This document shows positions 1-64,000 of a stretch of DNA of 64,000 nucleotides, piece after piece. The DNA lies in the NCBI GenBank assembly GCA_001683735.1, contig LUGG01000005.1, positions 1,798,001 through 1,862,000 of the forward strand. The letters are read 5' to 3'. Below the pieces are notes generated by a model, which worked only from the letters and a program-made list of their open reading frames with translations, did no database searches and was not told the DNA's origin. Position 1 is the first letter of the stretch; the number at the start of each line of letters is the position of its first letter. The DNA comes from Grifola frondosa. Taxonomy: Eukaryota; Basidiomycota; Agaricomycetes; Polyporales; Grifolaceae. Position numbers and translations under genes: made by a program.

Positions 1-109
1 TTGCACCATTCAGTCGTAATCCCACTCTACGAAAATATGCTATCCGAGCCATTCATGGGCAACCAGAGATCCACAAAATTCTGCACAAGCACACTCATCC
101 GTGAGCAAG

Positions 110-1523
110 CTACTCAATCAGGGGCGGCGGCGCTATTGTCGGCTGCTCCACGCCCCGCGGCATCGCGGGCGACATCCCCTTCGGCGCCAGCCTGACGACG
201 TTGCGCTCCAGGTTCATGAGCATGATGCGCAGCGTAAGCGTGCATCCGCATGCAAGTGAGCGCGCCCACCAAGAGATTGGAGAAACGTGAGAAGTGCACC
301 GTTCGGTCGCAACGTCGTCGATCAGCTCTCCGACTGCTCGACCAGTATGGTGATCGCGTCGAGAGAACAAGTTAGCCATCTTCAGCACGCTGAGTTCGCG
401 ACATGGGAGAGGGGCACCTGTAGTGGGGGAGTAAAGTGGGTTCATGATGCAGTTCAATACGACATCCTTACTCCGGAACGCGAGCTCGCGCGGCTCGAAC
501 GACATCTTGTCCAACGACACTCAGCGCAGCGCAACGCAGACGAGCTGCAGGTTCCCATAGTGCAGAATCTTGCTTAGTCTTGCCCATCTTCGTCTGTCAT
601 TTGCCCTATATTCGTCATCAGCAATATAATAGAGAGGAGACGACCACAAAGGGCACACCGTGGATGCTGTGCAGTCCGCGCGAACCATTTGATGAGCCCG
701 ACGCTGGTGGGGTGGATGCACGCGAGCATTTTATGATTTGTACGATCATTCAGAGAGGAGAGTATGTCATAAATTTCCGCTGCACCAGCACGTGAGCGCT
801 TGAGCAGGAAGCAATGAATTCATGATGGTCACACGTACTTTTTGTATGATCAATTCAACCTGCGGAACGAACCGCATATCCATCGCAATACCATGGGATG
901 GAAAAGGAGGATGTGGCAGCCTCCGCTCGAGTTCTTATCACGAATGATCGGACGGCCAGCATCAAGGCTGATTCTGCCAAAGTCAGAGTGTACCCAACGT
1001 AGTCAAACGACAACGCACTAGTCGTCAAACCAATAGATGCACAACCAAATATGCGCGGACACAACTGCGATTAAACACAATGTCAGGGAGGTTGAAATTA
1101 GAGGATACGAGAGAGTCAAACATATGCCCACCTGGATTTTTTATTCTTCAGTCCATTTCTTGCCGTCGTCATCTGTTCGCTTCTCCAGCGCACGGTCCAA
1201 GCACAAATCCAGCGCTGTGTGCATCGCATGCCAGCTTGGGAGCCATCCATTCGTGCTCCATGCCGCAGCATTCCTACGCCCCACGCGCAGACTCCCTTCA
1301 GCCCTGGGTCATTTAGGACGCATAACTCGCAAAACTCACCTTCAACCGCCTCCTTGTCTACGACGGGGCCAAACTGCGACGAGCGCACAACATCCTGCGC
1401 CTCCTCGGGGCAGTGGTAAAACGGAGGGATGAACGGGCCCGTCCCGCTCAAATTTTGACTGCAATGGCGCGGATCGCTCGAATGTTCACGGCGTGCGCAC
1501 AATGAGTGCCTCGTAGGTATCAT
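110..1523 (-). pseudogene. Fungal-specific transcription factor relic, copy A
   Basis: Minus-strand remnant matching the C-terminal half of basidiomycete fungal-specific transcription factors (middle homology region, usually behind a Zn2Cys6 cluster). Visible blocks are an LVCVALR segment near 521-560, an EPRELAFRSKDVVLNCIMNPLYSPT block near 430-510 (family pattern EQRELALRAKEAA...C), and a TLTLRIMLMNLERNV block near 200-255 just after a likely intron acceptor. The same blocks recur in the same order in copies B and C, which supports common descent. Frames change repeatedly and no zinc cluster or start is visible, so I read it as a degenerate, 5'-incomplete copy. It is divergent to the DUF6533 gene downstream. 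The family call rests on remembered sequence patterns, not a search. Confidence 0.55.
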
Positions 1524-1560
1524 AGGTCAGATCGAACAGGGATAACGATGTAGCATCCCG

Positions 1561-2439
1561 AGAAGAGGCTGAGCGAAGGTGAACGTCGGGAGAAAGGCGC
1601 TACGGCCCAGCGCTTCTTTTTACTTCTCGCTTCTCAACGTCTCCTACATATACAACCCTTCGCTGTCCAAGTACTCTCCGCTTCCATACGCCATTCCTCT
1701 CATGCGCAAGCCTGCTGATGGATTGCATACTAGATGTGAACAAGCAAAGGACGTAGATATAATCGCCAACCTCCGCGCTCCCTTAGTCCTTGCCCGGCTT
1801 TGACTGCGATATTCCTCCCCGTCCTAGGCAAATCTGCGGTTCCCCTCGCGTGTCCTCTCAACATATGCCATATTTCATTTCACAGATAAACCTGCTTCAC
1901 AGATACACCTCCGGCCAATGTCTGCGCTATCGCACCCCGGACTCCCATCAACGCCATCTCGCAGTCCATTTGATCGCACTCACTTCCTTACATAGTCGTT
2001 ACCGTGTCGGTGTGTGCGGGTTCACGCTGTTTCCATGATCTCCGATTCTTCGTGCAATTCCCCGAAGCCACATACTCTGCTCTGACTACTAGTTGGCTTG
2101 CCGAGGGGAACTGTAGAGTGTACCGCCGTCGCTATATTCAGGACCGAATTGCCTTTGCTAGTGTGTACTCATATTGTGCAATGTGAGTAAATCGTGCGGG
2201 CTTCTATCGATGAGCGGTCGCTGTATCCTCACTAATCCTGCAGCACTGGCTAGTTACGACTGACTCGGTCGTACGCAGCCGTCTCTCACGTAATTGCTGT
2301 TCCCGGCCGAATGATAAAACTACGTATCAAGCAGCAGTTGCACCATGTAGACTGTTCATGACCTGCTCAATCGTTCTGTTGTCTCCCCCCTGCCTTCGGA
2401 CTTCTCAAGGATTTTGGCTAGCGTGAATGAATTTCTCCG
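1561..2439. other. Divergent intergenic spacer, unit A
   Basis: Spacer between the transcription-factor relic (minus) and the plus-strand genes. It contains no convincing gene. Most of it is repeated at 7641-8230 and 46416-46990, for example the CTCATGCGCAAGCCTGCTGATGG block (1700, 46514) and the TGTGCAATGTGAGTAA block (2175, 8189, 46963). It is therefore part of the duplicated unit and probably holds the two divergent promoters. Confidence 0.6.
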
Positions 2440-2941
2440 AGGAGATTTTGTGCATGGACGACGTACGCGCTCTACACCTTCTGCGCATTCCTGCGAACAA
2501 CCTCTACTTCTATGAGCCTGCACAACGAAGGCACACGATCGTGGACGACTGTATTTTGCAGATGTGCATGTTCGGGTGGCGAAAGTCCGCCTTCTGAAAT
2601 TCTACGACGTTCGGTGCAACAATGGCGCGGAGTTGGACTTGTACTTCGCTAGTCTACTATGCTGCTGCGTGACTTCGGAGCATTAATGCAACTTCGCCGT
2701 GGATGCAGCACATCGCTCGATGCGTGATTCTGTCTTGGTCAATGTGCAACCTCGACCACGGTCGCCACTGGTTCTGTTCCTATCTCATTTGGCGAGCAAC
2801 CAGCTTACCGTGGTTGATACAAAGCCTGTGCTTCGACGTCCTTCCGACATCCCCGTTCGACGATGCGCTGTCTATTTACAACCATCATCTGCGCGCTTTG
2901 AGTTCGTGCTGTTGTATCGTGTTCAGAGATGTCGTGGCTGA
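2440..2941 (+). pseudogene. Hypothetical plus-strand ORF relic, unit A
   Basis: Unknown. The frame beginning at 2699 (MDAAHRSMRDSVLVNVQP...) is conserved with the second unit at 47470-47669, including the SNQLTVVDT and RSMRDSVLV strings. Upstream sequence also matches 47215-47397 but is frame-shifted here. Conservation of one frame between two diverged copies suggests a former short spliced gene, though shared ancestry alone could leave the frame readable. I do not recognise a domain. The stretch 2942-3392 downstream shows nothing codable except the leader of the next gene. Confidence 0.35.
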
Positions 2942-3392
2942 TCAAGCTGTTCTCTTCATTGTTCATCTTACTGATGTCCAGCATGGTTGCTGGATACATG
3001 TTGCAATATTTTCGGAAGCGATGTCATTGCAGTCTCCTGATCTCAACCATCGCAATGAACCTTCCAACGTTCGTCGCATCCTCCGGGGTTCAACCGTGAC
3101 ATGCTGCCATCTTAAGTGAGCCTTATCACCAGTATTCGGTATGGAGTGGCGGTGCTGAGGTGAGGTCTGTGTGTTAGTACGTCCCCTGCCATTGGGCCAT
3201 TCATGTAATTTCATGGGAGTTATGTACGAAACTGCACCTCCGGGAATACCACAGCATAGATGCTGTCAATCAGATCGTAACAGCGAGGAGATGCCAGCGT
3301 GGTGATGTTGTCCTCGAGGGTGAGTATAAGAGTAGAATCTCTTCATCGCTGCTAAAGCATTGAGTCTCCAGTCTTTCAAACTACCTCATATC

Positions 3393-5067
3393 ATGTCATC
3401 CACCGTCAGCATCAAGGAGTATCAGCAAAAGTGAATGATCTCACTGCGATATTTCCTCATCTAATATATCCCACCGCACAGCTTCATCTCAATATGTTGT
3501 GGTGTATCGGCGACCGGTGAGTGTTTCATTTACAATCTCGAGTCATTCTCATATTCCCATTTGTCCCAGCTCTGCTGGTGTATGAGTACATTATTACCTT
3601 TGATCGTGAATATCAGCTTGTTTGGAGGCGCCGATTTTCAGCCGCCACCTTAGTATTCTTGATAGCAAGGTATTCTATATTTCTACAGTATATTCTCTCC
3701 TTTCCAACCGTATATCCGCTCTCAACGAGGGTACAGTCCTCATCCTGTTACCGTAGACTGTCTTAGCTTACTCAAAACTTCCAGGATTGTTCCGCATTGG
3801 TTTGGTTGATCACAGTTTTGGGCTTGCTCTTCCTGTTGCTTTTGGTCGGTGAGTGTCCATCTGTCATATGATATCTCCACTCCTGACTGACCATTTGTAT
3901 TCTGCGAAGCATTCGCAAGTCTCCGAGTGTATGCATTGTCTGGCCGTGAATGGAAAATTACCTCATTGGTATGCATCCTGTCACTGGTCACCTTCGGCAT
4001 TGCACTGGTGAGCCCTGTCCTCGGCAGTTGAAATGTAACTGAAATGACACATATATGTCTAGTTTTCGGAGGTGCACCAAGTGGTTCTTGTAGCTCCACC
4101 TCCCGTCAATTGCATATCAGTCTTTTCGGTCTCACCAGAGCTCTTTAACATGTCAGTGAAATTAGTCCATCTCACTATATCTTGTCGACTGAAGTGGTGT
4201 GTCATATAGATGTATGTATTGCTCCTGGTTTCATATTGCTCACGTGCTCAGCTCGTGCAACACTTCCAGTGACGTATGTACAGCGTGCAACAGAAATCAC
4301 TGCGGACATACTTGTTCTTGCAGTGACTGTATACCAAACATACTGGAGAATACGAGCTTCCGCGGAGGATACGCTCCGAACTCCATTGCACACTTTGATC
4401 TTGAGGGATGGTCAGTATTGATTTCTGCCTCAATATCTGCACTGACCCCATGATCAGGTACAATATACTTCTTGTAAGCTACCCATAGTTAAGACGGGCC
4501 TGATGTTATTTTGACAACCATGCACCTTATAGAGCCTTATTGATCTTGAACACCACAGATGTAATATTCATATATTTTGGAGAGACTTTTGTATGTAGAT
4601 TTGTCTCACACCCCTGCAATCCTCGCTGACGAGACCTATGTACCGTCATCAGGAGGACATTGCTTATATCGGCATATTAATTAACCCGTCAGTAACTGCG
4701 ATCAATTCTCTTTCGTTCTAACTACTCATCACATCGGTTGTGATACAGCATAACAACAATTATCATATCACGGTTCATGCTCAACCTCCGCGAGGTTGAT
4801 GCATCCCAGCGCGGCACTGAAAACTCAAGTCGCCCATCGTTTGTCGGCTCTGTCCAGTTCGCAGCTTTCGTCGAACCCCTCGGTGCCCCTCTGGAGCATG
4901 AATTCTCGTTCTCTGCGCTCGATCCCGGTTCCTCAGACGAGCAGGGAGCCGGTGGAGAGAGCGAGCACGAGGATGTACCGGACCGCGACCAAGAAATTGC
5001 TTCAGGCCATGCTAGCATTTTCGCGCCATCTGAAGCCGAACCTGGTCCGTCCGAAGTCAGGGTGTGA
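3393..5067 (+). CDS. DUF6533 multi-pass membrane protein, copy 1
   Basis: Multi-exon gene for a basidiomycete DUF6533 protein, a family of integral membrane proteins of unknown function. The ATG at 3393 opens a short exon (MSSTVSIKEYQQ). Splicing at GTGAAT/CAG and GTGAGT/CAG joins it in frame to the diagnostic ALLVYEYIITFDREYQLVWR segment (~3572-3640). Later exons give a hydrophobic WLITVLGLLFLLLLV helix (~3800), the LRVYALSGREWKITSL segment (~3918), a RATEITADILVLAVT segment with LRTPLHTLILRDG (~4290-4410), and a last exon with RFMLNLREVD and an acidic tail ending at 5067. This order matches the family. Introns are ~50-60 nt. The spliced frame looks open, but exon limits in the middle are by eye. 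The paralog is at 48199-49872. Confidence 0.75.
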
Positions 5068-5917
5068 GCTAGGACAGGGATATTTTTGGTTCGTATGGCG
5101 TTGCTTTCTCGTTGATACCTTGCATGTGCTAATGCCGACCCTAGAAGAAAGGTGGTTGCGGGAGTTGGACTGCGTCTGGTGTCGGGCGTCATATGTCGAT
5201 GTCTTCTTGGATAATGAACATGGTGTCGTAATTTATAGAGACTGAATCATATGCACTAAACCAACATCACTACCTCTTGTATATTCGTATGATTCTATAA
5301 ATATGAGACTCACAATCTGAGATGTAGATGGGGGAAGCGAGCGACCTCATTTTTGCCCTCTTCTATGACAACTATCTTCCCCGTGTCCGATCCAGCCTCA
5401 GCTCGCAATTTCATGCGAAGCCCGAGCCGCACACACTGCTTGCATGGGTAGGGATGCTAGATGCCGAACTTTCTCTTTACATAGTGGATAGCGCGCATGT
5501 GTCCGCGATGAACCGTGGAAAGTGACAGCCCACTCCCCAATCTAGCAAACAGACGTAGCAGAATTTCCGAGTCACTGGGTCCGTCGCCGCATAACCAGGG
5601 CTACACCAATCACGCTTATGCGAACAGCACAAGTGAGTGAGCCAGAATCCGCCCCTCTGAAAACACGCGAGTCAAATTCATTGCGTATCCAACGCGCACG
5701 ATATTTAAAAATTAAAAACGTCACTCATCATCAGCAACAGATATACGACGCGCGACCACCGGCTCATGAACGGCGGTGCAACAGCGCCGTCTGAGTCCAC
5801 GACAACCCGCATCTCAACTCGCGATAATGACACCTACCTAACTGCACTCCCCTATCCGCTCATTCGTAATCTGCGGAAATATCCCATCCCAGCTATTCAC
5901 GGGCAACTAGAGCTTTA
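5068..5917. other. Intergenic, end of unit A and start of unit B
   Basis: No gene is supported. Sequence at 5290-5370 (TATAAATATGAGACTCAC and the following GGGGGAAGCGAGCGACCTCA) recurs at 50400-50460, so the duplicated unit extends past the DUF6533 gene. From ~5730 onward the sequence resembles 8350-8530 and 1-120, the 3' flank of each transcription-factor relic. Confidence 0.5.
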
Positions 5918-7540
5918 TCAAGCTCTGCATGAGCACACGCATCCGTGAGCAAGCCACTCAAAGAGGAGCGGACGCATGAGTACACACCTATTCCTGCGGC
6001 CGTCGCACGATCGATGACAGGTTGAACGTCCTGCGGTCGCCCGCCCACGTACCGAGCTCCTCCACGGTGAACGCGGGGGCGAGACGATGCTCGGATTGAG
6101 GAACGGCGGCGGCGATGCCATCATCGGCTGCTCTACGCCCGGCGGCATCGAGGGCAGCATTTCTTTCGGTGCCAACCCGAGCTTGTGCCGCAGGTTCGCG
6201 AGCGTGATGCGTAGCGAGAGTATGGATCTGCATGTAAGTGAGCGCGCGCGCGAAGAGGATGGAGAAAGACGGGAGGCGCACCGTTCGGCGGCGACGTCAG
6301 AGAGCAGCTCGCAAAACAGCCCAACCTGTACGGTGATCGCACCAAGGTTGAGCTCCGCGGGAAACAGGTTAGCTATCTCCAGCAAAAAAAAAACCCAGAG
6401 AAAGCGCCATGACCAGGTTGTCATTTACGACGTACCACGGGGCCAGCGCTGAGTCCACAGCATGCAAAGGGGCTGGGACGCAACTGTAAGTGGGGGAATC
6501 GAGCAGGTTCATGATGTAGTTCCGCGCGGAGCCCTTGGGCCGGAGCGCGACCTCGCGGTGTTCGAGCAGCATCCCGTTCCACGACACGCAGCGCAGCGCA
6601 ACGCACGCGAGACACACGCTTCCCATAGCGTAGCTGGTCCATCAGGATCTTGCGTGGGAGCACATCTTCATCCATCGTTTGCCTTACGTTCGCCGTAGAC
6701 AATATAGTGAGCAGGAGACGACCACGAATACGGTGGAACTCGCCGCAGTACGCAAATTACTTGTCGGGCGGCATGCTGGCGTGCTGGACGAACGCAAGCG
6801 TATTACGATTGATTTGATCATTCAGCGAGGAGAGCGACTCATAAATGTGCGCTGCACCAGAATGTGAGCAGGAAGGGATGAAGTCGTGATGGTCACACGC
6901 ACCTTTTGCGCGATCATATCAACATACGAAACGAATCACACGTCCGTCGAAGACGCGACGGCATGCGCAAGGAGGATGCGGCAGTGTCTAATCGAGGCCT
7001 CATCACGAAGGACGACCGAACGGCCAGTACGCAGGCTGATCCTGCCAAAGTCAGAGCGTACACAATGTGATCAAAGGGGTAACGTACTGATGTGCATCCC
7101 CAATATCGGCACAACTAAATCCGCGTGGGTACAACTGCGATATTGAATACAATGTGAGGGACCTGAAGCTAGAGAGTATGAGAGAGTCCGATGCCCACCG
7201 AAATTCATTGTCCTTCTTCAGTGCGTCTCTTGCCGTCGTCATCTGTTATCTTCTCCAGCACACGATGGAAGCCCAAAACCAGCGGCATGCGCATCGCATG
7301 CCAGCTCGGCAGCCATCCGTTCATGCTCCTAGGCCCCACGCACAAACTCCCGTCAGGACCACGACGAATACGCGCACAAAAGCGTACCTTAACTGTCTGC
7401 CTCCTTGCGCACGATGGGGCCAAATAGTGACGAGCGCGCAATGTTCTGCGTCTCCTCGAGGAGGCGGTGAAATGCAGGAATGAGCGGGCCGTCCCGCTCA
7501 GATTTTGACTACGATGGCGAGAACTGCGTCGAATGTCCAC
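5918..7540 (-). pseudogene. Fungal-specific transcription factor relic, copy B
   Basis: Second minus-strand copy of the same relic. The clearest parts are LEHREVALRPKGSARNYIMNLLDSPTY (~6480-6560), YVVNDNLVMALSLGFFF (~6390-6440, aligned to the family YAVHYTHVCAAFAA block), AELNLGAITVQVGL (~6310-6355), ILSLRITLANLRHKLG (~6170-6230) after an AG acceptor, and FTVEELGTWAGDRRTFNLSSI (~6005-6075) near the C terminus. It is better preserved than copy A but interrupted by stops and frame changes. No zinc-cluster exon is visible. The product, if ever functional, would be a nuclear regulator. Confidence 0.6.
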
Positions 7541-7640
7541 GGTGTGCCCTCCATGAGTGTCCCATAGCTACCATAGCTCAGGCTGAACACTAGGATATAG
7601 ATGTGGCATCCCGAGAAGAAGCTGGGGCGAAAGTGAACGT

Positions 7641-8230
7641 CAAGAGAAAGGCGCTATGGCTCAGACGCTTGTGTTCCTGCCACATGCCTCCTCCTTAGTA
7701 CTCATCGCTTCTCAATGTCTCTTCGCTATCCACCTTCCTCTCATGCGCATTGCGCAAGCTTTCTGATGGGTTACATATTGGATCGCACATCAGGTGAACT
7801 AGTAGAGGATATAAGTATATGTAGTCGCCAACCTTCGAACTCCCTTGCTCGCCTTTGGCTGTACTCTTCCCTCTCCTAGGCGAATCTGGTCCCCTTCGGA
7901 ACGTACCCACCTTGAATTTCGCAAATCCACCTCCGACTAATGTCTGCGCACCGTGCTCTCACCAACGCTATCTCACACTCCACCTGATCACACTCACCTA
8001 CTCATATAGTCGTCACCATGTTGTTGCGTGCGCGCTCGCGCTGTTCTCATCATCTCCACCTCTTCGTGCAAGTTCCCGAAGCCATGGCTCTGCCCTGACT
8101 AGTAGCTGGCTTGCTGACGCGGAACTGTAGGTATCGCTGTCGCTATATTCAACACCGAATGTCTTTGCTAGTGGTGTACTCATACTGTGCAATGTGAGTA
8201 AATCAGTGAATCATGCGTGCTTCGAGAGAT
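7641..8230. repeat. Truncated duplicate of the divergent spacer, unit B
   Basis: Homologous to 1561-2230 and 46430-46990, including CCTCTCATGCGCA (7738) and GTACTCATACTGTGCAATGTGAGTAAATC. It stops near 8230 where unit C begins, so unit B has lost its DUF6533 gene. No ORF is credible here. Confidence 0.6.
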
Positions 8231-8492
8231 GAGCGGTCATTGCATCCTGCAGTACTGGCTAAACTCTAGGACCCGACTGACTCAATCGTCTAGTACGATC
8301 GTCAGCGCTTATGCAAAATCGAAGGCGCATGAGATAAACCAACCCATCATCAGGATTCAGCAACAGAAGTCCACGACACTCGCACCTCAACTCACGATAA
8401 TTACACCTAACTGCATTCCCCCATCCACCCATTTATATTCGCGATCTGCAAAAATATCCCATCCGAGCCATTCACGAGCAACGAGAGATCCG

Positions 8493-10246
8493 TCAAACTC
8501 TACACAGGCACACGCATCCGTGAGCAAGCCACTCAACTAGGAGCAGACGCGTGAGCACATCTAGTCCAGCAGCCACAGCGGAATCGACGACGAGTTGAAC
8601 GTCCCGCGGTCGCCCGCCCATGTACCGAGCTTCCCCAAGGTGAACGCGGGCGGCGAGATGATGCTCGGGTCGAGGAACGGCGGCGGCGGCGATCATCGGC
8701 GGCTCCGCGTCAGACGGCATCGCGGGCGACATTCCGTTCGGTGCTAGCCCGACCTTGTGCTGCAGGTTCGCGAGCGTGATGCGCAGCGTGAGCATGTATC
8801 TGCATGTAAGTGAGCGCGCTCGCGAAGAGGAGGGAAAAATGCGGGAGGTGCCGTTCGGAGGCAGGTCGGAGAACAGCTCTGCGAGCCGCTCGACCTGCAC
8901 GATGATCATGCTGAGCGCGAGTCAGCCATCTTCAGTAGGGAGTGCCTGGAGAAAGCCGCAATGACCAAGCTGCCGTGCACAGCGTACTCGCAGCGCCGTC
9001 CTGTGTGATCTCTCAGCGCTGAGTCCGCCGTATGCGAGGGGGGACGGGGACGCACTTGTAAGTGGGTGAGTCGACCGGGTTCATGATGCAGCTCGATGCG
9101 GCTTCCTTAGCGTGGAACACGAGCTCGCGCTGCTCCAACGGTATCTTGTCCCACGACAGGCAGCGCAGCGCGATGCATACGAGCCACATCTTCGCGTGAT
9201 GCAGGACCTTGCGCGGGGGCGCATCTTCGTCCGTCGTTGGCCCTATATTTACTGTCAGCAAAGTAGAGAAGCAGACGATCGCCGGAGGAGGGCATATTGC
9301 AGCTCGTCACAGTCCGCACGAACCACCTGTCGAGCTCGATGTTGGTGCACCGAATGAAGGCGAGCGTATTATGATTTACTTGATCATTCAGCGGGGAGAG
9401 CATCTCATAAATTTGCGCTGCACCAGAATGTAAGCAGGAAGGGATAAAGTCATGACGGCCACACGTACTCTTTTGAGCGATCAGCTCGACCTGAGAAACC
9501 AGCCGCACGTCCGTCGGGGATGCCATAAGATGCGAAAGGAAGATGCGGCGGTGTCTGATCAAGCTCTCATCACGAAGGACGGTCGGACAGCTAATACCCA
9601 GGTTCATCCTGCCAAAGTCAGAGCGTGCACAATGTAATCAAGGGATAACGTACTGGCTGTCAAACCAATAGAGGAAACGCCTAACATGGGGCTTAGCCCC
9701 GGTGGTCATTAAACGGGAGAGAGAGAAAACTAACAGAGGCACAATCATATCCGTGCGGACACAACTTGAATATTGAATACAGTGCCAGGGACGTGAAGAT
9801 AGAGAGTATGAGAACGTCCGATGCCCACCGAGATTTCTACTTCAGTCCATTTTCAGTCCATTTCTTGCCGCCGCCGTCTGCTAACTTCTCAGCGCAGGGT
9901 GCAAGCCAGACCCAGTGCCGTGCGCATTGCATGGCCCTCCGGAGCCATCCATTCGTGATCTATGCCACACACACCAGCACTCCTAGGCCCCATGCGCAGA
10001 CTCCCGTCAGCCCCATCTCATAAGGACGCATACACTCACAAAAACACACCTTGAACTACCTCCACACGCACAACGGGCCGAACAGCGAGGATCGCGAGCG
10101 CGCAATGTCCTGCGCCTCCTCGATGAAGCGGTAGAACAGGGTAATACGCTGGGATGAGCGGGCCCCGGATTTTGGCTTCGATGACAAGAATCGGGTCGAA
10201 TGTGGACAGCGCGCGCTATGAGTCCCTCATAGATATCATATATCAT
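8493..10246 (-). pseudogene. Fungal-specific transcription factor relic, copy C
   Basis: Best preserved of the three minus-strand copies. In order from the 5' side: a VSQVELIAQKS segment (~9450-9490), LNDQVNHNTLAFIRCTNIELDRWF (~9330-9400, matching the family LN-Q-NHN-LAFIR-TN-ELDRW block), LEQRELVFHAKEAASSCIMNPVDSPTY (~9070-9160), YAVHGSLVIAAFSRHSLLKM (~8930-8990), VERLAELFSDLP (~8880), and RYMLTLRITLANLQHKVG (~8755-8810) directly after an intron acceptor. The motif order is what identifies the family. Several frame changes remain, and the 5' DNA-binding part is missing or unrecognised. The Plavaka transposon inserted about 100 bp upstream of this copy and separated it from its divergent partner. 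Confidence 0.65.
9674..9738. repeat. 65-bp insertion present only in copy C
   Basis: Copies A and B run straight from the CAATAG block into GCACAA. Copy C carries about 65 extra bases here, bounded on both sides by AGAG and containing a GGGGCTTAGCCCC hairpin (9688-9700). It could be a tiny MITE-like insertion or an excision scar. The evidence is only the three-way comparison. Confidence 0.35.
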
Positions 10247-10347
10247 ATATCATAGCTCGCGTCGAATACCAGGATAAAGAGGTGGCATCCTGAGAAGGGG
10301 CCGGGGCAAAGGTGAACGTTGGGAGAAAGGCGCTAGGGCCAGCGCTT

Positions 10348-10376
10348 TGTCGGAAATTTTTTATTTTGGTTACAAG
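10348..10376 (+). repeat. Plavaka left terminal inverted repeat
   Basis: Starts TGTCGGAAATTTTT and ends GGTTACAAG. It pairs with the complement of 46385-46413 at about 21 of 29 positions, with the outer 8 identical. A TT target duplication precedes it at 10346-10347. Confidence 0.8.
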
Positions 10377-10577
10377 TAACTAACATGCATTGTAAGGCCT
10401 TAATGCTTTCCGACCGTTATAAAGAAAGAGATCCATCTTGTCATATGTATTATCTTAAGGGCCGTTATAACGACCGCTTATCATGAGGTTACAACCGGCC
10501 CGAGCAACGGGCACCGCGTTAGAATGCTTGCTCTTCCTGATAAATCATTATAAGCAATTGGTTCGAGGTTAAGATTA

Positions 10578-10600
10578 ACCTACCTAAAATTTAGGTAGGT
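10578..10600. repeat. Perfect 23-bp palindrome
   Basis: Eleven-base arms (ACCTACCTAAA / TTTAGGTAGGT) around a single central base. It lies inside the left subterminal part of the Plavaka element, near the Pol III-like sequence. It could be a protein-binding site or a transcript hairpin. Confidence 0.5.
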
Positions 10601-10665
10601 CAAAAGCATGATTCCTCTATATCCCACATTGTAATTGTAATTGTAACGCATACAGTACTTATATC

Positions 10666-10759
10666 ACCCACAGCCGGATTCGAACCCTCGACCTCATTAG
10701 ATTTAGAACACATAAGTTTTAATACAATATATACACAATAACCACTCTGCCAGAGAGCC
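10666..10759 (-). pseudogene. tRNA-derived sequence with A and B boxes
   Basis: The minus strand carries an exact-looking A box (TGGCAGAGTGG, complement at 10742-10752) and B box (GGTTCGAATCC, complement at 10676-10686), the internal Pol III promoter of tRNA genes. The distance between them is long, as in intron-bearing Leu/Ser tRNAs. The acceptor strands (GGCTCTC and TGTGGGT) pair badly and the T stem has mismatches, so this is a decayed tRNA or a SINE head rather than a working tRNA gene. It lies within the Plavaka transposon. Confidence 0.5.
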
Positions 10760-10832
10760 ATATGTATTAGGGACTGCGTCTTAAATATATACCACATTTC
10801 AAAGTTCCGAAGTCCGTAGGTTATGAGGAGTT

Positions 10833-12101
10833 ATGGTTTGGTGCGGGCTATTCTTGTCACCTCTTCTCCCCGTACATCTCTACTCTTGTCGAGGCACTCG
10901 AGGAAACGGACGGCGCTCGAATATATCTGTCACGGAGCTGTTCACGGTCCTCAGTGTCACAGATGCGGCACGCGCAGCGGACTTGAAGGAACTGTCGAAG
11001 GAGGACGCGTGTAAGGCGACCACGCAGCTGTTCCTCGGCGTCGCAGGTGCCGCGCGCAGGGACCTGGAGAAGCAGCCGACGAAGAAGGGTGCAGGTACGG
11101 CATTCGTCGGACTGCTCACGGCATCACAGATGCCGCGCGCGCAGATCTGAAGGAAGGGACGAAGGAGGGTGTGCGAAAGTGTGCGTAAGGTGATTGTAGA
11201 GCTGTCCCTCGGCGTCGGAGGTGCCACGCGCAGGGACCTGGAAAAGCAGCCGAGGAAGAAGGGTGTAGGTAGGGCATTCGTCGCGCTGCTCACGGCATCC
11301 CAGATGCCGCGCGCGTGGACTTGATGAAAGAATTGGAGAAGGAGGGCACGCACAAGGCGATCGTACAGTTGCAAGGGTGATGGGGAGCGAGAAGGAGGCC
11401 CGGGCGCGAATTCCATTGTCTTCTGTGGAAGTCCGTCGGTACCATCTCGACCACCACTGCCGGACGTCGACGATCCGTATCGCATGAGGGTGCCGATGAC
11501 AGCTCACTATGCGATGTGGTCAATACAGATGGGTTTTTCGCGAAACTGCGCGAAACCCCTGATCGCGAATGACATGCAGCGGCTCTCAACGTCGGCAAGT
11601 TCTGGGCAGATGTTCTTCGTGTACATGACTACCTCCTATGTCTGAATATCAGGATATTATTTAGGGTAAATTACGGACACTCACGAACCTCATAGCTGTT
11701 CCTCGGCGTCACAGGTGCCACGCGCATGGTCCTGGAGGAGCAGCCGACGAAGAAGGGCATGCGTAGGGTGTTCGTCGGGTTGCTCACGGCATACCACATG
11801 ATGCGCGCACAGACCTGAAGGAGTGGTCGAAGGAGGATGTATGTAAGGTGACCATGAAGCTGTTCCTTGGCGTGCCACGCATGCGAACTTGGAGAAGCAG
11901 CTGACAAAGGAGGGTGTGCGTAGGGTGTTCATGGACAGCATGCCTTCGAAGATGCTTGCGGGTGGGGTGACCACACCCAGGACCATGAGCAAGGCTAGCT
12001 CGGAGAACAATGAAAGAGTACGTGCCTTGATTAAGCAGAAACCGGGGGCCGCTGTCGGGTCTTCAAGCGGAGGTACCATATTGAGGATGATTAGTCTATA
12101 G
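10833..12101 (+). pseudogene. Plavaka passenger region built from ~174-bp repeats
   Basis: Plus-strand degenerate coding region. An open stretch at 10833-11150 reads ...LKELSKEDACKATTQLFLG... then RRDLEKQPTKKGAGTAFVGLL. A related module recurs out of frame, and again at 11889-12101 (LEKQLTKEGVRRVFMDSMPS...). DNA units begin near 10945, 11121 and 11293 (spacing ~172-176 bp, each with a CTCACGGCATC-CAGATGC-GCGCGC-like start). Another lies near 11785 with a neighbour upstream, after an unrelated 11400-11680 gap. I recognise no domain. The minus strand is also open here, but the plus-strand translation has the more protein-like composition. From 12102 to 12477 I see no further gene. Confidence 0.4.
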
Positions 12102-12477
12102 TCAAGGGCCCGTAATACAGAACGGAAACATGTTATTGCTCGCCGCGCGACACCGAGCACATGCAGTCGTTCGCAATGATGCCGTCGCAGCAGCGCTGGT
12201 TTGTTTTGATGTGGTAGTAATGCCGACTGGTACTCACGGAAGAAAGGAGGCATTCGCTCAAGGTTTTCAGCTCGGAGTGGTCGGATTAGAAGCAGAATAT
12301 ACTATTATCGGGATGAAATGAGTTTCTCGACTGGTAGACATGTTTGACAGGAAAGTTAAACAATAAAGAGTGCTGCAACGAAGGATCAGGATAATCAGGG
12401 ACTAAGATAAGGTCAATGGAACGAACCCTGCTCTGAATCAGTTCACTTTCAAACCTGAAATCACCTCCTGCATTCCT

Positions 12478-12519
12478 TCAAGCCTTCCGAGAGCTCCGAG
12501 TTGCGCGGACCACACGAGG
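12478..12519 (-). CDS. Last exon fragment of the second Plavaka gene
   Basis: The reading frame of the minus-strand gene at 38870-40510 continues here once E1 and one AGCAT duplication are removed: ...MAAQDAHA joins PRVVRATRSSRKA and a TGA at 12478-12480. The frame is preserved across a 26-kb insertion, which confirms the junction. Confidence 0.7.
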   Translation of the reverse strand, partial: PRVVRATRSSRKA

Positions 12520-12524
12520 AGCAT

Positions 12525-12921
12525 TGTAACAAATTTCCTGATTTGGACATAGACGCCCAGTAGGCGCTGGGACGCGTCGCGTTGATCACTTGCAAGATCA
12601 GGTGACGGTTGAAGGAACGAGTGTCATATTGATGACACTGATTGGTGAGCGGATGAGTAAGGCAATATGGTGGATAGTGGCCATACGTACGCAAATGGAC
12701 TTTGTTATTTAAGTTTGAGTTTGCTACCTGGAACGTCAGCTCGTTCAACTTCGTTGAACAATTGCTTTCTTGCCAGGTAAGCAACTTGTATATTAGTTGT
12801 ACTTTAATACTAACTTCGTTGAACATTGCTTTCGTTGCCAGCTTTGCCCAAACGAAACCATCGTACGAATCTCAACACCGGGAGTAAGCGTACTCTGCCG
12901 TGGTTTTGGTGATTCGTTACA
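12525..12921 (+). repeat. E1 5' LTR
   Basis: TG...CA-bounded LTR. A TTATTTAAG TATA-like box (12705-12713) lies ~30 bp ahead of AGCTCGTTCAA (12738-12748), which is the probable RNA start and self-primer. Right after it, GTTCAAC and GTTGAAC form a small hairpin around TTC. A GACGCGTC palindrome lies near 12572. Confidence 0.88.
12738..12748 (+). promoter_or_regulatory. E1 candidate self-primer at RNA 5' end
   Basis: AGCTCGTTCAA is the exact reverse complement of TTGAACGAGCT at 12924-12934, three bases beyond the LTR end. Eleven perfectly paired bases at about +30 from a TATA-like box match the Tf1/sushi arrangement, in which the first 11 nt of the RNA prime minus-strand synthesis. Confidence 0.6.
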
Positions 12922-12923
12922 GT

Positions 12924-12934
12924 TTGAACGAGCT
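12924..12934 (+). other. E1 primer-binding site (self-priming type)
   Basis: TTGAACGAGCT begins just after the 5' LTR and complements the predicted RNA 5' end in the same LTR. No TGG tRNA-type primer site follows the LTR. Confidence 0.6.
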
Positions 12935-13730
12935 TTGCTTACCGTCCCCCTCGTCGATTTCAGTGACTTCCATCACAGCTACCAGGAGGGCAGCTGGGTG
13001 ACCGTCGTTGCGCACAACGACATCGTCTCTGGAGAGGAGGTCATCACTGAGGACGAGGCCGCTGACGTGTCGCCAGAGCGCGGCCTTCATAGGAGAAGTA
13101 CCCTCCGTCTACAACCCCGTTCCCCAGCAGAGGAGGAACGAGTTCCCCACCGAGATGCCGGAACCCCATCGACGCCGCGTACGAACGCCGGAGCGTCGAG
13201 CATTTCGAAGAGACCCGCGCTCTCTACATCGAACCGAGGACGACTGGAAGCCCCAGGAGTTCGTCGTCACCCCTCGCCGACGCGAGACACCCAGCGTGTC
13301 TTAGGCTATTCCCTCGCAGTCCTCACCGCCGTAGGACTTTCCCAGTTCAGTTTCAAACGCGACCGTACTCGGTCGACGACCTTCGGTGGCACGACCAGCC
13401 CGCAACGTCCCGTACGACGTTCGCCTCTCCCTCATCTCCTTTCGGTCTATTTGACCAATATCTCCTCTTACCTCGACGACAATCGCCCCCTTCCCCTGTG
13501 GGAGATTTTGACTAGTCAACTTCCACTTCGCTTTCGTCAGATTTACGAAGCGCGGAAACGTGCACAAGTCGTGCGAGGAAGTCGCGGAGCTCGCGAAGCG
13601 TCTCTTTGAGACCAACGTGCAGTATTGTGAGAAGTACTGGCTGTAGGTCGAGGGAACGGCGAGGGCCTAGTATCGTGTAACAATTGTATTCACTCCGCTG
13701 CTTGAGAAAAAAGAACCTTGTTTGTGACAC
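12935..13730 (+). other. E1 leader / possible N-terminal gag
   Basis: Open stretches exist in two frames (for example 13008-13304, Arg- and Pro-rich, ending in a stop). None carries a recognisable domain, and one long frame crosses in from the LTR. I treat this as leader or degraded N-terminal gag with frameshifts. Confidence 0.4.
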
Positions 13731-15349
13731 ATGTCCAACCCTGTGATCGTCTTATCGTTACCCAAACTGTCGTCACCACTATCTCTATCCTCTCCATCGT
13801 CGGTCTCTTCTACTACCTCCTCCGAACCTACACAGAGGTTCATATACGAGTCGCAAGAACTCCCAGGCAGACGGAGCGAATCTTCAGCCCCGCCCGACTC
13901 CCACCCATCCGGACGAGTCTCATGGACACAGCCGGACCATCCGAGAATCCGTGGACACCCGCGGAACCACGGCGATTCCTCCTCCTCCTCCACTAACTCA
14001 GGCCCAACGGAACTCGAAGCATTCGTAACCAGGGTGGTGTCGAACCTTCTCACGGAAGGCCTGACCGATCATACCCGCCGCATCACGATACTCGAGGAAG
14101 ACTGACCTCACTAAACGACAGTGAACCACGGAGTAGGTCGAGTGAACGGTCTCGAGGAAAGAACAGGAGCCGCATCGCGGACGCAGTCGCTCTAGCAGAC
14201 AGAGCACGAAAGCCGAGGCGAAGGCCCTCAAGCCGACCAGGTCGTCCAGGAACTCCGGGACGATATCGCTTCGTTGAGGCTGTCGATCAAGAACCTCAAG
14301 ACACGATGTCTCACTCTCGAGAATCTTCCGTCCCGAGGAAGGCCACGCTCTCGTACGTCCAAACGTTCGAGCCGGAACGTTTCCTACCGGTCCGCCTCCC
14401 CATCCAGACCCACGACCCTTCACCCTCTCCCCCGCGTCGACTGATGTCCCCGCTCCCGATACGAGAGAGCCCGTCGCGCCCGCGAGGGCACTATTCGTAA
14501 GCCCAAGTTCCCGCTCCCACGTCCTTCGCCAGGCCACGAAGGAAATGACTGCGGAACAGTGGATGAAGGCATGGGAGACGTACTTCGTCTATTACGAAGT
14601 CGGACGATCACGGATCGTATCGCCTATCCCGGATCGCTCAAGGAAGGAGCCCTAGATGGGCGTCCTCTTACAGCGATAATTTCAACAACAACGTGCCGGT
14701 TGGCTCATGGGAGGATTTCAAAAAAGAATTCCTCGGACAGTACGGACGCCTCGATTCGCAGTTGACGCTCAGCAGGCGCTGATGCGTCTTCGCAACGACG
14801 GCCAGTACAATCTATGCCGAACACTTCCGTCGCTGGGCCCCGCATCCGGACACAACCAGCAAACCCTTCTCTCCTGCTTCGGACCCAGGTCAAGCAGTCA
14901 ATTGAGATGCGATCGCCGGTCATGAGACGCAACCGGACACCTGGGAGAAGTACCTGAACGGGCCCAACGAGTAGATCAAGCCCGCGGCACTTACGCCCAT
15001 CCCGGATCGTCTCCACAGCAGTCAAAGACGACTGCTTATCGTCATCCCCATTCGCAGAGCAATCTCACTCTGCCCCGACTCTACGCCGGACCCTAACGCA
15101 ATGGACGTTGACCGCGCCGCAGCGCGCGCAAAGGGCGCGTGCTTCGTATGCGGCAAGGTGGGCCATCTGGCAAATGCGTGTCCAGATAAGAAGCCCAGCG
15201 GGAAGTCGATTCGCGAGATGAGTATCGACGAGTTAATTCGCCTTGTAGGACAGGAGCTCGTCGAGGAGAAGAAGAAGAAGCTGTCGACAAGGGCAAGCAG
15301 AAAGAGACTGCCAAGGAACCCGAGTCGTCAGCCAAGAGCGAGGAGATAG
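13731..15349 (+). pseudogene. E1 gag (capsid and CCHC nucleocapsid), frameshifted
   Basis: Structural polyprotein of the chromovirus. Starting at ATG 13731, a Ser-rich segment leads to a frame break near 14105. Capsid-like stretches follow in changing frames, including RSRITDRIAYP-like text near 14600-14640 and NNNVPVGSW-DFKKEFLGQYGRLDSQLTL at ~14690-14770. The final open piece, 15101-15349, encodes a perfect zinc knuckle CFVCGKVGHLANAC (C-X2-C-X4-H-X4-C; 15140-15181). At least three frame changes make it non-functional as read. Confidence 0.7.
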
Positions 15350-15419
15350 GAGCAATCGGCACGTCGTCGTCAACTGGAACACAGATTTTTTAGAGCGGCC
15401 TCATGTCGTCCCTGCTGAC

Positions 15420-15662
15420 GTGAAGGCCTCTCTCTCTCGCAACCGCTACAATTGTATTAGTGTAACCGAAATATCAAAAAGTCGTCAAAATTTTGATCTT
15501 CCAGTTACAGTAAGCGGCAGCAAGGGATCCGTACAAACGCAGGCGCTCCTAGACTCCGGAGCTTCTCAGTATTCGTTCACGAAGACTTCGTGCGGAAGCA
15601 CAACTGGAGTGAAACCCCTAAAAAACCCCTGTCGTCTACAATGCGGATCGATCCGAAAATGA
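15420..15662 (+). pseudogene. E1 retropepsin fragment
   Basis: Aspartic protease of the Pol polyprotein. The active-site triad motif LLDSGAS is at ~15543-15563. The frame is lost soon after (near 15590), where KHNW-like sequence continues in another frame. A later IIGLDYIRQHN-like match near 15757 corresponds to the second conserved protease strand. Confidence 0.7.
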
Positions 15663-15929
15663 AGGGGACCGATCAAGTCTACACGTGTTGAAATTGAAAT
15701 AGGCGATCACGAAACGAGGTCCCTATGTTGTGACCAACGTAGGGATCGAGACCTGATTATAGGCCTCGATTACATTCGACAACACAACCGGAGATAGACT
15801 GGGACGCTGGAACCTTGGAATTTACTAGATGCCCCAAGAGTGCGGACCAAGGTTCGCGAAGAAGGACAAGAAGAAGCCGCAGACGATGGAGGAAGCTGAT
15901 CGAAGTCTTGGTCGACGAAAGGACTTCGT

Positions 15930-16382
15930 ATGACCGAGACAAGTGACGCGAAAGCCCCACCGCGGCCTGCTTGGGAGGAACGAATGGAACTGGAAGAAGA
16001 GTTCATTCGCGCAGACGATGAAGTTCCCCTCGGATACCGTTATTCGAAACGGTATTGGGAATTTTACAAAGATACGGTAGCCTGGTATGAGGTCGATTCA
16101 CATGATCCCGAGTCTAACGCGGTTCTCGACCAATGGGTAGAGATTTGCGCAAAGTACACCAAGTCGCAGGAGATCGAAGAAGCGGCCCAAGCGGGAAAGC
16201 AGAAGAAGGAATGGAAGGAGATCGTTCCGGATCACCTCCATGATTTCGAGGATGTCTTTTCCAAGACGGCTAGTGAACGCTTCCCTATGAGCAAATCTTA
16301 CGACCATGCGATTGACTTGATGCCGAACCAAAACCTGCCGCCTATCTCGAAGGTCTACCCCTTGTCACCGGAAGAGACCCGT
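15930..16382 (+). pseudogene. E1 protease-RT linker, cut by E2
   Basis: Open frame ending in VPDHLHDFEDVFSKTASERFP then HAIDL and SKVYPLSPEET, the standard chromovirus segment just ahead of RT. The E2 LTR begins at 16383. The frame resumes at 35552 with [20 protein letters not shown] when E2 and one CCGT copy are removed. Confidence 0.85.
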
Positions 16383-16569
16383 TGTCACGCACCAAATGTG
16401 TTTGGTACCTGGACATGGCAAAATAACATCAATTTTGCACATTCTGTCATCAGTAAATGATATGGCATGGGACATCAAATCGGGAATATGGTCACGTGCT
16501 TATACTCATAAATAAAGCATAATTCTGTTCGGCTATTTCCAGGCATTCTTGTTCCCGTCCATCACCATC

Positions 16570-17013
16570 ATGCAGGCAATTTTGTACCCTTGTGATACTC
16601 AGGTTCCTTACTATCGGGTGCATCGACAGACTCATAAACATATCCTCATCCTCGATCCAGTCCAGGATCATCTTATCCCAATCTATTTTTCTGGTCCCCT
16701 TCGTCTTTTGGGACCCAACATCAAGTTTACAGGACGAATCACCCGCATCCTTCAATTTCAGGAGACTCGAGTCATTGTTGCTGTGGAGCATTACACAGGC
16801 ACCCAGGAAGTTGCAGTGGGCATTCCCTATTCCATTCTAGCCATGTTTGAATGGTTGGATGCATGGATCATTTGGAACATTGCTCATCGCAGAGGAATGT
16901 TGAAGCCGAACAGCGATATAGTCGAATTGCCGAAGAACATGCTGCAAGCAGGAGATGCGAGACTGATGGATGACTTTCTACTGATCTATGAGGGACATGG
17001 ATGGCAGAATTAG
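16570..17013 (+). CDS. LTR-encoded 147-residue protein, copy in E2 5' LTR
   Basis: Unknown function. The ORF lies wholly inside the LTR, behind a CATAAATA box ~60 bp upstream of its ATG. The protein has no signal peptide or evident membrane helix. It is rich in Ile, Leu and aromatic residues, with strings such as LRLLGPNIKFTGRI, VAVEHYTG, FEWLDAWIIWNIAH and DARLMDDFLLIY. The same frame is open in the E2 3' LTR (one difference, K to E) and in a diverged fragment at 62978-63421 (about 74% identical, no gaps). Many differences to the latter are third-position, as expected under purifying selection. I match it to no known family. Confidence 0.65.
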   Translation: MQAILYPCDTQVPYYRVHRQTHKHILILDPVQDHLIPIYFSGPLRLLGPNIKFTGRITRILQFQETRVIVAVEHYTGTQEVAVGIPYSILAMFEWLDAWIIWNIAHRRGMLKPNSDIVELPKNMLQAGDARLMDDFLLIYEGHGWQN

Positions 17014-17656
17014 GTCACATGACAATGTATCCATTTTCCCACCAATCAGCACTCAGCTCACATTATTTCAAGTCAAAATATGCATTTTTGTTAATGACAT
17101 TACATAAGAATGATTATAAGAAGGACCTACATGACTTGAGAAGTTACAATGGAAGGACCTAGACAAGGCCCAGACCAGTCTACATGTTCTAGCTAAGTCC
17201 CAGAATGGCCTAGCCCTTGTCAGAAACTCAATACGACCTAGGCTTGTCAAAAGACACCCTTAAATTTGGAGTGTTATCAGTTGTAACCCCATTTTGCAAG
17301 CCCGGACAGGTCCAGATCAATCACATGACCACCTGGATCATGAGCCCAGACCATCTAGACAAGGCCTAGATGTGGAGATAAGGAGAAAAGTAGGAGATAT
17401 AAATAGAATTGAAAGATTTAGTGTAGAAATAAGCTTAGTTAGGAAAACTTTGTACTGAATTCGTAGTTTTGATACTTTTTAACATAGTTTAGAATGTTCC
17501 ATGACTAAGACATGATCAGATGACCTCAGATGAACTCTGATTTGTCAGCACTAATTCAGAAAAGCCAAGTCAGGACCAATCAGGATTGACCATGGATAAT
17601 CATGATCAGTCGTGATTAGTCAGGATTTGAGGTGGATTAGTAAGGCAACCCAGAAA

Positions 17657-17723
17657 TGAGTCAGGGGGAGTCAGAGTGAGTCATTTCCATGGAATGTTCT
17701 GGAATTTCCTCAGGGTATAAAAG
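17657..17723 (+). promoter_or_regulatory. LTR-A core promoter: TGAGTCA trio, heat-shock-like element, TATA
   Basis: TGAGTCA at 17657, GGAGTCA at 17667 and TGAGTCA at 17677 are spaced exactly 10 bp, one helical turn. GAATGTTCTGGAA at 17692-17704 is a three-unit GAA-nn-TTC-nn-GAA heat-shock element. TATAAAAG follows at 17716-17723. The identical array is in the 3' LTR (34801, 34811, 34821; 34836-34848; 34860-34867). Confidence 0.6.
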
Positions 17724-18410
17724 CAGGCCAAACTGCCCCCCTGAGAGCAATATAGTTTTTATCCACTTTCACCCCAGACATCTGTGTGCCCTCTCCTTCT
17801 TTGTGAATTTCACCTTGGATTGTCACCTGACCAGACTGAGCTCTGGTAGTACAAGTCCAAGAAGAGTATCTCAAGGACCCTACAAGGAAAGTAGGATAGG
17901 TTGAGTACTCTGCAGTAGAATATTCTCAGTAGCAAGACAGCAGATTGCGGCGTAAGGAAAGTGCAAGTTTAAGTTCGAGACAAGAAGTTTCTTGGGCTGT
18001 TTGACTGTTCAGACAAGTGCTCTGAAAGTACAGACCCAGGCAGGAAGACTCAAGGACCCTACAGGACAGTAGGCTAGGTTGAGCACTCTCACAAGACCAG
18101 GAATTGAAGTCGCAAGTGTTAGCAAGTAATATCCCTGACATTCATTTGGAATCTACGTACCTGAATCTTATATATTTAATAAATCTCGGATTTCCGGACT
18201 CGGCTGAGCCTCTGACCGGAAAAGTAGGAAAACCCGTCACGCTTGGTGCACATTGAAGTATTGAAGGCTTTTAAATTTCTTGCTGCTTATAATTCAGTTT
18301 TACTGAACCCCTTGCTTGAAAAATAAATCCTTTTGTGAACAAATTCTTGTGTTAGAAATTTATTCTCAGACAGGAACTCTCACGTACGTCAATAACCCCT
18401 TACAAAGAGT

Positions 18411-18427
18411 TGGAGCCCACCGCGAGG
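18411..18427 (+). other. E2 putative primer-binding site
   Basis: TGGAGCCCACCGCGAGG begins 6 bp after the LTR and starts with the TGG expected against a tRNA CCA end. The same sequence follows the E3 5' LTR (52285-52301) although the two LTRs differ. I could not name the tRNA. Confidence 0.55.
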
Positions 18428-18547
18428 GGGTGTGGAAGTAAATTCAATAAGCCCAAAAGTCAATTAGAACGAAATCTGGAGACAAACCTGGATATTGCAG
18501 ATTCAGATAAGAACCCAAGTCAGGCCTTGTTACCAAAGGTTACCAGG

Positions 18548-19490
18548 ATGTACACGGATCATCGTGATCCCCCGAATGAACGTAGTCCATTATCAGATAC
18601 TCAGTTTTCCATAAGTGGATTCAGTAGTAGGTCTGCAATGGATATGCCAGTTGAAGGAACAAAGAATGCCCCAAAGCTATTCAGAGGAGAGGCAGCAGAA
18701 GTGCACCCATTTCTACGCCACTTTGAAAAGCTGGCAGCTCTTCATCACCTGACCACAGCAGAAAAATGCGAATTTGTCACAGATTACTGCTCGCGAAGGG
18801 TCAGAGAGACGATTGAAGGATTTTCAAGTTACAGAGAAGGCAATTGGGATGAGTTACGATCTAATGTGATCATATACTTCAATGCAGATCTGGAGTCTAA
18901 GAGATTCAGACTTAAGGACCTCCAGGCATTTTCAGCCAATTTAGAAGAGAGTCAATTCATGAATTGAAAGATTGGAGACGATACCTTAGGAAATTCATCC
19001 GAATTGCAGGATGGCTCCGAGGTCAGGCAAAGCTTACTGAGGATGATTATGCATATTACCTGTGGATAGGATTACCTCCTTCATTCAGAAAAAGATTGGA
19101 AGTTAGGATCTTAGCTCTCCACCCTATGCATGATATGTCAGAACCATTCAGCCAGCTATGATTCAGCAAGCAGCTGAAGGATTGTTAGGCCCAGATCGTT
19201 TGACACAGAAAGACTTGGAACTGAGGATATCTTCAAGCATGATAGCAGGATAGAAGATTCAGATGATGAAGCAAGTGATGATGAAAGGATAGCCCCAGCT
19301 AGGAAGGCTAGGAGACAGCCAGCAAGAAAATCAAGAGTTAAGCCAAAGAAGGTATATGATGAAGTGACACAGATGATGATGAAGAGGTGACTCGGCCAAT
19401 GGAGCCAGCACCTAAGTTGAAGAAGAGCATTGGAAGAGTCGTGAAGGAATCCCAAAAGAACAGAGGAATCAGAAATAGATAAGCTAGTTA
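18548..19490 (+). pseudogene. E2 gag, frameshifted
   Basis: Capsid-type Gag beginning at ATG 18548. The segment MDMPVEGTKNAPKLF...FLRHFEKLAALH...KCEFVTDYCSRRVRETIEGF and FNADLESKRFRLKDLQAF aligns residue for residue with E3 Gag (52401 on). The frame breaks near 18945, resumes as DWRRYLRKFIRIAGWLRGQ (18967 on), breaks again near 19150, and runs through an acidic, Lys/Arg-rich linker to the next ORF. E3 is open across the same stretch, so these look like indels, either decay or assembly error. Confidence 0.75.
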
Positions 19491-19495
19491 AGCAA

Positions 19496-22400
19496 ATGAC
19501 TAAGCTGTCTGTAAACGATCCGCAATATGGGATTTTTTTCTTGAAGGCATCCAATATAAACCCATTGGTTACAAGATGCTTGCCTCTTCCCCATATTAAT
19601 CAGGCAGCACCCTTTGGAAGACCAGCTCAGCCAGCAGGACCACCAAGATTTGAAAGACCAGATCCTAATCGGTTCTCACCTGGAAGATTCCCACCACCAT
19701 CAGGACTAGGATGTTATGGATGTGGAGAGCAAGGACATATCATGGGAAATTGCCCAAAGATCCAGGATTTGATGTCCAAAGGACATCTCCTTAAGGATTA
19801 CCGAGGACGATTTACTGATAAAAATGGAAACATTATTCAGCGAAATGGAGCAGAGAACTGGGTGCAAGCCATCAAGGATGCTGTGCCTCAGGTTCATTTT
19901 GTAACCTATGGGAAGGCTCTTGTAGAGTCAGAAGATGAATCAGATGCAGAGGTTATGGTTTTACCAGCTGAGAAGACTTCAAAGGAAGCTCGGACCTATC
20001 GAAAGCAGCCATATGAAAGTACTAGACCATCTCTTCCCAGTAAAGGAAAAGAGAAAGAGACTCCACCACATACTACTGCTTATAAGCCACAGCCATCAGC
20101 ATCAAGTTCATATCCCCATTTCAAGGAACGTCCTTTCGAAGTCCAGCAAAGATCATTCAATCCTGATAATGATGCGGAAATGGTTGATGACCCAGCAATG
20201 GCTCGCATGCTTCGAAATCAGCCAGATAAGACTGTAGAAAAGAACCGAGGACCAAACAAGACATCAGCAATTAGCCAGGAAGTGGACGCATCAAATATTA
20301 TGAATAGGATTCTGAATATTCCTTTCACAATATCAGTTGGAGAACTATTTGGAGTATCCAAGGAGGTGTCACAGCAATTGCAGAATGCCTTGAAGGTCAA
20401 GAAGATAGAACCAGGGACAGGACCAGCAGCACACTTGGTATCTGGATTTACAGCAGATTTAATCTCAGGAATAAATGAGACCCGATCACCTCTTATCCGG
20501 TTGACCATGGACTGCAATGAGAAGCCAGTGAACTTTATCATTGACACAGGATCCCAGTTGAATATAATCAGTGAAAGGATCTGGAAGTCTATTGTGCAAA
20601 GGCCCATGGACAAGTCCCGTGCTATTAGCATAAATGATGCAAATGGTGGCACAGGAGACTTACTAGGTCTTGTTAGTGATGTACCTCTGAAATTTGGACA
20701 CATAAACACTAGGTTTAATGCATATGTGGCACCTAACCCTCCATTCGAAGGATTATTAGGTAGGCCATGGCAACGAGCCTTTGGTGTAGGGATACGTGAG
20801 AGGGATGAAGGAACTTTCCTTACCTTCAGAGGGCCTCCAGGACATCCTGATTCTGAAGTCTTTGTGTCATCACATGAAGACATAGGAAGTGCAGCCTCAT
20901 TTGCAACTATTGTTGAGGAGAAAGCTCCAAAGCAACCCGAGACATTGTCCAGGATTGAGTCAGTAGCTGATAATGATGATAGTGACAAGAGCTCTGAGAA
21001 GAGTGTCAAGAGTGAAGAAGAGTACAGTTCAGATATAGAGGACTATACAGAGACAGATTCAGATGAAGAAAGTACAGATGCAGATGAAGAATCAGATAAG
21101 GAGAGTCTAGCCTCAGAATTCAGGAAGATTACAATAGGGAAGAAAGCCAATGGGCAGCTGAATCATATGTATCGCCGGCAAAGCCGAGAGATGGCCATGT
21201 ATCAGTCTCTGTTAACCACCCAGATGGAGGACTTTAGAACAGACAAGACAAGAAAGATTGGAGCAAGTACCTTGATGGCAGACAATGGTGTAGAATTCAT
21301 AAAGGATGAAATGGCAGATTATGGGGCTCAGACCTTTCTTATTCGGGATGCGCAATTCTTCTTCCGAGATGTTCATTGCAATGGACATGCCATTGTGCAA
21401 TTATACCCGCACTCTAGAAAGAACATGGGGAAACTTGGTCGTTTACTTGGACGACCTGTTGATACTCATCTAATGATGTTAACTGCTGAAGGACTGAAAC
21501 CTGACGTAGTTCCCCAAGTAGCTCAAGTCGGACCTACCTGTTATGATGGATTGACAATTGGACCATGGTCTCACCTTGATCCTATGATTGTACTTCACAT
21601 GTATGCAGGACACACAGTTATTCCATTTGTAGTTGATACGGGATCACAAATCGACTGTGTAAATGCAAATGTATGGAAGTCAGCAAGAGGAACAAGTCGT
21701 GAAATAGGAAAAGGAGTTATCATTAGGGACATATCAGGAAATCCCCTTACCTGTATTGGAGCTTGGGATGTAACCCTGACCATAGGCCATGTTGATACTC
21801 AAGCAACCTTGTATATCATAGAAGGTTTAGCTGTACCAGGACTCCTTGGCCGACCATGGCAATGGAAGAATGAATTCAGCCTAAGTCACAAACCTGAAGG
21901 AGTGTTTGTAGGACTCCGAGACTATCATGGAATCAACACTTATGAGATATTGATTACAAGCCCAGGAATTCAGAGAGCTGTACTTGATCGGACTTTACGA
22001 CTTTGTGCATTATTATCAGCAGAACAAAAAATAGAAAAATCAAATACCACAGAAGCCCAAAGGTTGGAACGGCAGTTATCAGATCTACTGAAACGAGATT
22101 CAGAAGAGATACCTGTTTATCGATGGGAAGCCACAGATGGTGCACAATTAGTAGGACCAACAGATCTCAATGACCCTGGATGCTGGGACGATGACTCTAA
22201 TGATCCAGCAGAATCTGAAGATTTGAAGGAGTACACTGAATATGATAGATGGGTTGAAATGGAGAATCAACGATTATATCACAACATGCGAACAACCTAC
22301 CAATTTCAAGTAGGACAAGCAGTAGATGATGTTGCTTTTCCAATAACCAACATTTCAGTGAAGAATGCTCGGACAATTCAGGAAGAGCCTAACTCTAACT

Positions 22401-22729
22401 TACCAAGTGTTAAAGAGCAGCAATATTTATTACAAGATGTCAAAATGACTGTTAATGGAAAACGACGTGAAGGTCATGCAGTTCTTCATATGGTATTCAC
22501 CCAAGAAAACTTGCGAAAGTCTCAGAAAGATACTGTAGAAGCCAATACATCAGAAATCATTGTGGAAGACCCTAAACCAGATCAAAACAAGACACGGGAT
22601 CAGGGTTCGCAAACTAATGATCAAGAATGTACCAATGATATTGATCCAATAGTATGCTCAGAAGAAGACCTATACGTCAAATGGAAACAGGAGCTAGGAA
22701 CTAATGATTGGGATTTGGACAACCTTTAA
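19496..22729 (+). CDS. E2 Gag-protease polyprotein with two retropepsin-like domains
   Basis: 1077 codons continuing Gag. Order: CCHC knuckle CYGCGEQGHIMGNC (~19712-19753); a KDYRGRFTDKNG segment; an acidic, Ser/Pro-rich linker; protease-like domain 1 with IIDTGSQLN (DTG 20543-20551) and GLLGRPWQ (~20752-20772); a Ser/Asp/Glu-rich linker; an FLIRDAQFF...GHAIV module (~21331-21400); protease-like domain 2 with VVDTGSQID (DTG 21635-21643) and GLLGRPWQ (~21841); and a second LLQDV...GHAV module (~22429-22490). Retropepsins normally work as dimers of one domain, so two domains in one chain could form an intramolecular pair. E3 shares the plan. The ORF ends cleanly before the cargo block. Confidence 0.8.
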   Translation: MTKLSVNDPQYGIFFLKASNINPLVTRCLPLPHINQAAPFGRPAQPAGPPRFERPDPNRFSPGRFPPPSGLGCYGCGEQGHIMGNCPKIQDLMSKGHLLKDYRGRFTDKNGNIIQRNGAENWVQAIKDAVPQVHFVTYGKALVESEDESDAEVMVLPAEKTSKEARTYRKQPYESTRPSLPSKGKEKETPPHTTAYKPQPSASSSYPHFKERPFEVQQRSFNPDNDAEMVDDPAMARMLRNQPDKTVEKNRGPNKTSAISQEVDASNIMNRILNIPFTISVGELFGVSKEVSQQLQNALKVKKIEPGTGPAAHLVSGFTADLISGINETRSPLIRLTMDCNEKPVNFIIDTGSQLNIISERIWKSIVQRPMDKSRAISINDANGGTGDLLGLVSDVPLKFGHINTRFNAYVAPNPPFEGLLGRPWQRAFGVGIRERDEGTFLTFRGPPGHPDSEVFVSSHEDIGSAASFATIVEEKAPKQPETLSRIESVADNDDSDKSSEKSVKSEEEYSSDIEDYTETDSDEESTDADEESDKESLASEFRKITIGKKANGQLNHMYRRQSREMAMYQSLLTTQMEDFRTDKTRKIGASTLMADNGVEFIKDEMADYGAQTFLIRDAQFFFRDVHCNGHAIVQLYPHSRKNMGKLGRLLGRPVDTHLMMLTAEGLKPDVVPQVAQVGPTCYDGLTIGPWSHLDPMIVLHMYAGHTVIPFVVDTGSQIDCVNANVWKSARGTSREIGKGVIIRDISGNPLTCIGAWDVTLTIGHVDTQATLYIIEGLAVPGLLGRPWQWKNEFSLSHKPEGVFVGLRDYHGINTYEILITSPGIQRAVLDRTLRLCALLSAEQKIEKSNTTEAQRLERQLSDLLKRDSEEIPVYRWEATDGAQLVGPTDLNDPGCWDDDSNDPAESEDLKEYTEYDRWVEMENQRLYHNMRTTYQFQVGQAVDDVAFPITNISVKNARTIQEEPNSNLPSVKEQQYLLQDVKMTVNGKRREGHAVLHMVFTQENLRKSQKDTVEANTSEIIVEDPKPDQNKTRDQGSQTNDQECTNDIDPIVCSEEDLYVKWKQELGTNDWDLDNL

Positions 22730-23033
22730 AGGAGGAGTACCCAAGTCACCTGTGAAGAGAATGTAGGAATAGTCAGGATATCAGATCAAGATAAAGAAAG
22801 AAAACCCAGAAATAATTTGAAACAGGTTACCAGAAAGAGAATGCAAGCATTGATCAGACCGGATTCATATTGGATTGTGAAAAGTTACAAAAACAAGAAA
22901 TAGCAGATATTTATAGATCCAGGATTTGTATACGAACTATTCTAGGTGCTAGCAGGGAACACACTCATCATCCTAGAATATCGAGGAATCAAGTTAGATA
23001 ACTATAAAAAAAAAGAAGGCGAGAATAACTCAC
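22730..23033. other. Start of E2 cargo, no clear gene
   Basis: AT-rich sequence following the polyprotein stop. It would contain the 3' end of the antisense gene whose splice signals begin at 23028. No plus-strand ORF is credible. Confidence 0.4.
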
Positions 23034-23653
23034 GGCAGTTGAACTGGGGGAGTGTCCGTATTCCACACTTGATGGTCACCACACCCACTCCCTGACCAAT
23101 GATATGTTAGAAAAGAAGATGTTCAGAAAATAATTTAAAGAAGACTTACGTCGATAGTTTCAAAGCAACGATTTTTCCGGTCGAACGGTCCGTCTTCAAA
23201 GAAGTTAACAGACGAGTTGATCTGAAATGTAGATTAACATTAGCCATCGATCAAGATCGAAAATGATCGAAAGGAACTTACTTCGTAAGGCGGCATATGG
23301 ATGTAGAGGTTCAAGAAGGGATGAACCAAAAGGAAATCCCACTGCCATTATATAGGCCAAGCCTTGACAGCACTTACCTCATAGAATTTGATGGATGCAG
23401 CAATGCTAACCGAGTCGTTAAGGTGGTAAACAAAGTTAATATTACCAGATCAGATTAGGAAATCAGGAACCAAGTAACAGGACAAGGAATTGGGTTTGAT
23501 GTATATACCAGGGGCGCAACAGAATATTGATGATAGTACCCGATAGGGCAAGAATGTTTGCAGAACATACTTAGGACTACTCCGTGAATTTCGGACTCGG
23601 AAATGCAGGTTGCAGCATAAGCCATGAGAGCTATGGGCAATGCATACAGTCAA
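23034..23653 (-). CDS. Antisense spliced gene in E2 cargo, 3' exons
   Basis: Unknown protein on the strand opposite to gag and pol. Exons read by splice signals on the minus strand: 23378-~23450 (NINFVYHLNDSVSIAASIKFYE, donor GTAAGT), 23282-23341 (WDFLLVHPFLNLYIHMPPYE), 23150-23221 (INSSVNFFEDG... to FETID) and 23034-23091 (VVTIKCGIRTLPQF...). Introns are 36-58 nt. The last two exons match, in order, intron position and approximate length, exons 57983-58057 and 57872-57927 of E3. A stop near 23450 separates the first listed exon from more open sequence upstream, so one error or break is likely there. No domain recognised. Confidence 0.5.
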
Positions 23654-24628
23654 TTCAGGTAGTCAGTATTGTGTCTGAACTCTTGAGAACCCAGTGGTAA
23701 ACCAGGAAAGCGTCGAGGTCAATGTATATTCAAATTAAAATGGCACCCATTCACAGGAAAGAAAATTAGGAAATTAACTGGTAATGAAGATATTAACTTG
23801 GTCCACAAGACTTGTTAGCAAGGCTCAGAAAAGTAATTTCAGTTTACTTACCATGTATCGACTTGAGGTCAAATCAAGCTCACATTGTGCTGAACCATCC
23901 AGTAGTGATTAGAAGCTTAAATAATTGGCAGTTGGAAGAAAACCCAAAGTTATTAACGAACAGGATCCAATTGTAAAGCCACGAAATCTTACTTGATTGT
24001 CTTTGTTTTTGAATACAAATGTATGTATTCAAACAAAAAAGCAATCAGGCAAAGAGTCATGAATCAAGTCACGATTGAGAGTTTGTCGGAGTGCACTGTC
24101 AGCTCAGCTGATAAGGCCGCGAACTTCTTAGAATAGTATTTAGGAACAGATACCCAACAGGAAAATCTTGGTCATATTGGACACCGGATTGTATTATGAT
24201 GTTAACCAGGATGCAAGATATAGACACAGGAAAGATCAATTACGTATAACAGGATGAACATTACTGGACTAGATTCGAGCCAGAATCATGTATAGTTCAG
24301 CATACACCATGAGAGCGTGGCAAGCATGAGCCAAATCACAAGTCAGAATGTAAAACGAGAAACAGGAAACTCAGGGACAGGCAAGCTAGGGCATCGAGGT
24401 CAATGCACATCAAATAAAATACAATCACAAAGGCAATAGACCCAGATGGAAATTTGGGATAAGCACGAAGATCATAGATTCATTTGGCTACATCATGCAC
24501 GACCGAATTGTCGATGACGTGCAAGTTTAAACGGAAGTTTAAAAACTGCAAGCAAGCAAGATACAATTTGAATCAAGAATTGCGGATACATGTGCGGATA
24601 AGAAAACCGTAGCTACAGTAATAACGAG

Positions 24629-24640
24629 ACTGTGGGGCGG
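24629..24640 (+). other. Internal copy of the polypurine-tract motif in E2
   Basis: ACTGTGGGGCGG is identical to the core of the 3' polypurine tract at 33514-33525 but lies mid-element, where AT-rich cargo turns GC-rich. E3 has the same word at an equivalent place (59265-59276). It is either a central polypurine tract or a relic of an older element end. Confidence 0.5.
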
Positions 24641-26940
24641 TTCGAGATTGGGTCAAGAGACCATACAGCAAGATAAAGATTAATAATAAATTAGTATAAT
24701 ATGGAAAGTCTGACGGAGACGGAAGTTAGTAACGATAGAAGACAGTTATAACGAGAGAACGTACTAAAGACGGGGATGGCCGAACGCGACCGGGTCGCAA
24801 CGAACGCGTTGAGGATGGCATCGATGGACGCAGACGAAGAGGTTGGCCTGTGAGGATAGCTGTTAGCAGACAGGCCGGACGAGAGACGAGTACCGTACAT
24901 ACCTAAGAACGGATCCGGCAGTCATGATTAGACTGCGGGGCGACGCATGGTCCCCGACGATCCACGGCGAGGAGCCGCGGATACGAGCGAGGGCTCGGAA
25001 CGCGACGATGTGCCCAGTTGCATGGCCATTGGGCCAGAGAGAAGAGCATGCGGCGTGCGCGCGTAACAGCGCACGAGGCCCGCAGCGCGTGCTAAATGAG
25101 AGCGTACAGGACGAGATAATAAGAACATATGTATGTGGGAGGTAATAAGAGACGGACATACTGATAGATGTAGAGCTCAACGAGTGTACCATGCCCGAAC
25201 CGGCCGGTAGGGTAATGCACGACGCTGAGAGGTCAGACGTCAGCATAGCCCGTACAGAGTGTAGAAGAAGGAAGAAACTCACCGAAAAGAGATTGAGTGC
25301 GACGTGCCCAACGGCTCCGAACGCGAAGCATGCAGTGCGGCGGACGCGCGCGCACCAGCACAACCGAACGTTCGAGCAGTCCGCGGTGTGGCCAGCACAC
25401 GAGAGAGTCGAGTATGGAATGCCCGAGCAGCGTGAACGTTCACGCACTCGGAGGATATCCCGGCCTAATGAGATAAGAAAGTCAGCGGCAAGCATAGAAT
25501 GATGAAGAGTACTTAGGAGAGTATTACGCTCACCGGGTACGGGGACGTACAAACCGTACAATGGGAGGAGAGACGTTGAGGAGTGCGCCCGCATAGTTGC
25601 GCGGTGCGCCGTCGCAGAGAAACCGTTTGAGCGCAGCGCAACCTGGTCAATAAGGATCAGCGACGAATGAACGGTTAACGGGAACGGCATACCGATGACT
25701 GGCCCGTTAGCTACCTGACGTCGAGGCTAGTGCGCTGAGAGGAACAGAATGTCAGCCAGTAAGAGAGAAATGGGATCGAAGGACGCGCCTACAAAGAATC
25801 GAGCTCATTGAGTATGGGAATTTGAAGACCGTACAGCGGAAGGAGCGGTCGAGAAGGTGCGCGCCTGCACAGCTGAGCAATGAGCCGGTGCGAGAGTTCG
25901 AAAAAGCGCACCATGCCCTGGTAAAGAAAGGCCAGCAGCATGCAAAGAAACCAAAGAATTAATGTCGGACTCACCAGAACAGCGAGGAACGCGGACGCTG
26001 CCCAGTGTCGGGGCCGCGCGGCGCGAACGTTGAGCGTACCCCCCGGCATGGTAGGTCCGCTGGATCAAGAGCCAGAGATGGAAATATGGAAGGAAAATGG
26101 AAGGGAACTTGATAAAAACCCGAGCCCGCCTGAATGGGTTTAGCGGAGAATCAGCGCGTTTTTATAGGCCGCAGATAAGGTACACGTGAGGACTTACCAA
26201 GCAGAAGACGAGTCAAGACGAGTCAGAAAGACTCACGAAGAGTCAGAAACCCAAAAATTTGGGGACATGGCCAAGCTTTCTGCTTGGTCAGCCAAAGAGA
26301 CACTTTGGGGAGAAGAGACTTGAGCCAGAGAGATTGGAAACAATGTATAGGACTCACGGAAGTAGCCCACGCAGCGCTGCGCGGTGAAGAACGCGGCATC
26401 CGGTGCACATAGTGCTACTGAGCGTAGTGTGTGGAGCTGGAAGATTGGACACAATCGAGCCACAAGAGGGGGAGCCTAGATAGAAGATAAGCTGTCAGAT
26501 AAGGAGAATAGGGATAGAGCCGCGGCACCAAAGAACGGCCGAGAATTGGTCAGATGAGGTGTGGGGTGAGACGGATGAGTCCAGCAGGAAGAAGGATCTG
26601 CAAAAAGGATAGGAAGTCAGACCACTTTCTCCCCAACAAATCTCAGCGCGTGACTCACCGCTGCCAAGGGATGAGTAAGCGCGACCATAGGAGTAAACCG
26701 AGGCCAGGAAATGAAAGTGTGGGGTAAACAAAGGAGGGCGACGAGGCCTCCGCGAGACGCTGAAGATCCGTAGGAATAGGAGTATCGGGAGATAGAGCAT
26801 CACGGAAGCATCACAAGATAAGGCGGCCCCGATGAGGCACACCGAGAACGCGATCGACCTGCGTAGAATAGACCGAGTAAGAAAGAATATACAGTACAAG
26901 TGTACCGCGTAAGGACTGCTAAAGATCAGTGATAGAAACG
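24641..26940 (-). other. GC-rich antisense cargo of E2
   Basis: Base composition changes abruptly to GC-rich. Minus-strand donor-like sites (complements ACCTAAG near 24899, TCACCGAAAAG near 25279, TCACCGGGTACG near 25530, TCACCAGAACAG near 25973, TTACCAAGC near 26179, TCACCGCTGCC near 26656) suggest more antisense exons. Two exon-like units, LLPLYGLYVPVP (~25540-25590) and LLPLYGLQIPI (~25810-25860), are duplicates of each other. I cannot assemble a full reading frame or name a product. Confidence 0.35.
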
Positions 26941-26986
26941 TTCGTTATGTGAGTATAATAAATCCGGAAAGACTAGAAGGAAAAGG

Positions 26987-26994
26987 TATAAATA
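26987..26994 (+). promoter_or_regulatory. TATA box of the plus-strand cargo gene
   Basis: TATAAATA lies 42 bp before the ATG at 27036 that opens the longest plus-strand cargo ORF. Confidence 0.5.
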
Positions 26995-27035
26995 CGAGGC
27001 AAAGGAGCGGACAAAATTTTGCACTCCCACTTACC

Positions 27036-28299
27036 ATGACGAGTCCCTTCCTGTTCCGAGCAAGCACGCCGCCGACGCCCCACCTACGATGGGACCGAAT
27101 CTATCAGTTCCACCAGCGGATGTACGGCTTACCTCTGCTGCACGCGACAAGCGACCCGGTCTTGACCGCGTCCGAACTGCACTACTGTCCGATGGGTATA
27201 GCCCCCTGGTCGAAGAACCCGCAGCGTCCGGATCCGACGGCCATGTTCCTCCTCAGGGACGCCTACATTCGGGACCCTAGCGGTGCGATCCATGGGGACG
27301 CCGTCATCATCTTCGATGGCACGGTTGACGAAGAACACCCGCGCAACCCAACGCCGAACGAAGAGAACATCCCGGACTACCCGCCTGACGATGCCGTTCC
27401 ATCGGGCCCGCTCGTAGGATCCGTGATGGTGGACCGCGCCGTTCAAGTCGATCTGCCGCGCGATGACTATACGCCGCCGTACGCCCTGCGCTCGCCGATA
27501 TACATACCGCGTTCGCCGTCCTGTACGCCTCCGACGACGACGGCCACTAGGTGTGCGTCCACGGTCAACGATCGGTACCGTTCGCTCGTCGAAGTCGCGG
27601 TGGCTGCCATAAAGATGCAGCGCACCAACGACGAGAAGGAGTTTGCCGAGTTGGATCTTGAGTATATGGAGACCGACCTGAGAGGAGACAGAGAGAGCGA
27701 GGAGATACCTGTGGAAGAGGAGGTGAGGTTGAACACATCGCAAGTTGACGGATGGTGTGTACTCACCGAATATCTGCGCGAGCAGCGTTCCATCGCAGGA
27801 CGCGCATCCGAGGCCAGCAGCTCCCTTACTGATATTGAAAGTGTCCCGACGACGGACGAAGCAGCTCGCCGTCCCGAGCGTGAGACGTCCCCGGATCCGC
27901 GCAAAAGGCTCCGTGTCCGCGAGGATCCCCGAATTATAGGGAGACGCGCCGTACGTACCCTTTGTTCGGCCAGAGACGCAGACTAAAGAAACGTATACAA
28001 TCAGCACTTGAAGAACAGAGCAAGAATCCGGTCGTCGGCATACCTTTGACCCGCGTAGCCGTCCTCGAAGAAGATGACCGTCGCACTCTTGAATCCGTCC
28101 TCAGCGTACCCGCGCCGAGTGGGAGATTGAGGACTGCCGGTTTGTGAGCGACGTTATCGCCGCCGTCACGCTCGCGCTCCATTCGATCGGCACAGGCGAA
28201 GGAGGCCGACCGAACATGACCGCTGGACGCGGAAGGAAGAGGTGCCCCGCTTGGAACGGCCGAGGGGTAGAAGATGAGCGCGAGGCGCAGCGAGTGTAG
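27036..28299 (+). CDS. Plus-strand cargo gene of E2, unknown product
   Basis: From ATG 27036 an open frame runs to 27986: MTSPFLFRASTPPTPHLRWD..., then a Pro-rich region with repeated acidic patches, an EKEFAELDLEYMETDL helix-like segment and a basic tail (RKRLRVREDPR). A GTACGT donor near the end could splice to further open sequence ending EWEIEDCRFVSDVIAAVTLALHSIG... at 28299. No catalytic domain is recognised. GC content is far above that of the flanking gag and pol, which suggests a separate origin. The minus strand is also open over part of it, but the TATA and start context favour plus. Confidence 0.45.
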
Positions 28300-29222
28300 G
28301 AACCCGATGTCCGTTTACTAACGAATGAATATCTGAAGAAAGCCAGAACATGTCAGTATGCAAATATGTAGTTACAGACTCACCTGTATGCCGGGGGGCG
28401 AAAATACGAGCTAAATTCTTAGACGAAAACTCTGGATTATGTGTGAGCAGTAAAATCAGGATTGAGATCAACGAGCAAGCGCAGAAACACGCCGACGAGA
28501 GTGCCAGCGCAGGCCGTTAAGCACCCGGATAGGGCCTGGGAAGGAACTAATATGGCCAGCGCGCGAGAATGTCGAAGCAGGGCAAAGGGGACATTGAGAA
28601 GTTAGATAGGGCCCGAGAGAGAATCATCCGGCGCGCGAAGGCAGGCCAGGAACGAGCGCGCGAAAAGAATCCAGCAGGAAAGAAGGGAAGACGAGACAAT
28701 AAGGAAACGAGCGCGAACCAGATGCCAACACAGCAACGCGTCGCGCGTTGAAGTCACATGTTGCACTTGGAGAACAGGCGCGCGGGCAGCTCGGAGAGAG
28801 AGACGCCCGTAAGCGCTCAAGAGAGACGCGCCGCGTTGAGCGCGCCGCACAGTCACAGCGGTGACTTCGGTGTCACCTCGGCGAGTGACTGGCGCTAGTC
28901 ACTTCCGCGCGCGCTAACCGCGCAATCAAGACTCAAGACAGTCAATACTGATTATCTAGAGTACCAGAGGTGGAAATTCTTGATATTAAGACCTTCCATA
29001 GGTCGAAATATCATGAGAGTTAATTGCTACAGAATTACAAGAGGTAATATCAAGTAATTGAAGCAAGAACAAGGTTAGAATCAGGAAGATTCAGACTTTC
29101 TCCTTGTTACAAACCATGCAAGAATTGTCAGGCCATTTTCTGGAGGACCTGGAACCCATCTAGTAGGACCTAGAACCTTGAGAGATGACTCAGAGAGAGC
29201 CTAGGCCCAGGATACTCCAAGC
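28300..29222. promoter_or_regulatory. Cargo-to-pol junction with GTGAC inverted repeats
   Basis: Two hairpins, GGTGAC/GTCACC (28859-28876) and AGTGACT/AGTCACT (28884-28903), sit at the point where GC content falls back to AT-rich. A short ACTTCCGCGC word follows and recurs at the matching position of E3 (~62248). This is a plausible divergent promoter between antisense cargo and pol. No supported gene lies here. Confidence 0.4.
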
Positions 29223-29229
29223 ATATAAG
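29223..29229 (+). promoter_or_regulatory. Internal TATA ahead of the pol block, E2
   Basis: ATATAAG 51 bp upstream of the ATG at 29280. E3 has TATATAAG at 62561-62568, 47 bp before its homologous ATG, so the internal promoter is conserved in both position and distance. Confidence 0.5.
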
Positions 29230-29279
29230 AAGGAGATTTGCAGGACAAGAACTGAAGAACACCCTCTGAAATTTCACGA

Positions 29280-29561
29280 ATGACACCCCAGTCTTTGGAG
29301 AAAAAGTTAGAGGATCCAGAATTCAGAAAGAAGTACATAGCAAGGTTACTGAAAGAAATGGAAAAGAAAGAAAAACAGAAAGCTTATAGAGAAAGAAAAC
29401 AGGCTTCCCAAGCACGTACCAGGAAACAGACTATGGAAGATATAGCTCGAAAATGTAGACATAATAAGCAAAAGGCAAATAAGGAAAAACAACGGAAAAC
29501 ATTCCAAACAGAAGTTGTCTCTACTACAGCCTTTTCAGTTCGATCCACATTCACTATCTAA
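29280..29561 (+). CDS. Small basic coiled-coil protein, E2
   Basis: 93 residues, Lys/Glu-rich, starting MTPQSLEKKLEDPEFRKK and predicted helical through EKKEKQKAYRERKQ. The homologous start in E3 (MTPTTLE..., then RMGQIEKRRERRRQLKK and RKEVMEDMMRNMR) is at 62615. It directly follows the internal TATA, so it may be the first product of a separate pol transcript. It could be an RNA-binding accessory protein, but that is only inferred from charge. Confidence 0.5.
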   Translation: MTPQSLEKKLEDPEFRKKYIARLLKEMEKKEKQKAYRERKQASQARTRKQTMEDIARKCRHNKQKANKEKQRKTFQTEVVSTTAFSVRSTFTI

Positions 29562-29603
29562 ATTCTATCAACTTGAATCAAGCTTATTACGAAAGGCACA
29601 ATC

Positions 29604-29948
29604 ATGGATTACTCTCTATATGAACATCCGCTATCTGAATCGTTCACAAGTGAAGAGATAGAGGCCGAAGGACAGGAGGGAGAGAGAGATGAAGAGGTAA
29701 ACAAGGATGAGGAAGAAGAATTGGAAGATGGGCTGTATGCGCCACCTCCTAAACCTATAGACCCAAGTCCAAAAGGCAAAAGGGCGTGGCAGAAAAAAGA
29801 AGGAAGCCGAAGAAAACCATTAGGGAAACTGAAGGCAAGAGACAAGGAGTCATTGCGAGTAATTATGTTGAAGAAGACTATGGCCAAGAAACTCAGGATG
29901 GATAAATGGCCGAAAACAGATGGGACCACCAGTAGCACATCAGGATAA
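29604..29948 (+). CDS. Small acidic-basic ORF before pol, E2
   Basis: 114 codons: an acidic N-terminal half (EEIEAEGQEGERDEEVN), a PPPKPIDPSPKGK linker and a basic C-terminal half. It is not in frame with pol, which starts at 30065, so it is either a separate product or the N-terminal part of Pol joined by splicing or frameshifting. No domain recognised. Confidence 0.4.
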   Translation: MDYSLYEHPLSESFTSEEIEAEGQEGERDEEVNKDEEEELEDGLYAPPPKPIDPSPKGKRAWQKKEGSRRKPLGKLKARDKESLRVIMLKKTMAKKLRMDKWPKTDGTTSSTSG

Positions 29949-30064
29949 TCGTCCGTAACTGACGTTAAACTAGACATATCTGGATCATAGTTTGGTGTAT
30001 TCCCACCCCCAGTTTTCAGAGCCCCATTTATTGTTATCTCAACCAGCCAACACTCAGTGAAGTC

Positions 30065-33000
30065 GTGAAGCAAGCCAAGGATACTAAAATGAGTTGTATA
30101 CCATCCATTAGTATCTCGCTTCCCGCAAACAGCGTAAAGTCACAGAATTACCTAGCAGAACACAGAATGACACAATCAATGGATTGTGCGAGCAATGCAG
30201 TATATGTATATAAGCCAGTGGACCGAAGGGTGAAACCAGTCCCCGGTGTCTTTCCAGAAGATGCACGTGTAAAACGATGCTTCCCGGAGAACCCGCTAGA
30301 CTCATTATCACAGCTACCTTTTAACCCACCAGACTTTGTACCCACAAAGAGACTGACTACAGAACGATTAGAGCAGATAAAGATAAATGAAGAAGGATTT
30401 CTATGGCCTGAAGAAGAAAAATTATTTAAGCATATAATTCAGATAAATGAAAGAGTTCTAGCCTTTGATGAAACTGAACGAGGAACATTTCGAGAAGATT
30501 ACTTTTCCCCTTATATAATTCCGGTAATACCACATGTACCATGGGTTGATAAGAATATCCCCATAGCACCAGGGATCCGAGATAAGGTGGTTAACTTATT
30601 ACGAGAAAAGATTGAAGCAGGAGTGTACGAGCGATGTCAATCATCTTATAGATCAAAATGGTTTTGTGTGTTGAAGAAAAATGGCAATTTAAGAATTGTC
30701 CATGATCTTCAACCACTTAATGCAATCACAATTCGAGATGCAGGTGTGCCCCCGATACTGGATGCATTTGTGGAACCATTTGCAGGAAGACAGTGTTATT
30801 CAGTGTTTGACTTATTCTGGGCCTTTGATGCCAGAAAAGTCGATATTACCAGCAGAGATATGACAGCATTTCTTTCACCACTTGGACTGTTACGAATTAC
30901 ATCAATGCCAATGGGCTTCACAAATTCTCCAGCAGAATTTCAAGCATGTATGACATTTGTATTACAAGAGGAAATTCCGCATATAGCAAATGTGTTTATT
31001 GATGACTTACCCATCAAAGGTCCTAACACAATATATCCGGATAAAGAAGGAAATCCAGAAGTTCTATCACAAAATCCTGGTATTCGAAGATTCATATGGG
31101 AACATGCGCTAGATGTTCATAGGATAATGCATAGAGTTGGTCAAGCTGGACTTACATTTTCTGGACCCAAGTCCCAAATTTGTAAGCCACAAGTAGTAAT
31201 TGTTGGACAGAAATGTACACCGGAAGGAAGAATGCCAGAAGATGATAAAGTATGCAAGATACAGAACTGGCCCACTCCTCGCTCAATTAAGGAAGTCAGA
31301 GGATTCATGGGATTATGTGGAACAGTTCGAATTTGGATAGAGAATTATTCTGAACAAATTCGGCCAATGAAAGAATTAACTTTTAAAGGAGCCGAATTTT
31401 CATGGGATTTACGTAGGCAAGCATCTTTCGATACTCTTAAAGAATTGATATCATCAGCACCTGCCCTTCGTCCAATTAACTATCAGTCAGAGAATCCAAT
31501 TATCTTATCAGTAGACTCTAGCAAGTATGCTGTTGGATTTATTCTCTCACAAATTGATAATGATGGAAAGAAGAGGCCAGCTCGATATGGTTCTTTACCA
31601 ATGAAGGAAACAGAGTCAAATTACAGTCAGCCAAAGTTAGAGCTTTATGGTTTATATAGGGCATTGAGGCATTTCAGACTATACTTGGTAGGTGTGAAGA
31701 ACCTCCATGTTGAAGTCGATGCAAAATACATCAAAGGAATGCTAAATGAACCCGACTTGCAGCCTAATGCGACCATTAACCGTTGGATTCAGGGAATCCT
31801 TCTGTTTGACTTTAAATTGATTCACGTGCCAGCAGCACAACATAAGGGACCAGATGCCTTATCACGAAGAGCACTAGGAGAAGGAGAAATAATCGAAGGA
31901 GACGATGATGAATGGTTAGACAATATTGCTTTGTTTGTCAGGCTTTTGCAACCAGAACAGGGTAAGAAAACCTATGGACCATTTCCAGAGACAATTGAAC
32001 CAGACACAAGAGTGTTTATTTCAACTACAACATCTCAGGATATTTCTCTTCGACAAATCAGAGATTTCTTGGCTACTCTGGAAATGCCTAGCTTTCCCAA
32101 CCCAGCTGCAAAATTGCGATTTGCTAGAAGATGCAAGCATTATTTCGTGAAAGAGAATATGATGTTCAGGAGACAGAAGAATGGAATACCCACACGTGTA
32201 GTGTTAGAAGCCAATGAGAGAATTGCAATTCTCAAGCAAGCACATGATGAACTAGGACACCGAGGAGAGTATGCTACCTTTGAAACTGTACGATTACGCT
32301 TCTTTTGGCCATTTTATCGGGCAGATGTGCATCACCATGTGCAATCATGTAAAGAATGCCAAATGCGAAGCATTCGGAAGGTAGCAATCCCTCTTCGAAT
32401 CTCCGCACCAGCCACCTTATTTACCAAAGTCTATATGGACATAATGTTTATGCCCACAGCTGGTAAAAAGACATGTATAGTGGCTTGTCGAGATGACTTG
32501 TCAGGGTAACAGAAGCACGAGCCTTGAATAGTACATCCTCAGAATCAGTAGCAAAGTTTTTCTGGGAACAGATAGTCTGTAGATATGGGCCACAGGTCAA
32601 GTTACCACAGATAATGGACCTGAGACCAAAGGGGCATTTGAGAAATTAGTTCTCAAATATGGTATTCCTCATGTACGAATATCTGCCTATAATTCTCGAG
32701 CTAATGGAGTAGTTGAACGAGGACATTTCATTCTGAGGGAAGCATTGGTTAAAGCCTGTGAAGGAAGAATATCCCAATGGCCAGATCTCTTGTCACATGC
32801 TTTATTTGCAGATCGTGTTACCACAAGACGAGCCACAGGATTCAGTCCTTACTATCTATTACATGGAGTCCATCCAGTATTTCCAATGGATTTGCGAGAA
32901 GCCACCTTTCTGGTAGAAGGATTTCATAAAGACATGTCTCATTCAGACCTTCTAGCCTTGCGAATACGGCAACTAGAACGTAGACCAGAAGATATAGCCC

Positions 33001-33514
33001 GAGCTGCAAAAGCTCTAGCCAAATCACGGTTGACTTCCAAGGAGCAATTTGAAAAGAAATTTGCTCACCGATTATTTCGAGAATCATATTCACCAGGAGA
33101 CCTAGTTCTTAAGCGAAACTCAGCTATTGAGCAAGAAATGAATAGAAAACATAAACCAAGATATCTAGGACCATATGAGGTTGTAAGAAGAACACGAGGA
33201 GGAGCATATGTCTTGAAGGAGCTAAATGGAGATATATTAGAGAGAATGTAGCTGCATTCAGGCTTCTGCAATACCATCCATCAGACGATGACCTGGAAAG
33301 TTTGGCAGATGAGCCAGAATTTATGCAGTACCCGATAATGCAGGAGATAGAACAGGAAGATATGGAAACATGGAATGATAATGAGCAAATTATGTCTATA
33401 GATAATGAACCAGACTTGAATGAGATCGGGAACCAGTCAGTCAGCGAACCAGAAGTCATAGATAGAAAGGGAGAAGTTAAGAAAGAAAATTTACGACTGG
33501 GGACAGTCGAGTAA
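30065..33514 (+). pseudogene. E2 Pol: RT, RNase H and integrase, with frameshifts
   Basis: Reverse transcriptase is complete: WFCVLKKNGNLRIVHDLQPLN (~30660), FDLFWAFDARKV, SMPMGFTNSPAEFQ and the catalytic box as FIDDL (30995-31009) where most Gypsy RTs have YLDD. RNase H follows (SVDSSKYAVGF ~31507; LELYGLYRALRHF ~31640; VDAKY). Integrase has its HHCC zinc module (HDELGHRG...HHHVQSCKEC, ~32245-32360) and the first acidic residue in VYMDIMF (~32430). Frame breaks near 32507 and 32597 interrupt the catalytic core; the third acidic residue lies in NGVVERGHF (~32704-32730). Another break near 33240 precedes an acidic tail ending at 33514. Confidence 0.85.
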
Positions 33515-33526
33515 CTGTGGGGCGGA
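33513..33526 (+). other. E2 3' polypurine tract
   Basis: AACTGTGGGGCGGA directly abuts the 3' LTR and is shared with E3 (63597-63610). Confidence 0.7.
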
Positions 33527-35547
33527 TGTCACGCACCAAATGTGTTTGGTACCTGGACATGGCAAAATAACATCAATTTTGCACATTCTGTCATCAGTAA
33601 ATGATATGGCATGGGACATCAAATCGGGAATATGGTCACGTGCTTATACTCATAAATAAAGCATAATTCTGTTCGGCTATTTCCAGGCATTCTTGTTCCC
33701 GTCCATCACCATCATGCAGGCAATTTTGTACCCTTGTGATACTCAGGTTCCTTACTATCGGGTGCATCGACAGACTCATAAACATATCCTCATCCTCGAT
33801 CCAGTCCAGGATCATCTTATCCCAATCTATTTTTCTGGTCCCCTTCGTCTTTTGGGACCCAACATCGAGTTTACAGGACGAATCACCCGCATCCTTCAAT
33901 TTCAGGAGACTCGAGTCATTGTTGCTGTGGAGCATTACACAGGCACCCAGGAAGTTGCAGTGGGCATTCCCTATTCCATTCTAGCCATGTTTGAATGGTT
34001 GGATGCATGGATCATTTGGAACATTGCTCATCGCAGAGGAATGTTGAAGCCGAACAGCGATATAGTCGAATTGCCGAAGAACATGCTGCAAGCAGGAGAT
34101 GCGAGACTGATGGATGACTTTCTACTGATCTATGAGGGACATGGATGGCAGAATTAGGTCACATGACAATGTATCCATTTTCCCACCAATCAGCACTCAG
34201 CTCACATTATTTCAAGTCAAAATATGCATTTTTTGTTAATGACATTACATAAGAATGATTATAAGAAGGACCTACATGACTTGAGAAGTTACAATGGAAG
34301 GACCTAGACAAGGCCCAGACCAGTCTACATGTTCTAGCTAAGTCCAGAATGGCCTAGCCCTTGTCAGAAACTCAATACGACCTAGGCTTGTCAAAAGACA
34401 CCCTTAAATTTGGAGTGTTATCAGTTGTAACCCCATTTTGCAAGCCCGGACAGGTCCAGATCAATCACATGACCACCTGGATCATGAGCCCAGACCATCT
34501 AGACAAGGCCTAGATGTGGAGATAAGGAGAAAAGTAGGAGATATAAATAGAATTGAAAGATTTAGTGTAGAAATAAGCTTAGTTAGGAAAACTTTGTACT
34601 GAATTCGTAGTTTTGATACTTTTGTAACATAGTTTAGAATGTTCCATGACTAAGACATGATCAGATGACCTCAGATGAACTCTGATTTGTCAGCACTAAT
34701 TCAGAAAAGCCAAGTCAGGACCAATCAGGATTGACCTGGATAATCATGATCAGTCGTGATTAGTCAGGATTTGAGGTGGATTAGTAAGGCAACCCAGAAA
34801 TGAGTCAGGGGGAGTCAGAGTGAGTCATTTCCATGGAATGTTCTGGAATTTCCTCAGGGTATAAAAGCAGGCCAAACTGCCCCCTGAGAGCAATATAGTT
34901 TTTATCCACTTTCACCCCAGACATCTGTGTGCCCTCTCCTTCTTTGTGAATTTCACCTTGGATTGTCACCTGACCAGACTGAGCTCTGGTAGTACAAGTC
35001 CAAGAAGAGTATCTCAAGGACCCTACAAGGAAAGTAGGATAGGTTGAGTACTCTGCAGTAGAATATTCTCAGTAGCAAGACAGCAGATTGCGGCGTAAGG
35101 AAAGTGCAAGTTTAAGTTCGAGACAAGAAGTTTCTTGGGCTGTTTGACTGTTCAGACAAGTGCTCTGAAAGTACAGACCCAGGCAGGAAGACTCAAGGAC
35201 CCTACAGGACAGTAGGCTAGGTTGAGCACTCTCACAAGACCAGGAATTGAAGTCGCAAGTGTTAGCAAGTAATATCCCTGACATTCATTTGGAATCTACG
35301 TACCTGAATCTTATATATTTAATAAATCTCGGATTTCCGGACTCGGCTGAGCCTCTGACCGGAAAAGTAGGAAAACCCGTCACGCTTGGTGCACATTGAA
35401 GTATTGAAGGCTTTTAAATTTCTTGCTGCTTATAATTCAGTTTTACTGAACCCCTTGCTTGAAAAATAAATCCTTTTGTGAACAAATTCTTGTGTTAGAA
35501 ATTTATTCTCAGACAGGAACTCTCACGTACGTCAATAACCCCTTACA
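33527..35547 (+). repeat. E2 3' LTR (LTR-A)
   Basis: Near-identical to 16383-18404. Observed differences include one A/G substitution in the encoded ORF and several single-base indels in homopolymers. It carries the same dual promoters, hairpin block and ORF. Confidence 0.9.
33714..34157 (+). CDS. LTR-encoded 147-residue protein, copy in E2 3' LTR
   Basis: Same protein as at 16570-17013 with a single residue change (Lys to Glu in GPNI-FTGR). From the 3' LTR its promoter would fire toward the host DNA as well as the ORF. Confidence 0.6.
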   Translation: MQAILYPCDTQVPYYRVHRQTHKHILILDPVQDHLIPIYFSGPLRLLGPNIEFTGRITRILQFQETRVIVAVEHYTGTQEVAVGIPYSILAMFEWLDAWIIWNIAHRRGMLKPNSDIVELPKNMLQAGDARLMDDFLLIYEGHGWQN

Positions 35548-35551
35548 CCGT

Positions 35552-36804
35552 CAACTGGACGAGTTCTTGGATGAGAACCTCCGAAAGGGGTATATCCGTC
35601 CGTCCAAAAGCCCTGTCGGTGCTGCATCTTCTTCGTAAAGAAAAAAGATGGATCTCTTTGACTCGTCCAGGACTATCGAAAGTTGAACGCAGTCAGATCA
35701 AGAACCGCTACCCACTTCCTCGTATCAGCTCCTTGATTGACCAACTGAAGGGCGCCAAATACTTTACCAAGTTGGACCTACGTTGGGGTACAACAACGTA
35801 CGGATCAAGGATGGTGATCAATGGAAAGCGGCTTTTAGGACGCACCGAGGTCTATTCGAGCCAACCGTCATGTTTTTCGGTCTTCATGGTTCTCCAGGCA
35901 CTTTTCAAGCGATGATGAACGAGATTCAAAAGATCTCATTCTCGAAGGACATGTGTGGTCTATCTTGATGACATCCTTATTTCACACCGACCTTCGTACT
36001 CACCGACGTATTACACCGAGGTACTTAAACGCCTGCGAGATAGAGACTTGTTTTAAACCGGAAAATGCTTGTCGAAGAGCTGTTATCGACTATCTCGGAA
36101 TGATCATTTCACAGAACTCCGTCTCGATGGATCCGAAAAAAGTCGAAGGAGTTCTCGATTGGCCAGCGCCCAAAACCGTTAAGGAAGTACAAGCCTTTCT
36201 AGGTTTCGCGAATTTCTACCGACGCTTCATTCAAAGCTTTGCAGACGTTTCCAAACCATTGAACGTTCTAACTCGAAAAGGCTTCAAATGGCAATGGGGA
36301 CAGGAACAGCAATATGCCTTCGAAACCCTAAAACGCGCATTTACCTCAGCGCCCATCCTTAAACTCCCCGATCTAGACCAGCCGTTCAGATTGGAGACGG
36401 ACGCTTCGGACTTTGCTACAGGTGCTGTTTTGGAGCAACGAGATGGGGAAGGAGCTTGGCACCCGGTCGCCTTTTATTCCAAAGGGCTTAACGAACACGA
36501 ACGCAACTATGAGATTTACGACAAGGAGTTGCTCGCAATTATTCGCGCCCTAGAAGAATATCGACACTACCTCGAAGGAGGTCCTCACCCTGTTGAGATC
36601 TGGTCGGACCACAAGAACCTAGAATATTTCCGTAAGGCCCAAGACCTCACACGCAGACAAGCTCGCTGGTCACTTTATCTTACCCGGTTCAACTTCACGA
36701 TTCATCATCGTCCGGGAAAGACTATGCAACGAGCTGATCCACTATCGCGTAGGACCGACCATGAAGAGGGGTCGCCTCGGATAACAGAGACAAGGTCGTG
36801 CTAA
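35552..36804 (+). pseudogene. E1 reverse transcriptase and RNase H, frameshifted
   Basis: Continuation of E1 pol after the E2 insertion. RT motifs appear in several frames: FVKKKDG near 35635, RKLN near 35680, KNRYPLPRI (35701), [24 protein letters not shown] (~35880) and VVYLDDIL (~35955, one frame off the following ORF). From 36080 one frame is open: DYLGMIIS, WPAPKTVKEVQAFLGFANFYRRFI, then RNase H with LETDASDFATGAVLEQ (~36390), YDKELLAIIRALEEYRHYL and WSDHKNLEYF. At least four frame changes lie in the RT part. Confidence 0.85.
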
Positions 36805-37710
36805 AGGCAGAGTATTTCCAAGCCCGTGCGATCTGGCCTGGTCATGCGTCTATCGTTCCTGACCAATCCCTACTCGACCGCATTCGCGAAGCTCTCACAC
36901 ACGATGAAATCGCAACTGAGCCGATTCAAAAAGCGATGGCTCATGGGCCCCGTGAACTCGCTGCCGGTCTACAAGACTGGAACGTGGACGACGGTCTATT
37001 GCTACATCGAGGAAAGGTCTACGTTCCGAAGGACGACGCTATTCACAAGGAAATCGTTCAGCTACACCATGATCATCCTACGCTGGTCATCCAGGACGCT
37101 GGAAGACGTACGAACTAGTCAGCCGTAACTATTGGTGGCCGGGGCTCTCAGTGTATGTCCGGAACTATGTTGACGGCTGTGATGCTTGTCAACGTAACAA
37201 AACATTTCCTCGACAACCGTACGGTCCCCTCCAGCCCAACGAAATTCTGGACCAACCCTGGGACATTACGACGGTCGACTTGATCACGGGCCTACCAGAA
37301 AGCAGTGAACACGATGCAATTATGGTGGTCGCCGATCGAATGACGAAACGAGCACGGTTCTTCCCCGTTCATGGTACGATCGACGCTCAAGAAGTCGCCG
37401 AGATATATTATCGAGAAATATGGTCACCACATGGATTGCCGAAGAAGATCATCTCGGACCGCGGAACTCAGTTCGCGTCGCGAGTATTTCAAGAGCTGTG
37501 CAAAATTCTTGAGATAACCTCCGCCATGTCCACTGCTTACCACCCAAAACCGACGGTCAAACGGAACGGATAAACCAGGAACTCGAACAGTATTTACGCA
37601 TTTACTGCAACTTCCACCAAGACGATTGGCACGATAAACTTATCGAAGCGGAATTCGCATACAATAACCAAGCTCATGAGTCACCCAAGGTTTCTCCATT
37701 CTATGCAGAT
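36798..37710 (+). pseudogene. E1 integrase core, frameshifted
   Basis: The zinc module is split: HHDHP at ~37067 is in one frame, and YVDGCDACQRNK (~37166-37200) follows after a shift. The catalytic core shows TTVDLITGLP (~37270), DRGTQFAS (~37460) and AYHPKP before another shift near 37550, after which the catalytic Glu region (TERINQELEQYLR in the restored frame) continues. This is the standard Gypsy integrase order. Confidence 0.8.
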
Positions 37711-38451
37711 TTGGGACGTCATCCACGGGCAATGCCAGATCTTGTTACAGCGGTACGACACCCAGACTTGGACACCTTGATGCGCGAACGTGAAGCTGCC
37801 CGAAAGGAATCGCAAGCAGCGCTGCAGCTCGCAGCAGACCGCATGAAACGCTATTACGATCGACACGTACAAGACACTCCCCAGTTCAAAGTTAGCGATT
37901 TAGTCTGGCTGGATGCTCGTAACATTCGTACAGAGCAACCAAGCAAAAAGCTGAGCGCGAAACGTCATGGACCGTTCGAAATTCTCGAACAAGTCTCGCC
38001 GCTTAACTTCAAGCTTAAACTTCCCCGAACCTGGCGCATCCACCCGGTCTTTCATGCTTCATTGTTGTCGACCCACAAAACAGATCAAATTCCAGGCAGG
38101 AAGCCGACAAAACCGCCTGCGGTCATCATCGAAGGAGAACCCGAGTACGAAGTTGAAAAGGTTCTCGATTCGCGGATGTTCCGTAACCGTCTTCAATACC
38201 TCGTGAAATGGGTAGGATACCCTGAGTCTGAAAACTCATGGGAACCCCGCTCCAATCTTGACAATGCCGCCAATCTCGTCGCTGATTTCCATCGTACACA
38301 CCCCTCTGCTCCACGACAAATCAGCCAAGTATTGATGAACAACATGCATTTTCAACCGTTAATCAACTATACTGTCGTCGATAAACCGTCAGGGATTTGG
38401 ACACGAGGCAAAATCGTCGGTTACGAAGCTCGTCCGGAGAAACTCGCCTGA
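37711..38451 (+). CDS. E1 integrase C-terminus with chromodomain
   Basis: Intact 246-codon open tail. It includes a helical KESQAALQLAADRMKRYYDRH segment, FKVSDLVWLDARNI, a GPF-type motif KRHGPFEIL (residues ~85-93), HPVFHASLL, and a chromodomain at residues ~146-197 (YEVEKVLDSR...YLVKWVGYPESENSWEP). Chromovirus chromodomains bind modified histone tails and steer integration into heterochromatin. The stop at 38449-38451 is directly followed by the polypurine tract. This part belongs to one Pol protein with the upstream fragments. Confidence 0.88.
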   Translation: MGRHPRAMPDLVTAVRHPDLDTLMREREAARKESQAALQLAADRMKRYYDRHVQDTPQFKVSDLVWLDARNIRTEQPSKKLSAKRHGPFEILEQVSPLNFKLKLPRTWRIHPVFHASLLSTHKTDQIPGRKPTKPPAVIIEGEPEYEVEKVLDSRMFRNRLQYLVKWVGYPESENSWEPRSNLDNAANLVADFHRTHPSAPRQISQVLMNNMHFQPLINYTVVDKPSGIWTRGKIVGYEARPEKLA

Positions 38452-38460
38452 AGAGGGGGT
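38450..38460 (+). other. E1 3' polypurine tract
   Basis: GAAGAGGGGGT overlaps the pol stop codon and lies two bases before the 3' LTR (38463). Confidence 0.7.
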
Positions 38461-38462
38461 AA

Positions 38463-38864
38463 TGTAACAAATTTCCTGATTTGGACATAGACGCCCAGTA
38501 GGCGCTGGGACGCGTCGCGTTGATCACTTGCAAGATCAGGTGACGGTTGAAGGAACGAGTGTCATATTGATGACACTGATTGGTGAGCGGATGAGTAAGG
38601 CAATATGGTGGGATAGTGGCCATACGTACGCAAATGGACTTTGTTATTTAAGTTTGAGTTTGCTACCTGGAACGTCAGCTCGTTCAACTTCGTTGAACAA
38701 TTGCTTTCATTGCCAGGTAAGCAACTTGTATATTAGTTGTACTTTAATACTAACTTCGTTGAACAATTGCTTTCATTGCCAGCTTTCGCCCAAACGAAAC
38801 CATTCGTACGAATCTCAACACCGGGAGTAAGCGTACTCTGCCGTGGTTTTGGTGATTCGTTACA
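38463..38864 (+). repeat. E1 3' LTR
   Basis: 402 bp, matching 12525-12921 with about six differences, nearly all single-base indels. It is followed by the AGCAT target duplication (38865-38869). Confidence 0.9.
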
Positions 38865-38869
38865 AGCAT

Positions 38870-40510
38870 GAGCGTCTTGGGCCGCCATTGCTGGTGTCAC
38901 TGTGCGGCTCCTGTTCTTCCGACCAGCGGCGGCAGGCCTTTCGGCAGAAGCGACACCGGGATCTGCTACTGTCAGATCGAGACCTTCGACTCTGACGCTA
39001 GACTGAGCTTCATGGCGATTATCAGTAGCAGCAGTGGAGGCTGCATGAGCTGTCGTACTTGAAGGCTCTGTAATGTCTTCGATATTTACCAGGATAGGGT
39101 TCGAATTATAATGTAACTCACGATGATTTGGGTCAGGATGATCGCAGCACATGATTGCCGTCTGCATCATTTGTGTCCTCCAAGTCGAGCAACCGCATGA
39201 TGTCGGCGACATCAGTGCTGTTGCTGTGGGAATCTGCTACCACCGCCGCAATGTTCTCCAACGGTTCGTCGGAAAAAACAAACTTGTCATACAAGTTGAA
39301 CAGGTCCTTGATAGATTTGGTGTGAGCCTTCCGGGTCAGAATCTCCTTGTAAGCATTGAAGTCGGCCTGGTAGTTGATGTGAGACTTCGATCCGACTTGT
39401 TTGAGTTCAGTATCAGGAGATACCAGAAAGCGTGCCTGACCAAATGGTTATTGTGTCAAGCGGTCGAAGCATGAGGCTGTTGAGTACACGTACCATGATA
39501 GCGGCAAAAGCGACAGCGCCAGGAGTGACTCGCGTGATGCCCCACAGTTGCACGTTCGTCCTGGGCTTTGCTTTGCTTTTGCTTGACAATGAGCTGGGTC
39601 CAAAGAATACCACCTTGAGAATCTGACAACGGTGTCAAGCTTGTGATTATAGAATCTGAGGAATGCTAAAAGCACACCTTAGGTAGTGGTGCGTACAAAA
39701 ACAAGTTTTTAATATCAACAACCAAATCAGAATAGAGTATGGGTGGGAAAACAGGGTATGTTGGATCTTCCGGATTCAATTTGAGAAGTGCTTGAAGCTG
39801 TGGGATGTCTGCGCGATTGTGCTCCATTTCGAACCACTTCGGATTGAGGTCAAAAATCATCCCTGCGCAGCCACGCAAGCGGTTTACATGCGAGGAGCAC
39901 ATGTTGTTGAGGCTTCGTCGAAACTAGGTCGAGATTAAACGAGAAAACTGACGAGGTGAAAAGTTACTTACCAATGTTCCGAAGTGACTATGGTTAGCCA
40001 TCATTTCATGAAGATGGTCCGGAACAATGGCATAGAGATCTGCAACTATACCTTCTTTTGTTGATAGCGCAGTCCGATAATGATCGCGATTGTCGGGTAA
40101 AACATTAGGACAAGGTTTCTTGAACACATCTGGAGGTACCCAAAGCTCTTGTGTTGTCCCGAAACACCGTCCGAGCTTCTCAATCTCATCATCATGTACC
40201 GCAATCTCACCGGGAACATCTTTCTTGTGATGCCGTCCCTTCGTAGTGCTATTGAGCAGTGAGTGGTGTTCTGTTTTCAGCTCTCGAAGCTCAGTTTGCA
40301 ATTGTCCAATTTGGAGCTGAGCTTGTTTGAGAGCCTATGAATAATATATTGAGTCACTGTGGCACAAAAGAAATAACACACAGTTAGAAAACTCACATCC
40401 TCATAGTCCTCTTTTGTGGCACCATCACCGGGAATAGATATTACAATATCTTCATCTTCACTGCCGAAGAATTCCTCTCTATCACCTGAACCAGCAGCAG
40501 CTCCTAACAT
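38870..40510 (-). CDS. Second Plavaka gene (DUF6698-like), cut by E1
   Basis: Minus-strand multi-exon gene starting MLGAAAGSGDREEFFGSEDEDI at ATG 40510. Exons include QLQTELRELKTEHHSLL (coiled coil, ~40270-40320), a long exon EIEKLGRCFGTTQELWVPPDVF...TKEGIVADLYAIVPDHLHEMMANHSHFGTL (~39970-40200), RLRGCAGMIFDLNPKWFEME (~39830-39890), SKAKPRTNVQLWGITRVTPGAVAFAAIM (~39500-39575), LVSPDTELKQVGSKSHINYQADFNAYKEIL (~39340-39430) and a low-complexity tail. The LWGITRVTPG...FLVSPD pattern resembles fungal DUF6698 proteins (recalled, not searched). The last codons lie beyond E1 at 12478-12519. It sits head-to-tail with the transposase gene and may be a transposition accessory. Confidence 0.55.
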
Positions 40511-40623
40511 TTTTGCTACGAGAAAGATTAAGGATAAAGAACAACCTCTGAAGCATAACCAAGTAAGATCCAACACGAAATTGAACACCAACGAGATCAC
40601 ATGATTATTGTACAGCCGAATAA

Positions 40624-43600
40624 CTACTGCCCAAACATCTTCATATGAAGAAACATGTCCGTGTCCACAACATCCATAACTAAGAATTCTCCATCCTTTT
40701 CAGAATCTTCAATAAGTAATGCCCCTCGTATGATAGAATGAACCGACATGAATTCGGGTTTGGCTCGGGGTTTGGCTCAAACCCGATAAAATCCTAAATG
40801 CTTGTCCTTTCGCCGAAGTATGCCTGTTGGTGCATCAAGTGGTTGAATAAGAGCAAGAGGATATTCTGTATCATGCAAGTGACACTTGAAGACAAACAGT
40901 AACCTCCCAAATATGTTACGAGTGGCTGTATGCAGAAGCACACAGTCGTAGCGTGGTTTGTCGCCGAATTTTGGCGTGCAGCGCAAATAGTCGCAGGTTT
41001 TCTCTCCAGTCCACCATGGATTCATAATAAACTTTGAGGAACCGATATTCAGTAATTATCTGAGTGCAATTATGTTAATTAAGTGGAATATAAATATATG
41101 TCAGCAGAAACTCACCATATCATCTGGATGAAATTTTAAGAACTTGCCATCAGGAAGGGAAACAATTGGAGTTAAATATTCTGTAAGATGTTTCCGAAAG
41201 TCCTTGAATGCCACATCATGCATGTGAACCTCTTCCAGAGTATGAAAACTGCACAGATGCTGTTTTGAACCCAATGAGATATGATCTGTTCTTGAATGTT
41301 CATCCTCCATCTCTTCAGAATCTTGATGAGCTGCTAGTTGAGCATTATCATACTCATCAATGTGCTCACGAATAAACACAGAGATGAGAGAATAATGATC
41401 TGCCTTGAGAATCTAATTTTATTGTATTAAATAATTGATCTGGATAATCCAATAAACACTCACCTGCTCAGCAACATTTTTTTTGTTTGTGCGAAAAAGA
41501 TAGGACTTTTTCAAGGGACCATGCATTTTTTCATTAGGCTTGGTGTTGTAATTGCGTGTAACACCCTTCGCCTGAATGTCATCAAATGCATGCTGATGTG
41601 TATGCATTTTTGGGAAGTTCCAGTTCTTGTTTAGCTCTGAATCATCAGGTATTTTGGATGAATATTCCTTCAATTTAAATATCAGCATATATTAAATAGA
41701 ATCTGAATATTTGATACCTGAATAAGTGATGAGAACTCCAGCTGTACTTGTCTTCCTGCTGCAAGTGTTTCACTTGTGTGAACCTCCAAAGCCAGATATG
41801 TGTCCAACTCCAAGTATTTGCGCATGCAGCGAAGCAAAAGATAACCAAGAGAATCAACAGAATCAGTGAGAACATTATGCATTGTGAACAGTATAATCTA
41901 AGATAATGCATTATAAGCTATATGCATATATTTCAATTTTCAGTGATTTACCTTTGACATGTCTGCAAATTTTGAACCATCATTGAATGAGATATTCATA
42001 ATCGCATCAAAGTGATTCAGGTTGCGCCATGATGGAATATGTTTGACACTACAAATGAATTTAGAATATTTCAAATAATATCTAAAGCAACTTACTGCTG
42101 TTCAATTTGTGCAATAACATCTCGCCGAGTGCTCGCACTTAATGCTCCAACATGTTTTTTGATTTGAGGCCATAAATGGTGTCCAAATAGTCCACCATGA
42201 AAGGCATGCAATCGATCGAAGGAGAGAGCACGATAAGGATCGGAGTTTTTGACACATGCAAATGCATTCTATGAAATTTTTAGTAAAGTTGACTAACATC
42301 AAAACAATGGACAGACCTCTATATTATGCAAACCATATGACTTTAGCAGCTCTTCTTTTTCTACATTAGTTTGCATCATTTGTGCTTGTTTCAGAATACT
42401 CTGAGTATCTGACAATGTGCGCAATGGATAGTGCTTCGACAAATCAGAAAGAACATCTGCAGGAATAAGACAGATAGGACATGGAAATAATCCTCTTATT
42501 CCACGTATAAGCGACATCACAGACCTGACCAAAGTCTTGATTAGTATCTTGTCATAAAATTGCTTGTTTGATACTTACTGTTCTTCATAGTCTGCTGATA
42601 AAATTAAAATGAAGGGAAACAAATGACGGTCAATAGTATCACCACATTTGAACCAATATCCAGTGGCGGAATGTTTGCTGATAGAGTCCAGAATGATAAG
42701 GAAGGATTTATGCCATACGACATGTTTGAACTGAACAAATTCTGCTTTTCCGGATTCACCAGCATCTTCAGGCACCTATGAAAAAAACAAATTAGTATTT
42801 AGACTTAGAGAATAAGAGACCACCAACTATTGGAAGCCACCCAACAACACGCTGTCGTATTCTTCCGGCGATCGGTATGAAACAACACACTTTTCACCAA
42901 ACAACCAAAAGGCTATCTGACTAGAGTAATATTTTGTTTTATAGTCGAGGGGTTATTTCCCGGATAGGACGGGTGCACCGAGCGTAACGGGGTTTCCTAC
43001 TTTTCCGGATAGAGGCTCAGTCGAGTCCGGTTGCGCGAAGATACGCTATATCACAGGAGACTCTGAAGATGCTCTGTGAAGTATCCTACGGTACTTGGTT
43101 ACTTGCAGTATACCTGTGGGGAACAAGAAAAAGACTAGGCTAGACTCAAATAGTCTGCCTCGTTAGTATGCTTCTAACTTCTTTTCAAAGTTACTGCCTT
43201 CTTGCAGTACTTTGACTTCAATACTGATTCCGCTTGCTGATTAGGAATGCTCCTGGACTTCTTTCCAGAGACTTATACTCCGTAATCACTTACAAGACGG
43301 ACTTCCCAAACCCAATACAAACAACCAATTTCTCAAACTGACGGTGCGTACCTGATGTCCTTTATGACAGGATTGCCTCCACTGTCCTAACAAAAGTCTA
43401 CCAATCTTCCTACTAACCTTGTGCTTCCAGAATCTCTTGCCTGGACAGTTGACAATTTAGGGAAGTGATATGCCCCTTTTGTGACAGGATTACTTCACTG
43501 TCCTAATAAAGGTCCAATATTTCCTGCCTGAACTTGTGCTTCCAGAATCTCTTGCCTGGACAGTTGACAATTCAGGGAATACTTTACAAACAGGTAAGCC

Positions 43601-45921
43601 TAGACCACACACTCAAGTGGGCCTCAAAGTTAGAGAAAGAAATTCTGATTCAAAGCTAAGGTTGGCTGAGGAACGAGAGCTTTGGGGGGGGGATCCAAGA
43701 GATAAAGAAAAAGGATGGATGATCAAAAGATGGATGGATCAAAAGATGGATGATGGGGCCCCTCGTTCACTCCAGCTTATATACTCTACAGAATGTTTCT
43801 GGAAAGTTCTATTCTATGGCTGACTAATGCTCCTTCTGCTTACCAATCCACTCCAAATGCTTACCAATCCACCAAGTTTTCTGCTGACGAATTGCATTTG
43901 GAAGTTGCTGGAAGCTTCCTTGACCTGCTAGCACATTCTACACAGGTCTCTCTCCTTCTGGAGAATTCTCCCAGGTTCCATGAGTTCCTAGGGTGTTCTT
44001 CATGATTCTATGATACTCTGGAGTCTACTGAAATATTCTAGCAGATTCTCCAGGTTTCTGTATTCTTCCAGGACAATCTGGAAGGGGAATTTTCGATTAA
44101 AGTCTTCTTTCAAGACTATAATCTTCTGGGAAATTCCAGGACCTTCTGTCCTTCCAGGATATTCCAGGATATTCATCAGCAAGGGGCCACAAGTCTGCTC
44201 AACTAAGCAGAAATGACCACAGTACGTCTTTGCTGACACAATTCTGATTACAAGAGGTGAACTGAGCGAAGTGCAATATGTGATGGGAGATGAATGTGAC
44301 GGATAAGGAAAGGGAAGAAAGGGGATAAGCCGTGATGTATTATGACCTTGACCTTCTTGACTGTCCCTAGACTCCCTGCAACTGCTGCTGCCACAATCGA
44401 ATGTCTCCTGGGAAAATGACCGTGTGTGATCGGAATGCAACATAGTCATTATCCGGCTTCAATGCTCCTGTCATCCAGTGCGCTGTCTGGGCTGCCCAAT
44501 TCCATGCTATCGTTCCATTCCCTGCATGCTTTCACGTGTGTGGGTAGTGCAGACACTGGTCAATGAAATTGCCATGTCCGAGTACCAATCCAGATTGGTG
44601 CACGACAACGCCCACCTCCAATTCCCTCACCATTTCGAATATCTGCTGGCAGGTTTCCACAACGTGCCATGACAGGATATCCTTTCTGAGTGCCAAATGA
44701 TGATAATTTGGTCTTATCTGCATAAATGATAATGGACAGTGGCTTCCCATCAGGGGGCAAAGAGGACTATACAAATGGTCATCAATTGATTAGTAGTATA
44801 TTCAATATCAAAGTTATAATATAGGACACCATACTTGAATTTCCCAAACCCGATCAGCAGTCCACGGTTCATGAATAAACCTTACAAAATCTGTGCCATT
44901 GTATTTGAAGAGCCTCTGAGCATCCCATGTGAAATGAGGTGCTAAAGATGGTTCACGGATTAAATCAGACAACCAGTCCCATATAGATCGAGTATGAACA
45001 TCAAATTCTTGCTCCGTGTTCTTGTATGGAACAGTAAAGGATGTCTTTTCAAACTACGAAAACAAAGATTAGGCAATGTGAAATCTGACTCAAACAGCTT
45101 ACAAGCCGTACCGGTGTCATTTTGTGCTTTGCCAACTCCCATGTCTTTTGTAATTCAGCATGATTCGATAGCGTAAATGAGTCTTGACCACTAGCACATT
45201 TGTGAAAGAGTCGGATGAGGGCATCGGTTTGTTTTTGATTCAAGGCAGCTTCCTGTGCAATCTCTCCAAATTCGTAGTCCAACCGTGTACGAAATGGCTG
45301 CCAGGGATCTTCCCGCACTTGGGGCAATGCAAAGCTTGTAGTGTTTTGATGCCCGTATTCATCAAACCGACAAATCTCAGTCGGATGTTTGCTGCTAGGG
45401 TGATACTCGGTTTTGATATCATCTAGCTGAGGAACCCGGCCCGAATCATCCTCGAGTTCCGTTGTCGAACGGCTCGGAGATTGTGCTATACAAGTAAAAA
45501 TTGACTACATGATAGGTGGTACAAAAAGAATTGCCATACGGGCACTGAGGTTACTCGTATCAAAGTCCGAAGCTCGTGTTTCAGTTGCGGAGCTCACAAC
45601 AGAAAAAGTTCCTGCGGTCAATATGTATAAGCATTATCAACATTGATCGCAATCAGCAACCCTACCGGATGTACTCATACGTGCAGGCGGTCGCTGCAAA
45701 TTTCGCTCCGAGGGCCCTATAACACAATCTAATCAGCTCAAACATCCAGGTCAATAAGCTATAATGAACATACCGGCGGTCAAATTCTTCTTCAACTGCA
45801 CTTCGTAGGCCAGATCACTTCCCCGTTGTTCCATCTTCAGCTTACAGGCCTTTTCGTGTGAGCCCAACCCTTTGACGGCATATTCCTTCTTACAGAATCG
45901 GCATGCTCTTCTCGCCGACAT
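40624..45921 (-). pseudogene. Plavaka transposase gene, interrupted by a solo LTR
   Basis: Multi-exon minus-strand gene, ATG 45921 to TAG 40624-40626. The N-terminus has a CCHC-like finger (RRACRFCKKEYAVKGLGSHEKAC). Later exons follow the Plavaka pattern: PKCGKIPGSHFVHGW, PWQPFRTRLDYEFGEIAQEAAL (~45250-45310), FTWDAQRLFKYNG, YADKTKLSSFGTQKGYPV and NLPADIRNGEGIGGGR (44612-44760), [solo LTR], VVGWLPIV, the FPCPICLIP finger (~42480), SDPYRALSFDRLHAFHGGLFGHHLWP (~42150-42240), SYLFRTNKKNVAEQ, and a C-terminal PRYDCVLLHT...DTEYPLALIQPLDAPTG. The protein would cut and paste the element by its termini. The solo LTR (plus ACGC) sits inside an exon, and its removal restores the frame exactly. Confidence 0.8.
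42853..44607 (-). repeat. Solo LTR-B of the E3 family
   Basis: 1755 bp, minus orientation, TG...CA ends, flanked by ACGC on both sides (42849-42852, 44608-44611), as expected after LTR-LTR recombination deleted an internal region. It is nearly identical to the E3 5' LTR (50508-52276), including an unchanged 149-codon ORF. Length differs mainly by a CATCCATC-type minisatellite and short indels. Confidence 0.85.
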
Positions 45922-46384
45922 TGTGCAGTGGTGACTGGGAATCCCTAAATCCTCTATAATGAAATCACAGATGTGAGAGTCCAACCATGCACATAATGGT
46001 TGCACACTTACATGTACAATATAGATACCGATACTTCTCAAAGTGCTGTGAAGCCTGCGGCGCACTGGGCAGGCATGTAGCACTCTCGCACAATGCAATC
46101 GGGTTTGATCGAAGATAGCTGTCGATTTCGTCGTGATCCAGATTTGGCAGACAGTAAAGGTATCCAGAGTACGAAAAAGCTGGAGTGCGAGAAGGGGCGT
46201 TGCAGACGCAGACGCAGTGAGCTGTATCAGTGAGAGGGCGTGAACCAACCGTTACAAGGTGAACTTAATCTCAGGCGTTTACATCTCAATTTAACTTAAG
46301 TGCAAGCATTGTATTATAATCATGTTACGAAAGGACCTGATTGGCTTACGCAAGGACTTATAACTGGGTTACAACCGGTAACCC
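45922..46384. other. Plavaka right subterminal region and transposase promoter
   Basis: No further gene. It contains repeated GTTACAA, CTTATAA and GTTACGAAAGG words (46250-46400) that resemble the left end, typical of transposase-binding subterminal repeats. Confidence 0.45.
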
Positions 46385-46413
46385 CTTATAAGGTAAATTC
46401 AAAAGTTCCGACA
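46385..46413 (-). repeat. Plavaka right terminal inverted repeat
   Basis: Ends AAAAGTTCCGACA, complementary to the left end, followed by TT (46414-46415). Confidence 0.8.
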
Positions 46414-46415
46414 TT

Positions 46416-47214
46416 GCATTCTGCATCTTACTTGTCGCTTCTCAATATCATTGTCTCCTACACAACCCTTCGGACGCTGTTCACTTTGCTCTTCCATATA
46501 TACGTTATTCCTCTCATGCGCAAGCCTGCTGATGGATTTCATACTAAATCGCGTGCTGTGAACAAGCAGAGGACATACATATAGTCACCAACCTTCGAGC
46601 TCCCTCAGTCTCTTCCCGACTTTGGCTGTACTCTTCTGACCTAGGCGAATCTGCGCTTCCCCTCGCGTGTCCTCTCAACGTACGCCATCTTATAATCACA
46701 AATCCATCTCCTCTCAATGTATGCGCTATTGCACGATGCTCTCACCGATGCAGTCCACCTGATCGCACTCACCTCCTTATATAATCGTTACCGTGCCGGT
46801 ATCTGCACGCCCACGCTGTTGTCATCATCTCCACTTCTTCGTGCAATTTCCAGAAGCCATGTACTCTGCTCTGACTACTAGCTGGCTTGCCGACAGGGGA
46901 CTGTAGAATATATCGCTGTCACTATGTTCAGCACCGAGGTGCCTTTGCTTGTGTACTCATCTTGTGCAATGTGAGTAAGTCATGCGGACTTCGAGCCATC
47001 AGGGGTCGCTCTATCCTGATCAATCCCGTAACACTAGCTAGCTATGACTGCCTCGGTCGTATGCAGACGTCCCTCACGCAATTGCTGTTCGAGGTCAAAT
47101 GATAAGGGCTATGTATCAAACACCCGAAGCACCATGTAAACTGTTCGCGATGAACTCAATCGTTCTGTTTTCTTCCCCGCACTGCCTTCGGACTTCTCAA
47201 AGATCTCGGCTAGC
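46416..47214. other. Divergent spacer, unit C right half
   Basis: Resumes the duplicated host unit interrupted at 10347. It matches 1610-2440 (CTTGTCGCTTCTCAA, CTCATGCGCAAGCCTGCTGATGG, TGTGCAATGTGAGTAA). No gene supported. Confidence 0.6.
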
Positions 47215-47669
47215 GTGAACAATTTTACCAAGATGGTTGTGTGCATGGACGACGCATGCTTTTACGCCTTCCGCGCATTCCTGCGAACGACCGTGATAGT
47301 CCCCTCTGACTTCTACGAGCCGCAACGAAGAGACACGATCGTGGACGACTGTATTTTGCAGGTGTGCTTGTTCGGGTGGCCGAAGTCCGCCTTCTGAAGT
47401 TCTACGACAATCTGTATGACAATGATGAGGAGTTGGACTTCGCTGGTATATCATGTTGTTGCGTGACGGCGGAGCATCACTGCAACTCCGCCGTGGACGC
47501 AGCACATCGCTCGATGCGTGATTCCGTGTTGGTCAGTGTGCAACCTCGACCGTGGTCACCACTGGTTCTGTTCCTATCTCATTCGGCGAGCAACCAGCTT
47601 ACCGTGGTTGATACACAGCCTGTGCTTAGACTTCCTTCTGACTTCCACGTTCGACGATGGGTTGTTTAG
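47215..47669 (+). CDS. Hypothetical plus-strand gene, unit C
   Basis: Unknown. An open frame from 47215 (MNNFTKMVVCMDDACFYAFRAFLRTTVIVPSDFYEPQRRDTIVDDCIL) may splice near 47360 into the frame 47364-47669 (VAEVRLLKFYDN...DEELDFAGISCCCVTAEHH... to RSMRDSVLVSVQP and SNQLTVVDT). The latter frame is conserved with 2699-2941 in unit A, where the first part is broken. No signal peptide or known domain is evident. From 47670 to 48198 nothing codable is seen apart from duplicated leader sequence. Confidence 0.35.
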
Positions 47670-48198
47670 TTACAACCGTCGTTCGCGCAGCTTGAGTACG
47701 TGCTGTTGTGTCGGGTTCGGAGGAGATATCGTCGCTGATCAAGCTGTTCTCTACTTGTTCATCTTATAGATGTCTAGCTTGGTTCGTGGATATGTGTTGC
47801 AATATTGTTGGAGGTGATGTATCATTGCAGTCTCTGATCTCAACTACTCGCAGTGAACCTTCCAATGTTCCTTCGCATCCTCGGGATTCAACGTTCAACT
47901 GTGACACGCTGCCGTCTTAAGTGAGCCTTATCACCAGTGTTTCAGTATGGCGTGTCGGTGCTGAGATGAGGTCTGTGCATTAGTACGTTCTCTGCCATTG
48001 AGCCATTCATGTAATTTCATGAGGTTTTTGTACGAAACTGTATTTCCGGAAATATTACCGCATGGATGCGCTCAATCAGATCGTAACAGCGAGGAGATGC
48101 CAGCGCGGCGATGTTGTCCTCGAGGGTGAATATAAGAGTAGGATCTCTCCATCGCTGCTAAAGCATTCAGTCCCCAGTCTTTCAAACTCCCTCGTATC

Positions 48199-49872
48199 AT
48201 GTCATCCACCATCAGTCCGAGGAGGATCAGCAACTGTGAGTGGTGCTCACTGCAATATTTCCTAATTCAATATATCTCACTGCACAGCTTCATTACAATA
48301 TGTTGTATTATATCGGCGACCAGTGAGTGTTTCACTGACGATCTCAAGTCATTCTCATATTCCCATTTGTTGCAGCTCTGCTGGTCTATGAGTACATTAT
48401 TACCTATGATCGTGAATATGAGCTTGTGTGGAAGTGCCGATTTTCAGCCGCTACCTTAGTATTCTTGCTAGCAAGGTATCCTATACTTCTAGAGAACATT
48501 CTCTCCCTTCCAACCATATATCCCCTGTCAACAAGAGTACAGTTCTCATCCTATTCCTGTGGATGGTCTGAGCTCACTAAATTTTCCAGAGCTGCTCCGC
48601 ATTGATTTTGATGCAGACAATTTTCGGGTTACTCTTCCTGTTGCTTTTGATGAGTGAGTGTTCACTGGTGATATGATATCCTTACTCCTGACTGACCATT
48701 TTCTGTGAAGCATTCTCAAGTCTCCGAGTGTATGCCTTGTCTGGCCGTGAATGGAAAATCACCTCATTGGTATGCATCCTGTCCCTGGTTGCCTTCGGCA
48801 TTGCACTGGTGAGCCCTGTCCTTTGCAGTGAGCTTGGAATGTAACTGAAATAACACATACATGTCTAGTTTGTGGATGTGCAGCAAGTGGTTCTTGTAGC
48901 TCCACCTCCCATCAATTGCACAGTAGTCTTTTGGTCTCACCAGAGCTCTTGAACACATCAGTGAAATTAGTCCATCTCACTACATCTTGTTGACTGAAGT
49001 GCTGTGTTATATAGATGTATGTATTGCTCCTGGTTTCATATTTCCCAAGTGCTCAGCTCATGCAATGCTCCTAGTGGGTATGTAGAGCATGCAACAGAAA
49101 TCACTGCAGACATACTTGTTCTTGCAATAACTGTACACCAAATGTACTGGAGAATACGAGCTTCCGTGAAGGATACACTCCGAACTCCATTGCATGCTTT
49201 GATCTTGAGGGATGGTCAGTATTGATTTCTGCCTTGATATCTGCACTGATCTGATGTACCTCCATCAGGTACAATATACTTCTTGTAAGCTACCCATATT
49301 TAAGATGGCCCTGATGTTATTTTGACAACCATGCACCTTATAGAGTCTTATTGACCTCAAATACTGCAGATATCATATTCATATATTTTGGAGAGGCTTT
49401 TGTATGTAGATTCATCTCACATCCCTGCCAATACTCACTCACGGGACCCATCATCAGGAATCCTGTTCTTATACCAGCCAGTTCATCAACCCGTGAGTAA
49501 CTGTGATCAATTCTCTTTTGTTCTAATTACTCATGACATCAATTATGATACAGTATAATAGCAATTATCATATCATGGTTCATGCTCAATCTCCGCGAGG
49601 TTGATGCATCCCAGCGTGGCACCGAAGGCCCAAGTCGCCCGTCATTTGTCGGCTCAGTCCAGTTTTCAGCTTTCATCGAACCCCTCGGTGCCCCTCTGGA
49701 GCACGAATTCTTGTTCTCTGCAATTCATCCCGGTTCCTTGGATGAACCAGGAGCCGGTGGAGAGAATGAGCATGAGAATGTGCTGGACCATGACCGTGAA
49801 ATGGCTTCAGACCATGCTAGCATTCTCGTACCATCTGAAGCGAAACCTGGTCCATCCGGAGTCAGGGCGTGA
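48199..49872 (+). CDS. DUF6533 multi-pass membrane protein, copy 2
   Basis: Paralog of 3393-5067 with the same exon order: MSSTIS start, LLVYEYIITYDREYELVWKCRFSAATLVFLLAR (~48376-48475), LRVYALSGREWKITSL (~48723), RATEITADILVLAITVHQMYW and LRTPLHALILRDG (~49090-49215), and RFMLNLREVDASQRGTE in the last exon, ending at 49872. Exon 1 is one base shorter than in copy 1, so with the same splice sites the frame would not pass into exon 2. Either copy 2 is broken there, it uses another splice site, or a base is missing from the assembly. Function is unknown, as for the family. Confidence 0.65.
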
Positions 49873-50507
49873 GCTAGGACTGCGATATTTTTTGGTCTGT
49901 ATGGCATTGCTTTCTCGTTGATATCTTGCATGTGCTAATGCTGACCCTAGAGAAAGGTGCTTGCAGGAATTGGACTGCATATGGGGTCGGGTGTCATTTG
50001 TCGATGTTTTCTTGGATAATGAACTTGGTGTCAGAATTTATAGAGACCGAATCATATGCACTAGACCACCGTCACTATCTCTTGTATTGCTATGTAATGC
50101 TCAGATCAATCATACAGAAGCCGTATCTTATACAGGTTCATCGTGATCAATCGCTCACTCACTGATGAACTGTTCATCATGGCGCACTGCGAAGGAAAAA
50201 AGCAATGATCTTGTTCATGCATGGTAGGTCTGACATCCATCTGACGATGTTCTCAGCGACCTACAATCGATGTGCCAGAAACATCGGTGGTGAGCGCATG
50301 TGTTTTACCACCAGCCAAAAGAAAATGTACATACTGTTCACGCGAGATATATTGTGATTGAACCACATGAATTCTACGGTGCACTGCTCTTTGCTCTTTA
50401 TGATTCTATAAATATGAGACTCACCATCTGAGACGTAGGTGGGGGAAGCGAGCGACCTCATTTTTGCCCTCTGCTATGACCACTACCATCAGCAAAAAGT
50501 CGCCCGC
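49873..50507. other. Downstream flank of DUF6533 copy 2
   Basis: Host sequence, partly shared with 5220-5370, ending where E3 inserted. No gene supported. Confidence 0.5.
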
Positions 50508-52276
50508 TGTCGTGCACCAATCTGGATTGGTACTCGGACATGGCAATTTCATTGACCAGTGTCTGCACTACCCACACACGTGAAAGCATGCAGGGAATGG
50601 AACGATAGCATGGAATTGGGCAGCCCAGACAGCGCACTGGATGACAGGAGCATTGAAGCCGGATAATGACTATGTTGCATTCCGATCACACACGGTCATT
50701 TTCCCAGGAGACATTCGATTGTGGCAGCAGCAGTTGCAGGGAGTCTAGGGACAGTCAAGAAGGTCAAGGTCATAATACATCACGGCTTATCCCCTTTCTT
50801 CCCTTTCCTTATCCGTCACATTCATCTCCCATCACATATTGCACTTCGCTCAGTTCACCTCTTGTAATCAGAATTGTGTCAGCAAAGACGTACTGTGGTC
50901 ATTTCTGCTTAGTTGAGCAGACTTGTGGCCCCTTGCTGATGAATATCCTGGAATATCCTGGAAGGACAGAAGGTCCTGGAATTTCCCAGAAGATTATAGT
51001 CTTGAAAGAAGACTTTAATCGAAAATTCCCCTTCCAGATTGTCCTGGAAGAATACAGAAACCTGGAGAATCTGCTAGAATATTTCAGTAGACTCCAGAGT
51101 ATCATAGAATCATGAAGAACACCCTAGGAACTCATGGAACCTGGGAGAATTCTCCAGAAGGAGAGAGACCTGTGTAGAATGTGCTAGCAGGTCAAGGAAG
51201 CTTCCAGCAACTTCCAAATGCAATTCGTCAGCAGAAAACTTGGTGGATTGGTAAGCATTTGGAGTGAATTGGTAAGCAGAAGGAGCATTAGTCAGCCATA
51301 GAATAGAACTTTCCAGAAACATTCTGTAGAGTATATAAGCTGGAGTGAACGAGGGGCCCCATCATCCATCTTTTGATCCATCCATCTTTTGATCATCCAT
51401 CCATCTTTGATCATCCATCTTTTTCTTATCTCTTGGATCCCCCCCCAAAGCTCTCGTTCCTCAGCCAACCTTAGCTTTGAATCAGAATTTCTTTCTCTAA
51501 CTTTGAGGCCCACTTGAGTGTGTGGTCTAGGCTTACCTGTTTGTAAAGTATTCCCTGAATTGTCAACTGTCCAGGCAAGAGATTCTGGAAGCACAAGTTC
51601 AGGCAGGAAATATTGGACCTTTATTAGGACAGTGAAGTAATCCTGTCACAAAAGGGGCATATCACTTCCCTAAATTGTCAACTGTCCAGGCAAGAGATTC
51701 TGGAAGCACAAGGTTAGTAGGAAGATTGGTAGACTTTTGTTAGGCAGTGGAGGCAATCCTGTCATAAAGGACATCAGGTACGCACCGTCAGTTTGAGAAA
51801 TTGGTTGTTTGTATTGGGTTTGGGAAGTCCGTCTTGTAAGTGATTACGGAGTATAAGTCTCTGGAAAGAAGTCCAGGAGCATTCCTAATCAGCAAGCGGA
51901 ATCAGTATTGAAGTCAAAGTACTGCAAGAAGGCAGTAACTTTGAAAAGAAGTTAGAAGCATACTAACGAGGCAGACTATTTGAGTCTAGCCTAGTCTTTT
52001 TCTTGTTCCCCACAGGTATACTGCAAGTAACCAAGTACCGTAGGATACTTCACAGAGCATCTTCAGAGTCTCCTGTGATATAGCGTATCTTCGCGCAACC
52101 GGACTCGACTGAGCCTCTATCCGGAAAAGTAGGAAACCCCGTTACGCTCGGTGCACCCGTCCTATCCGGGAAATAACCCCTCGACTATAAAACAAAATAT
52201 TACTCTAGTCAGATAGCCTTTTGGTTGTTTGGTGAAAAGTGTGTTGTTTCATACCGATCGCCGGAAGAATACGACA
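50508..52276 (+). repeat. E3 5' LTR (LTR-B)
   Basis: 1769 bp, TGTCGTGCACC...ATACGACA. TATATAAG (51332-51339) follows TTCCAGAA (51311-51318), a two-unit heat-shock-like element. Further GAA/TTC pairs lie upstream (GAAGCTTC 51197-51204). A CATCCATCTTTTGAT-type minisatellite (51362-51425) lies after the TATA, and the hairpin block shared with LTR-A is at 52099-52156. Confidence 0.88.
50666..51115 (+). other. 149-codon ORF in LTR-B
   Basis: Open in the 5' LTR and identical in the solo LTR, but a 1-nt deletion in the 3' LTR (near 63776) breaks it. It has no similarity that I can see to the LTR-A protein and no TATA close upstream, so coding is doubtful. Confidence 0.25.
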
Positions 52277-52284
52277 AGAAGAGT

Positions 52285-52301
52285 TGGAGCCCACCGCGAG
52301 G
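52285..52301 (+). other. E3 putative primer-binding site
   Basis: TGGAGCCCACCGCGAGG, the same sequence as in E2 (18411-18427), beginning 8 bp after the LTR. Confidence 0.55.
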
Positions 52302-52400
52302 GAGGAAAGATAGTTATTGAAGAAAAGTTGTCAAGCATACGTCATCACACGAGTGGTATATCTCTGTGATCACACCCACGGTTATACGTGTTCAGGAGTC

Positions 52401-54001
52401 ATGTATACCGGAACCCAGAATTCGAATATAGGCAGTCCTATGATGGATAGCCAGTTCACATCAGTTTCAAACACCAGGTCAGTCATGGACATGCCAGTCG
52501 AAGGCACCAAGACTGCACCTAACGATTTTAAGGGAGATTCTGCAGAAGTCAGGCCCTTCCTTCGCCACTTTGAGAAGTTGGCCACGCTACACAGGCTTAC
52601 GGCAGAGGAGAAATGCGAAACAGTCACAGATTACTGTTCTCGTACGGTACGAGAAACTATTGAGGGTTTCTCCAGTTTCAGGAATGGAAATTGGGATCAA
52701 TTAAAGGCGAATATCGAGATATACTTCAATGCTGACCTCGAGTCAAAGAGGTTCCGCTTGAAGGATCTTCAGGCCTTTGTTGCCCAATTTAGGCGAGAAA
52801 AGATATACGATCTGAAGGATTGGCGGAGATACTTAAGGAAGTTTATCCGCATTGCTGGATGGTTGAAAGGGCAAAGGAAAATCAGTGATTTCGACTATGC
52901 CTACTACCTGTGGACTGGAATTTACACCCCGTTCCGCAAGCAGCTGGAGGCTAGGATTCTTTTGACAGAACCACTTCATGATATGTCACAACCATTTGAG
53001 CCAGAAGCAATTTCAAATGCTGCAGAGAATCTGTTAGGATCTGACAGATTTGATACAGAGAGATTAGGATCTGAAGACATCTATGATCATGATCTGGTTG
53101 ACGATGATGATTCAGATGATGAAGACTATGGAAATGAAAGGATTGCAGATACAAGGAGACGTGCAGCCAGAGCCAAAGGTGGAAAGAAGGTCCGATTCCA
53201 GGCAAGGTCTGCACATGATGATGATGATGATGATGAAGATGAAGTTCCTATTAGTCATGGAACACCCCGGAGAGAGTCTAGCAAATTGGGCAAACCTTTG
53301 GGAAAGGTGATGAAAGGACCGCACCCAAATAAGCTCAAGGACGAAATGGACAAACTAATCATGCAAATGAAGAATTTGTCCGTGGAGGATCCGAAGTATG
53401 GATTATTATACCTTCAGGCTTCACAGCTAAATCCTTTAGCTGCGGAATGTCTACCACGACCTCGGATTAATAGAGTTGACATACCTCCTCCACCGACTCA
53501 GTTCAGCAGGCCAGATCCAAATCGCTTTCTCTCATCTCGACCACCTTCAATAGGATGCTTTGGATGTGGAGAATCTGGTCACATTATGGGAACTGTCCTC
53601 GCCTACAGGAAATGATGACAAAGGGTCTTCTCCTAAAGGACTATCGAGGAAGGTTTACCGTGAAGAATGGTATACCAGTTTTTCGAAACCCAGATGAGAA
53701 TTGGATGCAGGCAATTAAGCGGATAGCCCCAGAGGTGAATTACCTTGTATGTGATGAGGTCTCTGATGATGAAGAAATGGATGAGGAAGACGAGTCCGAC
53801 GTTTTGGTCTTCCCTGTAGAGAAGGTCCCTCGGGAAACTCGTTCCTACGCAATCAAATCAGAGATGGATATCAGGGAAGCACAGGATATAAGGGAAAGCA
53901 AAGAGAGGTGTTGCCACAGCAAAAGGGTCCACCACCTCACCTTGCTTCAACAAGTCGGCCCGAGATTTCTGCAGTACCTCAGGTACCAATGCAGAAATTA
54001 A
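52401..54001 (+). pseudogene. E3 gag, frameshift in the zinc knuckle
   Basis: ATG 52401 opens a long capsid frame (MDMPVEGTKTAPNDF...FLRHFEKLATLH, DWRRYLRKFIRIAGWLKGQ, FDYAYYLWTG) with an Asp-rich linker encoded by a GAT repeat (~53214-53245). The CCHC knuckle CFGCGESGHIMG starts at 53556 but loses its last Cys to a 1-nt deletion near 53591 (GGAACTG where E2 has GGAAATTG). The frame resumes as NCPRLQEMMTKGLLLKDYRGRF and shifts again near 53905. Gag would form the particle and package the RNA. Confidence 0.8.
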
Positions 54002-57000
54002 CTCCAATTGATGTACAGACGAGGAATTTCAATCCAGACAATGATGTGGAGATATTGGATGACCCAGCTATGTCCAATAATAGGCCTAACAGGGAGCAAG
54101 TGACAGAACATGCTCGATCAGCAGCACGTACTTCTGTGATCAGCAGAGAAGTGGATCCTGCATCGGTTCTTAACAAGATACTTAACACTCAACTCACCTT
54201 ATCTGTGGGAGAGGTTGTTGGAGTATCCAAGGAAGTTGCTCAGCAGTTGCAGAATATTCTTCGGGTTAAGAAGACAGACGTAATTCCAGCGCCGACTTCG
54301 AATTTGGTCACTGCGACCGTGGATCACTGATTCGGCTTTTCATGGAATGTAACCGAAAACCTGTGTCATTTATTGTGGACACTGGTTCTCAGCTGAATAT
54401 TATCAGTGAGAAGGTCTGGAAATCTACAGTTCATTTGCCGATGAATAAAAGGAAAGCGATATCTATGAGTGATGCAAATGGAGGCCGAGGCGAATTACTG
54501 GATTAGTGGAGAACATACCACTAAAGATTGGTCATATTGAGACCAATATCAATGCATATGTTGCATCTGATCCCCCATTTGATGGCCTATTAGGAAGACC
54601 TTGGCAGCAGGATAATGGTGTTGGAATTGCTGAAAGAGATGATGGAACATATTTAACATTCCGAGGCCAAAATGGATATCCGGAATCAGAGTTACTAGTC
54701 TCCCCATCAACCTCTGCAGACTCAGCAGTATATGCTACAGTTGTGAAGGAATGGAACAAGACAGAGCCATATGCGAGGGTTGAAGAAATTGAGGAGGATG
54801 ATTTGGACCTTCCCGAATTGGCAGATATCAGCGATACCTCATCTGAGGAGGACACCGACTCAACAGAGGAGGTAGAATTTCCTGATGATGCAGATAGTGA
54901 CAAAGCGAACTCTACATCGTCAGAATCTTCAGAAGGAAATAATGCCGATATTGATGAAGCAGAAGATATGGAAACTCTACAGGCAAAGGAAGCATTTAAA
55001 TTGTACTCAAAGAGACGAAGTACAATTCCGAGCTCAAGCCATGTGGATGATTCATCAGATAATGATCTGGATGAAGCCTTATACAATAGTCTAGCCCAGA
55101 AGTTGAAGATTCAGAACCATAACCTGAAGCCAATATCATCAGGCCCATGTACGCTTTTGGCAGAACGTGGCCTTGAATTTCAGGATTATCAGCTAGGACC
55201 ATATGGGCGAACCTTCTTGTTAAGGGATGTACAATTCTTTGATAAGAAAGGAGGAGTATACGGTCAAGCAATTGTTAAGATGCTACCAACTTCTTCTACC
55301 AATCTCGAGAATTGTTGCATTCAAATGGATCAACCAGGACTAATCACGATGCTCCGAGCTGAAGTTGCAAAGCCACATACCTTCCCAGATCAAATGGCGA
55401 AATGGTTTATGTCTACCCTACCCCCACTCATTACAGTTCCAGTGCGGCTTAACGATTGTGTAATCCCATTCCTTATTGATACAGGTTCACAACTCGATTG
55501 TATCTCAGCCGATATTTGGAAAACCTTGGGAGGAAGCAAGGAGAAGGCAATTCCGATGAAGTTATCAGATGTATCTGGAAAGCCACTGTCATATTATGGA
55601 ATATGGCCAGTGCAAATTTCGCTTGGATCAGTAGTAACCCATGCCGATCTTTATGTTGTCGAAGGTTTGGCAGTACCAGCATTATTTGGTCAGCCATGGC
55701 AAAGGCGCAACAACCTTCTCATACGGAATAGCCCAGATGGAGTCTATGTGGAGATAAGCTCAGAAGATGGAAAGAAGAGTTTTGGAATGCTTGTTACCAG
55801 TATGGAGGCGCAAACTGCAGCCCTATCAAAGAAGGCTCCATTATGTGCCAGCATTCAAGCCATGAAGGAATGCAAGGATCCTTTACCTGTTCTAGATTTC
55901 AGCGACTCAAAGGGTATACAATCCTTAATGGAGGCAGGCAATGTACAGAATTTGCCGAATCATCAGGAATCTCAAATCCAAGAAAGCTCAGAGGTTCCGA
56001 CTGAACCAGTATCTCCAAATAATTGGAATGCAGTTCACTGGGATGGTCTATGTTATAAGAATAATCATGCTCTAGGTCATCAGCAGGCTGTGAATATCCA
56101 CGATTACATATCACGCACCTCGTATGAGCACTTGTTGCTTAAATATTGTGCCCAATATGGTCATGCTCGTGGACCACTTCAGCCTATCTTAGGTTCCATC
56201 TCATCTTGTGAATCTGATTATCTCATAATGAGAGATAATTGGAGTACAAATATAGGAATCCAAGAAGACTTGTTCTTGTTACGTGACGTCAAAGTATCCA
56301 TTGATGGAGTCGAGAAAAGTGGTCATGGCATATTTCAGATGATTTATTTGCCTGAGGCAGATAAGCCCCCACCTTCTACAGTCGAAGTTGAGACTCAGAC
56401 TATAGAAACTGATATGCCAAAATCAGGAACCAGAGAATTGGAGAAAAAGAATGAAGGATTATGTGCAGATATTCAGATCTCAAAACCCGAAGTGCCAAAG
56501 ATTGTTCGAAGGATCCCAGCTGAAGCCACTCATAAATGTGGCATGGTCCTTGGTCAGCGAATCTGGATACCACTGGATCAAAATAACTTTAAACCCATGA
56601 ATGGTCCAGGATCTCCACCATGCTTGGAATGTTATTCGACAGCCATTAGGCTAGATGATGATCATGGAGTATGTGTTGACCGGGAAGTTGCAGACGATTG
56701 GATTACTCCACTCGATCTGGATCCAGACATAACATGGGTTTCGGATAAGAATGAACCACTCACTCGGGTAGGCAAACTCATTGAAAAGAAAGTATGGGAT
56801 TGGATGAGGGCAGACATAGCAAGGATAGCCAAGGAAAAAGAATTGGCGACACAGAGACTTGAGGAAAGGAAGGCCAGGGAAAGGGAATTGAAGGAAAGAG
56901 AGTTGAAGGAAAAGGAAGATCAAATTAAAGATCAGCCTTTACTCTCCGATATGGACGCACCGAAATCAATCCAGAAGATTCCCGCAGAAGCTACTCACCG

Positions 57001-57667
57001 ATGTGAGATTGTCAATGGACAGCAGCTATGGGTACCAATTGACGAGGACATATTGGAACCTGTGACTACACCAGGATCTCCCCCTGTTGCTCCTTGTCAC
57101 ACTACTGCCATAAGGATGAGCAACAAATATGGGATTTGTATTCGGAATGAATATGCAGATGAATACATTACGCCTATCATGCTGGACCCGGACATCATCT
57201 GGCATACGAATAAAGATGTACCGGTCGAACGGGTTGGAAAACTCGCCGATAATCCAGCATGGGACATATGGAGAAAGAGGGAGTCATTGAAGGCCGAAAA
57301 ATCGAAGACAGCAGTCACATCACGGAAAAGGCATAGATCACCTGAGAAAGTGATTTTTACCAGATATTCCGATAGAGGTGGTCACGAAGCTCTAGAAATA
57401 TGGGATTCAGACAGCGAACCAGACATACCTGAAGAAATGTCAGGGCCCCTACCTGAGACAGCGAAAATATTGTTTCTGAGGAATGAAAATCAGGAAGGAA
57501 ATTTTGAGGATACATATCCCTTACCCTCCGATTCTCAGGCATCAGATAATCATGAGCCGGCTCTGGCAGATAAATCCAATGCGGTCATGGCACCTCGTCG
57601 GAAGCGCAAGCTGAAAGTGAACGCACGGTATAACCGATATCCGAATGGAAATGACCACTCGGCCTAA
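53908..57667 (+). pseudogene. E3 polyprotein: two retropepsin-like domains and duplicated C-terminal modules
   Basis: Three frame segments (53908-54330, 54331-54505, 54506-57667). Protease domain 1 has IVDTGSQLNIISEKVW (DTG 54378-54386) and GLLGRPWQ (~54587-54607). An FLLRDVQFF...GQAIV module is at ~55213. Protease domain 2 has LIDTGSQLDCISADIW (DTG 55478-55486) and ALFGQPWQ, where Gln replaces the usual Arg. A second FLLRDV...GHGIF module is at ~56274. Two copies of a ~90-residue IPAEATH[KR]C...PGSPP...DPDI.W...RVGKL module follow (56513-56780, 56978-57243), joined by a charged coiled coil (RLEERKARERELKEREL). E2 lacks these last modules. Indels near 54330 and 54503 break the frame. Confidence 0.75.
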
Positions 57668-57871
57668 ATTCTTCCTCTCCAATTCAAGCGATATTGTGTT
57701 TGGAAAGAATCGAACAGGTTAAATCAGGCAATGGACAATCGATCAGGTTCAATGATGTATCTATCTAATTCTAGGTACATCATTCTCACGTGCGACGGAC
57801 GGAAAACACCGTTGCAGCACTATGGAAGCGAAGGATAAGCAGTATTTATTCAAGGGCGAAATTGGACTTAC

Positions 57872-58057
57872 GGAAGTTTCATGGGAACTGGTTTACCATC
57901 AACCTGGATGGTAACACGTTTCATACCCTACGGCACATTTTAGCACGGATAGGATCACAGCAGATATGAAGAGGAAGCTTACATCCACAATTTCCACCTC
58001 GATCACTTTCCCAGTAACCGTTCCCGTCTCATCTAGGTAACCAACAGTACTGTTCAA
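57872..58057 (-). CDS. Antisense spliced gene in E3 cargo, 3' exons
   Basis: Minus-strand exons 57983-58057 (LNSTVGYLDETGTVTGKVIE...) and 57872-57927 (GMKRVTIQVDGKPVPMKLP), separated by a 55-nt intron with GTAAGC donor and TAG acceptor. The second exon also ends in a GTAAGT donor. Order, phase and exon length correspond to 23150-23221 and 23034-23091 of E2 (72 and 58 nt). An upstream exon ending ...IRPVYVIVLD with a GTGAGT donor lies at ~58241-58290. Protein function unknown. Confidence 0.5.
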
Positions 58058-58290
58058 CTAGGAACAAGTCAGGTTAATAATGCGGGAAGGGGGAAATGCG
58101 TGATCGGAAGTCCCACCTCTATAGGCATTGGTGGTGATGGAAAGGAAAGAAGAAGACTAAACGGCGATCAAGGCTTGTGCCCAGCTATAAAAGAAATTCT
58201 GGATGACATCTTTACATCATTTATTTTGATGTGTACTCACGTCAAGGACAATGACGTAAACCGGTCTGATAGATGCTCGAGAAGCCTATC

Positions 58291-59242
58291 AGAAAAGAAG
58301 CTTGGAAAGTTTAAATTCGGAGTGTTCCGGTGTCAAGATAGCAGATGAAGAAGGATTTGGGACCCACCGATATGGTATCCAGTGGCAGGGACGAACATGG
58401 GACACTCAAAGAAGTACACGATTTAGGAAGTTAGCAAGTTTAGCCATTGCACAGATTTGGAGATCTTACCAGGACATAGCCAAGGAGGCATGGGATGCTG
58501 GAAGTCCGTCTGTGGATGGAACAGGATTAGTAAGGAAGTCAGAACACGTGTACATGAGGTCAAGAACCATGTCTCCGGTGCGCACTCAGGGATAAAGAAA
58601 TATCGGGAGGAGGTTGGCCAGTACCGATTTAGGATAGCAGGACAAGGATACACCGAGAATGCTGGAGATGCATGATGAGCACCAAAACAAGGGACTAGGC
58701 ACCCTGAAGAGCGGGGTTTGATATATGAGATTCGAGATCATCCAGAGATCTAGCCTTCAAAGGAATCGAAGTTTAACGTGGCAAGCATTATGGACGAGTC
58801 ATTAATTTGACTTATCGAGCCGAAACGTCATGGACAAGCAAGCGAGCAGTGACACGATCGAGGATAGTTCCGATCGGATGGTCACTTAAGTATTGATATG
58901 AGGAATAGGACAATTTGCTGAAATGGCTGCCGGATGAAGATGGGTATTTGACCAAGCCAACATGGAAGGAGTCGTTTCGCAGAAATACCACGAACGAATT
59001 AGGCAGACGAATGGCTTGATATCATACGGTGAATTGCAAGATTTCAGTTGGTTCGCATCCGGGAAGACTATCCGAGAATACAGGAATAGAGTCTACAGTC
59101 CCGATACGAAGTTACAACTACGGACAAGGAAAGATAAGTGAGCCGTCGGGAAAATGAAGATAATCGTTGCTGTTAATTTCGAAAGAAATTAAGTCAGCAA
59201 AATCAGGAGGTAGAGTAACGAAGAAGGAAGACGAACGAGTAG
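58291..59242. other. E3 cargo, AT-rich part, no resolved gene
   Basis: Short open stretches on both strands (for example 58302-58595 plus, 58423-58653 minus) but no recognisable domain or consistent splice pattern. By position it should hold middle exons of the antisense gene. Confidence 0.3.
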
Positions 59243-59276
59243 GTGCCCCAACAGTTCGTTTATTCTAACTGTGGGG
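59243..59276 (+). other. Internal polypurine-tract motif with hairpin, E3
   Basis: AACTGTGGGGCG (59265-59276) repeats the 3' polypurine tract of the same element. It is preceded by its near-complement GCCCCAACAGTT (59243-59254), giving a stem of ~11 pairs with one bulge. GC content rises immediately downstream, as at 24629-24640 in E2. Confidence 0.5.
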
Positions 59277-62200
59277 CGAAGGCCAGTCGGGCAACGTAGG
59301 CGTGCCGACGAGATGAACGTCGCAGGTGCCGCGGATGCAGTATGCATGCCCGACGATAGACGGTGCACGGTGCGTAGGGCACTGTCAGGAAGGATCAGTT
59401 ACGAGATGGTAGGCAGGTGGAAGAAGAAGATACTTAGCTGGTTATGCATCGGATGCACCCACTCGGGCGTCGTTGAACGCAGAAAGCGCACTAGGACCCG
59501 AAGCGTGGTGACGCGACGAGGTGGAGCAGGCCGAATGCTTGCCCAGCAAGTAGAGACGACGACGAAGGAAGGGAACAGTGGGACGAGTGCTGCAGACCGC
59601 GAGAATGAGCGCGGACATCTGCAGACCGTACGCCAAGACAGGGATCAGTACAGAAGGGAGAAGAATGACCAAGAAATGCGACGCACGTACCGGTGACCAA
59701 CATCGAGTCGCACACGTAGCCGTGGTTGCGAACGAGCATGGGTAGCGGCGGGAAACCGCATACCGTCAAAGCGATCGTCTCGAGAAGCTGAACACACAGC
59801 ACTCGAGGGACAATGCGCCGTGCTTGATGAGTGAGGAGATTAACAGAAGCAGAAGGAAGAAGCGGGAACATACGCACCCAGACCAGCCAGCACCCCGACG
59901 ACGACGAAGAGCGCATCACGGATGGTGTGCGACAGGTGACGAGGAGGCAGGATGCGTACCCGCATGATGACCCAGTGCATGGTCGAGGAGACAGTCGAGC
60001 GCGCTGCCCATGCATGTATGAATGTCGTTGAGCGCAGCGGCGAGCGCGTAGTCGAATGTACGTGCCGTCCGAGAGCTAGGAGATCAAGAAAGGAAATGAG
60101 AAGCTGCAGAGGTGGGCGAACGTTCGTGAGCTTTTATAGCCACGCGAACGTCGTCCGAGAAGGTACCAGATCAGTATAGAAAGAGACAGAAACGGGGAGA
60201 GCGCACCCGACGCGTATGTGCCCGAACACACGAGAAGGTTCGGGGAACGTCGAGGACGGTCAGCTGAGGGCGCGGACACAGCCTCCCCGAGAGGATCGAT
60301 GTCATGAGACTGCATGACGCGTCCCAGAACGCGACGCGTCAGCACGAGAAAGAGTCAGATGGTTCACGAAATGAGGAGAAGGTTATGGAAAACGCGCCTT
60401 AAGAAATGATCGAGGGCGCGCGGTCAGTGCAGCCCAAGGGTGCGAAGGACGAAGAAGCGGATGGAAGGATCCCGTGGCCGCGAGGATGTACTGGAAGACG
60501 CGACGCGCGTCGTACTAGAACGTTCGCGATGCGACGCGTCTGACACGTCGCTTCGTCACGAGGTCATGGGAGAGGACCCTACTTACAGAAAAGGGGTCAG
60601 CAGGATCTCGATCACCGAGAAACAGGAAGAACATACCGGAATAACCTTACGTGCAAGCTGTGACGTGCGCGTACCAGAACGTACGCGACGCGACGCGTCA
60701 GCCCTTGAACGACGCGTCAGCCTTGTCACGAGATTGAGGTGGTACTCACGAGAACACGATCGGCCGATCGATATCTTGCTCGGAGGTTCGAGAAAGGATC
60801 TATTTGGATTCAGCAAATAGAGAAAAGGTATTTAAGGGACGAGGAACTCACCGACGCGCTCCCCGTATCATTATGCCGACCTTTGCGAGAACTGCTAGTC
60901 CTGCGAGAGGTATTAGTACTACTCGAAATCTGTGCGGGAGGGCAACGCGTGGACATACCTCGGAGACGATGAGACGATGAAGCCGGATCTGTGAAGAAGC
61001 AGTGGAGAACGCGTTAGTAGTCCGAGGGACGCGTCAGCACCGAACGCGACGCGTCACACCTCGCAGGACGGCCGAAGAACGAGCGTGACCCCAAACGACG
61101 CGTCCGCATCGCGACGCGTCGGCACTGTGATCAGCTGATGAGATGTTACGAGAAGAAACGAGAAGGCTCACGGGTTTAAGGGTGCGCGACGAGCGAGCGC
61201 AGCCCGAGACACGGGAAGAATTGAAGGGAGGCATGCATAGGCATGCCCCGCGAGCACAAGAAGTTCTTGGAAGGGACGAGAAGTGTTAGCATCGAAGAGA
61301 GACGCGTCAGAAGGACCAAGAACGTGCCCGCGCTGATCGCGACGCGTCACCCTCGAGTGACGCGTCGGGATCGAGCGCGGCCTATGAGTTGAGGAAACAC
61401 GACGAGATTGGACTTACTTAGAAGTGAGGTGGATGGCCAGGAGATGGCCGACAGGGCACGAGACGCGAGATCGATCCCAGAACTCCCCGACACAGAGACG
61501 GCATCGAGCGCGTCGAAGCCAGAAGCACACGAGGACAGGAAGAAGTCAGAAGAAACCGGCAGGGTATGGTGACGAGACGACGAGCGCAGAGCGCGCGCAC
61601 TACGCGGGACGCACAGCCAGATGTCGTCAAAAGGTTCATCAGACAGAGAGATCGAGTCACAAGCAGCTGAGAAGGACGCAGCGCGGGCAGAGAACCGCGC
61701 GGATAGCGGCATCGTGTTGACAAGGTCCAGACGAGCGCGAACCAGAGAAAAGTATCGGACAGGTTGCGGTGACGCGACCCAGAGAGGTAGTAGATGAAGT
61801 GCTGTGATGACAGACAGCATCAGGAAGAGGATTCGAGGAAGTAAGGACCCGCGAGAAATGGAATAAAGCAGACAGTCGGCCGGTACGCAGAGAACGCACG
61901 CGGCGTCGTGCAGGAGTCCGCGTGGCAACCCACTGAAGGTCGGCTGTCGACGCGGTGAAGAGACCTGTGAAAGAGAGACCACGCAGTGAAGAATGACAAT
62001 AAGAATAGAAGTGTACGCGTACTCACCGGGACGGTCTTCCACGACGAAGTCGAAGTGCAGACGCAGTTGCGCGTCCCGTGGTTGCAAAAGAAGAAGTCGT
62101 CCGGAGAGGTAGATACGAGACGAACAAGATCAAGCACTGGGGAGATAGAGAGGTTTGAAGAAGCAGTATTCAAAGTGCCAGCAGAGCACGAACTTGACGC

Positions 62201-62300
62201 GTCAAGCCCGATTTGGCTGTTGACGCGTCGCGGTTCACGATCACGTGACTTCCGCGCTGTTCGAAGTGGCTGAAGAACGAGAAACTCGATACTCCTGTGC
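59277..62300 (-). other. GC-rich antisense cargo of E3
   Basis: GC-rich block with minus-strand donor-like sites (complements at ~60847, 62022 and others). One exon-like piece reads RLHFDFVVEDRPG (62027-62065) with a GTGAGT donor. Open frames exist on both strands, but none shows a domain. The block ends near 62290, where composition returns to AT-rich. Confidence 0.35.
60316..62229. promoter_or_regulatory. Cluster of GACGCGTC palindromes (MCB-like)
   Basis: Exact GACGCGTC starts at 60316, 60333, 60533, 60692, 60711, 61028, 61048, 61097, 61113, 61301, 61341, 61359, 62196 and 62222. Three more ACGCGT cores lie at 60945, 61009 and 62015. ACGCGT is the core of the MluI cell-cycle box bound by MBF in yeasts. 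Confidence 0.6.
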
Positions 62301-62560
62301 AAGACCACAACACATTCTGCGGTGATGTGAAGGATGTTTCTAGAGTTATTCAGGTCGACAAATTTATTAGGATCAGTCCTGAAGCTTCAAGAATGATAAA
62401 TTGAGAGGAGTGGCCATTTACGGGCCTATGATCAGTAGAGGAATACCTTGGAAGAGCAGAGAGCCTACTCGCAAGTACCAGAAAATTCTGGGAAAATGTG
62501 TAGTACTCTCTGTTAAGTTCAGGAAGGTTGTGGAAAGCTTAGTCATCCATCCTGGATGGA

Positions 62561-62568
62561 TATATAAG
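62561..62568 (+). promoter_or_regulatory. Internal TATA ahead of the small ORF, E3
   Basis: TATATAAG lies 47 bp before ATG 62615, matching the E2 arrangement. GAAAATTC (62481-62488), a two-unit heat-shock-like element, lies ~75 bp upstream. Confidence 0.5.
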
Positions 62569-62614
62569 CTGAAATCCATCCATCGGACCAAGCACCCACT
62601 TATCTTTCCTCAAT

Positions 62615-62790
62615 ATGACCCCAACCACATTGGAAGGCATACTAGCAGATGATGTCTTATGAAAGGAGTTCATAAAACTGCTGATGAAGAGAATGGGTCA
62701 GATAGAGAAGAGACGGGAAAGAAGAAGACAGCTGAAGAAAAATAGGACAAGGAAGGAAGTTATGGAAGACATGATGCGGAACATGCGACT
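62615..62790 (+). pseudogene. Small basic coiled-coil ORF, E3, truncated
   Basis: Homolog of 29280-29561. It starts MTPTTLEGILADDVL, hits a stop or frameshift, and continues RMGQIEKRRERRRQLKK...RKEVMEDMMRNMR before running straight into the LTR-A fragment at 62791. Confidence 0.55.
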
Positions 62791-63505
62791 TGTCAAGCAC
62801 CAAAAGTGTTTGGTACCTGGACATGGCAAAATAACACCGATTTTGCACATTCTGTCATCAGCAAGTCACATGACATGGGACATCAAACTAGGGACATGAT
62901 CACGTGCTCATACTTATAAATAAAGCACAATACTACTCAGTTGTTCCCAGGCATTCCTGTTTCCCTCTGTCACAACCATGCAAACACTTTCTTACGCCCG
63001 TGACACTCAAATCCCTCACTACCTAGTGCAGCGACAATCTCGCAAACATATTCTCACCCTCGATCCAGACCAGGATTACCCCACCCGAGTCTACTTTTCC
63101 AGCCCCCTTCGTCTTATGGGACCCAACATCGAGTTTACTGGACGAATCATCCGTACTCTTCAATTCCAGGAGACCCAGCTCATTGTCGCAGTGGAGCATT
63201 ATACAGGCAGCCAGGAGGTTGCAGTTGGGATTCCCTATTCCAGGTTGGCCATGTTTGAGTGGTTAGAGGCATGGATTATTTGGAACATTGCTCATTGCAG
63301 AGGAATGTTGAAGCCAGATGATGGTATAGTTCAGTTGCCGAAGAAGATGCTACGAGCAGGAGATGCGAGGCTGATGGACGATTTCCTGCTGATCTACATA
63401 GAACATGGATGGAAGAACTAGGTCACATGATGATGTACACATTCTTCCCTCTCCCATGATCAGCACTCAGTCTGCAGTACTCCAAAAGTCAAGATGATGG
63501 TGAAT
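62791..63505 (+). repeat. Truncated LTR-A-like fragment inside E3
   Basis: Begins exactly at an LTR terminus (TGTCAAGCACC versus TGTCACGCACC in E2) and follows LTR-A for ~715 bp through its ORF and ...CCAAAAGTCAA, then changes to the 3' internal end of E3. It is clearly diverged from the E2 LTRs, so it came from another family member. Confidence 0.75.
62978..63421 (+). CDS. LTR-encoded 147-residue protein, diverged copy
   Basis: Same length as the E2 LTR protein, with no gaps or stops and about 38 residue differences. The C-terminal half is best conserved (VAVEHYTGSQEVAVGIPYS, FEWLEAWIIWNIAH, DARLMDDFLLIY). Upstream CACGTG (62901-62906) and TATAAATA (62915-62922) are conserved with the E2 LTR. 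Retention of the frame at this divergence argues that the protein has been useful to the element. Confidence 0.65.
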   Translation: MQTLSYARDTQIPHYLVQRQSRKHILTLDPDQDYPTRVYFSSPLRLMGPNIEFTGRIIRTLQFQETQLIVAVEHYTGSQEVAVGIPYSRLAMFEWLEAWIIWNIAHCRGMLKPDDGIVQLPKKMLRAGDARLMDDFLLIYIEHGWKN

Positions 63506-63596
63506 CTGATGTAAACGATGAGCCAATAGGCCACCGGACAAGGAATCAGTCACAAAGAAGTAGAAGATAGAAGAAATCGACCAGGGACGGTCGAGT

Positions 63597-63610
63597 AACT
63601 GTGGGGCGGA
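63597..63610 (+). other. E3 3' polypurine tract
   Basis: AACTGTGGGGCGGA immediately before the 3' LTR, identical to E2. Confidence 0.7.
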
Positions 63611-64000
63611 TGTCGTGCACCAATCTGGATTGGTACTCGGACATGGCAATTTCATTGACCAGTGTCTGCACTACCCACACACGTGAAAGCATGCAGGGAA
63701 TGAAACGATAGCATGGAATTGGGCAGCCCAGACAGCGACTGGATGACAGGAGCATTGAAGCCGGATAATGACTATGTGCATTCCGATCACACACGGTCAT
63801 TTTCCCAGGAGACATTCGATTGTGGCAGCAGCAGTTGCAGGGAGTCTAGGGACAGTCAAGAAGGTCAAGGTCATAATACATCACGGCTTATCCCCTTTCT
63901 TCCCTTTCCTTATCTGTCACATTCATCTCCCATCACATATTGCACTTCGCTCAGTTCACCTCTTGTAATCAGAATTGTGTCAGCAAAGACGTACTGTGGT
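63611..64000 (+). repeat. E3 3' LTR (LTR-B), truncated by the window end
   Basis: 390 bp visible. It differs from the 5' LTR by about four changes (for example 63703 G to A, single-base losses near 63738 and 63776, and C to T near 63916). Confidence 0.88.

What the first reader, a model, noticed from the sequence alone, without database searches (positions are those of the whole stretch)
22730..29222. Antisense, intron-bearing cargo gene conserved in two different giant Gypsy elements
Between the protease ORF and pol, E2 (and E3 at 57668-62560) carries a multi-kb block on the opposite strand with fungal-type introns. Two consecutive exons match between elements in order, phase, length (72/58 nt versus 75/56 nt) and intron position, while their sequences have diverged strongly. 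A spliced gene antisense to the genomic RNA keeps its introns through retrotransposition, as with HTLV HBZ-type antisense genes or introns of retrocopied cargo. That makes it a real candidate for an undescribed element-encoded function.
Basis: partly seen in the sequence, partly recalled or inferred. Interest (0 to 1): 0.88.

Follow-up and report, generated by a model that had tools for sequence, protein, structure and literature searches.

The report
Antisense spliced microgene in mushroom retrotransposons
Large retrotransposons in a mushroom genome carry, written backwards relative to their own genes, a tiny gene split by three introns that would make a protein of about 58 residues; selection has kept it across several element families, and in one family it sits inside the terminal repeats, so it is probably a working part of the element, with a job still unknown.

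Summary
It belongs to a four-exon, three-intron antisense gene (here 'a1') encoding 58-59 aa, with intron phases 0/0/2 and a TATA core 56-62 nt before the ATG. It occurs in five element groups of this genome (Grifola frondosa, by protein match): E2-like, E, E3, F, and G, where it lies inside the LTR and persists in solo LTRs. Exons are under purifying selection (dN/dS 0.20 and 0.10); introns are diverged. E3's copy is intact. E2's copy has 1-nt deletions that may be assembly errors. E3 has no recognisable pol yet keeps a1.

The 'multi-kb antisense block' is wrong as stated: E2 has two small antisense genes (a1; a2, about 68-81 aa) and a sense gene (s1, about 400 aa), and E3's long antisense ORF lacks coding constraint. 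Most likely a1 is an independently transcribed accessory gene acting in trans on the element; that function is inferred. Antisense accessory genes are known (brtn, plant aORF-3R, HBZ), so this is a new variant. The LTR-resident, multi-intron microgene is the surprising part. No RNA evidence was available.

The parts
16383..18404 (+). E2 5' LTR (TGTCACGC...CCCTTACA)
   Evidence: 99.7% identical to 33527-35547 (1 mismatch, 5 gaps); 4-bp flanking repeat CCGT and PBS TTGGAGCCCACCGCGAGGG read from the sequence printed
19445..22729 (+). E2 gag-protease ORF
   Evidence: Pfam gag-asp_proteas (2 stretches), DUF4100, zinc knuckle below cutoff
23348..23354 (-). a1 TATA core (CCTATATAATGG), E2
   Evidence: 58 nt upstream of the ATG; TATA at -56 to -62 in 36 of 37 a1 models (the four E3 copies read by eye; L040 lacks it)
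23282..23296 (-). a1 exon 1, E2
   Evidence: ATGCCGCCTTACGAA then GTAAGT
23150..23221 (-). a1 exon 2, E2 (72 nt; 75 nt in sister copies)
23034..23091 (-). a1 exon 3, E2 (58 nt; 59 nt in sister copies)
   Evidence: the automatic model used a later donor (62 nt) for this copy
22942..22972 (-). a1 exon 4 with stop TAG, E2
25975..26049 (-). a2 exon 1 (second antisense gene), E2
   Evidence: 57-nt intron (56 in L018) with the same sites in 17 of 21 E2-like and E sequences; dN/dS 0.15-0.31 for L002/L023 and L023/L020 in this frame, none for L002/L020 exon 1
25789..25917 (-). a2 exon 2 with stop, E2
26158..26168 (-). TATA-like element CCTATAAAAACG upstream of a2, E2
   Evidence: pattern CCTATA[TA]AAA found in 12 of 21 sequences; L027 of group E has GGGCTATAAAAATG
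26987..26994 (+). TATA element (GGTATAAATA) of sense gene s1
   Evidence: identical in all five sequences aligned: E2, L005, L018, L023, L027
27036..28270 (+). s1, sense gene; the window copy reads open only to 27986, intact sisters reach about 28270
   Evidence: third-position excess on the + strand, intact ORFs in L004, L018, L033; dN/dS 0.27/1.38 for L018 vs L004
29280..29561 (+). s2, small basic sense ORF (93 aa)
   Evidence: read; similar to E3 62663-62788 and to L033:5858-6136
29969..32509 (+). E2 pol, first part (RT, RNase H, integrase H2C2)
   Evidence: Pfam
33527..35547 (+). E2 3' LTR
50508..52276 (+). E3 5' LTR (TGTCGTGC...TACGACA), followed by the same PBS
   Evidence: ends read; 99.0% to 63611-64000 over the 392 bases inside the window
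54473..57667 (+). E3 gag-protease ORF
   Evidence: Pfam Asp_protease_2
58186..58189 (-). a1 TATA core (TTTTATAGC), E3
   Evidence: 61 nt upstream of the ATG (read by eye)
58117..58128 (-). a1 exon 1, E3 (MPIE)
57983..58057 (-). a1 exon 2, E3 (75 nt)
57872..57927 (-). a1 exon 3, E3 (56 nt)
57786..57819 (-). a1 exon 4 with stop TGA, E3
   Evidence: sister L011 has indels here

Best explanation
SHOWN: a1 is a gene of the retrotransposons themselves, antisense to gag, with four exons, three conserved introns and a TATA core at a fixed distance from its ATG. It encodes a 58-59 residue protein whose amino-acid sequence, but not its silent sites or introns, has been held by selection between divergent element groups. 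In E2-like, E, E3 and F elements it lies downstream of the gag-protease ORF; in G it lies within the LTR, upstream of the LTR's own sense TATA, and at least two solo LTRs keep it in canonical frame. Because it is read from the opposite strand, sense splicing cannot remove its introns from the genomic RNA. INFERRED: it is transcribed by its own promoter independently of the LTR-driven genomic RNA, and its small, perhaps beta-strand-rich product acts in trans as an accessory protein that modulates the element's own expression or Gag assembly. In principle its dose follows copy number and solo LTRs. Retention in the pol-less E3 family points to Gag, LTR transcription or the host rather than to reverse transcriptase or integrase.
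For: Exon structure and protein in 38 models from 41 entries (39 distinct copies); 17 of the 38 (16 distinct copies) are intact with canonical lengths of exons 1-3. dN/dS 0.16/0.80 (L002 vs L027) and 0.18/1.80 (E3 vs F); intron mismatch 61/177 and 62/157; the other antisense frames give ratios of 0.85-2.81 with stops. TATA at -56 to -62 in 36 of 37 models. Twelve of 60 columns invariant over ten chosen proteins from five groups. LTR location in G: a repeat of about 1.47 kb with near-constant ends in 8 copies, 4-bp duplications exact at 5 of the 8 by my reading, one copy directly before a PBS-like sequence and a gag ORF with DUF4100. E3 retains a1 while 0 of 4 E3 copies show pol. The database model A0H81_13446 joins exons 2-4 identically.
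Against: No transcript, ribosome or protein data were available. The E2 window copy itself is out of frame (possibly assembly error), and 22 of 38 models are not canonical and intact or lean on an altered site. In E3's four copies 0 of 177 exon versus 4 of 166 intron sites vary, only p = 0.054, and indels fall in exon 4 (L011). Pairs of G LTR copies show weak constraint (dN/dS about 0.3-0.9), as expected for dead copies but no support in itself; L004 vs L020 is 0.03/0.08 on few changes. The sense frame whose third positions coincide also gives 0.10 in E3 vs F (one stop) and 0.30 in L002 vs L027 (three stops). Three further loci gave no four-exon model (0 of 3). No structure or homologue suggests a biochemical role; the one structure prediction had mean pLDDT 52.
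Confidence: 0.62

Rival explanations
1. a1 is an element-encoded counter-defence protein that blocks host silencing of the element (RNAi, DNA methylation) rather than a regulator of the element's own machinery.
For: Kept in a pol-less family and in both LTR and internal locations, so its use is not tied to replication enzymes; its own promoter would allow expression when the LTR is silent (inference).
Against: Sequence is strongly conserved, whereas counter-defence proteins often diverge quickly (recalled). No Pfam match above a cutoff and no PDB chain below E 0.03 points to such a role.
Confidence: 0.22
2. The antisense RNA itself is the working product (transcriptional interference or double-stranded RNA with the genomic RNA); the peptide is incidental.
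For: Antisense RNAs are discussed as regulators of other LTR elements (PMC7264820 section 8). The sequence upstream of a1 is also unusually conserved: 5 differences in 100 at 23600-23699 between E2 and L027.
Against: Excess of silent over replacement change in the spliced exons, with introns diverged, and conserved splice sites; an RNA-only role needs neither.
Confidence: 0.08
3. a1 is a captured host gene carried as passenger, with no benefit to the element.
For: Its introns look like ordinary fungal introns, as expected of a captured gene.
Against: No host copy was seen: the hits of three own-genome searches (36, 25 and 43 rows, partly the same places; only the best candidates are scored) fall, by my reading of coordinates, in known element groups except C22:557439, where no four-exon model was found. 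Purifying selection between groups argues for function.
Confidence: 0.05
4. Artefact: chance splice-like signals on a non-coding strand.
For: Only that the E2 window copy is broken.
Against: 0 of 300 shuffles reach the observed score in each of 8 tests; the sense strands score -36 to -60.
Confidence: 0.02

Closest known systems
brtn, additional antisense gene of Boty / BcGypsy1 in Botrytis cinerea (Zhao et al. 2011, not read; seen cited in passages of PMC8365987 and in PMC7264820)
   Same: Antisense gene in a fungal element (named BcGypsy1 in PMC8365987); function unknown.
   Different: PMC7264820 section 5 lists it among ORFs between pol and the 3' LTR; a1 lies downstream of gag-protease or in the LTR, has three introns and encodes about 58 aa. 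No sequence of brtn was compared here.
Plant antisense additional ORFs (aORF-3R: maize Grande gene23, rice RIRE2, Silene Retand, PvRetro13)
   Same: Antisense gene present in most copies of a family; in Grande it is driven by a promoter upstream of the gene (PMC7264820 sections 5 and 8).
   Different: [quoted passage not shown] the word 'intron' does not occur in that review; hosts are plants; no sequence comparison made here.
HBZ and related deltaretrovirus antisense genes
   Same: Antisense, a spliced form exists, independent of the sense transactivator, LTR involved (PMC10186651, passages).
   Different: HBZ is a 31-kDa bZIP protein expressed from the 3' LTR; a1 is a 58-residue protein without a recognised domain. 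Analogy of layout only.
Ty1 p22 copy-number control (recalled, no call)
   Same: A small element-encoded product with dose-dependent self-limitation is one model for the inferred role.
   Different: p22 is a sense Gag fragment; a1 is antisense and spliced. No comparison was run.

Membership tests
Ty3/Gypsy LTR retrotransposon (host element E2) | LTRs with TG..CA ends, target-site duplication, PBS | tested here: met
   E2 LTRs 99.7% identical, TG..CA ends, 4-bp CCGT duplication, PBS TTGGAGCCCACCGCGAGGG (read)
Ty3/Gypsy LTR retrotransposon (host element E2) | Domain order protease, RT, RNase H, integrase | tested here: met
   Pfam on 19445-22726 and 29969-32506
Ty3/Gypsy LTR retrotransposon (E3) | pol present | tested here: not met
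   E2 pol finds nothing at 1e-3 in E3 within the window nor in the fetched stretches L010-L012 (0 of 4 copies); an E2-like LTR fragment sits at 62791-63470. E3 is a gag-protease element, probably non-autonomous
Antisense additional ORF of LTR elements (aORF-3R / brtn) | Conserved antisense coding gene in many copies | tested here: met
[quoted passage not shown]
   a1 is 3' of gag-protease and 5' of pol (E2, F) or inside the LTR (G)
Antisense additional ORF of LTR elements (aORF-3R / brtn) | Sequence homology to known aORF-3R or brtn proteins | not tested
   No sequences of those proteins were in hand
HBZ-type antisense retroviral gene | bZIP protein from an antisense promoter in the 3' LTR | tested here: not met
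   No Pfam family above its cutoff in three a1 proteins; the gene is internal in E2, E3 and F and in the LTR only in G
Protein-coding gene | Purifying selection in the spliced frame | tested here: met
   dN/dS 0.20 and 0.10
Protein-coding gene | Transcribed, spliced and translated | not testable with these tools
   No RNA or protein data; only a database gene model

The most novel reading that the evidence does not exclude
An intron-bearing protein gene lives antisense inside the LTR of a retrotransposon (group G) and, in sister groups, in the internal region. Each solo LTR then disperses a complete, promoter-equipped microgene over the host genome, and the element family can express this trans-acting protein even from copies that have lost everything else, including pol.
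Probability: 0.5. Interest if true: 0.82.

Novelty: new variant of a known kind. Interest (0 to 1): 0.7.

Why it matters
Antisense accessory genes of LTR elements have been described without a known function (PMC7264820). This one is tiny, uniform, present in many copies of one genome, kept in a pol-less family and in solo LTRs, and its introns give a built-in marker of the antisense transcript that cannot be confused with genomic RNA. That makes the general question, what antisense element genes do, directly testable by RNA sequencing, and suggests that multi-intron genes can be carried through retrotransposition by being antisense.

Tried and rejected
A large antisense gene in E2 or E3: rejected. 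E3 ORF 61347-62129 has no codon signal; E2's clearest long coding signal is on the + strand. A 57-nt gap at 27723-27779 in two group-B loci (L006 = L014, L007 = L013) as a lost intron: rejected, the stretch reads as conserved coding sequence in other copies. A first codon scorer gave over-long segments because its expectation was biased; not used for conclusions. Homologues: a1 found only two Grifola proteins at E up to 1 among 60 candidates; s1 none; nothing in viral contigs; no Pfam match to a1, a2 or s1 above cutoff; PDB matches to a1 not significant (best E 0.036). Structure prediction of P0001 was poor (pLDDT 52), so no fold search was run. Two regular-expression attempts to model a2 matched nothing before one worked. 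Single-base indels: L002 and L003 differ by 6 substitutions but 25 gaps over 6.5 kb, so frame breaks in this assembly are weak evidence of decay. An upstream alternative exon, as in the database model P0001, is possible and was not resolved. Whether the TATA-like site at about 60140 (-) in E3 marks an a2 homologue was not resolved.
Full report
What was claimed.

Where it is. The window lies in a 39-Mb genome of 64 contigs. Two database proteins that match a1 are named Grifola frondosa and come from contigs of 497975 and 2010026 bases, the lengths of contigs C25 and C6 here, so the genome is that species or a twin. E2 runs from 16383 to 35547 with LTRs 99.7% identical. Its block 22730-29222 matches 78 places in the genome at 66-100% identity. 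E3's block matches 39 places, eight of them full-length at 94-100% including the window itself, plus one interrupted copy. I call the E2-like subfamilies A-D, then E, E3, F and G.

The antisense microgene a1. Reading the minus strand in aligned copies shows four exons with GT..AG introns of about 46-67 nt. Canonical exon lengths are 15/75/59/31 in E2-like and E copies, 12/75/56/34 in E3 and F, 15/75/59/28 in G; phases are 0, 0 and 2. I gave the model finder 41 entries (39 distinct copies; two loci were entered twice); 38 gave a model, and 17 of these (16 distinct copies) are intact with canonical lengths of exons 1-3. L023, L028 and L032 gave none. The finder may use altered splice sites, so its label 'intact' alone, without the length test, is not counted. 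The E3 window copy is intact (58 aa). The E2 window copy is not: exon 2 lacks three single bases and exon 3 is one base short compared with sister copies. Because L002 and L003 differ by 6 substitutions but 25 gaps, such deletions may be assembly errors.

Is it more than chance? For four loci (E3, F, G, L002) and two reference proteins, 0 of 300 dinucleotide shuffles reached the observed score in any of the 8 tests, and the sense strands scored -36 to -60. G_L045 with reference G is a test with its own family's protein, and L002 with reference E a test with a near family's. Substitutions sit at silent sites: dS 0.80, dN 0.16 for L002 against L027 and dS 1.80, dN 0.18 for E3 against F; codon-position differences 12/6/23 and 7/11/34, introns 61 of 177 and 62 of 157 mismatched. 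The same exons in the two other antisense frames give ratios of 0.85-2.81 and stops. The sense frame whose third positions coincide also gives a low ratio (0.10 in E3-F with one stop, 0.30 in L002-L027 with three), as it must. Ten proteins chosen from five groups share 12 invariant columns of 60. A TATA core lies 56-62 nt before the ATG in 36 of 37 models; the four E3 cases were read by eye, and L040 lacks it. Against: in four E3 copies exons show 0 and introns 4 variable sites (p = 0.054), and indels fall in exon 4 of L011; pairs of G copies show little constraint (0.3-0.9).

Location. In E2-like, E, E3 and F elements a1 follows the gag-protease ORF. In G it lies in a repeat of about 1.47 kb whose ends, TGACAT... 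and ...TGTCA or similar, are near-constant in the eight copies whose ends I fetched. By my reading the flanking 4-bp duplications are exact in 5 of 8, three of four letters agree in one, and two are not convincing. At least those five are therefore solo LTRs, and two of them (L036 and L040) keep the canonical intact a1, L040 without the TATA. One copy, L045, is followed by a primer-binding-like sequence TTGGAGCCCACCGTGAGGGG and a gag ORF with DUF4100; E2 and E3 have almost the same PBS. The LTR's own sense TATA (GTATATAAAGG, L045 about 5258) lies downstream of a1, so the two promoters diverge (my reading).

Other genes in the block. E2 has a conserved sense gene s1 (ATG 27036, TATA 26987): third-position excess on the + strand, intact in L018, L004 and L033 (395-421 aa), dN/dS 0.27/1.38 for L018 against L004, present in further groups, no match in Pfam or the protein collection. 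A second antisense gene a2 has two exons and an intron of 57 nt (56 in L018) in 17 of 21 sequences; L015, L016, L017 and L026 gave none. Three typed examples have 68-81 residues and a hydrophobic stretch (19-residue mean hydropathy 1.4-1.9). Its frame shows dN/dS 0.15-0.31 for L002 or L020 against L023, but L002 against L020 shows no constraint in exon 1 (0.153/0.141), comparisons with E copies give about 0.4-0.7, and L018 and L021 shift frame in exon 2. A small basic sense ORF s2 precedes pol. E3 shows no pol (0 of 4 copies), and the s1 search with L033 listed no E3 place. E3's long antisense ORF is unconstrained (20/16/18).

How it likely works. Shown: a coding antisense gene with conserved splice sites and a conserved promoter-like site, under selection. 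Following from established knowledge: sense-strand splicing cannot remove these introns from the genomic RNA, so they survive retrotransposition. Inferred: a trans-acting accessory protein expressed independently of the LTR-driven RNA. Since E3 lacks pol but kept a1, a role with Gag, LTR transcription or the host is favoured. The only structural hint is a low-confidence three-strand model.

What is known. Antisense additional genes exist in plant elements and in Botrytis Boty (PMC7264820, passages and sections 5 and 8; PMC8365987, passages), and HTLV-1 makes spliced antisense HBZ RNA (PMC10186651, passages). The searches (PubMed Central open papers only; I saw listings) showed me no description of a multi-intron antisense gene in a fungal LTR element, nor of one inside the LTR; subscription papers, including Zhao et al. 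2011, were not read. I therefore file it as a new variant of antisense accessory genes, differing in place, intron number and size.

Limits. One genome only; no RNA; single-base errors in the assembly; selection rests mainly on two independent comparisons of about 58 codons, with exon 2 comparisons among five representative copies that are mostly saturated at silent sites.

Noticed in passing
62791-63470: A fragment 81% identical to the first 680 bases of the E2 LTR lies between the small ORF s2 and the E3 3' LTR, where pol would be expected; E3 looks like a recombinant that lost pol.
   Followed up: partly
42853-44610: An inverted copy of the E3 LTR (98.8% to 50505-52276) lies 5.9 kb upstream of E3.
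   Followed up: no
26987-28270: Sense gene s1 with its own TATA box, about 400 aa, conserved among element groups, no relatives found.
   Followed up: partly
24200-25780: The minus-strand region downstream of a2 seems to hold degenerate repeats of a2-like exons (by eye).
   Followed up: no
23400-23750: Non-coding sequence upstream of a1 is more conserved between E2 and L027 than most of the block (5 differences per 100 at 23600-23699); may be a promoter or an alternative 5' exon.
   Followed up: no
24630, 24940 (window); L033 about 1870 and 6165: Motif CTGTGGGGCG (or CTGCGGGGCG) recurs on the + strand in the block and after s2 (by eye); meaning unknown.
   Followed up: no
L016 and L017 against 22055-29937: Copies look mosaic: identity of L016 to E2 runs 94%, 90%, 83%, 76%, then 94% along the block, suggesting recombination between subfamilies.
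   Followed up: no
22730-29968: pol of E2 starts about 7.2 kb after the stop of gag-protease, so it must be expressed from another RNA or by a long splice; not examined.
   Followed up: no
G000 C18:728979, C31:37963, C1:3620651: Three G-like a1 matches lie about 14 kb from the a1 of F copies at these places; they may be shared duplicated stretches. One was fetched (L062) and gave no four-exon model.
   Followed up: partly
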